Shown piece by piece: positions 1 through 64,000 of a stretch of 64,000 nucleotides of DNA. Within the stretch, counting starts at the first letter, position 1. Every line of letters starts with the position of its first letter. Below the pieces are notes generated by a model, which saw only the letters and a list, made by a program, of their open reading frames with translations, was not told where the DNA came from and did not search any database. The position numbers and the translations under genes are program-made. This DNA is from Stomorhina lunata (taxonomy: Eukaryota; Arthropoda; Insecta; Diptera; Rhiniidae), in the NCBI GenBank assembly GCA_933228675.1, contig OW121743.1, positions 61,083,639-61,147,638 on the forward strand, given 5' to 3'.

Positions 1-892
1 GATAGTTCCTAAACTACAAGAGCTAGAGAAACAAAATTTAGCAAAAGTATTTTCGATATGTTATAGAAATTGTGTTCTGAAAATGGGTAAAATCGGTTCA
101 CATTTAGTTAGAGCTCCCTTATAACCCTGCCCCGGGAATCACATTTATGCTAATAAATTGAATAAAATTGTAAAATCTATGACTACTAAATTTAGAACAG
201 CGAAGTTTTATGCAACTTTCAGTCAGTATGTCAAATTTTATAGTAATCAGTCCATTTTTGACCATAGCTTTTGTATAAAAACCGCTCCCGGTAACCACTA
301 AAATGCCACAAACGCCAGTTAAAAGCTATTAAATTATAAACTATGTCAGTTATTACCACTAAATTTTGCACAAATAAACTTTCTATTAATACCAGCCAGT
401 ATGTAAAATTTTGTAACAATCGGTCAACATTTGGATATAGTTCTTATATAAATAACATCCCCTTTTTATATCTACAATCAAAAAGATTTGGAGGTACATT
501 CATTATATTAAGATTTCGTCTACGAAATTAGATAGCTATCAATCAATGTTAGGTCCAGACTTTATACATGGTAGATGCATTAGGAACTTCTTACAAAATA
601 TTTGAACCTGCCGTGTTGCTATCAACATGTTTATGGCACAACGAAACAGCTTATTAATGTAAAACTATATTCGGTTATGGAACAGCATTTTGTCCAAGGT
701 AAATACTTGGGAAAACACTTAGATACTTTTAAATGATGAAATATAGTAACTATACCACTGCAACCGAATTGAGTCCAAATATATTACCAACAATACCACA
801 TTTGGTCAACATTTTGAATTAGCTGCACTCTCGTACAACTTGATGGTGGGTATACAAGATTCGGCACAGCCGAATATAACGTTCTTACTTGT
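1..892 (+). mobile_element. DINE-1/Helentron-like element, copy a (left part older or truncated)
   Basis: Noncoding dispersed repeat. It contains the phrase type seen in fly Helentron-derived repeats ('atcggtccacatttg', 'agctcccatataa'). Near the right end it has a perfect 7-bp hairpin, ATTCGGC-aca-GCCGAAT, at 859-875, followed by the terminal CTTACTTGTTT. A short hairpin just inside the 3' end is typical of Helitron/Helentron elements. The last ~425 bp (about 470-892) are homologous to 893-1303. Bases 1-460 are similar in style and may be a second, older element. No ORF is believable. The family name rests on recall of dipteran repeats, not on a search. Confidence 0.55.
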
Positions 893-1303
893 TTATATCT
901 ACAATCAAAAAGATTCGGAGGTACAAGCAGCATATTAAGATTATGTATATGGTAGATGCATTAGGAACTCCTAACAAAATATTTATCCTAACTAAATATT
1001 AAGTTAAACGAAAAGTATTTAACAACTAATAACGAATTTTTTTCAAAGTAAATAAATACTAGGGAAATCACTTACACACTTTTGAATGTTGAACTATAAA
1101 GCTACTGCAACCGAAGTTATTCCAAATATTTTACCAACAATACCAACTAGCGTAACAACTTTTTTCCAATTTGGTCCACATTTTGAATTTGCTGCACCCA
1201 CGTAGATATATGAGATATGTTTTTAAATTTAACACAACTTGATGGTGGGTATATAAGATTCGGCACAGCCGAATATAATACTCTTACGTGTTTTTATTTT
1301 ATC
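893..1303 (+). mobile_element. DINE-1/Helentron-like element, tandem copy b
   Basis: Head-to-tail second copy of the preceding element, about 426 bp out of phase. Both share 'tctacaatcaaaaagatt', 'tggtagatgcattaggaact', 'accaacaatacca', and the terminal block GATGGTGGGTATA plus the hairpin ATTCGGC-aca-GCCGAAT (here 1258-1274). Copy b begins immediately where the first terminus ends. Such tandem copies are a known outcome of rolling-circle Helitron-type transposition. Confidence 0.55.
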
Positions 1304-1309
1304 GCTGTA

Positions 1310-2590
1310 AATTAATTCTTTCTAGTTTTTTCCAGTTTTACTATGGGCTCAAATCACTGTGTGCCTAGAAGATTTTAAGTATATTTTTAAGACATCGATT
1401 GACAAATGCTTGCAGTCTGTTCATTTCTCGGTTTGAGATGTTCCAAGTCTCATAGCCGTATAAAAGCACGGCTTTAACATTGGCGTTGAAAACTTTACTT
1501 TTGGTAGTAGTCGAGATATTTTGAGATCACCATTGCCTTTTTTGAATATCTTCTCTATTGATATAGTTATCGATGCTGTGTTGAGTTGCTTGATGTCTAG
1601 GCAATATGGTTTCTTGTGGGGTCTTCACAGTAGACTAGTTGACATCGGAGAAAGCTATTCAATAGATTGATCCACAATAACCCTTAGGCTACTGATGTGA
1701 TCAATACAGGATTTATTCGGTCTAAAGCAAGCAGGTGGTCCGACAATCGAAGTTATTCGACTCTGCAAAATATGACTTTATTGACTATATTAAGAAGAGT
1801 AATACTTCTCCAGTTTGAAATTCCCTTTTTTAGAATTTTTTATAATTAGGCCTTTTCTAATGACATTTAACAGTCTTTCGTCCGACCAGTATAATTATGT
1901 TTGCTTTTAATAATTCAGGTGATATTCCGTATTCCGTCAGTACCAGCAGACTTTTCAGATTTAAGGCGCTTAATTGCAGCAGTGATTTCTTCAGATGTTG
2001 AAGAAATAACTGCTGCTAAAATAAAAAGCGCCCTTTGAATAATTTTATCTGTTGATCTTTAGAGTGGATTAGATCGCCCTGATAATTCATTAGGGGCTTT
2101 GAATTATAGTGGTTATATAGGTCCTTGGATCGACTCATTTCGCCAAATATTTGGGCTTCTTTATCTAATTTTTTTGCCTATCTTCGCCTATCCTCCCTTG
2201 CACTTCATTTGACTTCATGGTTTAATTGCCGATAAATGCGCTGTCCTTGTTGTTTGATCTGCGGGGTTTTGGCAGAATTTATCTTCCTTTTGTCCAATAT
2301 TCTATCTCCAATTATTTCCTACGTTTTACTGGAAATCCAAGGCTTATAGGACTTACTTTTATAACCCACATCACTCACAGCTGTTTCAGTAATTGCAGTT
2401 TTTACATCATTACAGTATGTATCTGTTTTCTTGTAGACGGAGATATAGAGAGGATCTGTTCTATTCCTCAATGCGTTAGAAAACCGCTTAAAAACTTTAG
2501 GTGATTTAAGTACGTCAAACCTTTTTTTCCTTTCAAAACCTGGCTTAATTATCACAGCTTTTAACTTCAGCCGAACCTCGGCTACAATTT
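1310..2590 (-). pseudogene. Decayed non-LTR retrotransposon (linker and reverse transcriptase parts)
   Basis: Read on the minus strand, conceptual fragments follow the order of an APE-type non-LTR polyprotein. First comes a basic post-endonuclease linker at about 2580-2150 (pieces such as RFSNALRNRTDP and KSKSYKPWIS, then a Lys/Arg-rich stretch). Next is a short RT stretch near 1930-1990 matching the 'AGTDGI' type motif. Last is a C-terminal segment near 1380-1500 (VNRCLKNILKIF, and 'LLYGYETWNIS' from the 'LYG-ETW' motif). Several stops and frameshifts break it, so no functional product is possible. The layout fits the RTE/CR1-like elements with 'LYGSETW' tails. The clade is uncertain. Confidence 0.6.
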
Positions 2591-2619
2591 AATGATGAAA
2601 AGAAATGCCTGTGTTAAAT

Positions 2620-2835
2620 TTTATTTAAGACCTGTACTTTGATTACAAGGTTTACTTGGGGGTTCAGCCAGACGGACGGACGGACTGACATATTAAAATC
2701 GACCCCGGAAGTAATTCTAAGTCTATTGGTATACTTAAAGGTGGGACAAAGACAAATATTTCCATTATATACATTAGCACAAACTTATAATACCCTTTTC
2801 ACCTACGGAGTGAAGTTTATAATTAAGTGTTTTTC
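2620..2835 (-). mobile_element. Helentron-like (mini-me type) fragment
   Basis: Matches the right part of the element at 46202-46998 in the same orientation: 'tttgattacaaggtttac', a GACGGACGGACGGACTGACA GTCY-type tract, 'ctaagtctattggtatact', 'gcacaaacttataatacc', and then the remains of the terminal hairpin ('cacctacggagtgaag'). The left part of the element is missing. Noncoding. Confidence 0.6.
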
Positions 2836-3593
2836 GAAAAACTTTGACTTATCAACCAAATTTTAGTCTTTGATTTAGTTTTCAACAAAATATAAAGAAA
2901 ACTTTAAGCAACAAATTTATCCCCTTATTTTTAAACGAATTATATAAACTTTAAATTGCATCATAATTTTTTATTTCATTCAAAACTTCATAAGTTTACC
3001 AAAATTTATGTTTGTTCCCGTACTTTAACGAAACTACCCAAAACAGTCCGAAGTTGTCAGAAACTACTCAAAAAACAACAAATTGTACTGAAAATTTTGT
3101 GTAACTTTGGACTGTTTCGTCAAAGTAAAGGAACACACATTTTATTTTTATCAGAATTTCGACATTTCCGAAAATATTTAAGATTTAAATTTTTACAAAA
3201 AATTTAAGAAAAAATTCAAGGTTCATAAAGAAAATTTCAATTTTTATTGAAGACATGAAATTAAAATATCTAAAGTTTTCTTAGGAATTTTTAGTAAAAA
3301 TAAACCCCCTAATTCATAAACAAATTTTTAAATTATTAAGCTCTTATAATTTGAAATTTGTATGGAAAATTGGAATTATAAGCTTGCTATAGCTTTATTT
3401 TTTGATTATGAATTGGTGGGTAAATTTTTAACAAAAAATTTTGTTTTCTAAAATATTAGACATTTTCTTGAAATTTCGATTTTGTTATTTTTTTTTTAAT
3501 TTTCACATATTTTTACATTTCTGCTGAAAAGTAATATTTTTTATCAAAATTAAAATTGTTTTTAAAAAAATTCAAGTTTTAGCAAAAAATTTA
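2836..3593. other. No gene seen; AT-rich spacer
   Basis: Very AT-rich sequence with short A/T homopolymer runs. It has no codon-like structure, terminal repeat or tandem unit that I could support. The 83-codon frame at 2956-3207 has low-complexity composition and is treated as chance. Confidence 0.5.
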
Positions 3594-3601
3594 GTTGTGA
3601 C

Positions 3602-5413
3602 CAGAGGTTCGCAAGGCTCAATTCCTAATTCCATATTTTAAAATCAAATTTATTTTAGTGTTTATATCATTCCCATAATACATTCACCTGAATCAAGTCA
3701 TAAGCCTTAACTTTTAAGAAATAATTCTTAGGGAATTTAAAATCAGTTAGATTTATTTTAAATTATTTCAATTCTTAATCTTATACAAAAATAATTAAAA
3801 ATTTTATAAACAAATCATTTTGTAAAGGCATACAAAAATAAATGTATTCAAACGAACCCTACAGTTCCAAAATATATAATACCTATAAAAGAGCGGAATA
3901 AAATAAATCTCAACGAAACAAGTCCTTAACCATAAAATAAGTTTCAGGATTGCATTAGGGATTAAATATCATTTAATACCCATGAAAAAAAGTCCCCATT
4001 TTAGAGGATAAAGAAATGACTCTTTCTTATGTTATTGGGTTAAAAAAGGGCTTTTAGGCTGAGATGATTTCCATCTCGATTTTAACAAAACCGTGGATTT
4101 GGTTTGTCTATAAAACATGTATGAAAAGTCATATGATTAAAATGTGATTTATTCATTATCGACATACATACATATGTATATTTATATTTTCTAATTGTAC
4201 TAAATTTTGTAATTTTATTCTAATTCCATCATAATTGTGTATGTATCTCAGCTATGTAATATATCTTCCTGCTAAGGGACTAATGTTTTTTAGACCTGTA
4301 GGGCATATACAAATAACATTTTTGTGGAAAAATTCAAAAGTTTATTAAGTTGACTTAGGCGAAATTTAAAAAAAATAAAAAAATTCTTTGTTATTGGTCA
4401 TAAGATCAGAAAAACTATTTAAAATAAAATATAGATACACCTAAAACTAAAGATTTTTTGTACACATAATCTATAATCTCATCCAGATTCGAAAACATAT
4501 AAAATCCATTATTTCGCAGCAACACAACAAAACCAGAGATAATATACCCTTACATATTAGCACATTTTACATGTATATGTATGTATTTACAAAAACTAAT
4601 GTCACAAAAAACAAATTATTTTTATAAATTTTTTTAGAAAAAATTTTTAATTAAGCAGATTCCTTCACTGATTGAATTTCTGGTAAAGATTAGGTCATTA
4701 TAAACGAAGGACCATTATTATTACTATATTCCTGCATATCTAAATTTCTTTTAAAAGTTATAGTTTAACAAATAAATGCAAAATATACACAAGTTTGCTG
4801 TGAAATAGCCACATTAGGGTAGTTCCGTTTTTTTGAACGAACATTAAAGAATACATGCATACTTTTATTAAATGTGTATGCTTTCTGATAAAACATAAGA
4901 ATATTTTAATAGGTTATGATAAATTTTGTTCTATTTTATATCTAGGGTTTTTACAAACAATGTATATCGCACTTGATATAATAATACCCTATAAATTAAA
5001 ACTTCAATTTTCGTTTTTGGTTTGATATACTTTTATTCAATGAGTGGTATAGTTTAAAAAACTTTTCCCTCGAAAAAGTCAGAATTTAAGTTTTTGATTT
5101 AAAATCAAGTATCTTTAGTTTATATCCACCCTAATGATTTGCACAAAATGAATTATCAAAAAATATTTTAATTCAATTTGGACTGGTTTTATTTAAGAAT
5201 AAAAAATGTTAATTCAAATTGGAGTAGAGGAATGAAGAAACATTTTATTCATTCAAGTTGATTTTAAATTCCCATGTGAATCAATTCACTATGAATTAAA
5301 AATCAACACATTTTTTTTAATTGTTTTATGGGAATTAAACTTAAGGTATTGTTAATTCATTTTTGAATTCCTAGGAATTAAGCTAATATTTAATTAAGCC
5401 TTTCGAAGCTCTG
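3602..5413. mobile_element. Nonautonomous hAT-type DNA transposon
   Basis: It is bounded by imperfect terminal inverted repeats. The left end is CAGAGGTTCGCAAGGCTCAA and the right end read inward is CAGAGCTTCGAAAGGCTTAA. The flanks are a perfect 8-bp direct repeat, GTTGTGAC, at 3594-3601 and 5414-5421. An 8-bp target duplication and a CAG-starting terminus are hallmarks of the hAT superfamily. The 1.8-kb interior is AT-rich, shows no transposase ORF, and has short 'aattcctaatt/ggaatta' inverted motifs towards both ends. It therefore depends on a transposase encoded elsewhere. Confidence 0.8.
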
Positions 5414-5421
5414 GTTGTGAC

Positions 5422-5965
5422 CTTAATTTAATGTTTTCAATGTTAATGTCAATATCTAATTTTAATCAGAAATTTAGATTTAAGTATGTCAAAATTTATT
5501 CTAAAATATTTAATGTTCACCAAAAATGTAATTTTCACCAAAAATTTGAATTTTTGCAAATTTAAAACTTTTAACCAAACATTTTAGTTTTGATTAAAAT
5601 TTTAGACTCTGAAGACCAAAATTAAAACTTTTTACATTTAAAAGCTTTTTAATAGAAATGTGGCTTTTGATTTGGAAGTTTGAGAACTTTAAAGCTCAAA
5701 ATTAGTCCAGTTGAGGTCCCAACATTCAAATAGACTTAGTTTTAGCCGATCGGAGAATAAAAATAAGATTGCGTAAGCTTTTATTGAGTAATCACTTAGT
5801 TTTGAGAAATTTTTTTTTAACGTAATATACGAAATTTTGAATCTCACCATCTTCGATTTGGCTGAAATTTTGTATACACATACAGTACAATTTTTAGAGT
5901 TCTTCAAAATTTGGAATATAGCTTTAAAAGATTTTTGATAAAAAATTTTTTATAGAAAAATGTTT
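5422..5965. other. No gene seen; AT-rich spacer
   Basis: AT-rich DNA following the hAT element. A 72-codon minus frame at 5689-5907 has no recognisable motif and lies in low-complexity sequence. Towards 5930 the text becomes like the 'tatagaaaaatttttgataaaa' minisatellite that precedes the next repeat. Confidence 0.4.
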
Positions 5966-6112
5966 GATAAAAATATTTAAAAAAATCGAGTAGAAAACTT
6001 TTTTTTAAAGCATCAGAATATTGAAAAAATACCTACTGTAGTTAAAAGTATAAAAAACGGCAACTCTGCCTACGACTTTTTTGTTCTGTTCTCTTTGTGC
6101 CGACCTCTGATT
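5966..6112 (+). repeat. Dispersed repeat, copy 1 (second copy 49544-49697)
   Basis: About 150 bp shared with 49544-49697. Common stretches are 'gagtagaaaactttttt', 'ttgaaaaaatacct', 'cggcaactctgcc' and 'cttttttgttctgttctctt'. In both places it follows directly on 'tttttgataaaaa' type minisatellite text, so the minisatellite and this tail may have moved together. Noncoding. Confidence 0.6.
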
Positions 6113-6789
6113 ATAATCATATAATAATTACATGAATTTCAAGCAATTTAAATCTCAAAATTTTTCCTATCCGTTGTTATTATTTTTCAAATATCTTTGT
6201 TTTCAAAATATTGTTTAGGTGAAACTCAATCAACAATGAAAATAATATTTATCAAGGTTAAGTCTCTTAAAAGAACAATGAACTTTATATCAATACTACT
6301 TAAGTATAGATATTTACCATTTCTTAATAATTTTCCTAGAAAACTTAATGAAAATGTTCAAATTTTTACGAATTTATGCATAACACAATATTAACCTCAA
6401 AATTTTGCTGTTATTCTTAAATATTGAATTAATTAATTTTACAAATTCGATTAAAAGCTCCCCTATCTATTGTTTGTAATATAAATTATTTAAATATTAC
6501 AACATTAATTGACATGACATGATTACGCCCTACCAGCACTTAGTTGTACCCACGAGCCTCTACCCCACAATGACACTACTCGAATAAACCTATATCATGG
6601 CAAAACCGCAAAACTATTCAGGTAGTGAATACACTTAAATTAAGTGAACTTATATACACACAAATATATATTAACTCAACAAAAATATACGTGGATAGAT
6701 ATTAAATATTACAGTTAATAAATGGTTGAATTTGTAACAGAGTTGAGGTTATTGCTAATAAAACTAAAAAGAATATAATTACTATCTTT
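6113..6789. other. No gene seen
   Basis: AT-rich DNA with one short 65-codon frame (6197-6394) that has no recognisable domain. No tandem unit or terminal repeat found. Confidence 0.4.
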
Positions 6790-6985
6790 TGAAAAAAAGG
6801 TGGTGTTAACAAACTTTTGTGGTTGTATAGTAAGTATCTAGTTCTATATGTTCATGAAAGAAACATTAGTGGTAAGAAACTATTAACTGACTGCAAAAAT
6901 ATGAATGAACTCATTTATGCTGATGATTTTTTGTTCTTCATAGTTTTTTTTTGCATTAAAATTGAATTATAAGTAAAACGTGTTT
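6790..6985 (+). pseudogene. Reverse transcriptase remnant (motif B to YADD region)
   Basis: One frame reads KGGVNKLLWLY, then HERNISGKKLL, then MNELIYADDFLFF before a stop. The spacing and residues resemble the RT palm: 'GGV-SPLLW-LY' (motif B region) followed about 35 residues later by YADD (motif C, catalytic Asp pair) in a hydrophobic strand. Upstream and downstream are stop-rich, so this is a short decayed piece of a retroelement. The clade cannot be told. Chance similarity is possible but unlikely given two motifs in order. Confidence 0.45.
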
Positions 6986-8316
6986 TAAATTACAGGTCAA
7001 TACACCAATAATTTCCAATTACCCATACCGAGGTAACATATAAACACAAGGAACATCCATGCATGTACTTGTATGGGAGAAACACCCATTTCTACTTACA
7101 TACATGTGTGGACCAAAGTATGAGTCAAGGGTATTTTTGCCTTTATATTATAACCACGTTTTGCAATATTATTTGTTGTGAATACAATGGGATCGATTGG
7201 AAAATTTGTACTAAGTAAATATTTATAAAATTGTTTATATTTTATTGGTTAACTCAAAAATTTAGTTGTTTTGTATGTATTGGTGTTAGAATTCACATGT
7301 TCGATCCAATTTTGTTTTTTTGTAATGAGTTATTTTGTTTGCGTATGATTAAAATTATGATAATTATACTTACACGTTGTTAACTACGTGGTCTATATTT
7401 GGACTACAATGGTCACAATTTTAACCTACTTAAGTGGCAGATATAAAATTTCAGTTTATTTACTCAATATAATTACTATTGTTGCCTTTTCTACTCGTAT
7501 TTCGAGATAGACGCCAAAGTTTAATCACATGTTATATCAAATGCTTTAATAATGTCGAACATGTTTTGCGGGTAAGCTGCAAAAATTAAATATTTTTGCA
7601 TCGAACTTTTACTGTGATGATAAATGGATGCATAACGATAACCCTAAGTCCATGGTAGGCACAAAGAGAATATAGGAAATATCAATGTATTTGTGATCTT
7701 ACAAATAAAGAGACTAAGAAAAAATAAATATTTTCTTGTTCTCTTTTGCATGTGTTTTGTTGTTGCAAATTGGCTGTTATCATACAAATGAGTATTTTTC
7801 GTATTTTAGTTTGTTTTTTCTTCTTGGTTCGTGTTGTGTATGTGAAAATGACGATTGGTACTCGGCCCGTAGGGGCTAATTTGCCTATCATGGCCCTAAG
7901 CTAAAGAAATAATATGTTAAGCCCGACCAATATATAAGCCAAATCAACGCTGAAGCTAATACATATTTGTGATGCGGTGTAAAGTTTTGTATTTGATGGG
8001 ATCACAAAAAAGATATTATCACCTGTTAAAATCGGGTCAGTTATTCACAAGGGTCTTGTGCCGAATACAATTGATTTGTTTAAAGACAGCAATCAATGAA
8101 AAAGTTCTAGAATATATAAAAAAGAAGCGGCTTATGATGAAATATTTATTAATTTTATTTGAGTGAATATCCAAAGCATGAAATTTTATCATCAAAAGTG
8201 ACCGATGATTAAATTGCAACATTTAATTTATATTTTGATTACTCAAAATCCCCGTTTCTGAGCCGTTGTAGATTTGTTAGTTGGTTTTTTTCCAAAGACT
8301 TTCGAAAGGGAAATGG
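6986..8316. other. No gene seen
   Basis: AT-rich DNA with scattered short frames (7682-7891 minus, 7969-8166 plus, 8037-8222 minus). None shows a domain, signal peptide or conserved motif. No RNA gene or repeat boundary recognised. Confidence 0.4.
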
Positions 8317-8996
8317 TTTTTATACCCTTCACCACCATAGGTGGAAAGGGTATTATAAGTTTGTGCTGATGTATGTAACGCATAGAAATATTTATATAAT
8401 CTTTAGTATTTTAGCAATGTCAGTCCGTCCCTCCGTCTGGCTGGACCCCCGTGTAAACCAAGTAATCAAAGTACAGTTTGATAGGACCACGGCTATTGAA
8501 ATTCGTCAAAATCGGTCCATTATTTATGGTACCTCCCACAGGTCCCACTTCCCGGAATTGATATTTTGATCATAAATATCAATATTTTTTCATGAAATTT
8601 AAAACGAATACTGCTTATATGATTAAAAATCACTTTACCAAATTTCATTGAAATCGGTCCACATTTGATCATAGCTACCATACAAACTCTTCTGCAAAAC
8701 GCGCTAAATGAAACAAAAAATCACATCGTAAATCTGAATATAATGAAAATTTTGAGTTTATTTTTTGCATACATAATTTTTGTAAAATATGTAATCACAT
8801 TTGACCCTAGCTCTCATATAAGTCTAAATGACGAAAAGAGCTTAAATATAAAAGGTTTGGGAAAATGTTTGTATAATGGAAAAATTGAGCAAATATATAA
8901 TATAATATTTACATACGAAAAAAAACACCTTTAAGCTTAGTGGCTATCGTATTGCCTTGCTTGACCGACTATAGCACGTTCTTACTTGTTTTATAC
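8317..8996 (+). mobile_element. DINE-1/mini-me-like Helentron-derived element
   Basis: Starts with TATACCCTTCACCACCATAG, which folds on the following GGTGGAAAGGGTATTATAA into a terminal hairpin. It then has 'gtttgtgctgatgtatgtaacgc', a GTCY-type tract at 8421-8440 ('cagtccgtccctccgtctgg'), alternating 'atcggtcc' and 'catacaaa' phrases, and ends with ACTATAGCACGTTCTTACTTGTTTT. The same two ends occur in reverse orientation at 46202-46998. Short frames inside it (8363-8569, 8665-8934) run through the repeat and are not genes. Confidence 0.65.
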
Positions 8997-9198
8997 GATT
9001 TTAAAACTATGAATATTTCAAAAACTAAGACTTATTTTTTAAAAATTGGATTGGATGGAACTTTTATTTTACAGATTGATCTTTAGATTTAACGAAAATG
9101 GAAAATTGGAAAAATTAAATCAGAGTTTTTTTATAATAACTTTTTGAAAATATGTCGCACATATGGCCTCCACCTATATTTTTGTATTGGACCAACAC

Positions 9199-9850
9199 TT
9201 AAGGGATTATATTGTGATGGAACTGGGAAAATGGATTGTAGGAAGGAGAATATAGGGAGTAGTGTTTCTGGATATTCGATTTGAACCTTTGGATATCATA
9301 ATTTGAGGGAAAGACTGATGCAGGAAGTTTATGCCACATTCGTGCTGTGCGGCTAAAAAACGACTTTTCTCTATAGTGCATCGTGCGATCCACTCGTAAA
9401 TCGACCACAAAGGGATAAGACCTTGCTAAGTTGCGTGTGCTACGAAGAAATGCATGGGTTTTAGAAACAAGATCCCTTATGAGCACATGCCATTACAGTA
9501 GCGATAGAACAGTGAAACGCATTTCACATTACGACAATGCTCCAATTAGACAATAGAGTTATCTTCCCTACTGTCGCCCATAAGCACTTTCTCCCTCTCA
9601 TGTACACAGTCGAGAAGCTCCAAAATAGACTTTGAAGCACCGGCCCATACATGAGAGTTGTATTCCATTTTCGGTCGGATATAAGTGGTATAGATATAAA
9701 GGAGATCAGTTTGAGTGAAGTACGTCTTAAACAGAGTGAAGTATGTCCTAAACAGCCGAGACACTTGAATGCTTCTTTCGACACTTAAAAAGCGTAATTG
9801 GTCCAACGGACATCATACTGAATTTTCATGCCTAGAACATCGCCCATAAT
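9199..9850 (-). pseudogene. Non-LTR retrotransposon 3' end, reverse transcriptase C-terminus
   Basis: On the minus strand, pieces in different frames give a continuous RT thumb and C-terminal region. The order is KIQYDVRWTNYAF, SKEAFKCLG, IRPKMEYNSHVWAGASKSI, LLDCVHEREKVLMGDSRE, FLRSTRNLARSYPFVVD, then RTARMWHKLPASVFPSNYDI and a short tail ending 'ttggtccaatacaaaaa'. At least two frameshifts separate them. A closely related fragment with a poly(A) tail lies at 47698-48227. Upstream RT motifs are missing, so this is a 5'-truncated, dead copy. A 21-bp direct duplication (about 9714-9755) disrupts the frame. Confidence 0.8.
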
Positions 9851-9865
9851 TAGAACATTTAAAAC

Positions 9866-9867
<2 letters not shown>

Positions 9868-9954
<87 letters not shown>

Positions 9955-9956
9955 TA
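9868..9956. repeat. (TA)n microsatellite
   Basis: Nearly uninterrupted TA dinucleotide run with a few CA interruptions. It lies just upstream of the repeat at 9957-10330. Mini-me/DINE-1 elements are known to carry a TA-rich and a GTCY-rich microsatellite. Confidence 0.95.
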
Positions 9957-10330
9957 TACCAAATTTTATCATCATAGCTATTATAGTTTGTCAGTCTAGG
10001 CTAATCGCTTAGCCTAGACGAAGTTATACAGGAACTATGGTTAAATGTGAACCGATATTGCCCGATTTTAATACCAAAATTTTCCAAGAAATAAAAACTA
10101 TTTATACCAAATTTCAGTGACCTATATCCTTTCGTTAATTTTTTAACGTGCCGACAACAAGCAGACAGACAGACGGACATCGCTCAATCGTCTTACAATT
10201 TCACAAGGATTCAGAATAAACTTCAATTTTGGTTTTTAGCTAATATTAAGGAAATTACAAACTGAATGACAATCTCAATATACCCCCATTCTTTTTAATG
10301 GTGGGTATACAAATTTTACCAAAATTCGCC
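9957..10330 (+). mobile_element. Mini-me/Helentron-like repeat with GTCY tract and 10-bp hairpin
   Basis: Contains a perfect hairpin at 9994-10019 (stem GTCTAGGCTA, loop ATCGCT), 'aaatgtgaaccgatattgcccgattttaa', a CAGACAGACAGACGGACATCG tract near 10160, 'ttcacaaggattcagaataaac', and ends in AATGGTGGGTATACAA as in the elements at the left edge. Noncoding. Family assignment is by resemblance only. Confidence 0.45.
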
Positions 10331-10435
10331 CTAACTTGACCTTAGTGGTAAAGGGCATCAAATAGCCTGGATTACCTGACTATTGCACATTTTGCTATTA
10401 ATAATTTTTGTATTCCAAAGATTTTTAATAATGTA

Positions 10436-11458
10436 TTAAACACATTGACAACAGCAGGCTACACGAACACCGACTACAAAAGTCGTTGGCTGCAATCGTC
10501 GCCTCGTAGTCAGCTACTTAATTATTTTGGGGACGGCAGCTACATTTCGAAACACCTGTTTATGAGTGGTGCCAATATCGCGTTTATAAGATGGACAAAA
10601 TAACAATTTTAATTTTGATAAAAACGACATAAATTCATTTTATTAATTAACCTCCGAAATCAACGGTTTTCCTGTACCTGATGGTATGTCTATATAAAAA
10701 AAAAATTATAGAAAGATTTTGGTGTGATCTCTAATAGTTTAAGAGTTATGGGCTTTTTAAATTTCAAGAATAATACGGTATAACTTTAGAAGTTTATATC
10801 CGATATTAACTTTTTTGGTATCAAACAAAAGCTACTTAAAATATCTTTTATATTCTTATATATTCTATATAATATTCTTTATAACGGATAAGGAGCTAAT
10901 ATACTATAAACTTATTTCTGCAACCGACTTTTTTTTTATAAAAATTCGTATATCTTAAAACAATATTTTTTATATAATGAATTTTATAAAGGACAAACTG
11001 GGCTTTTATATAACATGAGCTACGTAGCTCTAGCACACGTAGCGTGTGAGTTAGACAGTTTAAAAAATAACTTTTTAAAATTTTACTTCTATTGAGTTAG
11101 AGTTATATAAATATAAATTTTTACATAATATTTTATTAGATATTATTATATACATTAAATATATAAATATTTTATAAGTATGTAAATTGTTTACATAAAT
11201 TCTCCCCATTGTATTTGTGGTAAATAAATTCAAGTGGTTTAAATCGCTCATTCATTTCAATATTATATGGTGTTGACAGCACTAAATCTTTTATTGTCGC
11301 CAACAAAAATAGAAAATAGTTTAATTTTGGCTACAGCTACAACGGTGGTCGGTAGTCGTGTAGCCGTGTCGACTCTAAAAAATGTATTTCTATTTGAATG
11401 CATGTATTCTAATTTTGACAGGTTGTAGCCCGTAGCCTGCTGTTGTCTATGTGTTTAA
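10436..11458. mobile_element. MITE flanked by TTAA (piggyBac/Kolobok-like target)
   Basis: Terminal inverted repeats match at 22 of 23 positions. The left end is TTAA followed by ACACATTGACAACAGCAGG; the right end read inward is TTAA followed by ACACATAGACAACAGCAGG; both continue CTAC. The TTAA at each end fits the target duplication of piggyBac- or Kolobok-type transposases. Subterminal blocks (about 10460-10570 and 11330-11400) are GC-richer than the surroundings. No transposase ORF is present in the ~1.0 kb interior. Confidence 0.75.
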
Positions 11459-13060
11459 TGCATATGTTTTGAAATTAAAATTTTGTAAAAAAAATACGTA
11501 TGAATTATGTTTCGTGCCACAGTGCATTAGCTGGTGAATCCACAGCCACAATTACTACTTTGCCTAACAGTACCACTAAAAAATAACATTTTATCAATTT
11601 CATATACGCAACTACTTATGTAGAATACTTATGTAAGAGTAAATGTATATGACTAAATTAACAAGAATTTTAGCTTGTAAAACGAATGAAATGAGACAAA
11701 ATAGGGACTTAATAAAAATATGAAGCCATTACTATACAAGTTCACTGCGCTTAGTCCTTATATAAAGCTATGGAAGTTACAGCTTAAGTATAAAAGACCG
11801 ACCACTACTTTTTTTTCTATATATATTGAAGTGTCTTGTTGTTGCAATAGCAATGCTACACCCTCAATATTGTCGTTGTTGTTGTTATTATTATGATGTA
11901 GTCCTTGTTGAAACATTTTAGTAGAGGGGGTTATTTGTTGTTACACACCAAAGTCAATTAATTAGTTAACGTAATCAAAATTAATGACTAATAGAACACT
12001 TTTACATGGCGAACATTGGCGGTATTGGTCTTCACCGAGTTTCTAATTTTATCTATATAAAATAAGAGTAAAGGAAGTGTGTACTTAAAGCTTGCCATAG
12101 CATTTAGAGGTACTCCCCCGTAGAAGCATATTCTAACTGGTTGTTATAGTTTTCATACAAAAAAACGATGGCTGCTATCAGGAGAGTCAATGTCTCATTT
12201 ATGTTTAAGTTTTTCCACAATTTAATATTCACCCGAGAAAGTCGCAGGCGGAAGGGGTATAAATGTTTTTGCAAAATGTTTACATTTCCACATTTTCCAT
12301 AAATACTCTCTGCTGGACAAGTTAATTGAGTTACTTTTGTTCGTTCGTTAGCTATTTGGTGGTTTAGAAAAACGGCTGATATGTGTTGGTGTATGTAAGT
12401 AATTAAGTAGATATTGGTTTGTATGTTTTAATGTGTGTCTGTTTGAATGTGTTCGTTAATATTGAATACTAACCACAAGGTAAATTGTTGCTTGTTGAGA
12501 AGTTTTTCTACCTTTTTCGATTTTTCTATTAATTTTTCCATGAATTTTCTATGCTTTTTGCTAATAATAAAAACATGTATATTTACTATTATTTGTTTTT
12601 CTAATAAAAACTGATTGAAGTTTAAGGGGAGTTAGATTGAATAATAAAGCTTTAATTGAATAAAGAAAATAGTAACTAAATATTGTAGTTATACGAATTA
12701 AATTTTATTTATAGAGTATATTCCACTTAAAAACTAATAAACTTTTATCTATAAATACTACAACAGTTTGCGTTGGTTATTCATATGAATTATAGCTCTA
12801 ATTTTGCAAAAATTGTTAGAAGTGAGAAAATAAAAAGAATTTACAATTAATTGCAATTTTCAAATGAAGTTGAATTTCCTTATAAGAACTTCAATAATTT
12901 TGTTAAATATTGGAATAATATCAGAATTTCAAATTACTCTCAGTTTCTGGAAGATCCGGAGTTTCTTCATAAAACTTATACTTTTCAATCAACCATTTTT
13001 CCTACTAAAAGTTTATTAATGTTGAGGGAAAAATATTCTTAAAATTTTATCATTTTATTT
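11459..13060. other. No gene seen
   Basis: AT-rich DNA with a small 'ttgttgttgttattatta' microsatellite near 11875-11895. The 63-codon frame at 12851-13042 has no recognisable domain and runs up to the start of the tandem array. No RNA gene or repeat boundary recognised. Confidence 0.4.
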
Positions 13061-16000
13061 AAATATTTCTAACGAAAATTTTTCTAAAGAAAAATATTTC
13101 TAACGAAAATTTTTCTAAAGAAAAATATTTCTAACGAAAATTTTTCTAAAGAAAAATATTTCTAGCGAAAATTTTTCTAAAGAAAAATATTTCTAACGAA
13201 AATTTTTCTAAAAAAAAATATTTCTAACGAAAATTTTTCTAAAGAAAAATATTTCTAACGAAAATTTTTCTAAAGAAAAATATTTTTAACGAAAATTTTT
13301 CTAAAGAAAAATATTTCTAACGAAAATTTTTCTAACGAAAAATATTTCTAACGAAAATTTTTCTAAAGAAAAATATTTCTAACGAAAATTTTTCTAAAGA
13401 AAAATATTTCTAACGAAAATTTTTCTAAAGAAAAATATTTCTAGCGAAAATTTTTCTAAAGAAAAATATTTCTAACGAAAATTTTTCTAAAGAAAAATAT
13501 TTCTAACGAAAATTTTTCTAAAGAAAAATATTTCTAACGAAAATTTTTCTAAAGAAAAATATTTCTAACGAAAATTTTTCTAAAGAAAAATATTTCTAGC
13601 GAAAATATTTCTAACGAAAATTTTTCTAAAGAAAAATATTTCTAACGAAAATTTTTCTAAAGAAAAATATTTCTAACGAAAATTTTTCTAAAGAAAAATA
13701 TTTCTAACGAAAATTTTTCTAAAGAAAAATATTTCTAACGAAAATTTTTCTATAGAAAAATATTTCTAACAAAAATTCTTCTATAGAAAAATATTTCTAA
13801 CGAAAATTATAGAAAAATATTTCTAACGAAAATTATAGAAAAATATTTCCAACGAAAATTTTTCTATAGAAAAATATTTCTAACGAAAATTTTTCTAAAG
13901 AAAAATATTTCTAACGAAAATTTTTCTAAAGAAAAATATTTCTAGCGAAAATTTTTCTAAAGAAAAATATTTCTAACGAAAATTTTTCTAAAGAAAAATA
14001 TTTCTAACGAAAATTTTTCTAAAGAAAAATATTTCTAACGAAAATTTTTCTAAAGAAAAATATTTTTAACGAAAATTTTTCTAAAGAAAAATATTTCTAA
14101 CGAAAATTTTTCTAACGAAAAATATTTCTAACGAAAATTTTTCTAAAGAAAAATATTTCTAACGAAAATTTTTCTAAAGAAAAATATTTCTAACGAAAAT
14201 TTTTCTAAAGAAAAATATTTCTAGCGAAAATTTTTCTAAAGAAAAATATTTCTAACGAAAATTTTTCTAAAGAAAAATATTTCTAACGAAAATTTTTCTA
14301 AAGAAAAATATTTCTAACGAAAATTTTTCTAAAGAAAAATATTTCTAACGAAAATTTTTCTAAAGAAAAATATTTCTAGCGAAAATATTTCTAACGAAAA
14401 TTTTTCTAAAGAAAAATATTTCTAACGAAAATTTTTCTAAAGAAAAATATTTCTAACGAAAATTTTTCTAAAGAAAAATATTTCTAACGAAAATTTTTCT
14501 AAAGAAAAATATTTCTAACGAAAATTTTTCTATAGAAAAATATTTCTAACAAAAATTCTTCTATAGAAAAATATTTCTAACGAAAATTATAGAAAAATAT
14601 TTCTAACGAAAATTATAGAAAAATATTTCCAAGGAAAATTTTTCTATAGAAAAATATTTCTAACGAAAATTTTTCTATAGAAAAATATTTCTAACGAAAA
14701 TTTTTCTATAGAAAAATATTTCTAACGAAAATTTTTCTATAGAAAAATATTTCTAACGAAAATTTTTCTATAGAAAAATATTTCTAACGAAAATTTTTCT
14801 ATAGAAAAATATTTCTAACGAAAATTTTTCTATAGAAAAATATTTCTAACGAAAATTTTTCTATAGAAAAATATTTCTAACAAAAATTTTTCTAAAGAAA
14901 AATATTTCTAACGAAAATTTTTCTAAAGAAAAATATTTCTAACGAAAATTTTTCTAAAGAAAAATATTTCTAACAAAAATTTTTCTAAAGAAAAATATTT
15001 CTAACGAAAATTTTTCTAAAGAAAAATATTTCTAACGAAAATTTTTCTAACGAAAAATATTTCTAACGAAAATTTTTCTAACGAAAAATATTTCTAACGA
15101 AAATTTTTCTAACGAAAAATATTTCTAACGAAAATTTTTCTAAAGAAAAATATTTCTAACGAAAATTTTTCTAAAGAAAAATATTTCTAACGAAAATTTT
15201 TCTAAAGAAAAATATTTCTAGCGAAAATTTTTCTAAAGAAAAATATTTCTAACGAAAATTTTTCTAAAGAAAAATATTTCTAACGAAAATTTTTCTAAAG
15301 AAAAATATTTCTAACGAAAATTTTTCTAAAGAAAAATATTTTTAACGAAAATTTTTCTAAAGAAAAATATTTCTAACGAAAATTTTTCTAACGAAAAATA
15401 TTTCTAACGAAAATTTTTCTAAAGAAAAATATTTCTAACGAAAATTTTTCTAAAGAAAAATATTTCTAACGAAAATTTTTCTAAAGAAAAATATTTCTAA
15501 CGAAAATTTTTCTAAAGAAAAATATTTCTAGCGAAAATATTTCTAACGAAAATTTTTCTAAAGAAAAATATTTCTAACGAAAATTTTTCTAAAGAAAAAT
15601 ATTTCTAAAGAAAAATATTTCTAACGAAAATTTTTCTAAAGAAAAATATTTCTAACGAAAATTTTTCTATAGAAAAATATTTCTAACAAAAATTCTTCTA
15701 TAGAAAAATATTTCTAACGAAAATTTTTCTAAAGAAAAATATTTCTAACGAAAATTATAGAAAAATATTTCCAACGAAAATTTTTCTATAGAAAAATATT
15801 TCTAACGAAAATTTTTCTATAGAAAAATATTTCTAACGAAAATTTTTCTATAGAAAAATATTTCTAACGAAAATTTTTCTATAGAAAAATATTTCTAACG
15901 AAAATTTTTCTATAGAAAAATATTTCTAACGAAAATTTTTCTATAGAAAAATATTTCTAACGAAAATTTTTCTATAGAAAAATATTTCTAACGAAAATTT

Positions 16001-17500
16001 TTCTATAGAAAAATATTTCTAACAAAAATTTTTCTAAAGAAAAATATTTCTAACGAAAATTTTTCTAAAGAAAAATATTTCTAACGAAAATTTTTCTAAA
16101 GAAAAATATTTCTAACGAAAATTTTTCTATAGAAAAATATTTCTATCGAAAATTTTTCTATAGAAAAATATTTCTAACGAAAATTTTTCTATAGAAAAAT
16201 ATTTCTAACGAAAATTTTTCTATAGAAAAATATTTCTAACGAAAATTTTTCTATAGAAAAATATTTCTAACGAAAATTTTTCTATAGAAAAATATTTCTA
16301 ACGAAAATTTTTCTATAGAAAAATATTTCTAACGAAAATTTTTCTATAGAAAAATATTTCTAACGAAAATTTATCTATAGAAAAATATTTCTAACGAAAA
16401 TTTTTCTATAGAAAAATATTTCTAACGAAAATTTTTCTATAGAAAAATATTTCTAACGAAAATTTTTCTATAGAAAAATATTTCTATCGAAAATTTTTCT
16501 ATAGAAAAATATTTCTATCGAAAATTTTTCTATAGAAAAATATTTCTATCGAAAATTTTTCTATAGAAAAATATTTCTATCGAAAATTTTTCTATAGAAA
16601 AATATTTCTATCGAAAATTTTTCTATAGAAAAATATTTCTATCGAAAATTTTTCTATAGAAAAATATCTCTATCGAAAATTTTTCTATAGAAAAATATTT
16701 CTATCGAAAATTTTTCTATAGAAAAATATTTCTATCGAAAATTTTTCTATAGAAAAATATTTCTATCGAAAATTTTTCTATAGAAAAATATTTCTATCGA
16801 AAATTTTTCTATAGAAAAATATTTCTATCGAAAATTTTTCTATAGAAAAATATTTCTATCGAAAATTTTTCTATAGAAAAATATTTCTATCGAAAATTTT
16901 TCTATAGAAAAATATTTCTATCGAAAATTTTTCTATAGAAAAATATTTCTATCGAAAATTTTTCTATAGAAAAATATTTCTATCGAAAATTTTTCTATAG
17001 AAAAATATTTCTATCGAAAATTTTTCTATAGAAAAATATTTCTATCGAAAATTTTTCTATAGAAAAATATTTCTATCGAAAATTTTTCTATAGAAAAATA
17101 TTTCTATCGAAAATTTTTCTATAGAAAAATATTTCGATCGAAAATTTTTCTATAGAAAAATATTTCTATCGAAAACTTTTCTATAGAAAAATATTTCTAT
17201 CGAAAATTTTTCTATAGAAAAATATTTCTAACGAAAATTTTTCTATAGAAAAATATTTCTATCGAAAACTTTTCTATAGAAAAATATTTCTATCGAAAAC
17301 TTTTCTATAGAAAAATATTTCTATCGAAAATTTTTCTATAGAAAAATATTTCGATCGAAAATTTTTCTAGAGAAAAATATTTCTATCTAAAATTTTTCTA
17401 TAGAAAAATATTTGTATCGAAAATTTTTCTATAGAAAGATATTTCTATCGAAAGTTTTTCCATACAAAAATATTTCTACCGAAAATTTGCTTATACAAAA
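13061..17500. repeat. 31-bp minisatellite array with 780-bp higher-order repeat
   Basis: About 140 copies of a 31-bp unit of the form AACGAAAATTTTTCTAAAG followed by AAAAATATTTCT. Left of about 14640 the unit has CTAAAG with AACG. The right part is progressively replaced by CTATAG, and from about 16480 almost every unit has CTATCG plus CTATAG. In that form TTTTTCTATAGAAAAA is a 16-bp perfect palindrome. Segments 13088-13867 and 13868-14647 are near-identical, including rare variants such as TATTTTTAACG, CTAGCGAAAATATTTC and short 'aaaattatagaaaaa' units. This gives a 780-bp higher-order repeat, and a partial third copy lies around 15160-15790. No ORF. Confidence 0.97.
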
Positions 17501-18159
17501 TCAAGATTTACTGACAAACTTAAGCCCTTAGCTGTTTTCACCTTCAGCTTCAACGTCGTGTATTTAAGAAAACATAATACCTTTATCTTCTTCTGGTTAA
17601 AGAAATATGTAAGATATATTTAATAGTTTTTAAAAATTTATTTAAAACATTTGATTAAAAATCACAATCAGACTTAATAATCAGCACAAAATTTCATAAA
17701 CAAATTTCCCTTAGTCATAAACATTGTTCCAAAAAAATATTCGAACTAAATCTCAATCATGATGACTCAGAACAAAGTTTATTTTTCTTAAAATTTCTTA
17801 CTAAAAACGATATATTACTTAAATAGTAAAAGCCAGTAAAATAGAAAATAGAAATAAAGTGTAAAATTTAATTAACTTTCTCAACAATTATTTGAAAATC
17901 TACTGCAATCTAAAGTTTTTCTCCAACATGATTTAGTAATTTTTCTGCTATTGTATATTTATTTTTGAGCAAACGTATCAATAGTTCAATTAAACTGAAG
18001 TGATGCTAGTGTTTTTCTTAACTGTTTTAGAAAAATTGTGTATGTATGTATATATATTTTGTATGTAATGGAAATAGCAAACAAATTTAGGAAATTAGTT
18101 CATACAAAATAAATAAACATTATAGAGGATAATTATTGGGTGGAGGTGAAAGATATTTC
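17501..18159. other. Spacer between two arrays; no gene seen
   Basis: AT-rich single-copy-looking sequence with no coding frame, terminal repeat or RNA gene that I can support. Confidence 0.45.
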
Positions 18160-21100
18160 TGGGGAAATTTACTATTTATGGGAAATTTTTCAAAAATTTA
18201 CTACATATAGGAAATTTTTCAAAAATTTTCTATTTATAGGAAATTTTTCAAAAATTTACTATTTATAGGAAATTTTTCAAAAATTTACTATTTATAGGAA
18301 ATTTTTCAAAAATTTACTATTTATAGGAAATTTTTCAAAAATTTACTATTTATAGGAAATTTTTCAAAAATTTAATATTTATAGGAAATTTTTCAAAAAT
18401 TAATTTTTAATAGGAAGTTTTTCAAAAATTTCCTATTTTTATAGGAAATTTTTCAAAAATTTAAAATTTTTATAGGAAATTTTTCAAAAATTTAATATTT
18501 TTATAGGAAATTTTTCAAAAAAAAATTTACTATTTTTATAGGAAATTTTTCAAAATTTCCTATTTTTTTAGGAAAATTTTCCAAAATTTCCTATTTTTTT
18601 TAGGAAATTTTTCCAAAATTTCCTATTTTAAAAGGAAATTTTTCAAAAATTTCCTATTTTTATAGGAAATTTTTCAAAAATTTCCCATTTTTATAGGAAA
18701 TTTTTCTAAAATTTCCTATTTTTATAGGAAATTTTTCAAAAATTTCCTATTTTTATAGGAAATTTTTCAAAAATTTCCTATTTTTATAGGAAATTTTTCA
18801 AAAATTTCCTATTTTTATAGGAAATTTTTCAAAAATTTCCTATTTTTATAGGAAATTTTTCAAAAATTTCCTATTTTTATAAGAAATTTTTCAAAAATTT
18901 CCTATTTTTATAAGAAATTTTTCAAAAATTTAAAATTTTTATAGGAAATTTTTCAAAAATTTAATATTTTTATAGGAAATTTTTCAAAAAAAAATTTACT
19001 ATTTTTATAGGAAATTTTTCAAAATTTCCTATTTTTTTAGGAAAATTTTCCAAAATTTCCTATTTTTTTTTAGGAAATTTTTCCAAAATTTCCTATTTGC
19101 AAAGGAAATTTTTCAAAAATTTCCTATTTTTATAGGAAATTTTTCAAAAATTTCCTATTTTTATAGGAAATTTTTCAAAAATTTCCTATTTTATAGGAAA
19201 TTTTTCAAAAATTTCCTATTTTTATAGGAAATTTTTCAAAAATTTCCTATTTTTATAGGAAATTTTTCAAAAATTTCCTATTTTTATAGGAAATTTTTCA
19301 AAAATTTCCTATTTTTATAGGAAATTTTTCAAAAATTTCCTATTTTTATAGGAAATTTTTCAAAAATTTCTAATTTTTATAGGAAATTTTTCAAAAATTT
19401 CCTATTTTATAGGAAATTTTTCAAAAATTTCCTATTTTTATAGGAAATTTTTCAAAAATTTCCTATTTTTATAGGAAATTTTTCAAAAATTTCCTATTTT
19501 TATAGGAAATTTTTCAAAAATTTCCTATTTTTATAGGAAATTTTTCAAAAATTTCCTATTTTTATAGGAAATTTTTCAAAAATTTCCTATTTTTATAGGA
19601 AATTTTTCAAAAATTTCCTATTTTTATAGGAAATTTTTCAAAAATTTCCTATTTTTATAGGAAATTTTTCAAAAATTTCCTATTTTTATAGGAAATTTTT
19701 CAAAAATTTCCTATTTTTATAGGAAATTTTTCAAAAATTTCCTATTTTTATAGGAAATTTTTCAAAAATTTCCTATTTTTATAGGAAATTTTTCAAAAAT
19801 TTCCTATTTTTGTAGGAAATTTTTCAAAAATTTCCTATTTTTATAGGAAATTTTTCAAAAATTTCCTATTTTTATAGGAAATCTTTCAAAAATTTCCTAT
19901 TTTTATAGGAAATTTTTCAAAAATTTCCTATTTTTATAGGAAATTTTTCAAAAATTTCCTATTTTTATAGGAAATTTTTCAAAAATTTCCTATTTTTATA
20001 GGAAATTTTTCAAAAATTTCCTATTTTTATAGGAAATTTTTCAAAAATTTCCTATTTTTATAGGAAATTTTTCAAAAATTTCCTATTTTTATAGGAAATT
20101 TTTCAAAAATTTCCTATTTTTATAGGAAATTTTTCAAAAATTTCCTATTTTTATAGGAAATTTTTCAAAAATTTCCTATTTTTATAGGAAATTTATTAAA
20201 AAATTTCCTATTTTTATAGCAAATTTTTCAAAAATTTCCTATTTTTATAGGAAATTTTTCAAAAATTTCCTATTTTTATAGGAAATTTTTCAAAAATTTC
20301 CTATTTTTATAGGAAATTTTTCAAAAATTTCCTATTTTTATAGCAAATTTTTCAAAAATTTCCTATTTTTATAGCAAATTTTTCAAAAATTTCCTATTTT
20401 TATAGGAAATTTTTCAAAAATTTCCTATTTTTATAGGAAATTTTTCAAAAATTTCCTATTTTTATAGGAAATTTTTCAAAAATTTCCTATTTTTATAGGA
20501 AATTTTTGAAAAATTTCCTATTTTTATAGGAAATTTTTCAAAAATTTCCTATTTTTATAGGAAATTTTTCAAAAATTTCCTATTTTTATAGGAAATTTTT
20601 CAAAAATTTCCTATTTTTATAGGAAATTTTTCAAAAATTTCCTATTTTTATAGGAAATTTTTCAAAAATTTCCTATTTTTATAGGAAATTTTTCAAAAAT
20701 TTCCTATTTTTATAGGAAATTTTTCAAAAATTTCCTATTTTTAAAAAATTTTTTAAAAATTTCCTATTTTTATAGGAAATTTTTCAAAAATTTCCTATTT
20801 TTATAGGAAATTTTTTAAAAATTTCCTATTTTTATAGGAAATTTTTCAAAAATTTCCTATTTTTATAGGAAATTTTTCAAAAATTTCCTATTTTTATAGG
20901 AAATTTTTCAAAAATTTCCTATCTTTATAGGAAATTTTTCAAAAATTTCCTATCTTTATAGGAAATTTTTCAAAAATTTCCTATCTTTATAGGAAATTTT
21001 TTAAAAATTTCCTATCTTTATAGGAAATTTTTCAAAAATTTCCTATTTTTATATATCAAAAAAAAAAATTTACTATTTTTATAGGAAATTTTTCAAAATT

Positions 21101-21740
21101 TCCTATTTTTTTAGGAAAATTTTCCAAAATTTCCTATTTTTTTTAGGAAATTTTTCCAAAATTTCCTATTTTCAAAGGAAATTTTTCAAAAATTTCCTAT
21201 TTTTATAGGAAATTTTTCAAAAATTTCCTATTTTGATAGGAAATTTTTCAAAAATTTCCTATTTTATAGGAAATTTTTCAAAAATTTCCTATTTTTATAG
21301 GAAATTTTTCAAAAATTTCCTAGTTTTATAGGAAATTTTTCAAAAATTTCCTATTTTTATAGGAAATTTTTCAAAAATTTCCTATTTTTATAGGAAATTT
21401 TTCAAAAATTTCCTTTTTTTATAGGAAATTTTTCAAAAATTTCCTATTTTTATAGGAAATTTTTCAAAAATTTCCTATTTTTATAGGAAATTTTTCAAAA
21501 ATTTCCTATTTTTATAGGAAATTTTTCAAAAATTTCCTATTTTTATAGGAAATTTTTCAAAAATTTCCTATTTTTATAGGAAATTTTTCAAAAATTTCCT
21601 ATTTTTATAGGAAATTTTTCAAAAATTTCCTATTTTTATAGGAAATTTTTCCGAAATTGCCTATTTTTATGGGAAATTTTTCAAAAATTTACTATTTATA
21701 GGAAATATTTAAAAAATTTACTATTTGTTGGAAATTTTTG
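18160..21740. repeat. 31-bp minisatellite array, TTTCCTAT/ATAGGAAA type
   Basis: About 115 units. The dominant unit is a 27-bp palindrome with 13-bp arms ATAGGAAATTTTT and AAAAATTTCCTAT around one C, joined by TTTT. Adjacent units can also pair as TTTCCTAT-tttt-ATAGGAAA hairpins. Edge units are diverged ('actatttataggaaa'). A distinctive block of odd units (with runs of nine A, CCTATTTTTTTAGG and a CCAAAATTTCC variant) occurs three times, near 18461, 18930 and 21058. The first two are 469 bp apart, which shows segmental duplication inside the array. No coding potential. Confidence 0.97.
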
Positions 21741-23324
21741 AAGGTTGTGTTGATGGCAGTATCTAGCCAATCCAACTCACAAGCCACTGTGCAACGTATA
21801 CATATTTATATTGTAGCCGTGTGTGTAAGTTAGTTTCCACATCCGTTACACCAACACCAAACATTCGTCCATCCATATAAAAATGCTTCAGGTTGCAATT
21901 GTAAATGCATTGAGAAAATTTATTTTTCCTGCTGCTACATTCAAACAAACTTTTGTTTACATATATATTAATCGATACACATACACATGAACATATATTT
22001 GAATGTGTATCAAGCATTAGAGAGTTTATAACAGAATTTGTATTAGAAGAAAATAAAGAAAAAACTGCAGTTATGCTTGTGTTGCACTAAAGTATTTTCC
22101 ACATCGTTTTCAATTAAAAATCTACTAAACTATTGGAAAATTTATATATCAAACAATTCTAAACACAAACTCATACATTTCCTTTCATATAGAGGGAAAC
22201 TTGAAATTTGTTGGTCATTGTATATTCAATAATACAAAAAAATACAATTTTCTCCCAATCATGGCATAAGGGAAATAACAAACGAATTGGAATTTAAAAA
22301 AAAACGTACACCATTTTCATTAAGATAAATAATTTTCAAATAAAATTTCTAAATGTTTAAATATTGCCAACGAAATATATATTATATTTTTGTTGTAAAT
22401 TGGCAACGGTGTAATAATTGAGTAAGAAACTCATTAAAAATGCATGTGTTTTAACGTAGCTGGTGCTATAAAGTAATGAAACATTTACTTGAAATAGCTG
22501 AGGTACTCGGAACTCTAGCAGAAGTCATGCTTTAAATAAAAATGGCAATTGTATATACTAAAACCACACTGGCACATATTTATTTTGAACTTTTGTACAT
22601 ACACACATACATACATATGTGTGAATGCGGCTTTTGGCATGTGCTTGTGAGTGTTTGTAATGAAAAGAAGGAAATCATTTTACAGGAAGGTAAAAACGGA
22701 TGTAGTGTCCTGTAGTCAGACACAATACGGATGACTGGTCAAACGGATGTTAGGAAATATATTTAGTGGCATTCTCACCTAGAATAAATATATATAGACC
22801 GGAATTTATAAATCGTATAAAAAAACGAGGTCTAATTGAAAATTAATTTCAAAAACTATGAATTTTATAATTATTTTATAATGAAGACCTTATTTTGAAA
22901 GTGGATTAAGTCCATTTTTTTAATTGAGTGTAAATGGTTTTGCGTTTTAGTGTTTTTAAAAATATAGGTGACCAATTTTAGTAAATTAAATTTTAGGTTT
23001 TTATCAGTACCTATAAAATTTTTTCTTTCATAAAAATAAATTTATAAAAACCATTTGGAAATGCATTTTGTAGTGGGTTGAATGGACTTATACCACTTTT
23101 AAAAAAAAACATTTTAAAATATTAATTTTTTTTAAAAGTATGGAATTTCAACTGTTTTCAAAACAAATAAAATTTAAATTTTTGGTTTTGTATGAAAAAA
23201 TTTTTACTTTTGAATCAAAAAATGTATGGGACTTAATCCACTTTCAAAACAAATAAAACGAAAAATTTTGCCAAATATTTTTCACAACAAAATTCCTAAA
23301 AATAGTAAATTTTCAAAAATAATT
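21741..23324. other. Spacer between opposite-orientation arrays; no gene seen
   Basis: About 1.6 kb of AT-rich DNA separating two arrays whose units are in opposite orientation. An 84-codon minus frame at 21763-22017 has no recognised domain (Cys-rich N-terminal words, then no motif). No transposon ends recognised. Confidence 0.4.
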
Positions 23325-25633
23325 CCCCCAAATTTTTGAAAAATTTCCTATAAAAAGTAGATTTTTGAAAAATTTCCTATAAAAAGTAAATTTTTGAAAA
23401 ATTTCCTAAAAAAAGTAAATTTTTGAAAAATTTCCTATAAAAAGTAAATTTTTGAAAAATTTCCTATAAAAAGTAAATTTTTGAAAAATTTCCTATAAAT
23501 AGTAAATTTTTGAAAAAATTCCTATAAATAGTAAATTTTTGAAAAATTTCCTATAAAAAGTAAATTTTTGAAAAATTTCCTATAAAAAGTAAATTTTTGA
23601 AAAATTTCCTATAAAAAGAAAATTTTTGAAAAATTTCCTTTAAAAAGTAAATTTTTGAAAAATTTCCTATAAAAAGTAAATTTTTGAAAAATTTTTGAAA
23701 AGTTTCTTATAAAAAGGAAATTTTTGAAAAATTTCCTATAAACAGTAAATTTTTGAAAAGTTTCCTATAAAAAGTAAATTTTTGAAAAATTTCCTATAAA
23801 TAGTAAATTTTCGAAAAATTTTCTATAAATAGTAAATTTTCGAAAAATTTTCTATAAAAAGTAAATTTTTGAAAAATTTCCTATAAATAGTAAATTTTTG
23901 AAACATTTCCTATAAATAGTAAATTTTTGAAAAATTTCCTATAAATAGTAAATTTTTGAAAAATTTCCTATAAATAGTAAATTTTTGAAAAATTTCCTAT
24001 AAATAGTAGATTTTTGAAAAATTTCCTAATAATAGTAAATTTTTGAAAAACTTCCTATTAATAGTAAATTTTTGAAAAATTTCCTATTAATAATAAATTT
24101 TTGAAAAATTTCCTATAAATAATAAATTTTTGAAAAATTTCCTATAAAAAGTAAATTTTTGAAAAATTTCCTATAAAAAGTAAATTTTTGAAAAATTTCC
24201 TATAAAAAGTAAATTTTTGAAAAATTTCCTATAAATAGTAAATTTTTGAAAATTTTCCTATAAATAGTAAATTTTTGAAAAATTTCCTATAAATAGTAAA
24301 TTTTTGAAAAATTTTCTATAAAAAGTAAATTTTTGAAAAATTTCCTATAAAAAGTAAATTTTTGAAAAATTTCCTATAAAAAGTAAATTTTTGAAAAATT
24401 TCCTATAAATAGTAAATTTTTGAAAATTTTCCTATAAATAGTAAATTTTTGAAAAATTTCCTATAAATAGTAAATTTTTGAAAAATTTTCTATAAATAGT
24501 AAATTTTTGAAAAATTTCCTATAAATAGCAAATTTTTGAAAAATTTCCTATAAATAGCAAATTTTTGAAAAATTTCCTATAAAAAGTAAATTTTTGAAAA
24601 ATTTCCTATAAAAAGTAAATTTTTTAAAAAGTAAATTTTTGAAAAATTTCCTTTAAAAAGTAAATTTTTGAAAAATTTCCTTTAAAAAGCAAATTTTTGA
24701 AAAATTTTCTATAAATAGTAAATTTTTGAAAAATTTCCTATAAATAGCGAATTTTTGAAAAATTTCCTATAAATAGCAAATTTTTGAAAAATTTCCTATA
24801 AAAAGTAAATTTTTGAAAAATTACCTATAAAAAGTAAATTTTTGAAAAATTTCCTATAAAAAGTAAATTTTTGAAAAATTTCCTATAAAAAGTAAATTTT
24901 TTAAAAAGTAAATTTTTGAAAAATTTCCTTTAAAAAGTAAATTTTTGAAAAATTTCCTTTAAAAAGCAAATTTTTGAAAAATTTTCTATAAATAGTAAAT
25001 TTTTGAAAAATTTCCTATAAATAGCAAATTTTTGAAAAATTTCCTATAAATAGCAAATTTTTGAAAAATTTCCTATAAAAAGTAAATTTTTGAAAAATTA
25101 CCTATAAAAAGTAAATTTTTGAAAAATTACCTATAAAAAGTAAATTTTTGAAAAAGTTCGTATAAAAAGTAAATTTTTGAAAAATTTCCTATAAAAAGTA
25201 AATTTTTGAAAAATTTCCTATAAAAAGTAAATTTTTGAAAAATTTCCTATAAAAAGTAAATTTTTGAAAAATTTCCTATAAAAAGTAAATTTTTGAAAAA
25301 TTTCCTATAAAAAGTAAATTTTTGAAAATTTTCCTATAAAAAGTAAATTTTTGAAAAATTTCCTATAAAAAGTAAATTTTTGAAAAATTTCCTATAAAAA
25401 GTAAATTTTTGAAAAATTTCCTATAAAAAGTAAATTTTTGAAAAATTTCCTATAAAAAGTAAATTTTTGAAAAATTTTCTATTAAAGTAAATTTTTTAAA
25501 AATTTCTTATAAAAAGTAAATTTATGAAAAATTTTCTATAAAAAGTAAATTTTTTAAAAATTTCCTATAAAAGTAAATTTTTGAAAAATTTCCTATAAAA
25601 AGTAAATTTTTGAAAAATTTCCTATAAAAAGTT
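23325..25633. repeat. 29-bp minisatellite array, inverted relative to the previous array
   Basis: About 80 units of GTAAATTTTTGAAAAATTT followed by CCTATAAAAA (29 bp). This is the reverse complement of the 'aatttactatttataggaaa' form at the edges of the 18160-21740 array. An 8-bp palindrome AAATTTTT/AAAAATTT is kept around a central G. Variants with CCTATAAATA, CCTTTAAAAA and AGCAAATTTTT alternate in blocks. A junction with a run of six T followed by AAAAAGTAAATTT recurs at 24620 and 24897 (277 bp apart), with matching downstream variants, which indicates a higher-order repeat. Confidence 0.97.
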
Positions 25634-26539
25634 CATTAGAAGGAGATATACAATTTATCAAGTAGAAACTATGAATCTAATAGCTTTAGTGCGTTTCTCT
25701 GAAATAATGATATACATCAACACACATTTTTCTGCATTATTATTAAATAACTTTTCACTATACCCTCGTTTTTTCTTATAATATTTGTTAAATTTATATA
25801 TTTATACAGTCCTTTTATTATTGCCACAATTCCGAATAGGAAACTAAATATAAAATGAAGTAATGAACTAAGCAAAGAATTTATACTTTTCTGGTCACAC
25901 TCTTTTCACCTTCAGAATAAAAAAAAACATTTAGTGTTAGTTTAAGGGATTCTTCAATAGTATTTGCACTCCTTGAACGTTTGCAGATACTTCACATTTC
26001 AGTATTTGTATTTTAGTTATTTATAATTGTAACCCAGTTTCAATTTTCATTTCTTGTCATGATTATTTGCTAAGTATTTCAATTTCACAATTTTCTTATT
26101 TTTCTCAATCTATTTCTATTTCGACTGCAGTATTTTAAAATATTAATTACTGCATTTAAGTCAATGGGTAAGTAATAATGAAAGAATTTTTAGCCAACCT
26201 TAGTTTTAGGTTTTTCCTTTTTTCCTTGTTCATTATTTCGAGTTAATATTGTTTAGTTCTGAAGTACATTAAATATTAAATTGAGTGGTCAATAAAGAAA
26301 AGTTTTGGAAATTATATTTTTGTTATGCAATTACTTAAAAGCATGAAAGAAAAACAATAATTAGTAACTTAGATAGAAAAAAACTTAAAAAAAATTTTCT
26401 TTATAAATAATTTCGAGCAGATTAAAATTTTTTAATTAAGAGTTTTCTTTCGAAAATTATAGAAGGATTTTTCTATCAATAATATATTTACTATTTTTCT
26501 AATATAATTTGGATTTTTTTTAATTTGCAAACAAAAAAT
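25634..26539. other. Spacer; no gene seen
   Basis: AT-rich sequence between arrays with no coding frame, RNA gene or repeat termini that I can support. Confidence 0.4.
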
Positions 26540-27678
26540 ATATTTGGAAAATTTCCACTTAAAAATAGAAATTTTTGAAAAAATTCCTAATAAAAATAAG
26601 AATTTTTTTAAAAATTTCTTAACTTTATAAGAAATTTTCCAAAATTTCTTATTTTTATAAGATTTTTTTTTTAATTTTCTTATCTTTATCAGAAATTTTT
26701 AAAAAATTTCTTAGTTTTATAAGAAATTTTCGAAAGCTTTTTTATTTTTATATAATTTTTTTTTAATTTTCCTACTTTTATGGAAAACTTTTCAAAAATG
26801 TCTAATTTTTATGGGATATTTTCAAAAATTTCTTATTTTTATAAGAAATCTTTCAAAAATTTCTATTTTATAGAATTTTTTTTAAAATGTCTATTTTTAT
26901 AGTAAATTTTTAAAAAATTTCTTATTTTGTAGGACAAATTTCTTATTTCTTTTGGAAATTTTTAAAAATTTCTTACTTTTTCTAGAATTTTTAAAATTTT
27001 CTTATTTTTATTAGAAATTTTTCAAAATTTTCATATTTTGATAAGAAATATTTCCAAATATTCTTGTTTTCAAAGGAAATCTTCTAATTTTTTAATTTTT
27101 ATAGCAAATTTTTCAAAAATTTCTTATTTTTATAGGAATTTTTCAAAATTTTCTTATTTTTATAGGAAATTTTCCAAAACATTTCTTATTCTTATAAAAA
27201 TTTTTTCAAAAATTTCTTATTTTTATAGGATTTTTTGTTTAAATTTTTTTTATTTTAATAGGAAATCTTTCAAAAATTTNNNNNNNNNNNNNNNNNNNNN
27301 NNNNNNNNNNNNNNNNNNNNNNNNNNNNNNNNNNNNNNNNNNNNNNNNNNNNNNNNNNNNNNNNNNNNNNNNNNNNNNNNNNNNNNNNNNNNNNNNNNNN
27401 NNNNNNNNNNNNNNNNNNNNNNNNNNNNNNNNNNNNNNNNNNNNNNNNNNNNNNNNNNNNNNNNNNNNNNNNNNNNNNNAAAATTTACTATTTTTATAGG
27501 AAATTTTTCAAAAATTTCTTTTTTTTGATAGGTAATTTTTTAAGAAATTCTCTTTTTTATAGGAAATTTTTCATAAATTATTTATTTTTATAGGATTTTT
27601 TTCAAAAATTTCTTATCTTTAAAAAATATTCTTATTTCTATAGGAATTATTTTTTAAAATTTCATATTTTTATAAAAA
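26540..27678. repeat. Degenerate minisatellite array containing the assembly gap
   Basis: Diverged units of the TTTCTTATTTTTATAGGAAA/TTTTTCAAAAA family with frequent point changes and length variation. This is an older or less homogenised relative of the 18160-21740 array. It holds a run of 200 Ns and is cut on the right by the TIR element at 27679. The 153-codon frame through the gap is an artefact of Ns and repeat sequence. Confidence 0.9.
27280..27479. other. Assembly gap of 200 Ns
   Basis: Exactly 200 undetermined bases inside a tandem array. The round length suggests a scaffold placeholder, so the true array length is unknown. Confidence 0.98.
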
Positions 27679-27927
27679 CCCAGTAAAACTTTTCATTACC
27701 AAATAATGAGTTAAACAGTTAAACTATTGAACACGAACTACTTACTCATTCGCTGTTTAAGTCATTACATTAACATGGGGATGTCATTGGAGGCAAGTAC
27801 TTACCAATTGCAGAAAAGTAATGACTTGGGTAATCAATTTGAAAGCAACAACAACAACAGCAACAACTTTTTTGTTGTTGTTTTATTAAAAACATATATT
27901 TTTAAACGAAATACAAAATTTTTTTTA

Positions 27928-27999
27928 TGATCCCATGGGGGCTCGAACCCAGACCCTCCGACTGCTAGGCAGAGACTCTTCCACTGAGCTACTTTATAT
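27928..27999 (-). pseudogene. tRNA-like segment inside the TIR element
   Basis: On the minus strand it reads GTAGCTCAGTGGAAGAG (A-box-like D arm), an anticodon arm CTCTGCCTAGCAGTCGGAG, and GGGTTCGAGCCC (B-box, TTCGAGC T loop). The loop CTAGCAG would place AGC at the anticodon (alanine-like). The acceptor stem is not complementary and the anticodon stem has mismatches, so it is not a functional tRNA. It could be a Pol III promoter relic or a captured tRNA-SINE head. Confidence 0.65.
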
Positions 28000-28822
28000 G
28001 TTGGAAACTTAGCAGCTTATAATTAATATAAACAATTTTTATTTTTAGATCCAAAATCATGTGAAAATAACTTTGTTTTTCCCTGCTTTTTTTTGCTTTG
28101 TTGTAATTTTTGGAAAAATATTTTTATACGATTTTTTGTAATTATTTTAAAACTTTTTTAAAATTATTTTAAAACTTAAACAATTTAAATCTTCTTTTTT
28201 GTATAAGTTTTAACATAAGATTGACTCTTACTTACTTAAATGTTACAACCTGTTAAGGTCAAAGTCCGAGCATATTTTAGAATTCCATGGATTTCGATCT
28301 TGTGCGAATATTCTCCAATTTTATAGGCCAAGCTTTGAAAAATGTTCCTCTACTTGGTCTTTCTATCGAAGCTTCGGACATCCTCCTCTAATATTAGGTA
28401 GTGGGACATTTCAATTCTAATTTTATCCTCTTCATTGTATTTTTTTTTTCAAGAGAGGGTTACTAGCCCGTATTCCTAACCCATTTTTATCGATCTTATG
28501 GGACAACTCTCGGAACATGTTAGCTCACAATATTAATGGGTGTTAAACTAGCTCCCCGGGTGATACCATGAGGAGGTGTGTGTCCACAGTTGAGATGAAG
28601 GATGACCCAGATAAGTTGGGCTTACCAACTTAAGACCAATTAGAATCGTGTTTGGTATTCAACATCCCCTACATAATCAAAATTGACTCATGATGGTATT
28701 TTTTCATTAACGTGAGTTAATTTTACAAATTTTTTTTTACAGAAGATAATATTTAAGTTCTTAAAATTCAAAAATCATTTAAAAAGACTCTTTTAACAAA
28801 AAAAAAAACTAAAAAAAATTGT

Positions 28823-28854
28823 TGCCCTTGGTGGGATTTGAACCGGGGCCATTC
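28823..28854 (-). pseudogene. tRNA 3'-half-like segment (B box) inside the TIR element
   Basis: The minus strand reads GGCCCCGGTTCAAATCCCAC then CAAGGGCAA. This has the form of a T arm (GGTTCAAATCC is a consensus B box) plus a 3' acceptor strand. No matching D arm was found upstream. The same block is present in the second element copy at 60127-60159. Confidence 0.45.
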
Positions 28855-28984
28855 AGTTTAAATTACCATCTTAATTACAAATAAGTACTTCTGTAATAAC
28901 TTATTATTTATTCGGATTGTATGTTGTAGTCGTTACAAGGTAACCAGTTATCTGAGTACTTGCCATTACCAAAGTTTTGCTGGG

Positions 28985-29640
28985 AAGATTTTAATTTTTT
29001 TTATTTTGATAGGAAATTTTTCAAAAATTTCTCATTTTGGTAGGAAATTTGTTAAAAATTTCTTATTTTTATAGGATTTTTTCAAATTTTTCTTATTGTT
29101 ATAGGAAGTTTTTTAAAAATGTCTTGTTTTTATAAGAAATTTTTCAAAAATTTCTTTTTTATAAAAATTTTTCAAAAATTTCTTTTTTTTTATAGGAAAT
29201 ATTTCAAAAATTTCTTTTTTTGTAGGACATTTTTTTTTAATTTCTTATTTTTATATTAAGCCTTTCAAATATTTCTTGATTTTATAGGAATTTTTTTAAA
29301 AACTTCAAAAATTTCTAATTTTTATAAGAAATTTTTTCTTATTTTTGTAAAAAAATTTCTAATTTTTATAGAAAAATTTTAAAAAATTTTTGTTTTTATA
29401 GGAAATTTTTCAAAGAAATATTTATTTTTATAGGAACTATTTCAAAAATTTTTTATGTTTAAGAAATTTTATTTATAAGAAATTTTTCAAAAATTTTTAA
29501 TTTTTGTAGGAAATTTTTCAAAAATTTCTTGTTTTTATAGGAAATTTATCAAAAATTTCTTATTTTTATAAGAAATTTTACAAAATTTTCTTATTTTTAT
29601 AGGATTTTTTTTAATTTTTAATTTTTTCAAAATAAGATTT
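28985..29640. repeat. Degenerate minisatellite array, continuation right of the insertion
   Basis: Continues the TTTCTTATTTTTATAGGAAA/TTTTTCAAAAA family interrupted at 27679. Units are strongly diverged in length and sequence. Confidence 0.85.
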
Positions 29641-29970
29641 TTTTTATAATAAGATTTTTTTTAAATTTCTTATAATAAGAAAAAAATGTTGATAAAATTC
29701 TTATAAAAATAAGAAGTTTTTGAAAAATTTCCTATAAAAATAGTAAATTTTTGGAAAATTTCCAATAAAAATAAGAAATTGTTAAAAAATTTGTTATAAA
29801 ACTTTTTAAAAATTTCTTATAAAAAACCGAAATTTTAGTAAAAATTCCTGTTTTAATTTTTCTATAAAAATAATAAATTTAAAAAAAAATTTACAAAAAT
29901 AAAAACTTTTTGAAAAATTTCCAAAGAATAAACGAAGTTTTTGAAAAATTCCCTATAAAAATAAGATATG
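29641..29970. repeat. Degenerate minisatellite, inverted orientation
   Basis: Units such as GAAAAATTTCCTATAAAAAT and 'aataagaaatttttg' are the reverse complement of the adjacent array. The orientation switches near 29640, making a large head-to-head inverted arrangement. Confidence 0.75.
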
Positions 29971-32074
29971 TTTCATTCGGTCTTGTTTGATTGACAATCA
30001 ATTTTGTTATTTGTTTATTGCCTTATATTCTTTTGTGAGTTATTTAACACCTCTTGGAATTTGTTATATTAATCATACGCTATTAAACTAATCATCCAAC
30101 GGTTCGTATAAGTATTTTATAATATTCCATATTAATCATACGCAACATTTGCTAATAACTTAAAATTTCCTCTTAAACATTTCCTGCATTTTTAATGAAT
30201 CGAAATAAAAAAAAACCGGTTTAAATTAACTTTGATTTTCAAACAAGAATTATACAATTACATTTAAGTTTGTTTAAATCTCCTAATTGTCTGCAAACGA
30301 AAACATTGACAAGAAAAAGATATGCAAAAAAAAAAAACTTAATTACACATTTCAGGCCAAAAAAGCTATAATTTCCAAGGTTATAACATCATTTGCAGAG
30401 CACAAACGTTTAGTTTATAGTTCAAGTATTTTCAATTAGATTTCATTAACGCCAAAACACACTAACTCATGCCATAATAGGTCCAACTTTTAAGAATGCC
30501 CAGCAGTTAGACAGTTTGAAAGGGATAAAAAGGCTACAATTCAAGTCTTAGGAATGAAAACTTTATGATTCTGGGACTAGGCCTTGTAGGCATACATTAA
30601 TTTTTGACTGAGTTTTAACTAATAGAGCGATAGTTTTTATGTGATTATAACTGCAGGGTCATAATTGAAAATTTATGAAAGTTTCTATGCATATGTGTTT
30701 GTGAGTATTTGTGTCAGTAAATGTATTTGTGCACCTTGAATCTGTCTAGTGTTGATAACACAAACTCATTGTTAGGCTTTAGTGCCTTATGCTTACTTTA
30801 GCATTTAGGTTCTTTTTTGCTATTTTTGTGTAAAGTTTTTTGTTTTATCTGGCCATATTTGCCAGCACATTAATCAAAGTAAAAAATATGCAGGCAAATT
30901 TACATTCTCAACAAATGGCAAGAATATGAAATCATATAGAGATTCCTACAAAGACCAAAATGAAATGATATGAAAGCGAAAGCTAGAGTGGGAATAAGTA
31001 GCAGCCAGGATATATTTTCAAGAGAAAAAAAGAACAAAATGATATCATTACCCGAACAGCAAAGAAGCAGAGGAAGCCTTACATTACTAAAACTATGACT
31101 ACAGCCAGACATAATTTATCTTTTAGCCAGCCAGCAACACTTGCTCAAGAGCCGGAGTAAAAGGAGTTGAAGCATAATAATAGAAATTTACGCAGAATAA
31201 AAAAAAAATATATGTAAGAAGCAAACTTAACTATTGAAAAATAACCGGCGACAAAATATGAATGTGACAGAGAAAGATTACAAAAGATGATGATGATAAT
31301 AATGAGTCTAACGATGATGATGGGGGCATGTTGGCTTTTAGCAAATGAGCAGGGCCAGAGACCAATAAAAACTCCAGACTTTATGTTTTATTTTGCTTCA
31401 TATAGAATTTACTGATGACGTTTAACGGTTGACATTTGGCAACAAAAAAACAAAAATATTGTTGATGAGGATAAAAAGAAGAAAAAATGACAAATAGAAA
31501 ACAGATTCAAAGATCTAAATTTGAAATTCTCCAGCAACAGCAATATTAGCGTCAACAGTCATTTGCAGTAGAAAAACCGCATCTACTACAAACTAAAGCC
31601 GCAACATCAGTAACCACTATTTTATGCTGCTGCTATACTCCTACTACTACCAGCGTAGTACCACAACTCTAACAACAAACACATAAGGAAACGCCAACAC
31701 ACATACGTTTGCATATACACATACATATGTATATCTATGTCTTAGTATAAAAAGTTCCTTTGCTCTTATTTTTGTTGTTTTTAATGATAAAATTTTGAAA
31801 TTTAAGAGGATCTAAAACCATACATGCATCAGGACTTTTGTTGTGAGTTTGAATGTATGTGTTTGAGAGATATGAGTTTTTATTTATTCCAGTTATTTCT
31901 TTGCTTATTTGCCTATGTTTGTCTGTGTGTCCATGCATATGTAAATTTAAAGTTCTAAAATCATTGTTATAAAGCTCCTTTTGTTTGATACCCTGTAATC
32001 TGGTGCAGTGCTTTGAGACATGGCTTAGGGGTTTTGTAATACCCTACACCCTTATCAGCTGATACTGATTTTTT
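29971..32074. other. No gene seen; short GAT-rich microsatellite
   Basis: Includes a 'gatgatgatgataataatgag' simple repeat near 31288-31325 and 'acatacacatacatatgtata' near 31715. Minus frames at 30900-31112 and 31735-31938 have no recognised domains. No RNA gene or transposon ends recognised. Confidence 0.4.
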
Positions 32075-34500
32075 TTTAATTTTCTATTTTTATAGGAAAC
32101 TTTTCAAAAATTTCCTATTTTTTATAGAAAATTTTTTAAAAATTTCCTATTTTTATAGGAAATTTTTCAAAAATTTCCTATTTTTTATAGAAAATTTTTT
32201 AAAAATTTCCTATTTTTATAGGAAATTTTTTAAAAATTTCCTATTTTTATAGGAAATTTTTCAAACATTTCCTATTTTTATAGGAAATTTTTCAAAAATT
32301 TCCTATTTTTTATAGGACATTTTTCAAAAATTTCCTATTTTTTATAGGAAATTTTTCAAAAATTTCCTATTTTTTATAGGAAATTTTTCAAAAATTTCCT
32401 ATTTTTTATAGGAAATTTTTCAAAAATTTCCTATTTTTTATTGGAAATTTTTCAAAAATTTCCTATTTTTTATAGGAAATTTTTCAAAAATTTTCTATTT
32501 TTTATAGGAAATTTTTCAAAAATTTTCTATTTTTTATAGGAAATTTTTCAAAAATTTCCTATTTTTTATAGGAAATTTTTCAAAAATTTCCTATTTTTTA
32601 TAGGAAATTTTTCAAAAATTTCCTATTTTTTATAGGAAATTTTTCAAAAATTTCCTATTTTTTATAGGAAATTTTTCAAAAATTTCCTATTTTTTATAGG
32701 AAATTTTTCAAAAATTTCCTATTTTTTATAGGAAATTTTTCAAAAATTTCCTATTTTTTATAGGAAATTTTTCAAAAATTTCCTATTTTTTATAGGAAAT
32801 TTTTCAAAAATTTCCTATTTTTTATAGGAAATTTTTAAAAAATTTCCTATTTTTTATAGGAAATTTTTCAAAAATTTCCTATTTTTTATAGGAAATTTTT
32901 CAAAAATTTCCTATTTTTTATAGGAAATTTTTCAAAAATTTCCTATTTTTTATAGGAAATTTTTCAAAAATTTCCTATTTTTTGTAGGAAATTTTTCAAA
33001 AATTTCCTATTTTTTATAGGAAATTTTTCAAAAATTTCCTATTTTTTATAGGAAATTTTTCAAAAATTTCCTATTTTTTATAGGAAATTTTTCAAAAATT
33101 TCCTATTTTTTATAGGAAATTTTTCAAAAATTTCCTATTTTTTATAGGAAATTTTTCAAAAATTTCCTATTTTTTATAGGAAATTTTTCAAAAATTTCCT
33201 ATTTTTTATAGGAAGTTTTTCAAAAATTTCCTATTTTTTATAGGAAATTTTTCAAAAATTTCCTATTTTTTATAGGAAATTTTTCAAAAATTTCCTATTT
33301 TTTATAGGAAATTTTTCAAAAATTTCCTATTTTTTATAGGAAATTTTTCAAAAATTTCCTATTTTTTATAGGAAATTTTTCAAAAATTTCCTATTTTTTA
33401 TAGGAAATTTTTCAAAAATTTCCTATTTTTTATAGGAAATTTTTCAAAAATTTCCTATTTTTTATAGGAAATTTTTCAAAAATTTCCTATTTTTTATAGG
33501 AAATTTTTCAAAAATTTCCTTTTTTTTATAGGAAATTTTTCAAAAATTTCCTATTTTTCAAAAATTTCCTATTTTTCAAAAATTTCCTATTTTTTATAGG
33601 AAATTTTTCAAAAATTTCCTATTTTTTATAGGAAATTTTTCAAAAATTTCCTATTTTTTATAGGAAATTTTTCAAAAATTTCCTATTTTTATAGGAAATT
33701 TTTCAAAAATTTCCTATTTTTACAGGAAATTTTTCAAAAATTTCCTATTTTTATAGGAAATTTTTCAAAAATTTCCTATTTTTATAGGAAACTTTTCAAA
33801 AATTTCCTGTTTTTATAGGAAATTTTTCAAAAATTTCCTATTTTTATAGGAAATTTTTCAAAAATTTCCTACTTTTATAGGAAATTTTTTCAAAAATTTC
33901 CTACTTTTATAGGAATTTTTTCAAAAATTTCCTACTTTTATAGGAATTTTTCAAAAATTTTCTACTTTTATAGGAATTTTTCAAAAATTTTCTACTTTTA
34001 TAGGAATTTTTTTAGAAATTTCCTAGTTTTATAGGAAATTTTTCAAAAATTTCCTAGTTTTATAGGAAATTTTTCAAAAATTTCCTAGTTTTATAGGAAA
34101 TTTTTCAAAAATTTCCAAGTTTTATGGGAAATTTTTCAAAAATTTCCTAGTTTTATGGGAAATTTTTCAAAAATTTCCTAGTTTTATGGGAAATTTTTCA
34201 AAAGTTTCCAAGTTTTATAGGCAATTTTTCAAAAATTTCCTAGTTTTATAGGAAATTTTTCAAAAATTTCCTAGTTTTATAGGAAATTTTTCAAAAATTT
34301 CTTAGTTTTATAGGAAATTTTTCAAAAATTTCCTAGTTTTATAGGAAATTTTTCAAAAATTTCCTAGTTTTATAGGAAAATTTTCAAAAATTTCCTAGTT
34401 CTATAGGAAATTTTTCAAAAATTTCCTAGTTTTATAGGAAATTTTTCAAAAATTTCCTAGTTTTATAGGAATTTTTTCAAAAATTTCCTATTTTTATAAG
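32075..34500. repeat. 31-32-bp minisatellite array, CCTATTTTTTATAGG type
   Basis: About 77 units. To about 33680 the unit is mostly 32 bp (TTTCCTATTTTTTATAGGAA plus ATTTTTCAAAAA). From there a 31-bp form with five T appears, and from about 34010 to 34490 most units carry CCTAGTTTTATAGG. The 27-bp palindrome with 13-bp arms (ATAGGAAATTTTT and complement around C) is kept throughout. The block structure of variants shows local homogenisation. Confidence 0.97.
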
Positions 34501-35656
34501 TTTTTATTCTTAATTAATAAAAACTTTTCTATGGAAACATTTTTTATTGAATTTTTAAAAATGTTTGTTATTTTTTCTAATTTAAATTATTTTATTAAAT
34601 TTTTTTATATATGTAAAAAATTCTTTTACTAATACTTATTGTAGGGTACACCTAGTATTCAGTCATTTTTTTTTTAGTTTTTTAAAGCAAATCTGAAAAA
34701 AACATTCTTTCTTCCCTATCCTTTTTCAGACGTTCATCTCTGCCCTTTTGCTCTTTCAGTCGTGGATGACTCTAAGTATGAGGCGGCTGCTGATGACTAG
34801 GACGAGGACAAAATTGTTGACAACAATGACTTTGGTCACGATGATGATAATGATGATGATTTTACTGAAAAAGTTATGGCAAATATAAGATGCTAATGAT
34901 GATGTTGTTTTTAACTGATAATAATAATGATGATGACAGTTGTTGAGTATAATATCTCATATATTTAGAAATATATTTGTACAATTATACGTACTAACCT
35001 AACCTGCCGGCAGTTGACATTTCAAGGGGCAATTCTTCAGCAATGTCATCATTTACTAACGTCATCATTCTACACATATTTAAACACACAAACATACATG
35101 AATTTTTTTCTGTGGTAAATATTTAAATGTCTGTGAAGCGGAACTACTATACAAATACACACACAGATGAATTGTGAGTTTTTAGGTTTTATACGTTTGA
35201 ATATTGTATGTAGATGTGTGTGTTTGTGTTGGCCACGTTCTATTTGTTATTTGATAAGAGCTGAATGTTTTCCAGACTAAATCAAGTACTAACTTGGTTG
35301 GTACATTGTCGTTATGTTTGCTCGAGTAATAAACTAAATGACTAGGTCAGAATTTATGACCATTTACTTATTTAAACCAATTATTTTCAATTGTTTTAAG
35401 TTAAATTTTGCATAATGTTTAGAATTTGAAATTTATTCATTTGATTATTATGATGCACTATAAAATAATGTTGGTAGTTTTATATAAATACTAACTGGAG
35501 TGCATGTTATCATTTAATAAAAAACAGATTATTTTCACAAAAAAATGATTGAAAAACAATTGGATTGAAAAATTATTGGAAATCATTCCTACCATGTGAA
35601 GGGTGAAAGTCTTTTCTTTAAATTGAGAGAAAAAAATTCAAATTCAAAAAAATTTC
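34501..35656. other. No gene seen; GAT microsatellite
   Basis: Contains an imperfect GAT/AAT simple repeat at about 34838-34865 and again near 34920. There are no supported genes or transposon ends. Confidence 0.4.
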
Positions 35657-36299
35657 ATTAAAAAGGTTTATCAAAATTTGGGACATCAAACATTTAATTA
35701 AAAAGTTTTACTGTAGTGTATTGCACTAAGAATCCCAATTTATTACAATTATTTATTATTGTAATAAATAGTTTTTTGATAAAACCAAAAAATGTTGGTG
35801 GGGAAACCTTTCCTCGACGCGTTTCGATGGTTGGTTAGACCATCTCATCAGGAGGATTATCCCTAATTCTAGACAGAGCGAAAACCTCACATTATGTATA
35901 ATTTGAGGGACTGAATAAATACGAATTATTATTATTGTGTCCAACAAATATCAACATAAAGCGCAGATTATCATCCGAACAGAAACACACAAACATTTTT
36001 CAGTTTTATCATTTCTTTATTTCCCACACTTTTGTTGTTGCTTTGTTGGCGACTAAGACAAAAGTGCTATAAAGGGGGTTCAAAGAAAGATTTAAATAAA
36101 CAAAAGTTTATTTTAAAGCTTGGCACATGTGCAGCCGTATATTTATTAAAAAGGTTTATCAAAATTTGGGACATCAAACATTTAATTAAAAAGTTTTACT
36201 GTAGTGTATTGCACTAAGAATCCCAATTTATTACAATTATTTATTATTGTAATAAATAGTTTTTTGATAAAACCAAAAAATGTTGGTGGGGAAACCTTT
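35657..36299 (-). mobile_element. Hammerhead-ribozyme retroelement, copy A (more than one unit)
   Basis: A 155-bp perfect direct repeat (35657-35811 and 36145-36299, offset 488) flanks a unique segment. On the minus strand the order is post-ribozyme segment, spacer, pre-ribozyme segment, hammerhead motif (35856 down to 35811), post-ribozyme segment. The upstream repeat begins (at 36299) 4 nt downstream of the position equivalent to the ribozyme cleavage site. The spacer and pre-ribozyme parts match the element at 62979-63708 ('aactgaaaaatgtttgt', 'gataatct-cgctttt', 'gaggttttcg-tctgtct'). There is no ORF. It fits a retrozyme-like or Penelope-like nonautonomous element. Confidence 0.75.
35811..35856 (-). 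ncRNA. Hammerhead self-cleaving ribozyme motif, type I (copy A)
   Basis: On the minus strand: stem I 5' strand TCCTC, core CTGATGA, stem II GATGG/CCATC with a 9-nt loop, GAAA, short stem III in ACGCGT, then GTC (predicted cleavage after C, between 35816 and 35815), and stem I 3' strand GAGGA. All invariant core positions of the hammerhead consensus (CUGANGA, GAAA, NUH) are met. This copy has the canonical U at the variable position 7. The very short stem III is like the minimal animal hammerheads. Confidence 0.85.
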
Positions 36300-36412
36300 T
36301 CATTTTCTGAAAAAAGTCACATAATTTGTTACACATAATTTAAGCAAAAAGTGTTGCAGTCGTTTAGGCGTAACTTTTTAATTAAATCGCATTTAAATTT
36401 AAGTTCAAGGAA

Positions 36413-36790
36413 GGTACCTCTAGGACTCGACGATTTGAACCAAAATTAGTTCAGCTCTTTTTTTGGCTCAAGTAATTAACGTGTGCTGAAGTTTTTCAAA
36501 TTCTGTTGAGAATTGCGGCTTATACATTGAAAACAAAAATTCGTGAAAAATGTGGGTTTTAGACAAGTACCCAGGAAGCCAACTGATTTCAACTAAAATT
36601 AGTAACCTCTTTTTAGGATCAACTTATAGAAGTGTGTGAGAATTGCGGATTGCACATTAAGAAGAAAAATATGAAAAAAATGGGTGTCCAAGATAGGTAC
36701 CCCAAGGAATCGACTAATTTTAGCCAAAATTAGAAGAGCTCTTTTTTGAATTAATAAATAGATGTGTGTCGATAGGAAAATATTTCTTAA
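36413..36790 (+). repeat. Three diverged tandem copies of a ~130-155-bp unit
   Basis: Starts near 36413, 36567 and 36696. Each has 'gtacc', then a 'gaatcgac-gatttnaac' block, 'caaaattag', and 'ctctttttt'. The copies also share 'gagaattgcgg' and 'gtgtg'. Strongly diverged, noncoding. Confidence 0.6.
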
Positions 36791-37189
36791 AATTTAAGGG
36801 AAATGCGTGGTATCAGTCCAGTAATAATCGTCTCCTCGACTTCTTCTTCTTCTTCATCTGTTATCCTTGACTCCCAGTGGAGCATAGGGCCTCGACTTAG
36901 TTGTTTATAATTTTTTTAGATTTGATAAAGATTTAATAATTCTTGGCTTGGATTTAGCTCATTAGATGGGCCTGAATCTGGAATCACTAGCGGTATTTGG
37001 CGAAAATCACCGTCTAGGAAAATAAGGTTTCCCATAAGTAATAAGTGTAGATTCTTAAATCCTATAGAATACAGTTGAGGGCTTCCAAAGACTATTTATT
37101 CCGATACATGCTGATTCAGTGGTAGTTTACCGAGTTTTCAAGAAATTTGGTCTTATTTCTTAGGAGTCCAAAAATATTATACATAGACA
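36791..37189. other. No gene seen
   Basis: Mixed-composition DNA with a small 'cttcttcttcttcat' run near 36840. There is no supported coding frame. Confidence 0.35.
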
Positions 37190-37900
37190 GATCTTCAATA
37201 TCAATAGTCAAATAATCAATAAACATTCATCAAACAATCATCTATAAATAATAGAAGAATCACCAAAAAACCATCAAACACTCTTTAAGTACCGGGAAAA
37301 CAATAATTCAACAATCGTTAAATTATCATCTAACAATTTTTAGTCAACCGTGAAACAATTGCCAAACAATCAATAAAAATCATTAAAAAGCTGTCAGTTA
37401 ATCATCGTCAACTATCATCAAACAATCGGGAGTCAGTTAATCATCGTCAACTATCGTCAAACAATCGGCAGTCAATTGCCAGTCAATCATCAATCAAATG
37501 CCAAACAATCATCAAACAGTCGTCAATAATCTAAAAGTCGCCAAGCAATCATCAAACAATCAAAAAATTAAAAAGTCAAACAACCATCAAACAATAATCA
37601 AACTCTTGTCATAAAATCTGTCCTTACATAATTTTTTAACAATCATCAAAGAACCATTACACAAACATCAAACAACCGTAAAACACTCGCCAGTCAGTCA
37701 TGAAACAATTATGGAACAATCATTAAAAATCACTTAACAATTATAACTCAATCATTTAATAATCGTCATACAATCGCCAGTCAATCGTAAAACAAATATC
37801 AAGCGATCATTAAAAATAATCAAACAGTCATCAGTCAATCGTCAATAAATCGCCAAACAACTATCAAACAATCATGAAACAATCGTCAAACAACTACCTT
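37190..37900. repeat. Degenerate short tandem repeat around AACAATCRTCA
   Basis: An imprecise repetition of words such as AAACAATCATC, AACAATCGTCAA and CAGTCAATC, every ~10-20 bp, over about 700 bp. The unit is too degenerate to give one exact period. Composition is C-richer on the plus strand than its surroundings. Noncoding. Confidence 0.6.
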
Positions 37901-38259
37901 ATAATTCCATATCCGTGCAGTTAGTTTCTTACTTTAGATAAATCAAAAAAGTGGACATAGTCAATTTCTTTTTATGTAGAATCCTAAATGGACTAAAAGA
38001 AATTGTTCAAATCGGTCCAGCTATTCTCAACTGATGCAATTTTAAAGAAAAATTAAAAATCTTCCCTGTTTTTCGGTTCCCTTCGGTCCATTCTAAAAAT
38101 ATTTAAAATGCCCAGAACTATCCTATAGTAAGCACATAACCACATTTAAAATTTTAATTTATCCGGTTTAGACGTTATATAAAGGAGTTTTATACCAATT
38201 TGTGGTTTACAATTTTAGCCGTTTATAGAAGTGGTCACTCCCTATATATGGTTATTTTT
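37901..38259. other. No gene seen
   Basis: AT-rich DNA with words like 'tcaaatcggtccagctattctc' and 'tcggttcccttcggtcc', reminiscent of decayed Helentron-like text but with no ends recognised. Confidence 0.3.
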
Positions 38260-38783
38260 TCTTTAGAACATTTTATTATCAAAATTTTGTCTATAGAACA
38301 TTTTTTTATCAAAAATTTTTCTATAGAAAAATTTTTTTATCAAAAATTTTTTATAGAAATTTTTTTTAACAAAAATTTGTTATAGAAAATTTTTTTCTCA
38401 AAAATTTGTCTATAGAACATTTTTTATCAAAAATTTTTCTATGGAAAATTTTTCTATAGAAAATTTTTTATCAAAAATTTTTGTATAGAAAATTTTTTTT
38501 ATCAAAAATGTTTCTATATAAAATTTTTTTATCAAAAATGTTTCTATAGAAATTTTTTTTAACAAAAATTTGTTATAGAAAATTTTTTTCTCAAAAATTT
38601 GTCTATAGAACATTTTTTATCAAAAATTTTTGTATGGAAAATTTTTCATCAAAAATTTTTCTATAGAAAATTTTTTATCAAAAATTTTTGTATAGAAAAT
38701 TTTTTTTATCAAAAATGTTTCTATATAAAATTTTTTTATCAAAAATGTTTCTATAGAAATTTTTTTTAACAAAAATTTGTTAT
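38260..38783. repeat. TTTCTATAGAAA minisatellite, left part of an interrupted array
   Basis: Units of the form CTATAGAAAATTTTTTTATC then AAAAATTT, about 30 bp, with many variants. A compound block recurs about 205 bp apart (TTTGTTATAGAAAATTTTTT near 38375 and 38570). The CR1-like retrotransposon interrupts the same word. Confidence 0.9.
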
Positions 38784-38905
38784 TTTATTTATTTTTATTT
38801 ATTTATTTTTTAGTCTACAGAATTATTCTTACAGACTATTAACAGAATAGTGCACTATAAATGAGTGTTAAATTATATAAGCAATAACAGGTTTTTTGTT
38901 TTTAT

Positions 38906-41626
38906 TTAAACATTAAGGTAAGCTATAATATTTCTTTTAATAAGATAAAGTGGAGATGAATAATCAATAAGTTGATATAAATCATTAAAATTAATAAACA
39001 ACCTTCTTAATGGATCGGCATTTGCATAGTTGGTACTAACGGCTTTAATTTTTATGGGTTGAAAATATCGTGTTGGACGGTTAGGAACTGTGAAGGAGAT
39101 ATTACTTAGCAAAAATTCAGAATTTATATTTCCTTTAATTATGTTGAGTAAAAATGTTACATTTAGCATAATACGTCTACTTTCCAGTGAAGGTAATTTT
39201 ATTAAAGCTAATCTGCTGGCGTAGGAAGGTAAATTTATACATGGATTCCAAGGCAGGCCACGTAGACAGAACAATAAAAATTGCTTTTGAATTGATTCAA
39301 TACGATCAACATAAACATTATAAAATGGGTCCCAAATAACAGAGCCATATTCAAGAATTGGCCTAACCAGGGATGTGAAAAGCAATTTTGTAATGTACGG
39401 GTCAGTGAATTCCTTTGCCCACCGTTTAATAAAAGAAAGAACACCTCTAGCCTTGTTAACCGTCATATTAATATGTGGAGCGAAAGTGAGTTTAGCATCA
39501 AGTATTATGCCCAAGTCTTGAAACGAGTCCACTAATTCCAAAGAATGTTTACCCAAAAAATAAGTCACATCAGCGGCATTATTCCGGTAGAACCTCATAA
39601 GCTTGCATTTGTTTATATTAAGTTCCATTAGATTCAAATCACACCACGTCAGGAAACGATTAAGATCACTTTGAAGGTATATACTATGCGTCGAGTTTTT
39701 GTCGAATGTAAGAAAAATCTTAACATCATCAGCAAACATAAGTATGTTAGAATTTTTTAAAATAGCCGGTAGATCATTCATAAACAAAGAGAAGAGAATT
39801 GGACCAATGTGGCTTCCTTGAGGAACTCCAGAATGTACATTAATGTTTTTCGATAGGCTATTTTTATAGCTAACGTTTTGCCATCTATTATTTAGATAAG
39901 ATCTAAGCCAACAGAGAAACCTGTTGGAAAACCCCATTAATTTAAGCTTTTTTATAAGAAGATCATGGTTAACCTTATCAAAGGCTTTACTAAAATCAGT
40001 ATACACGACATCTGTTTGTTGATTTACAACGAATCCTCGATTTATTACTGTAGTTAAATGTAAGATATTTGTAACAGTTGAACATCCATTTCTGAAACCA
40101 TGCTGATGTTGTGACAATAATGTTGATACATTGTAGGTTAAAGAATTCGTAATCATCTTCTCAAAAAGCTTTGGAATTAAACTAAGTTTTGCGATTCCTC
40201 TATAATTTTTTACATCAGACTTTGCTCCCGATTTAAATAAAGGGATTATGAAAGAAGTTTTGAATTTTTTAGGAAAGTATCCATATTTGATAGATATGTT
40301 GAAAATTATAGATAACGGCATAGATAAACTAGCAGCACAGTTTTTTAATAAGCAGCCAGGTACTCCATCAGGCCCATAGGAAAAAGAAGCATTTAGACGC
40401 TTTAATTGGTTTTCGATTTCAACAGAATCAAGAAGTGGAAGATCAATCAGTTGGTTAGAATTTATTTCATAAGGATACGAATGTGTATTATCATATTTTG
40501 CTTCCGAATATGTTGAAGAAAAAAAATCAGCAAACATGTTGGCAATAGTTTCATCATCATCTGATTCATTATTTAAAAACTTCATAGCAGCCGGAAACTC
40601 ATTAGATCTTCTCTTCGAGTTAACGAAGTTATAAAATGCTTTGGGATTATTTTTAAAATTTTCTTTAATTTTGTTTAAATAGTTATTGTACAGCATAGTA
40701 TTTAAATTATTGTAGTAAGCTCGACAAATAGAGTAATTTGCATAGTCCCATGAGGTGGCAGTTAATTTATATTTTTTAAAAAATTTATTTTTTTTGTTTT
40801 TTAATTTTGAAAGTGATTTGGTGTTCCACGGAGGGCCACTATTGTTAAAGACAGTGCGTTTTGGTATACATATGTCCATTATGGAAAACAGTTTGTTATA
40901 AAATGTATCAACTACAAAATCAATACTAACTGAAGGAGTAGTAGGAATCGAGATTGATAGTAAATTATGCCAATCTATATTCGCAAGATGATTGTTCAGC
41001 ATATTAAAATTCGCTTGTTTAAAGTTATACTTTTTTACATTATCAATTGAACGCGGAGTACGGCCTGGAACAGGAACTGAATAAGTACAGTTGATTTCAA
41101 TTGTCGGATGATACCGATCTTCAGGTGTAGTTAGGGGACAGGAACGAATTATATTGCAATTACTAGGTTCGTTAGTAAATATTAAATCTAGTAATTTATT
41201 ATTGACGTTGAAAACATTATTTATTTGAAAGAGGCATAAATCCATAACATTGTTTAAAAATTCATTAGAGTTTAAAGGTACTATGTTTGGGGTATCAGGT
41301 GGACAATTCCATGAAATTGAGGGTATATTAAAATCACCGAAGATAAATATGTAGTCCACAGAACTCGCTGATTCAACCATATGCTTTATGGCTTCAAAAT
41401 GCCTATCATAAACAGTTTGGTCAGAATAAGGCGGTATATATGAGCAGCTTATAAAAACTTTTTTATTGTTAAGTTTTATTTCTACAGCTATATATTCAAT
41501 ATCATCACCAGAAGAAAATAGTTCGGACGATAAAAGATTGGTGACTGCAATGAGTACACCTCCACCTTTTTTATTTGTTGGTCTATCCATTCTATAAATG
41601 TGGTATCTATTGCACAAGATTTCCAT
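38906..41626 (-). CDS. Retrotransposon ORF2: APE endonuclease and reverse transcriptase
   Basis: 906 residues from the first in-frame Met. The N-terminal part is an apurinic-endonuclease-like domain with GDFN (97-100), LDLIFTN (146-152) and EDRYHP (169-174). RT follows: GPDG (418-421), NYRGIAKLS (474-482), DFSKAFD with the first catalytic Asp (544-550), SGVPQGSHIGP (599-609) and FADD catalytic pair (631-634). A thumb and a C-terminal region come after. The endonuclease clearly starts upstream of this Met: the same frame is open to 41794 and encodes NLIYQNVRGLN and LTETWL, but it contains no ATG, and it overlaps the end of ORF1. Expression may use reinitiation, frameshift or a non-AUG start. 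The role is target nicking and target-primed reverse transcription. No stop breaks the frame. Confidence 0.93.
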   Translation of the reverse strand: MEILCNRYHIYRMDRPTNKKGGGVLIAVTNLLSSELFSSGDDIEYIAVEIKLNNKKVFISCSYIPPYSDQTVYDRHFEAIKHMVESASSVDYIFIFGDFNIPSISWNCPPDTPNIVPLNSNEFLNNVMDLCLFQINNVFNVNNKLLDLIFTNEPSNCNIIRSCPLTTPEDRYHPTIEINCTYSVPVPGRTPRSIDNVKKYNFKQANFNMLNNHLANIDWHNLLSISIPTTPSVSIDFVVDTFYNKLFSIMDICIPKRTVFNNSGPPWNTKSLSKLKNKKNKFFKKYKLTATSWDYANYSICRAYYNNLNTMLYNNYLNKIKENFKNNPKAFYNFVNSKRRSNEFPAAMKFLNNESDDDETIANMFADFFSSTYSEAKYDNTHSYPYEINSNQLIDLPLLDSVEIENQLKRLNASFSYGPDGVPGCLLKNCAASLSMPLSIIFNISIKYGYFPKKFKTSFIIPLFKSGAKSDVKNYRGIAKLSLIPKLFEKMITNSLTYNVSTLLSQHQHGFRNGCSTVTNILHLTTVINRGFVVNQQTDVVYTDFSKAFDKVNHDLLIKKLKLMGFSNRFLCWLRSYLNNRWQNVSYKNSLSKNINVHSGVPQGSHIGPILFSLFMNDLPAILKNSNILMFADDVKIFLTFDKNSTHSIYLQSDLNRFLTWCDLNLMELNINKCKLMRFYRNNAADVTYFLGKHSLELVDSFQDLGIILDAKLTFAPHINMTVNKARGVLSFIKRWAKEFTDPYITKLLFTSLVRPILEYGSVIWDPFYNVYVDRIESIQKQFLLFCLRGLPWNPCINLPSYASRLALIKLPSLESRRIMLNVTFLLNIIKGNINSEFLLSNISFTVPNRPTRYFQPIKIKAVSTNYANADPLRRLFINFNDLYQLIDYSSPLYLIKRNIIAYLNV

Positions 41627-41775
41627 GTTAAAAACATTATCCCTTAGCCATGTTTCAGTTAAAACGATAATATGATAATTAAAATTGTAGCTGTTGGCAA
41701 ATAGTTTAGTTAATTTAGTATTTAGGCCGCGGACATTCTGGTAAATAAGATTAAATTGATCATCGGTATATTTAC

Positions 41776-42783
41776 TTAGTTTTTTGAATTGGTATTATTT
41801 GTAAGGGGAAGGTTAACTACTTTGCTTCTTGTTGAATTGTTATTAATTTTATATTCACGAACAAGTGTATTTGCTGGCCAAAAATCGGGATCAATTATTT
41901 TATTAAACAGTTCAAACGGAACGGTTAGTTTGAATGATGTAATAGTTCTTGGTTCAGAATATTCAAATTTTTTTATAAAAATATCCGGAACATACTTCAA
42001 CTTATATTTTACGTAATTGTTGATATCATCAACGGTTGTCTCGAAAGCAAAACGAGAAATGAAAATAGACTTTCTTGGGGGAATAACAGTAAGTTGAGTC
42101 GGATTATAATAGGCTTGTATAGGAGCAGATGAGTTAAATGCAAAATTAGCTTGTGTTGTAGCAATAGATGAAGTAGATGGAGTTGACGTAGATTGCGAAC
42201 CATCAGAATTAACATTATTGATTGGAGGATTTGGTGGGAGATTATCCTTTGAGTTAGGAGCAGGAGCAATAGAATTTGCAGCAAGGGAATGAATTCGGAC
42301 GTATTTACTGGCTGATTGTTGAACTTGGGGCAAAGGAGTAATTGGTGTTGTTTGTTGATTGCTTTGTGAGCTTTGCAAGATTGGCAATTGAAGAACGGAC
42401 GAGTATGACGAGTTTTCAGATGATATGGTATTAGTCAAATTGCTCGACGAATTACCGGTGTTTAGATCAGTTTTTTTCCTTTTGGGAGAACAGGGTGCCT
42501 TTTCAAATAATTCTTTATATTTTAAAAACTTTTTAGTAAGACAGTTCAGATCGTTGATTATATCATCTAATCCAAGACTTGTATTTTTAAAAAATGAAAA
42601 GAACTCGACATCGAAAACAATACACTTTTTACAACACCAACGTAAACCTTTATCTTCGTGCAGGTTGTCGGCAGTGCGAGGGGCTAAGTCAACGCATTTA
42701 GCATGGTAAACGTCATGACAAAGCCAACAGGCAACATTTGGTTCATCAGATTTAACTCTGCATTTCGGTTTGCAGCAACTCAT
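41776..42783 (-). CDS. Retrotransposon ORF1 protein with PHD-like zinc finger
   Basis: 335 residues. The N-terminus has a cysteine/histidine array C4, C8, C19-x2-C22, H27-x2-C30, C51-x2-C54 preceded by W49. This is the pattern of a PHD finger, a domain known in ORF1 of CR1-clade elements. A Ser/Thr/Asn/Gln-rich, probably disordered middle (about 110-225) follows. A C-terminal domain (about 235-320) has KSIFISRFAFETTVDDINNY and FWPANTLVREYK, typical of insect CR1-like ORF1 proteins and probably RNA-binding. It ends at a stop overlapped by the ORF2 frame. The presumed role is RNA binding and RNP formation for retrotransposition. Confidence 0.85.
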   Translation of the reverse strand: MSCCKPKCRVKSDEPNVACWLCHDVYHAKCVDLAPRTADNLHEDKGLRWCCKKCIVFDVEFFSFFKNTSLGLDDIINDLNCLTKKFLKYKELFEKAPCSPKRKKTDLNTGNSSSNLTNTISSENSSYSSVLQLPILQSSQSNQQTTPITPLPQVQQSASKYVRIHSLAANSIAPAPNSKDNLPPNPPINNVNSDGSQSTSTPSTSSIATTQANFAFNSSAPIQAYYNPTQLTVIPPRKSIFISRFAFETTVDDINNYVKYKLKYVPDIFIKKFEYSEPRTITSFKLTVPFELFNKIIDPDFWPANTLVREYKINNNSTRSKVVNLPLTNNTNSKN

Positions 42784-43472
42784 GTTGGAAAAAAAATATT
42801 GTTTTAGAAGTGAAAATAAATAAAAATTGTTTGTTGGGTAATGATGAATCTTAACAGATTAGGTTGTTATGTCCAGTAAAATAAGTGGTGCTGATCTTAA
42901 ATACAGGAAATAATGGATGAAAAATTAATTTTGAAAATTGTTGCCTTATTCAATTTGATTGGAGTGTAAATTAATTAAATGATTTAAATTAACGGCAAAA
43001 ATTGTTTACTATTAACAAGCAGTGATTATTAAACTGTAAAAAATTTTCACAGTGTTTTTAAAACTACGACAGCTGATAGAATTGAGCGGGCTATGATTTT
43101 TGTTGTTATTATATTTATTTTTATTCTGTTTTGAAATATTATGCTCTTATTTGTTTATTGTTGAGGCTATTATTGTTGTTGTTTTTAAGTTCGTATGAAA
43201 AAAAAAAAATTTTTTTTTTTTATTTTGTACATAAAACAACAAATTGTTTGTGTATTTAATTATTTAGATTTTTTCTATTAAACGATGCAGTAAGTGTTTA
43301 GTTTTTATTATCACCAAAATGTTTATCTAAAAATAGATCGACTTTTTACAATATTATTATTTATAACTTTTAAAAACACTTAAAATTTCACGATAATTGA
43401 GGAACGATTTTGAATGCTAGTTTGATTTAATAAAAGAAGACATCTATTTGAAGACATCTATTTGATTTTATT

Positions 43473-44442
43473 TTATAGAAAATTTTTTTCTCAAAAATTT
43501 GTCTATAGAACATTTTTTATCAAAAATTTTTCTATGGAAAATTTTTCATCAAAAATTTTTCTATAGAAAATTTTTTATCAAAAATTTTTGTATAGAAAAT
43601 TTTTTTATCAAAAATGTTTCTATAGAAAAATTTTTTTTATCAAAATTATTTCTATAGAAAATTTTTTTATCAAAAATTTTTTATAGAAATTTTTTTTAAC
43701 AAAAATTTTTCTATAGAAAATTTTTTTATCAAAAATTTGTCTACAGAACATTTTTTACCAAAAATTTTACTATGGAAAATTTTTCATCAAAAATTTTTCT
43801 ATAGAAAATTTTTTATCAAAAATTTTTGTATAGAAAATTTTTTTATCAAAAATTTTTCAATAAAAAATTTTTTTATCAAACATTTTTCTATAGCAAATTT
43901 TTTTGTCAAAAATGTATCTATATAAAATTTTTTTATCAAAAATGTTTCTATAGAAATTATTTTTATCAAAAATTTTTTTATAGAAAATTTTTTTATCAAA
44001 AATTTGTCTATAGAACATTTTTTATCAAAAATTTTTCTATAGAAAATTTGTTATCAAAAATTTTTGTATGGAAAATTTTTCATCGAAAATGTTTCTATAG
44101 AAAATTTGTTATCAAAAATTTTTGTATAGAAAATTTTTTTATCAAAAATGTTTCTATATAAAATTTTTTTTATCAGAAATGTTTCTATAGAAATTTTTTT
44201 ATCAAAAATTTTTTTATAGAAAATTTTTTTATCAAAAATTTTTCTATAGAACATTTTTTATCAAAAATTTTTCTATTGAAAATTTTTCTATAGAAAATTT
44301 TTTATCAAAAATTTTTGTATAGAAAATTTTTTTATCAAAAATTTTTGTATGGAAAATTTTTCTATAGAAAATTTGTTATCAAAAATTTTTGTATAGAAAA
44401 TTTTTTTATCAAAAATTTTTCTATAGAAAATTTTTTTACAAA
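43473..44442. repeat. TTTCTATAGAAA minisatellite, right part of the interrupted array
   Basis: Continues the array split by the retrotransposon: CTATAGAAAATTTTTTTATC plus AAAAATTT units of about 30 bp, with variants GTATAG, CTATGG and CTATAT. Frames of 60-110 codons in it (for example 43826-44161) are repeated Phe/Tyr/Lys words from the repeat, not genes. Confidence 0.93.
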
Positions 44443-44598
44443 AAGAAGTGTATTTGCATTTGATCCCAAACCTGTTACATTTATTTATTAATGTAACAGA
44501 TCAATTTATTGATAAAAAGCCAAAAAATGTTTGCGGAGAAACCAAATTCCTCGACGCGTTTCGATGGTTGGTTAAGCCATCTCTTCAGGAGGATTATT
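44443..44598 (-). mobile_element. Hammerhead retroelement fragment, copy B
   Basis: On the minus strand it holds the hammerhead motif and the ~105-bp segment after it, including the CTGTTACATT/AATGTAACAG hairpin and 'tttgggatcaaatgcaaata'. The region before the ribozyme is cut off after 'ataatcc' and replaced by array sequence. Both sides are minisatellite. Confidence 0.75.
44548..44593 (-). ncRNA. Hammerhead self-cleaving ribozyme motif, type I (copy B)
   Basis: Minus strand: TCCTC, CTGAAGA, GATGG-loop-CCATC, GAAA, CGCGTC, GAGGA. The core is intact, with A at the variable position 7. Predicted cleavage is after the C at 44553. Identical in sequence to copies at 49252, 63090 and 63554. Confidence 0.85.
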
Positions 44599-44604
44599 AT
44601 TTGT

Positions 44605-45060
44605 TATTTTTTGAGAAAATTTTTTTATCAAAAATTTGTCTATAGAACATTTTTTATCAAAAATTTTTCTATGGAAAATTTTTCATCGAAAATTTTTCTA
44701 TAGAAAATTTGTTACCAAAAATTTTTGTATAGAAAATTTTTTTATCAAAAATGTTTCTATATAAAATTTTTTTATCAAAAATGTTTCTATAGAAATTTTT
44801 TTTATCAAAAATTTTTCTATAGAACATTTTTTATCGAAAATTTTTCTATGGAAAATTTTTCATCAAAAATTTTTCTATAGAAAATTTTTTATCAAAAATT
44901 TTTCTATGGAAAATTTTTCATCAAAAATTTTTCTATGGAAAATTGTTCATCAAAAATTTTTCTATGGAAAATTTTTCATCAAAAATTTTTGTATAGAAAA
45001 TTTTTTTATCAAAAATTTTTCTATAGAAAATTTTTCTGTCAAAACAGATCTGAAAAATTT
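44605..45060. repeat. TTTCTATAGAAA minisatellite, continuing
   Basis: The same unit family resumes after the hammerhead fragment and fades into diverged units near 45060-45180. Confidence 0.88.
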
Positions 45061-45184
45061 TTGATATAGAAATATTTTAATCGGAAATTTTTAAAGAAAA
45101 CTATTTTTTAAATTTTCTATAAAATATTATTTTTATCGAACAATTTTCCAAAGAGAAATATTTTTATTAAACATTTCTCTATCA

Positions 45185-45585
45185 GAAAATTTTGGATCGA
45201 AAATATCTAAAAAATATAAAAATCTAAAATTGTTTGATATAAGAATTTATTTCTGTTTTGAAAAATATTCCTAATATATACAAAAATATTCCCAGTGTTT
45301 ATAAAACTAAAAGTGTAGTGGCAACAATGTTTGCTTTAATATTTCTTTGTTCTCTCGAACTGTATATTTTGTTGCTATAAATTAGATTTTGATTTGTTGC
45401 TTGCCTTTTTTGTTTTTGTCTTTTCTTTAACGAAACGTTACCAACCAACGCTGTTTACATCCAAATTACATTTGAATGATTTTAAGACTCATTTTCACAA
45501 GTTTTACTAATGATCGTGGTATTTACGAATAATAAAAAAATTCTTCGGCTTCTGGTGGTATGGGTTGCCTACTCCTGGTGATAAA
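45185..45585 (-). repeat. Dispersed repeat family F, copy 1
   Basis: The reverse complement matches 47588-48480 and 60877-61225. Shared stretches include 'accaccagaagccga', 'gtgaaaatgagt-ttaaaat', 'caacaaatcaaaatc-aattta', 'gttcgagagaaca', 'caaacattgttgcc', 'aaaacagaaataaatt' and 'ttagatattttcgatcc'. In all three places it is joined to TTTCTATAGAAA minisatellite. No ORF. The class is unknown. Confidence 0.7.
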
Positions 45586-46201
45586 CCAGTAGCATTGAAT
45601 ATATATACTACATGTAATAAAAAATTCAAAACATAGAAGAAGAATAGCGACCTCTAAATATTGTAACTTTGAGCCAGTTTTAGCTATACACATATATTTT
45701 AGTTAATGAAACAAAATAAAGCTTGTAGAAAAAGTGTTGCACTATACTTTAACTTTTTCATATAAGCATGGGTCACTCAAATGCCTATCTTATAGGGCAA
45801 CAACTATCCAACTGCTGCATCTCACAACCTTAACTCATAATTTCTTTTACAAATTCTACAATATTACAAAAATCTAATTTGTGTAAGCATCTTAATAATT
45901 TCCTAAAACTTTGTAAAAGGGACCCATATGTTTAATTAGCAAAGTAATGAAAAAAAACTACAAAAATACACAATATTTAAACATTTTATTACGCAATTTC
46001 ATCATAAACCATCAAATGTCAAAACTTTGGCTGGAAGGGATGTCTCTTACACATCTATCAAACAGCTAAATATTAAATTGAAGTTTATGATCGTTAAAGT
46101 TTTTGTTCATTATTGAAAAAGAAAAGAAAGCTGTCCTCAAGAAGATAACAAACCCCTTTACTTTATTTTGAAAATCTAACATAAATTAATAAAATTATTC
46201 A
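45586..46201. other. No gene seen
   Basis: AT-rich DNA with no coding frame of note, RNA gene or repeat ends that I can support. Confidence 0.35.
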
Positions 46202-46998
46202 AAAACAAGTAAGAAAGTGCTATAGTAGGTCATGACCGACCATACGATACCCTTCACCACTAAGTTGAAAGGTATTCTTTTTCGTGTATAATGACAAATA
46301 TTTGCTAAATTTGACCATCATACAAACATTTTGTGAAAACTTATATATTTAAGCTGTTTCCGTCATTTGTACTTATATGAGAGCTAGGGTCAAATGTGGA
46401 CCGATTTTCACGAAACTTGGCAAGTTGATTGTGGTTTTTGCAAGAATTACGTATGGAAAAAATGAACTGAAATGAATGAATTCTTATTATCTTCAGATTT
46501 ACAAGCGTTTTAGTGATTTTTGTCTCATTTAGTGCGATTTTAGAGAAGAATTTGTATGGGAGCTATGGTCAAATGTGGACCGATTTTAGTTCACATAGGC
46601 AACATTTGCTTTAAATTTCATGAAAAAATATTGATATTTGTGACCAATATATCAATTCCGGGAAGGGATACCTAAGGGGGGTACCATAAATAATGGACTG
46701 ATTTTGACGAATTTCAATAGACATGGTCCCATTATCAAAAAATTAATCTGTGCCAAATTTCATCAAATACTCTTTCGAATTGCGACCTGTAGTTTGATTA
46801 CAAGGTTTACATGGGGGTCCAGCCGGCCGGCCAGCCGTCCAGCCAACCAGACGGACGGACATCGCAATCGAATAAGAAAGTGATTCTAAGCCTATTGGTA
46901 TACTAAAAGGTGGGTCTAAGACAAATATTTCTATGCGTTACATACATCAGCACAAACTTATAATACCCTTTCCACCTATGGCGGTGAAGGGTATAAAA
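46202..46998 (-). mobile_element. DINE-1/mini-me-like Helentron-derived element
   Basis: Inverse of the 8317-8996 element. It begins AAACAAGTAAGAAAGTGCTA. Inside are 'gaccgattttcacgaaact', 'aaatgtggaccgatttta' and a tract of GGCCGGCC/CCAGCC and GACGGACGGACATCG (about 46823-46865). It ends with CCTTTCCACCTATGGCGGTG then AAGGGTATAA, the terminal hairpin. Noncoding. Confidence 0.7.
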
Positions 46999-47587
46999 AA
47001 GAAACATGCAACATTTGCTACATAATGGTAGCTGCAGCAAGTAGCAGCAGCAGTGAGTGTCATTTAAACTTGAGCAAAACATTTCTCATTTGACAGCAAT
47101 TAGTTTATTAGTTTTTGGTTTTAATTCCTCTTTTTTGTTCAGTGTTTCAGTATTTTTGCAGAATTTCTTTAAAAATAAAGAAAATGTTATGATAAAGCTT
47201 AATACAATAGTTTAAACATACAAATTCTTTTGTACTTAAGAATATGGCTTGAAGTGTGAGTAATAGAGGTTTGCACTGAGATATTTAAAAGCACTTTCAT
47301 ATATTCAAAGTGTCACATAGTGATTTGAACCAAAAAAAAAAAAAAGTGGTAATAAATCTGTAACTGTAAGTCTGATTACATCAGTATGTATGAGAGAATT
47401 TTTAAGGAGGACCTAAGCTTTCTAAATTTTTAATTTTTGCACAGGGTGAATCATTTGGTGTCCAAGTAGACCACCTCAGCTCTTTTAATTATTATCCAAT
47501 ATGGTAGATTTTTTTGAATTTGGAATGAGCTTGAAGAAACAAATAAAAAACATATGTATTTTACTTCAATAACTTTTATGGGTTTTA
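46999..47587. repeat. Spacer with a dispersed repeat (family G) at its right end
   Basis: No gene seen in 46999-47440. From about 47460 to 47587, 'aatttggaatgagcttg-agaaac' and 'taacttttatgggttttaag' match 50255-50340 ('aatttggaatgaaacttgcagaaac', 'tatcttttatgggttgtaag'). There is therefore a second dispersed repeat family next to family F. Confidence 0.45.
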
Positions 47588-48480
47588 AGCAAGAGTAGGC
47601 AGCCCACACCACCAGTAGCCGATCAATATCGTAAATTACACGATCATTAATAAAACTCGTGAAAATGAGTATTAAAATTATTCAGATGGAATTTGGAATT
47701 TTTATCCGACCGAAAATGGAATACAACTCTCATGTATGGGCCGGTGCTTCAAAGTCTATTTTGGAGCTTCTCGACCGTGTACAAGAGAGGGCGAAGGTGC
47801 TTATCGGTGACAGTAGGGTAGCCAACTCTATTGCCTCATTGGAGCATCGTCGTAAAGTGGGTTGCGTTTCACTGTTCTATCGCTACTACAACGGCATGTG
47901 CTCAAACGAAATTAGGGATCTTGTTCCAGAAACCCGTACATTTCTTCGTAGCACACGCAACTCAACAAGGGCTCATCCCTTTGTAGTCGACGCACTATAG
48001 AGAAAACTCGTTTTTTAGCCGTACAGCACGAATGTGGAATAAACTTCCTGCATCAGTCTTCCCCTCAAATTATGATATCCAAAGGTTCAAATCGAATATA
48101 CACAAACACTACTCCCTCTATCCTCCTTCCCACAACCTTTTTTCCTAGTTCCATCACAATGCATATGCATACGTAGGGGTCATCCCCTGAGTGTTGGTCC
48201 AATACAAAAAAAAAAAAAAAAAAAAATCAAAATCCAATTTACAGCAACAAAATACATGGCTAGAGAGAATAATGAAATATAATCTTGAACATTGTTGCCA
48301 AGACACTATTATTTTTCTAATCATTGGTAATATTTTTCAAAACATTGGGAATATTTTTGTAAATACTGGAATATTTTTCAAAACAGAAATAAATTCTAAT
48401 ATTAAACAATTTTAGATTTTTATATATTTTTTAGATATTTTCAATCCAAACTTTTTTTTATAGAAACATTATTAATAAAA
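47588..48480 (+). repeat. Dispersed repeat family F, copy 2 (interrupted)
   Basis: The left part, 47588-47697, and the right part, 48228-48480, match copies at 45185-45585 (minus) and 60877-61225. Between them lies a retrotransposon fragment with a poly(A) tail. Compared with copy 1, about 75 bp of the family sequence is missing at the insertion point. The right part runs into TTTCTATAGAAA minisatellite. Confidence 0.7.
47698..48227 (+). pseudogene. 5'-truncated non-LTR retrotransposon, RT C-terminus with poly(A)
   Basis: The frame starting near 47698 encodes IRPKMEYNSHVWAGASKSI, then LLDRVQERAKVLIGDSRV, LEHRRKVGCVSLFYRYYNG and FLRSTRNSTRAHPFVVDAL, and stops at 48000. The continuation RTARMWNKLPASVFPSNYDI is in another frame, so there is a frameshift. 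The 3' end is 'gttggtccaatac' followed by about 22 A. It is the same family as 9199-9850 but better preserved. It is a dead-on-arrival LINE insertion in a family F repeat. The clade is unassigned. Confidence 0.85.
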
Positions 48481-49082
48481 ATATTTTTTTTTTAATTTTT
48501 CGACAAAATTAGATTTTATAGAAAATTATTCAATAAAAATAAAAAATATTTTTATATCAAATATTTTTATTCCAAATATTTTTCTATAGAAAAATTTTTG
48601 ATGAAAAAATAGAAAAATGTTTGATTAAAATTTTCCATAGAAAAATGTTTGAAAAACAAATTTTCCATAGAAAATGTTGTAAGAAAACTTTCTATAATAA
48701 AATTTTTGATAAAAAAAATTTCTATAGAAAAATTTTTGTAAGAAAATTTTCTATAGAAAAATTTTTGATAAAAAATTTTCTATACAAAAATTTTTGATAA
48801 ACAAATTTTCTATAGAAAATTTTTTGATAAAAAAATTTTCTATACAAAAATTTTTGATAAAAAAATTTTCTATACAAAAATTTTTGATAAACAAATTTTC
48901 TATAGAAAAATTTTTGATAAAAAAAAAAATTTTATAAAAAAATTTTCTATAGAAAAATTTTTAATAAAAAAATTTTTATCAAAAAAATGTTTATCAAAAA
49001 TTTTTCTAAAAATAACAAAATAAAAAAAAAAAATTTTTTATCAAAAAAATGTTTATCAAAAATTTTTCTAAAAATAACAAAA
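48480..49082. repeat. Minisatellite, CTATAGAAAAATTTTTGATA type
   Basis: Units of TTTTCTATAGAAAAATTTTT then GATAAAAAAA, about 30 bp, the reverse-complement form of the 43473-45060 array. The right end has a duplicated ~55-bp block ('atttttatcaaaaaaatg'). Confidence 0.9.
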
Positions 49083-49371
49083 TAGTCGGTATGTAAATAT
49101 TATTCAAAAAGAAGAGTATTCGCATTTAATCCCTGACTGTTCAGTCGATGATCTACGCTTTTACTTATGGTTTATGAACATAATTCTGAAAAGTTGTGTT
49201 TGTAAATATAGTAATAATGCGAGATTTTCGATCTATCTAAATTGGGGATAATCCTCCTGAAGAGATGGCTTAACCAACCATCGAAACGCGTCGAGGACTT
49301 TGGTTTCTCCGCAAACATTTTTTGGCTTTTTATCAATAAATTGGTCTGTTACATTAATAAATAAATGTCTT
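49083..49371 (+). mobile_element. Hammerhead retroelement fragment, copy C, with inverted 3' piece
   Basis: 49135-49371 matches the pre-ribozyme, ribozyme and part of the post-ribozyme segments of 62979-63245; the post segment is cut inside the ATGTAACAG hairpin arm. Immediately left, 49083-49133 is the reverse complement of 63214-63265 ('gggatcaaatgcaaatacac' region), i.e. the 3' portion in opposite orientation. This suggests rearrangement or a head-to-head insertion. Confidence 0.7.
49252..49297 (+). ncRNA. Hammerhead self-cleaving ribozyme motif, type I (copy C)
   Basis: Plus strand: TCCTC, CTGAAGA, GATGG-loop-CCATC, GAAA, CGCGTC, GAGGA. Core positions are intact. Predicted cleavage lies between 49292 and 49293. 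Confidence 0.85.
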
Positions 49372-49375
49372 TTTG

Positions 49376-49545
49376 AAAAAAATTTTTCTATAGAAAATTT
49401 TGTTACCAAAAATTTTTCTCTAGAAAAATTTTTTATCAAATTTTTCTCTAGAAAAATTTTTTATCAAAAAATTTTCTATAGAAAAACTTTTGATAAAAAA
49501 TTTTCTAAGATTTTGATAAAAAAAATTTCTTCGGAAAATTTTTTG
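49376..49545. repeat. Short minisatellite block
   Basis: A few units of CTCTAGAAAAATTTTTTATC and CTATAGAAAAACTTTTGATA type directly right of hammerhead copy C. Confidence 0.75.
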
Positions 49546-49697
49546 ATAAAAATATTTAAAAAAAATGGAGTAGAAAACTTTTTTCTTTTTAAAACGTTAG
49601 AGCTACACATTGAAAAAATACCTATTTTAGTTAAAAGTATTATAAAACGGCAACTCTGCCGACTACTTTTTTGTTCTGTTCTCTTTGCGGCGACCCG
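49544..49697 (+). repeat. Dispersed repeat, copy 2 (first copy 5966-6112)
   Basis: Shares 'gataaaaatatttaaaaaaa', 'gagtagaaaactttttt', 'ttgaaaaaatacct', 'cggcaactctgcc' and 'ttttttgttctgttctctt' with 5966-6112. Noncoding. Confidence 0.6.
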
Positions 49698-50484
49698 TGG
49701 TTTTAAGTTATTTCACTTCAAAAATAAAAAAAAAATAATATTTCTCTTTGACTTTTTTTAGTTTTTGACCCATTGTGTATTCGATATTAATTTTTTTTAT
49801 TAACAAAAGAAAGACCTAGTAAAGGTAAGTCAAGTATGCTAAATTCAATAGTGCCAACAGGTTTTTTTTATATAAGCTCTAGTTTTCGAGATATAGCGTT
49901 ATACAAAAATGGAGGAGGTTGCTCGATACATATTCGCGTAACTTTAAAACTGTTTTGTTTATTAAACTTAATAAAAAACCGAAATTCGGCAACAAATTTA
50001 TCCTTTATTAAAAAAAATTTTTGTTTGCTAAAAAAGTTATTTTTTTGGAAAAATCATAAAAATTGTCATTTTTAAAAATAATTAGATTAGATAATAAGAT
50101 TTATTTCCGAAGCGAGTGCTTGCACTAAAAAAATAATTTGTGTTTCTGAAACATAATTTTGTTGCCGGTTTTTGGTTTTTACTTAGTTCAAAGAGATGAC
50201 CAATTTTTGAGTTACACAAATATTTATGCGCAACCTCCTAAATTTGTTAATTTTTAACAATTTGGAATGAAACTTGCAGAAACGAGAAAAAAACATGCTT
50301 ATTTTGCTAGTATCTTTTATGGGTTGTAAGTTATTTCATTTTAGGAAATAAAACACTGAAATCCTTTAATGTTGAGAAATTTCTAAAGTAAAATATTTTT
50401 CGCTGATCGAAAAAAGTACTTTTTTTTCTCAAGAAATGGTCTGAATTTTTTATCTCTTACGAAGAAGTGTTTTTTATCAAAAGT
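49698..50484. other. No gene seen; contains a family G repeat piece
   Basis: The 79-codon frame at 49836-50075 has no domain. 50255-50340 matches 47460-47587. The remainder is AT-rich with no recognised feature. Confidence 0.4.
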
Positions 50485-50760
50485 TAATTTAGCAGAGGTC
50501 TTAAGTTCGATCTCTGGCCAGACCCACTTAAAAAAAATTAAAATTTTTCAAAAAGCGGTTCACCTCATAACCCAGCTAGCCACTGGTGATTGAGTATTTG
50601 GCTATATAAAACTTCTCTAACTAATGCGTTTGCCGTTCGGAGCCGGAGTTAAAACGTAGGTCCCTTTCAATGAGTCTAAAAAAGAATCGGATGCAGCTCA
50701 TTGTCTGAGAGAAGTACCCCTTGTTCTAATTGGAATGTTGTTTGGGATATATATATAATG
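50485..50760 (+). repeat. Possible SINE-like dispersed repeat
   Basis: More GC-rich than its neighbours. It contains AAGTTCGATCTCTGGCC (B-box-like), then 'gcggttcacctcataacc', 'gccgttcggagccgga', 'aaaacgtaggtccc' and 'cagctcattgtctgagagaa'. I recall similar wording in dispersed fly repeats, but no second copy lies in this window and no A box is clear. A decayed tRNA-related SINE is the best guess. Confidence 0.3.
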
Positions 50761-50994
50761 TTTTTTTATATATTCTTAGAAAATGGACTTGTAGATGATT
50801 CTAAACCAAAGCTCAAGTCACAATGTTTATGTTTTCCAACATATTACAAAAAGTCAAGCAGATTTTGCAACTTTCTGAAACGAAGTTGTATATTTCCATA
50901 CATTTTCTTTAGATTTCAAAAATAAAAATTAGAGCGAATTCATAAATGAATCCAGAAAATCGAATTTTATAAAAAATTCAAAATTTCTATACAC

Positions 50995-53900
50995 CAATAT
51001 TTTTCATTAGAAATGTCTTTCTATCGTCAACTTTTCTATGGAAATGTCTTCCTATCGTCAACTTTTCTATAGAAATGTCTTCCTGTCGTCAACTTTTCTA
51101 TAGAAATGTCTTCCTGTCGTCAACTTTTCTATAGAAATGTCTTCCTGTCGTCAACTTTTCTATAGAAATGTCTTCCTGTCGTAAACTTTTCTATAAAAAT
51201 GTCTTCCTATCGTCAACTTTTCTATAGAAATGTCTTCCTGTAGTCAACTTTTCTATAGAAATGTCTTCCTGTCCTCAACTTTTCTATAGAAATGTCTTCC
51301 TGTCGTCAACTTTTCTATAGAAATGTCTTCCAGTCCTCAACTTTTCTATAGAAATGTCTTCCTGTCGTCAACTTTTCTATAGAAATGTCTTCCTGTCGTC
51401 AACTTTTCTATAGAAATGTCTTCCTGTCGTCAACTTTTCTATAGAAATGTCTTCCTGTCGTCAACTTTTCTATAGAAATGTCTTCCTGTCGTCAACTTTT
51501 CTATAGAAATGTCTTCCTGTCGTCAACTTTTCTATAGAAATGTCTTCCTGTCGTCAACTTTTCTATATAAATGTCTTCCTGTCGTCAACTTTTCTATAGA
51601 AATGTCTTCCTGTCGTCAACTTTTCTATAGAAATGTCTTCCTGTCGTCAACTTTTCTATAGAAATGTCTTCCTGTCGTCAACTTTTCTATAGAAATGTCT
51701 TCCTGTCGTCAACTTTTCTATAGAAATGTCTTCCTGTCGTCAACTTTTCTATAGAAATGTCTTCCTGTCGTCAACTTTTCTATAGAAATGTCTTCCTGTC
51801 GTCAACTTTTCTATAGAAATGTCTTCCTGTCGTCAACTTTTCTATAGAAATGTCTTCCTGTCGTCAACTTTTCTATAGAAATGTCTTCCTGTCGTCAACT
51901 TTTCTATAGAAATGTCTTCCTGTCGTCAACTTTTCTATAGAAATGTCTTCCTGTCGTCAACTTTTCTATAGAAATGTCTTCCTGTCGTCAACTTTTCTAT
52001 AGAAATGTCTTCCTGTCGTCAACTTTTCTATAGAAATGTCTTCCTGTCGTCAACTTTTCTATAGAAATGTCTTCCTGTCGTCAACTTTTCTATAGAAATG
52101 TCTTCCTGTCGTCAACTTTTCTATAGAAATGTCTTCCTGTCGTCAACTTTTCTATAGAAATGTCTTCCTGTCGTCAACTTTTCTATAGAAATGTCTTCCT
52201 GTCGTCAACTTTTCTATAGAAATGTCTTCCTGTCGTCAACTTTTCTATAGAAATGTCTTCCTGTCGTCAACTTTTCTATAGAAATGTCTTCCTGTCGTCA
52301 ACTTTTCTATAGAAATGTCTTCCTGTCGTCAACTTTTCTATAGAAATGTCTTCCTGTCGTCAACTTTTCTATAGAAATGTCTTCCTGTCGTCAACTTTTC
52401 TATAGAAATGTCTTCCTGTCGTCAACTTTTCTATAGAAATGTCTTCCTGTCGTCAACATTTCTATAGAAATGTCTTCCTGTCGTCAACTTTTCTATAGAA
52501 ATGTCTTCCTGTCGTCAACTTTTCTATAGAAATGTCTTCCTGTCGTCAACTTTTCTATAGAAATGTCTTCCTGTCGTAAACTTTTCTATAGAACTGTCTT
52601 CCTGTCCTCAACTTTTCTATAGAAATGTCTTCCAGTCCTCAACTTTTCTATAGAAATGTCTTCCTGTCGTCAACTTTTCTATAGAAATGTCTTCCTGTCG
52701 TCAACTTTTCTATAGAAATGTCTTCCTGTCGTCAACTTTTCTATAGAAATGTCTTCCTGTCGTAAACTTTTCTATAGAACTGTCTTCCTGTCCTCAACTT
52801 TTCTATAGAAATGTCTTCCTGTCGTCAACTTTTCTATAGAAATGTCTTCCTGTCGTCAACTTTTCTATAGAAATGTCTTCCTGTCGTCAACTTTTCTATA
52901 GAAATGTCTTCCTGTCGTCAACTTTTCTATAGAAATGTCTTCCTGTCGTCAACTTTTCTATAGAAATGTCTTCCTGTCGTCAACTTTTCTATAGAAATGT
53001 CTTCCTGTCGTCAACTTTTCTATAGAAATGTCTTCCTGTCGTCAACTTTTCTATAGAAATGTCTTCCTGTCGTCAACTTTTCTATAGAAATGTCTTCCTG
53101 TCGTCAACTTTTCTATAGAAATGTCTTCCTGTCGTCAACTTTTCTATAGAAATGTCTTCCTGTCGTCAACTTTTCTATAGAAATGTCTTCCTGTCGTAAA
53201 CTTTTCTATAGAACTGTCTTCCTGTCCTCAACTTTTCTATAGAAATGTCTTCCTGTCCTCAACTTTTCTATAGAAATGTCTTCCTGTCGTCAACTTTTCT
53301 ATAGAAATGTCTTCCTGTCGTCAACTTTTCTATAGAAATGTCTTCCTGTCGTCAACTTTTCTATAGAAATGTCTTCCTGTCGTCAACTTTTCTATAGAAA
53401 TGTCTTCCTGTCGTCAACTTTTCTATAGAAATGTCTTCCTGTCGTCAACTTTTCTATAGAAATGTCTTCCTGTCGTCAACTTTTCTATAGAAATGCCTTC
53501 CTGTCGTCAACTTTTCTATAGAAATGTCTTCCTGTCGTCAACTTTTCTATATAAATGTCTTCCTGTCGTCAACTTTTCTATAGAAATGTCTTCCTGTCGT
53601 CAACTTTTCTATAGAAATGTCTTCCTGTCGTCAACTTTTCTATAGAAATGTCTTCCTGTCGTCAACTTTTCTATAGAAATGTCTTCCTGTCGTCAACTTT
53701 TCTATAGAAATGTCTTCCTGTCGTCAACTTTTCTATAGAAATGTCTTCCTGTCGTCAACTTTTCTATAGAAATGTCTTCCTGTCGTCAACTTTTCTATAG
53801 AAATGTCTTCCTGTCGTCAACTTTTCTATAGAAATGTCTTCCTGTCGTCAACTTTTCTATAGAAATGTCTTCCTGTCGTCAACTTTTCTATAGAAATGTC

Positions 53901-54415
53901 TTCCTGTCGTAAACTTTTCTATAGAACTGTCTTCCTGTCCTCAACTTTTCTATAGAAATGTCTTCCTGTCGTCAACTTTTCTATAGAAATGTCTTCCAGT
54001 CCTCAACTTTTCTATAGAAATGTCTTCCTGTCGTCAACTTTTCTATAGAAATGTCTTCCTATCGTCAACTTTTCTATAGAAATGTCTTCCTATCGTCAAC
54101 TTTTCTATAGAAATGTCTTCCTATCGTCAACTTTTCTATAGAAATGTCTTCCTATCGTCAACTTTTCTATAGAAATGTCTTCCTATCGTCAACTTTTCTA
54201 TAGAAATGTCTTCCTATCGTCAACTTTTCTATAGAAATGTCTTCCTATCGTCAAGTTTTCTATAGAAATGTCTTCCTATCGTCAGCTTTTCTATAGAAAT
54301 GTCTTCCTATCGTCAACTTTTCTATAGAAATGTCTTTCTGTCGTCAACTTTTCTATAGAAATGTCTTCCTATCGTCAACTTTTCTATAGAAATGTCTTCC
54401 TGTCGTCAATTTTTT
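50995..54415. repeat. 31-bp minisatellite array, GTCTTCCTGTCGTCAAC type
   Basis: About 110 units of GTCTTCCTGTCGTCAAC followed by TTTTCTATAGAAAT (31 bp), extremely homogeneous. TTTCTATAGAAA is a 12-bp palindrome. Edge units carry CCTATCG instead of CCTGTCG (about 54060-54400 and the first units). A marker pair of variants (GTAAAC, then GAACTG) recurs at 52576, 52762, 53196 and 53909. These spacings are 186, 434 and 713 bp, all exact multiples of 31. The array is GC-richer than the others. Confidence 0.98.
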
Positions 54416-55495
54416 TGTGAAAATGCCCTTTTTTTATATACACCAAAATTTTAAGTGTAAAAACGGGTCAATTAGGTTTCCGTTTTTTTAATTTTTTAAA
54501 TTGTGTTACATAAACAATAAAATAAACTTCATAACTGCAAAAAAAATATTTATGTACCTTGTACAGTTTTTTTTTTTAATTTAAAGTCAAATTTTGCAAA
54601 AATAATCTTTTTATTTTCTTTTGTAAAAAGAACTCAACTGAATCATTTGCAGCAGACCTCTTATCTTAAATATTTGCTGTTGTGCTGCAGTGGCACAACA
54701 CTTCTTTGCTGTTTGGTGAAAGTGTTATTTATGAATATTGCAACATTATGACAACGTATTGTATGATGAGGGTGTGCCATTCACTCATTCGTTCATTCAC
54801 TCATTCTTCATTTCTTTATTCATTCGTTTAAAACATTTACACATTTTTTTTTTATTTATAAAAATATTCTTTCCTTTTCATTTTTCTAGTCATTGTGGAA
54901 TTATGAAGAAGCACTCAGTGTTAAACTGTTTATGATTTATGAGTGTCATAATAAAAGGTGGGTTATTATATAGACGACAACGATATTGCTAAATGTTGCT
55001 GGTGCTTTTGTTGCTTTTAAATATTATTTTTATTTATGTTCTTGTTAAACGCATTGAACGTCTAGGAAAATGTATGACAAACAAAAATGAAAATAAAATT
55101 AATGAAAAGAAAAACGAAAAACACACACACATAACATTTGATTTGAATTAATTTTAATTGGCCAATACTTCCGCTTTAGCATTTTTATGGTTAATTAAAA
55201 TTCATTATGGAAAATATAAATGTTTATGACTTTAAGCTATAAAAGGGGTGAAAAACGTAATAATATTTATTGTTCTTATGGGGTTTTAGAGTTTATTTTG
55301 GAAAAATAATTTATAGCAGTTTGTTATACTTTTTTCACCATTAGAAAAAAATGAAAGTCCCATTACTAAAAGCACCATAGAGGTATATCAAAAACTTTAA
55401 ATTTGTTAAAATTTATTATCAAAAACAAAAAGTTTTCAAAATATCTGTATAAGAATCATTGGACAAGAAATATGTATATATCGAGATAATCACAA
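54416..55495. other. Spacer between related arrays; no gene seen
   Basis: AT-rich sequence with 'cattcactcattcgttcattc' simple repeat near 54780. The 65-codon frame at 54738-54935 covers this simple repeat and has no domain. Confidence 0.4.
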
Positions 55496-55496
55496 A

Positions 55497-57335
55497 TTCA
55501 ACTTCATATCGTCAACTTTTCTATAGAAAAGTCTTCCTATCGTCAACTTTTCTATAGAAAAGTCTTCCTATCGTCAACTTTTCTATAGAAAAGTCTTCCT
55601 ATCGTCAACTTTTCTATAGAAAAGTCTTCCTATCGTCAACTTTTTTATAGAAAAGTCTTCCTATCGTCAACTTTTCTATAGAAAAGTCTTCCTATCGTCA
55701 ACTTTTCTATAAAAAAGTCTTCCTATCGTCAACTTTTCTATGAAAAAGTCTTCCTATCGTCAACTTTTATATAGCAAAGTCTTCCTATCGTCAACTTTTC
55801 TATAGAAAAGTCTTCCTATCGTCAACTTTTCTATAGAAAAGTCTTCCTATCGTCAACTTTTCTATAGAAAAGTCTTCCTATCGTCAACTTTTCTATAAAA
55901 AGTCTTCCTATCGTCAACTTTTCTATAGAAGTGTCTTCCTATCCTCAACTTTTCTATAGAAAAGTCTTCCTATCGTCAACTTTTCTATAGAAAAGTCTTC
56001 CTATCGTCAACTTTTCTATAGAAAAGTCTTCCTATCGTCAACTTTTCTATAGAAAAGGCTTCCTATCGTCAACTTTTCTATAGAAAAGTCTTCCTATCGT
56101 CAACTTTTCTATAGAAAAGTCTTCCTATCGTCAACTTTTCTATAGAAAAGTCTTCCTATCGTCAACTTTTCTATAGAAAAGTCTTCCTATCGTCAACTTT
56201 TCTATAGAAAAGTCTTCCTATCGTCAACTTTTTTATAGAAAAGTCTTCCTATCGTCAACTTTTCGATAGAAAAGTCTTCCTTTCGTCAACTTTTCTATAG
56301 AAAAGTCTTCCTATCGTCAACTTTTCTATAGAAAAGTCTTCCCATCGTCAACTTTTCTATAGAAAAGTCTTCGTATCGTCAACTTTTCTATAGAAATGTC
56401 TTCCTATCTTCAACTTTTCTATAGAAATGTCTTCCTATCGTCAACTTTTCTATAGAAAAGTCTTCCTATCGTCAACTTTTCTATAGAAAAGTCTTCCTAT
56501 CGTCAACTTTTCTATAGAAGTGTCTTCCTATCCTCAACTTTTCTATAGAAATGTCTTCCTATCTTCAACTTTTCTACACAAATGTCTTGCTATCGTCAAC
56601 TTTTCTTTAGAAATGTCTTCCTATCGTCAACTTTTTTATAGAAATGTCTTTCTATCGTCAACTTTTCTATAGAAGTGTCTTCCTATCCTCAACTTTTCTA
56701 TAGAAATGTCTTCCTATCTTCAACTTTTCTATAGAAATGTCTTCCTATCGTCAACTTTTCTATAGAAATGTCTTCCTATCGTCAACTTTTCTATATAAGT
56801 GTCTTCCTATCGTCATTTTTTCTATAGAAATGTCTTCCTATCGTCAACTTTTCTATATAAGTGTCTTCCTATCGTCAACTTTTCTATATAAGTGTCTTCC
56901 TATCGTCAACTTTTCTATAGAAATGTCTTCCTATCCTCAACTTTTCTATAGAAATGTCTTCCTATCTTCAACTTTTCTATAGAAATGTCTTCCTATCGTC
57001 AACTTTTCTTTAGAAATGTCTTCCTATCGTCAACTTTTTTATAGAAATGTCTTCCTATCGTCAACTTTTCTATAGAAGTGTCTTCCTATCCTCAACTTTT
57101 CTATAGAAATGTCTTCCTATCTTCAACTTTTCTTTAGAAATGTCTTCTTATCGTCAACTTTTCTATAGAAATGTCTACCTATCATTAACTTTTCTATGGA
57201 AATGTCTTCCTATCGTCAACTTTTTTATTGAAATGTCTTCCTATCGTCAACTTTTCTATGGAAATGTCTTCCTATCGTCAACTTTTTTTATAGAAATGTC
57301 TTCTTATCATCAACTTTTCTTCCTATCGTCAATAT
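55497..57335. repeat. 31-bp minisatellite array, GTCTTCCTATCGTCAAC type
   Basis: About 59 units of GTCTTCCTATCGTCAAC then TTTTCTATAGAAAA. This is the sister array of 50995-54415 (CCTATCG and AAAA instead of CCTGTCG and AAAT). From about 56400 the units switch to GAAATG or AAGTG ends and become less uniform. Open frames over it (56737-56982, 57140-57358) are repeated 'SYRQLFYRNVFL' words and not genes. Confidence 0.97.
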
Positions 57336-57540
57336 TTCAAGAACTTATTTTACTTTAAATTTCCACTTATTTCATATGATTCTAATTCAACACTTTTTAA
57401 TACATGCTTTTCATAGTTTTTTTCAATGATTCTTTTCAGTTGTTGTCATGACAATACTTTTTCAATCATATATTTTATATGACGTGGTATTTGGTATTTC
57501 TAAAACAAAGCTTATAATATTTAAGCATCACTACTTAACT
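57336..57540. other. No gene seen
   Basis: Short AT-rich spacer with no supported feature. Confidence 0.3.
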
Positions 57541-57690
57541 GATCAAATATTTCCGAGCGTTGTCCCATAAGGCCGATATAAATAAGGGGTAATGCGTCGG
57601 ATTACCAACACACACCTAGGATTAGCACCCTAGTTCATCCTATTTCCATCATCAAATATAGGGAATTATCTTAAGTCCATAAAAATGTAT
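57541..57690 (-). repeat. Diverged relative of the TIR element interior
   Basis: The minus strand contains CTTATGGGACAACGCTCGGAA, close to TTATGGGACAACTCTCGGAA inside the elements at 27679 and 59149. It is preceded by 'ctagggtgctaatcctagg', which resembles the element's 'gggttactagcccgtattcc'. No element ends are recognised. Confidence 0.4.
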
Positions 57691-58125
57691 TATTAGTTTT
57701 CAGTAGCTCTAAGAATTCGACCTAACTTGACTATTCCAAAAAATAAATATTTTCGAACATTTTCAATTCTTATTTCTCTTCCAACATTTGTTATCTTTTG
57801 AGGTTTTCAAATATTTCTGGACTCGTTTGGTTTATTCTATTTTTTTTTTTGGTCCTGCTTGTTTTGTGGTTTTATCTGTTTTTCATATTTTTGGCATTTG
57901 GCTGTTTATTTTTACATTTTCCAAATAAAATGGGAAAAATGTACAAGTAAATGTAAAAAAAATAACAGCATTATTATTGTATTTTTCACTGATGAGTTTT
58001 GTCTGATTGTCTGGGATTTCAAATAATAGCAACAATAGCAACAAATATGTAGTGATCAAGCCCCGATTATAAGATATCCTACACCAAAGAGTTATGATAA
58101 AACTGTGTAATTGACTCGGGTTATG
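57691..58125. other. No gene seen
   Basis: AT-rich spacer without supported features. Confidence 0.3.
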
Positions 58126-58215
58126 ATAATTTCTCAGCTGAGATGCTTTTATGTGATGGTAAAGGATCTGGAATAAAAGACTTCAATAACTACAGGGGAA
58201 TGACACATCTTTCAA
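58126..58215 (+). pseudogene. Reverse transcriptase remnant (NYRG motif)
   Basis: One frame reads LLCDGKGSGIKDFNNYRGMT then HLSNPSHIL. It resembles the conserved finger motif 'KKGD...NYRGITLLSVPSKIL' of non-LTR retrotransposons. The piece is about 30 residues with no RT neighbours, so it is a decayed fragment. Confidence 0.45.
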
Positions 58216-58839
58216 ATCCAAGCCATATTTTATAATTATGAACAGAACATGCTTTACATGCAATAACACAAAACTATTCCTTCCTACCTATGCTAATGTA
58301 GGGTATCTCAACAGAAGCATCAGTTTCAAGTGAAACTACATCGAACAAAGTTTAAACGATAGAAATTTTATTTTTTTGTTGTTTGCTTTTTTAAGGAAAC
58401 ATGACAATATTTTGTAAATTTTTACTTTTGGTCAGTGGAAAAATAAAAGAGAATTTGGGTAAAAAAAATCCCGTTGTTGTGGCCACTTAATGTTACATTG
58501 AGACAGGAATGCGGTTTGGAATCAAATGGTAAATTTTTATTTTTTTTTCATTTTGGTATATAAAAATATGAATATTTTGTAGACAACAGAAAAAAAATTA
58601 CTTTATCGCATTGTCCACTATAAATTCATATTGTTTTTAGTTAAATGATTTTTACATACCAATAGAAGTGATATTTTATTTAATAGAATTTTATTTGAAT
58701 ATGAAAAAAAAAAATCAAAAATAAGTTGAGATATTTTTTAAAGGGAACGATTTTGAATGAAATAAATTTTTGCCAAATAAAAGAATTTCTATATTTAAAA
58801 TTGTCTTCGTACAAAATTTAAAAATTTCCCTTATTAGAA
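58216..58839. other. No gene seen
   Basis: AT-rich DNA without supported features. Confidence 0.3.
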
Positions 58840-59148
58840 AAAATTTCCCTTGAAGGGAAATTTTTGTTTATTGACATTTTTTAAAAGTTTTTTAGAAATA
58901 CTTATAAAACATCAAAAACTAAGATAAAATCTCATAAAACTTTAAGATTTTCCCTAGTAACAAAAAATTTCCCTTTTAGGGAAATTTGAATTAAAAGAGA
59001 TTTCTTTAAGAAATTGATTTTTTTGTATTAAAGGATAAATAGTGATAACAAATTTAATACAATTTTTAAAATTTCACTCACTAAATAAAATTTCCCTTGA
59101 AGGGAAATTTTTGTTTTATAACATTTTTAATTTTTTTTTTTAGAAATA
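58840..59148. repeat. Tandem ~240-bp repeat with TTTCCCTT/AAGGGAAA palindromes, left part
   Basis: The palindromic words AAATTTCCCTTGAAGGGAAATTT (near 58850 and 59090) and TTTCCCTTTTAGGGAAA (near 58967) alternate, with shared linkers ('gtattaaaggataaatagtg', 'tttttagaaatac'). The second unit is split by the TIR element and resumes at 60290, where CTTGAAGGGAAATTT and 'gtattaaaggataaatggt' reappear. Confidence 0.65.
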
Positions 59149-59400
59149 CCCAGTAAAACTTTTCATTACCAAATAATGAGTTAAACAGTTAAACTATTGA
59201 ACACGAACTACTTACTCATTCGCTGTTTAAGTCATTACATTAACATGGGGATGTCATTGGAGGCAAGTACTTACCAATTGCAGGGAAGTAATGACTTGGG
59301 TAAGCAATTTGAAAGCAACAACAACAACAACAGCAATAACTTTTTTGTTGTTGTTTTATTAAAAACATATATTTTGAAACGAAATACAAAATTTTTTTTA

Positions 59401-59471
59401 TGATCCCATGGGGGCCTCGAATCCAGACCCTCCGACTGCTAGGCAGAGACTCTTCCACTGAGCTACTTCAT
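59401..59471 (-). pseudogene. tRNA-like segment inside the TIR element, copy 2
   Basis: The minus strand has GTAGCTCAGTGGAAGAG, the same anticodon-like arm as at 27928-27999, and a B box altered by one inserted base and a substitution (GGATTCGAGGCC). It is more decayed than copy 1. Confidence 0.6.
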
Positions 59472-60126
59472 ATGTTGAAAACTTAGCGGCTTATAATTAA
59501 TATAAACAATTTTTATTTTTAGATCCAAAATCATGTGAAAATAACTTTGTTTTTCCCTGCTTTTTTTTTTTTTTTTGCTTTGTTGTAATTTTTGGAAAAA
59601 TATTTTTATACAATTTTTTGTTATTATTTTAAAACTTTTTTAAAATTATTTTAAAACTTAAACAATTTAAATCTTCTTTTTTGTATAAGTTTTTACATAA
59701 TATTGACTCTTACTTACTTAAATGTTACAACCTGTTAAGGTCAAAGTCCGAGCATATTTTAGAATTCCATGGATTTCGATCTTGTGCGAATATTCTCCAA
59801 TTTTATAGGCCAAGCTTTGAAAAATGTTCCTCTACTTGGTCTTTCTATCGAAGTTTCGGACATCCTCCTCTAACATCAGGTAGTGGGACATTTCAATTCT
59901 AATTTTATCCTCTTCATTGTATTTTTTTTTTTTCAAGAGAGGGTTACTAGCCCGTAATCCTAACCCATTTTTATCGATCTTATGGGACAACTCTCGGAAC
60001 ATGTTAACTCTTAACGTGAGTTAATTTAAAAAATTTTTTTTATAGAAGATAATATTTAAGTTCTTAAAATTCAAAAATCATTTAAAAAGACTCTTTTAAT
60101 AAAAAAAAAAAAACTAAAAAAAATTG

Positions 60127-60159
60127 TTGCCCTTGGTGGGATTTGAACCGGGGCCATTC
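60127..60159 (-). pseudogene. tRNA 3'-half-like segment inside the TIR element, copy 2
   Basis: Identical in form to 28823-28854: GGTTCAAATCCCACC preceded by GGCCCC and followed by AAGGGCAA on the minus strand. Confidence 0.45.
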
Positions 60160-60289
60160 AGTTTAAATTACCATCTTAATTACAAATAAGTACTTCTGTA
60201 ATAACTTATTATTTATTCGGATGGTATCTTGTAGTCGTTACAAGGTAACCAGTTATCAGAGTACTTGCAATTACCAAAGTTTTGCTGGG

Positions 60290-60500
60290 TATTTAAACAA
60301 CATTAAAAACTAAAAGAAAATTTTATAAAGTTTTTCAAATTTCTCTAGGAACAAAAAATTTTCCTTGAAGGGAAATTTTATTTATAAGGATTTTTTTAAG
60401 GAAATTTATGTTTTTGTATTAAAGGATAAATGGTTATTTTAAATTGATTAAAATTTTTTTAAATATCACTCAAAAGAAAATATTTGTTAAAAAGCTTTGG
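60290..60500. repeat. Tandem ~240-bp repeat, right part
   Basis: Continuation of the 58840-59148 repeat after the TIR element: CTTGAAGGGAAATTT, 'tttgtattaaaggataaatgg' and 'tatcactcaaaagaaaat'. Confidence 0.55.
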
Positions 60501-60666
60501 CAGCAGTTTATAGTGTTTTAAAACGAAAATTGAAAAAATGAAGGTTAAGCCTGATAAATATTATGGGTAGTCTGCTCCATCTATTTTCATGGCAATGAAA
60601 TGGTTTCTGAGGTCTCTACATCCTTAAAAATTGAAAAAATTCCAGATATGGTTTAAGACGATCAGA

Positions 60667-60857
60667 GAATATAAAAAGGAGGAGATTGTGGATTCCATAG
60701 GGATCTCACATGGCTAAGTAACTTTAAAGCTTTCCTTAACAAGCACCATTTGGTAATCGTGGATGAAGCGTGGATCCACAACAACACACCGGACCAAAGA
60801 AATAATGATTTCGTGGGGGATAATCTGAGTAAAAGAAGGCATGTGGACCATTTTTGA
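60667..60857 (+). pseudogene. mariner transposase remnant with internal deletion
   Basis: One frame gives EEIVDSIGISHG, matching the helix-turn-helix 'IAEELGISHGSV' of mariner. After a stop and frame change it gives FKAFLNKHHLVIVDEAWIHN then NTPDQRNNDFVGDNLSKRRH. This contains the block around the first catalytic Asp of the DD34D triad ('DE-WIH--TPE'). The ~90 residues normally between these blocks are missing and the frame ends at 60855-60857. It is a dead fragment; no inverted terminal repeats found. Confidence 0.65.
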
Positions 60858-60876
60858 GATGAACGCGTTATAATCA

Positions 60877-61225
60877 GTAGTAGACAGCCCATACCACCAG
60901 AAGCCGATGACTTTGTTTAATTTTCCTAAAAACCACGATTATAAATAAAAATTCGTGAAAATGAGTATTAAAATCATTCGGACAACAACAAAATAGACAA
61001 GAAACAAATCAAAATCCAATTTATAGCAACAAAACACATGGTTCGAGAGAACAGAAAAATATAATCTCGAACATTGTTGCCACGATACTAATACTTTTGT
61101 AAACATTGGGAATATTTTTGTAAATATTAGGAATTCTTTTCAAAACAGAAATAAATTGTAATATTAAACAATTTTATATTTTATGTTCTTTAGATATTTT
61201 CGATCCAAAATTTTTGAATAGAAAT
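60877..61225 (+). repeat. Dispersed repeat family F, copy 3 (without LINE insertion)
   Basis: Uninterrupted counterpart of 47588-48480: 'gtagacagcccataccacc', 'gtgaaaatgagtattaaaat', 'gaaacaaatcaaaatccaat', 'gttcgagagaaca', 'cattgttgccacgatact', 'acattgggaatatttttgta' and 'tagatattttcgatcc'. It is followed by minisatellite. Confidence 0.7.
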
Positions 61226-61229
61226 ACTT

Positions 61230-62978
61230 TTATTTGGAAAATTGTTCGATAAAAACTATATTTTATAGAAAAAATTTTCGATAAAAATATTTTTATATCA
61301 AAAAATTTTCAAATCTTCTAAAGAAAAATTTTTGATAAAAAAATTTTCTATAGAAAAATTTTTGATAAAAACATTTTCTATAGAAAAATTTTTGATAAAA
61401 AAATTTTCTATACAAAATTTTTTCAAAAATTTTAAATAGAAAATTTTGAATAAAAAATTTTCTATAGAAAAATTTTTATGAAAAAAAAAATATAGAAAAA
61501 TTAATGATAGCAAAATTTTCTATCGAAAAATTTTTGATAAAATAATTTTCTATAGAAAAGTTTTTGATAAAAAAATTTTCTATTTTTGATAAAAAATTTT
61601 TTATAGAAAATTTTCTGATAAAAAATTTTCCATAGAATAGTTTTTGACAAAAAAATTTTCTTTAGAAAAATTTTTGAAAAAAAATTTTCTATAGAAAAGT
61701 TTTTGGCAAAAAAATTTTCTACAAAAAAAAATTTCTTTAGAAAAATTATCTTTAAAAAAATTTTTAATAAAAAAAATTTTTATAGAAATATTTTCAAAAA
61801 TTTTAAATAGAAAATTTTGAATAAAAAATTTTCTATAGAAAAATTTTTATGAAAAAAAAAATATAGAAAAATTAATGATAGCAAAATTTTCTATCGAAAA
61901 ATTTTTGATAAAATAATTTTCTATAGAAAAGTTTTTGATAAAAAAATTTTCTATTTTTGATAAAAAATTTTTTATAGAAAATTTTCTGATAAAAAATTTT
62001 CCATAGAATAGTTTTTGACAAAAAAATTTTCTTTAGAAAAATTTTTGAAAAAAAATTTTCTATAGAAAAGTTTTTGGCAAAAAAATTTTCTACAAAAAAA
62101 ATTTTCTTTAGAAAAATTATCTTTAGAAAAATTTTTAATAAAAAAAATTTTTATAGAAATATTTTTGAGGATAAAATTTTTTATAGAAAAATTTTTGAGG
62201 ATAAAATTTTTATAGAAAAATATTTGTAACAGAAATTTTCTATAGAAAAATTTTTGATAAAAAATTTTTATAAAAAAATTTTTGATAAAAAAATTTTGTA
62301 ACATTAAAAAGAAATATAGAAAAATTTTTGACAAAAAATTTTTCTATAGAAAAATTTTAAATAAAGAAATTTCCTATAGAAAAATTTTTGATAAAAAAAT
62401 TTGCCATAGAAAAATTTTTGAGGATAATATTTTATATAATATTTTTGATAAAAAAAAATTTTATAGAAAATTCAAAAAATTTTGTACAGAAAAATTTTTG
62501 TCAAAAAATTTTCCACAGAAAACTTTTGACAAAAAAAATATAGAAAAATTTTTGATAACAAAATTTTCTATACAAAAATTTTTAATAAAAAAAATTTTCT
62601 GTAGAAAAATTTTTGATAAAGAAATTTTCTATACAAAGGTTTTTGATAAAAAAATTTTCTATAAAAAAGTTTTTGATAAAGAAATTTTTTATAGAAAAAT
62701 TTTTGATAAAAAAAATTTCTATAGAAAAATTTTTGTTAAAAAAAATTTTCTAACATTTTTATTAAAAAATTTTCCATTGAAAATTTTTGATAAAAAAATT
62801 TTCTATAGAAAAATTTTGAGGATAATATTTTTATATAACACTTTTGATAAAAAAATTTAAAAATTCAAATTATTTTCTACAGAAAAATTTTTGTTAAAAA
62901 ATTTTCTACAGAAAACTTTTGATAAAAAAAAAAATATAGAAAAATTGTTGATACCAAAATTTTTTATAGAAAAATTTT
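61230..62978. repeat. Minisatellite array, CTATAGAAAAATTTTTGATA type, with 371-bp duplication
   Basis: Diverse ~29-30-bp units of TTTTCTATAGAAAAATTTTT then GATAAAAAA. A compound segment starting TTTAAATAGAAAATTTTGAA occurs at 61431 and 61802 (371 bp apart), with the same rare variants (AATTAATGATAGC, GAATAGTTTTTGAC, GTTTTTGGC). The open frames over it (62282-62860 plus, 61972-62334 minus) encode repeated Phe/Lys/Ile words and are not genes. Confidence 0.93.
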
Positions 62979-63089
62979 TCAGTCGATAATCTACGCTTTT
63001 AATTTTGGTTTATGAACATAATTCTTAATAGTTATGTTTGTAAATTTAGTAGTAATGCGAGGTTTTCGATCTGTCTAAATTGGGGATAA

Positions 63090-63135
63090 TCCTCCTGAAG
63101 AGATGGCTTAACCAACCATCGAAACGCGTCGAGGA
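63090..63135 (+). ncRNA. Hammerhead self-cleaving ribozyme motif, type I (copy D)
   Basis: TCCTC, CTGAAGA, GATGG-loop-CCATC, GAAA, CGCGTC, GAGGA. Intact core and stems. Predicted cleavage is after 63130. Confidence 0.87.
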
Positions 63136-63553
63136 ATTTGGTTTCTCCACAAACATTTTTTTGGCTTTTTATCAATAAATTGGTCTGTTACATTAATAAA
63201 TAAATGTAACAGATTTGGGATCAAATGCAAATACACTTCTTTTTGAATAATATTTACATCCCGACTAATTTGTTATTTTTTGATAAAACTGCATGCATTC
63301 ATCTTATTTTTAAAATAAACTTGTTTATTTTAAAACATCTTACCCCCCCCTTCTTCACAGCATTCTGCATATAGTAGCCGACGGCTACAGCAAGAATGTG
63401 GGAAGTGAAGGTAGATGAAAACTGAAAAATGTTTGTTTTTGTTCAGTCGATAATCTACGCTTTTAATTTTGGTTTATGAACATAATTCTTAATAGTTATG
63501 TTTGTAAATTTAGTAATAATGCGAGGATTTCGATCTGTCTAAATTGGGGATAA

Positions 63554-63599
63554 TCCTCCTGAAGAGATGGCTTAACCAACCATCGAAACGCGTCGAGGA
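63554..63599 (+). ncRNA. Hammerhead self-cleaving ribozyme motif, type I (copy E)
   Basis: Same 46-nt sequence as copy D. Predicted cleavage is after 63594. With copy D it would release a 464-nt RNA (63131-63594). Confidence 0.87.
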
Positions 63600-63708
63600 A
63601 TTTGGTTTCTTCGCAAACATTTTTTGGCTTTTTATCAATAAATTGGTCTGTTACATTAATAAAAAAATGTAACAGATTTGGGATCAAATGCAAATACACT
63701 TCTTTTTG

Positions 63709-64000
63709 AAAAAAAAAAATTTCTATAGAAAAATTTTTGATAAAAAAATTTTCTATAGAAAAATTTTTGATAAAAAAATTTTCTATAGAAAAATTTTTGA
63801 TAAAAAAATTTTTAATAGAAAAATTTTTGATAAAAAAATTTTCAATAGAAAAATTTTTGATAAAAAAATTTTCTATAGAAAAATTTTTGATAAAAAAATT
63901 TTCTATAGAAAAATTTTTGATAAATTTTCTATAGAAAAATTTTTGATAAAAAAAGTAGAAAAGTTTTTGATAAAGAAATTTTCTATAGAAAAATTTTTGA
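63709..64000. repeat. Minisatellite array, CTATAGAAAAATTTTTGATA type, running off the window
   Basis: Homogeneous ~30-bp units of TTTTCTATAGAAAAATTTTT plus GATAAAAAAA starting right after the hammerhead element's 3' end. It continues beyond the window. Confidence 0.95.

Follow-up and report, generated by a model that had tools for sequence, protein, structure and literature searches.

The 64,000-nt stretch of Stomorhina lunata DNA analysed here (the window) contains at 63 kb a real feature that is most likely a retrozyme, and one of an already known kind. With a probability of about 0.78 we read it as a fly retroelement that belongs to the metazoan retrozyme type, is non-autonomous and is predicted to be active. 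This reading was adopted because the ribozymes, their spacing, the direct repeats, a related lineage and the conservation of the ribozyme are seen in the sequence; cleavage, ligation, the circle and a helper we infer from published retrozymes. A transcript through the locus would carry two type I hammerheads. By analogy with the published elements, cleavage would free a 464-nt RNA able to circularise by ligation, and a reverse transcriptase acting in trans (Penelope-like or LINE) would copy this RNA into new, partly repeated insertions. The parts of the element are the following:

62979 to 63250, plus strand: first direct repeat of the 63-kb element, about 271 bp, with TCAGTCG at its start and CTTCTTTTTGAA at its end; pairs with 63443 to 63713
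63090 to 63135, plus strand: hammerhead ribozyme 1, with full core and 5-bp stems I and II; predicted cleavage after 63130; Rfam RF00163, 23.1 bits
63131 to 63594, plus strand: 464-nt unit from predicted cleavage site to predicted cleavage site; 31.7% GC; circular fold z -6.2 relative to 100 shuffles
63251 to 63442, plus strand: 192-bp middle with a long hairpin, between the two repeats
63443 to 63713, plus strand: second direct repeat, which meets a 30-bp minisatellite at TTTTTGA
63554 to 63599, plus strand: hammerhead ribozyme 2, letter-identical to ribozyme 1; predicted cleavage after 63594

The initial annotation had proposed two identical 46-nt hammerheads with cleavage sites 464 nt apart, and both were confirmed at 63090-63135 and 63554-63599, with predicted cleavage after 63130 and 63594. 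Each 46-mer comprises stem I (TCCTC/GAGGA), CTGAAGA, stem II (GATGG/CCATC), GAAA and CGCGTC. Both strands of the window were scanned with a pattern consisting of CTGANGA, 3 bp of stem II, GAAA, TH and 5 bp of stem I. The scan yielded five hammerheads, all of one family; the chance expectation is 0.11 matches per window (11 matches in 100 first-order Markov windows). All five have the CUGANGA/GAAA/NUH core, 5-bp stems I and II and a single A-U pair in stem III. Exact-pattern searches of viral contigs and prokaryote genomes gave no match, nor did phage records, as expected for a fly repeat.

When the whole window was searched with Rfam, no family reached its gathering score, and a search of 861 nt at E<=10 returned six weak matches with no hammerhead among them. 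In searches of 121 nt, Hammerhead_1 (RF00163) was the best family both at 63089-63136 (23.1 bits, E 0.00084) and at 35857-35810 on the minus strand (22.0 bits, E 0.0019). These two copies, the ones tried of the five, lie under the RF00163 gathering score of 34, so that the covariance check suggested in the initial annotation formally failed, though Hammerhead_1 was the top match. On the same bases as the 63-kb ribozyme there is also a weak twister-P3 match (15.8 bits, E 0.73, gathering score 39.9).

The 63-kb element (62979-63713) is 735 bp long, which corresponds to 1.58 units of 464 nt. The tandem dimer originally described stands as far as the direct repeats and their 464-nt spacing are concerned, but the arrangement is not a full dimer: repeats of about 271 bp enclose the 192-bp middle. 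The two repeats differ by five substitutions and one indel; the raw comparison gave seven mismatches, two of them in flanking bases. The longest stop-free frame in the 735 bp has 71 codons, no open frame exceeds this length, and no frame for a reverse transcriptase with GIY-YIG was found in the element. This anatomy, together with the conserved ribozyme and the relatives found elsewhere in the window, backs the earlier description of a non-coding, retrozyme-like arrangement with hammerheads in direct repeats and in need of a helper. Within the 64-kb window the 464-nt period is confined to the 63-kb locus; a diverged lineage (lineage B) has a period of about 488 nt. T runs of equal or greater length occur inside the unit, and for this reason the T5 run at the 3′ ends is not taken to indicate Pol III.

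The family is present at four loci in the 64 kb, three of which lie within one carrier repeat. Besides the 63-kb element, which belongs to lineage A, they comprise:

49138 to 49368, plus strand: second lineage-A locus, a single repeat that has lost an inner stretch and follows an inverted piece at 49021-49141; 94% identical to the 63-kb unit
49252 to 49297, plus strand: hammerhead ribozyme of the 49-kb locus
44428 to 44597, minus strand: third lineage-A locus, truncated on its 5′ side; 96% identical over 171 columns
44548 to 44593, minus strand: hammerhead ribozyme of the 44-kb locus
35654 to 36300, minus strand: lineage-B element of about 1.3 units, the unit being about 488 nt long; AATGAAA, present at 36298-36304 as well as 35653-35659, is a candidate 7-bp target duplication
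35811 to 35856, minus strand: lineage-B hammerhead ribozyme; Rfam RF00163, 22.0 bits, E 0.0019

The units of lineages A and B are 65% identical over 495 alignment columns, gaps being counted as differences. In the best-conserved window of this alignment, the 46 columns up to the cleavage site, 43 of 46 positions agree; the median window has 29 of 46. The three differences between the lineage-B 46-mer and that of lineage A fall on N7, a free core position, and on two bases of loop II, and the defining core bases are unchanged in all five ribozymes. This is the pattern that selection on a ribozyme leaves, and as such is evidence, at the sequence level, for selection.

Lineage B starts about 4-7 nt past the cleavage position, for which the chance is about 7/488 (1.4%) for one end. 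Both this start and the candidate AATGAAA duplication are single cases and are taken as leads. The 63-kb copy sits in minisatellite, where target duplications cannot be read. Inversions at the 5′ end are seen with target-primed reverse transcription; such an event, or a later rearrangement, would account for the piece that lies inverted before the 49-kb copy. A 62-bp tandem repeat at 48966-49141 adjoins the 49-kb copy and overlaps the inverted retrozyme piece at 49021-49141, as though retrozyme sequence had been incorporated into the minisatellite.

The repeat that carries lineage A is larger than the retrozyme:

60868 to 64000, plus strand: larger composite carrier repeat, which runs past the right edge of the window; further copies from 45584 downward on the minus strand and from 47582 on the plus strand (47582-49583)

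The carrier copies have the order head, 30-bp minisatellite, retrozyme, more minisatellite, and the carrier also holds a 21-bp minisatellite. Their heads start at 60868, at 45584 (running downward) and at 47582, the last being interrupted by a piece of another repeat; heads and minisatellite parts are 71-78% identical between copies. All three lineage-A loci lie inside carrier copies and meet the minisatellite at TTTTTGA. Judged from the sequence, they may descend from one old insertion that was copied with the carrier, or from repeated insertions at the same phrase. We abandoned the view of the 49-kb and 44-kb copies as independent insertions, the carrier repeat being common to the lineage-A loci. 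Spread of lineage A by retrotransposition is consequently putative: its loci share the carrier, and the 63-kb locus is nested in this larger minisatellite-rich repeat with three copies in the window. Lineage B lies outside the carrier.

The type of the ribozyme differs from the one first assigned. A minimal type I hammerhead of the Penelope type had been proposed, which is contradicted by an internal loop in stem I, by the AACC/GGUU complement and by the palindromic stem III. A second helix (GGGGA/TCTCC in the 63-kb element, GGGA/TCCC in lineage B) closes the internal loop of stem I; it is lost in the truncated 44-kb copy, and 80% of its cells are paired. In all five ribozymes AACC of loop II is complementary to GGTT (GGUU) of the internal loop, and in the four lineage-A ribozymes the complement extends to AACCAA/TTGGTT. 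Stem III consists of one A-U pair that closes a CGCG loop; the loop is palindromic, so that two strands could form a 6-bp ACGCGU/ACGCGU duplex. When two minimal ribozymes were co-folded, a double hammerhead was predicted with -28.9 kcal/mol, compared with 2 x -10.6 kcal/mol for the single forms.

The axolotl hammerhead HHR_Amex1 also combines a one-pair stem III with a palindromic tetraloop; according to PMC7229834, its monomeric construct reached 6% cleavage in one hour, and the dimeric form was much more efficient. PMC7761336 states that most invertebrate ones cleave as monomers. The fly ribozyme looks as though it would work best as a pair of hammerheads sharing the 6-bp ACGCGU/ACGCGU stem III, an arrangement we propose because its own stem III amounts to one A-U pair with the palindromic loop. 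The shared stem would be open to a tandem transcript and closed to a circle of one unit. It is conceivable that the ribozyme acts as an obligate-dimer switch: tandem transcripts would pair and cut, a circle with one hammerhead could not and would be stable without a protein block, and the repeat may carry its own initiator (TCAGTCG) and make its own tandem transcript. The dimer model is built on the amphibian analogy and on the co-fold of short strands, and we regard the switch as tentative and rather doubtful because the folding described below speaks against an easy, spontaneous dimer.

Both circles folded below 100 shuffles each, with z -6.2 for lineage A and z -7.1 for lineage B (the latter sequence used without the first few bases of the unit). 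The joint fold of A and B was below all 150 column shuffles (z -5.9). Seven base pairs are compensated between the lineages, a number reached by 60 of the 150 column shuffles, so that covariation gives no proof of the fold. No ribozyme pair is changed on both sides, and covariation thus speaks neither for nor against the ribozyme.

The probability of the hammerhead fold in the circles was 0.0016 (A) and 0.0031 (B). In the linear 735-nt RNA the two single hammerheads reached 1.7e-4 and 2.7e-5, against 1.7e-10 for the dimeric form; these are secondary-structure probabilities, which ignore tertiary contacts and folding during transcription. In an 85-nt context the best fold was more stable than the hammerhead fold by 2.0 kcal/mol in A and 2.8 kcal/mol in B. 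Within this model the values speak against an easy, spontaneous dimer. A block of the ribozyme by GGUUUC/GAAAC, which appeared in the joint fold, was rejected: in the circle ensembles the bases pair with a probability of 0.005 in A and, with a slip of 2 bases, at most 0.058 in B.

The same folding results bear on the possibility that the element is a relic, i.e. a former retrozyme that now spreads as DNA, a passenger of the minisatellite-rich composite repeat, and has ceased to be transcribed and cut. Folding of the full-length RNA is unfavourable to the ribozyme, two of the three lineage-A loci are truncated or rearranged, and all three lie in copies of one larger repeat with the same TTTTTGA junction. 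A passenger of this kind is nevertheless unlikely: all five ribozyme cores are intact despite divergence elsewhere, the 63-kb copy has two identical ribozymes, and lineage B is found outside the carrier. It appears very improbable that an ordinary repeat shows the hammerhead pattern by chance. The chance expectation for the loose pattern is 0.11 per window, repeats would multiply a single chance match, and the Rfam score is under threshold, but the motif is the best-conserved stretch between lineages that are 65% alike, and all five copies have the loop complement, an intact GUC and stems I and II of 5 bp.

The element could also derive from a Penelope-like element that has shrunk and become non-autonomous, has retained the hammerhead in its terminal repeats and is mobilised without a circle. 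Penelope-like elements have type I hammerheads in pseudo-LTRs, partial tandems and AT-rich targets, as described in PMC11167929 and PMC7761336. PMC7761336, however, characterises their hammerheads as minimal, with helix III or the loop-loop contacts missing, whereas the 63-kb ribozyme has the stem I loop complement and the palindromic stem III. Moreover, of the 13 frames of the window scanned with Pfam, none outside the LINE at 38906-42858 showed a reverse transcriptase or GIY-YIG domain; ten of these gave a single sub-threshold match and no mobile-element domain. We therefore consider a Penelope-like origin quite unlikely and prefer the retrozyme reading.

As a retrozyme, the 63-kb element fits the metazoan non-LTR group on its type I core, repeat layout, low GC and lack of a coding frame, as far as sequence features go. 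Members of this group with type I hammerheads are described from Acropora, Mytilus and Ambystoma (Cervera and de la Pena 2020, PMC7229834, in part). Shared features are short non-coding repeats with one type I hammerhead per unit, low GC, a strongly self-paired predicted circle and the presence of several copies, although three of the four loci here share one carrier repeat. In contrast to the RNAs of about 170-400 nt and the repeats of 150-450 bp given in PMC7229834, the units here have 464 and 488 nt, and the 63-kb element has 1.58 units with direct repeats that are LTR-like in layout. Its stem III is of the amphibian style, whereas most invertebrate retrozymes are said in PMC7761336 to cleave as monomers. 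Target duplications in metazoan non-LTR retrozymes, where present, are longer than 4 bp; the lineage-B candidate has 7 bp.

The hammerheads of amphibian satellites (newt satellite 2 and axolotl HHR_Amex1), compared by description, share the one-pair stem III with palindromic tetraloop, the loop contacts and the repeated units, but the amphibian units measure 330-350 bp. Penelope-like elements and Terminons are alike in the type I hammerhead in repeated ends, the partial tandem layout and the AT-rich targets; the 63-kb element differs from them by a non-minimal hammerhead and by having no reverse transcriptase or endonuclease. In plant LTR retrozymes (PMC4918200), too, direct repeats with a hammerhead flank a short non-coding middle, and a circle is predicted; their hammerhead is of type III, with PBS/PPT and a GC content over 55% according to PMC7229834, whereas the ribozyme here is of type I and the unit has 31.7% GC. 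Hammerheads reported from other fly genomes (D. pseudoobscura, Musca, Rhagoletis, Hermetia; PMC7936874, in part) are of type III and not of type I.

No report of a type I retrozyme in a fly was found in the open-access literature. We make no claim to a first report because insects are already named, in general terms, as hosts of such repeats in PMC7229834, and because the literature search was an open-access one. Retrozymes make abundant animal circular RNAs, and what mobilises them and what stops the circle from cutting itself are open questions of the field. A fly element with an amphibian-style, dimer-type ribozyme would open both to insect genetics. The dimer switch, if true, would be an insect answer to the question, raised in PMC7229834, of what silences hammerheads in animal circles.

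A possible candidate for the helper is the LINE at 38906-42858 on the minus strand. It has two long frames of 962 and 360 codons (stop to stop). The 962-codon frame carries RVT_1 and endonuclease domains (Pfam); Pfam gave no match in the 360-codon frame that precedes it. The LINE protein is up to 65% identical to database proteins, and the named relatives among the best 120 of 369 are from the flies Haematobia irritans, Bactrocera tryoni, Culicoides brevitarsis and Lucilia cuprina. A further frame of 121 codons (47635-48000, plus strand) lies within a piece that recurs at 9179-9684 (83%); by eye it is like the end of a LINE protein, and Pfam found no match for it.

The first repeat of the 63-kb element opens with TCAGTCG at 62979, which fits the arthropod initiator TCAGTY. 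The position of the match exactly at the end of the element is unusual because TCAGTY has 47 occurrences on both strands of the whole window; being a single case spotted post hoc, it is treated as a lead. Such a feature is reported for a plant retrozyme repeat in the abstract of PMC9695139.

The window as a whole has 25.2% GC and is rich in minisatellites of about 30 bp. AT-rich arrays with 29-32-bp repeats occupy 13061-17488, 18175-21739, 23330-25632, 32078-34495 and 51001-57320; these long arrays are related in sequence to each other and to the arrays that flank the retrozyme. An assembly gap of 200 N (27280-27479) lies inside minisatellite. No tRNA was detected by ARAGORN anywhere in the window. 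Two copies of a segment of about 1.2 kb (27652-28984 and 59124-60289) are 95-96% identical; the segment contains at about 60138 the sequence GGGATTTGAACC, which resembles a tRNA T-arm/B box on the minus strand.
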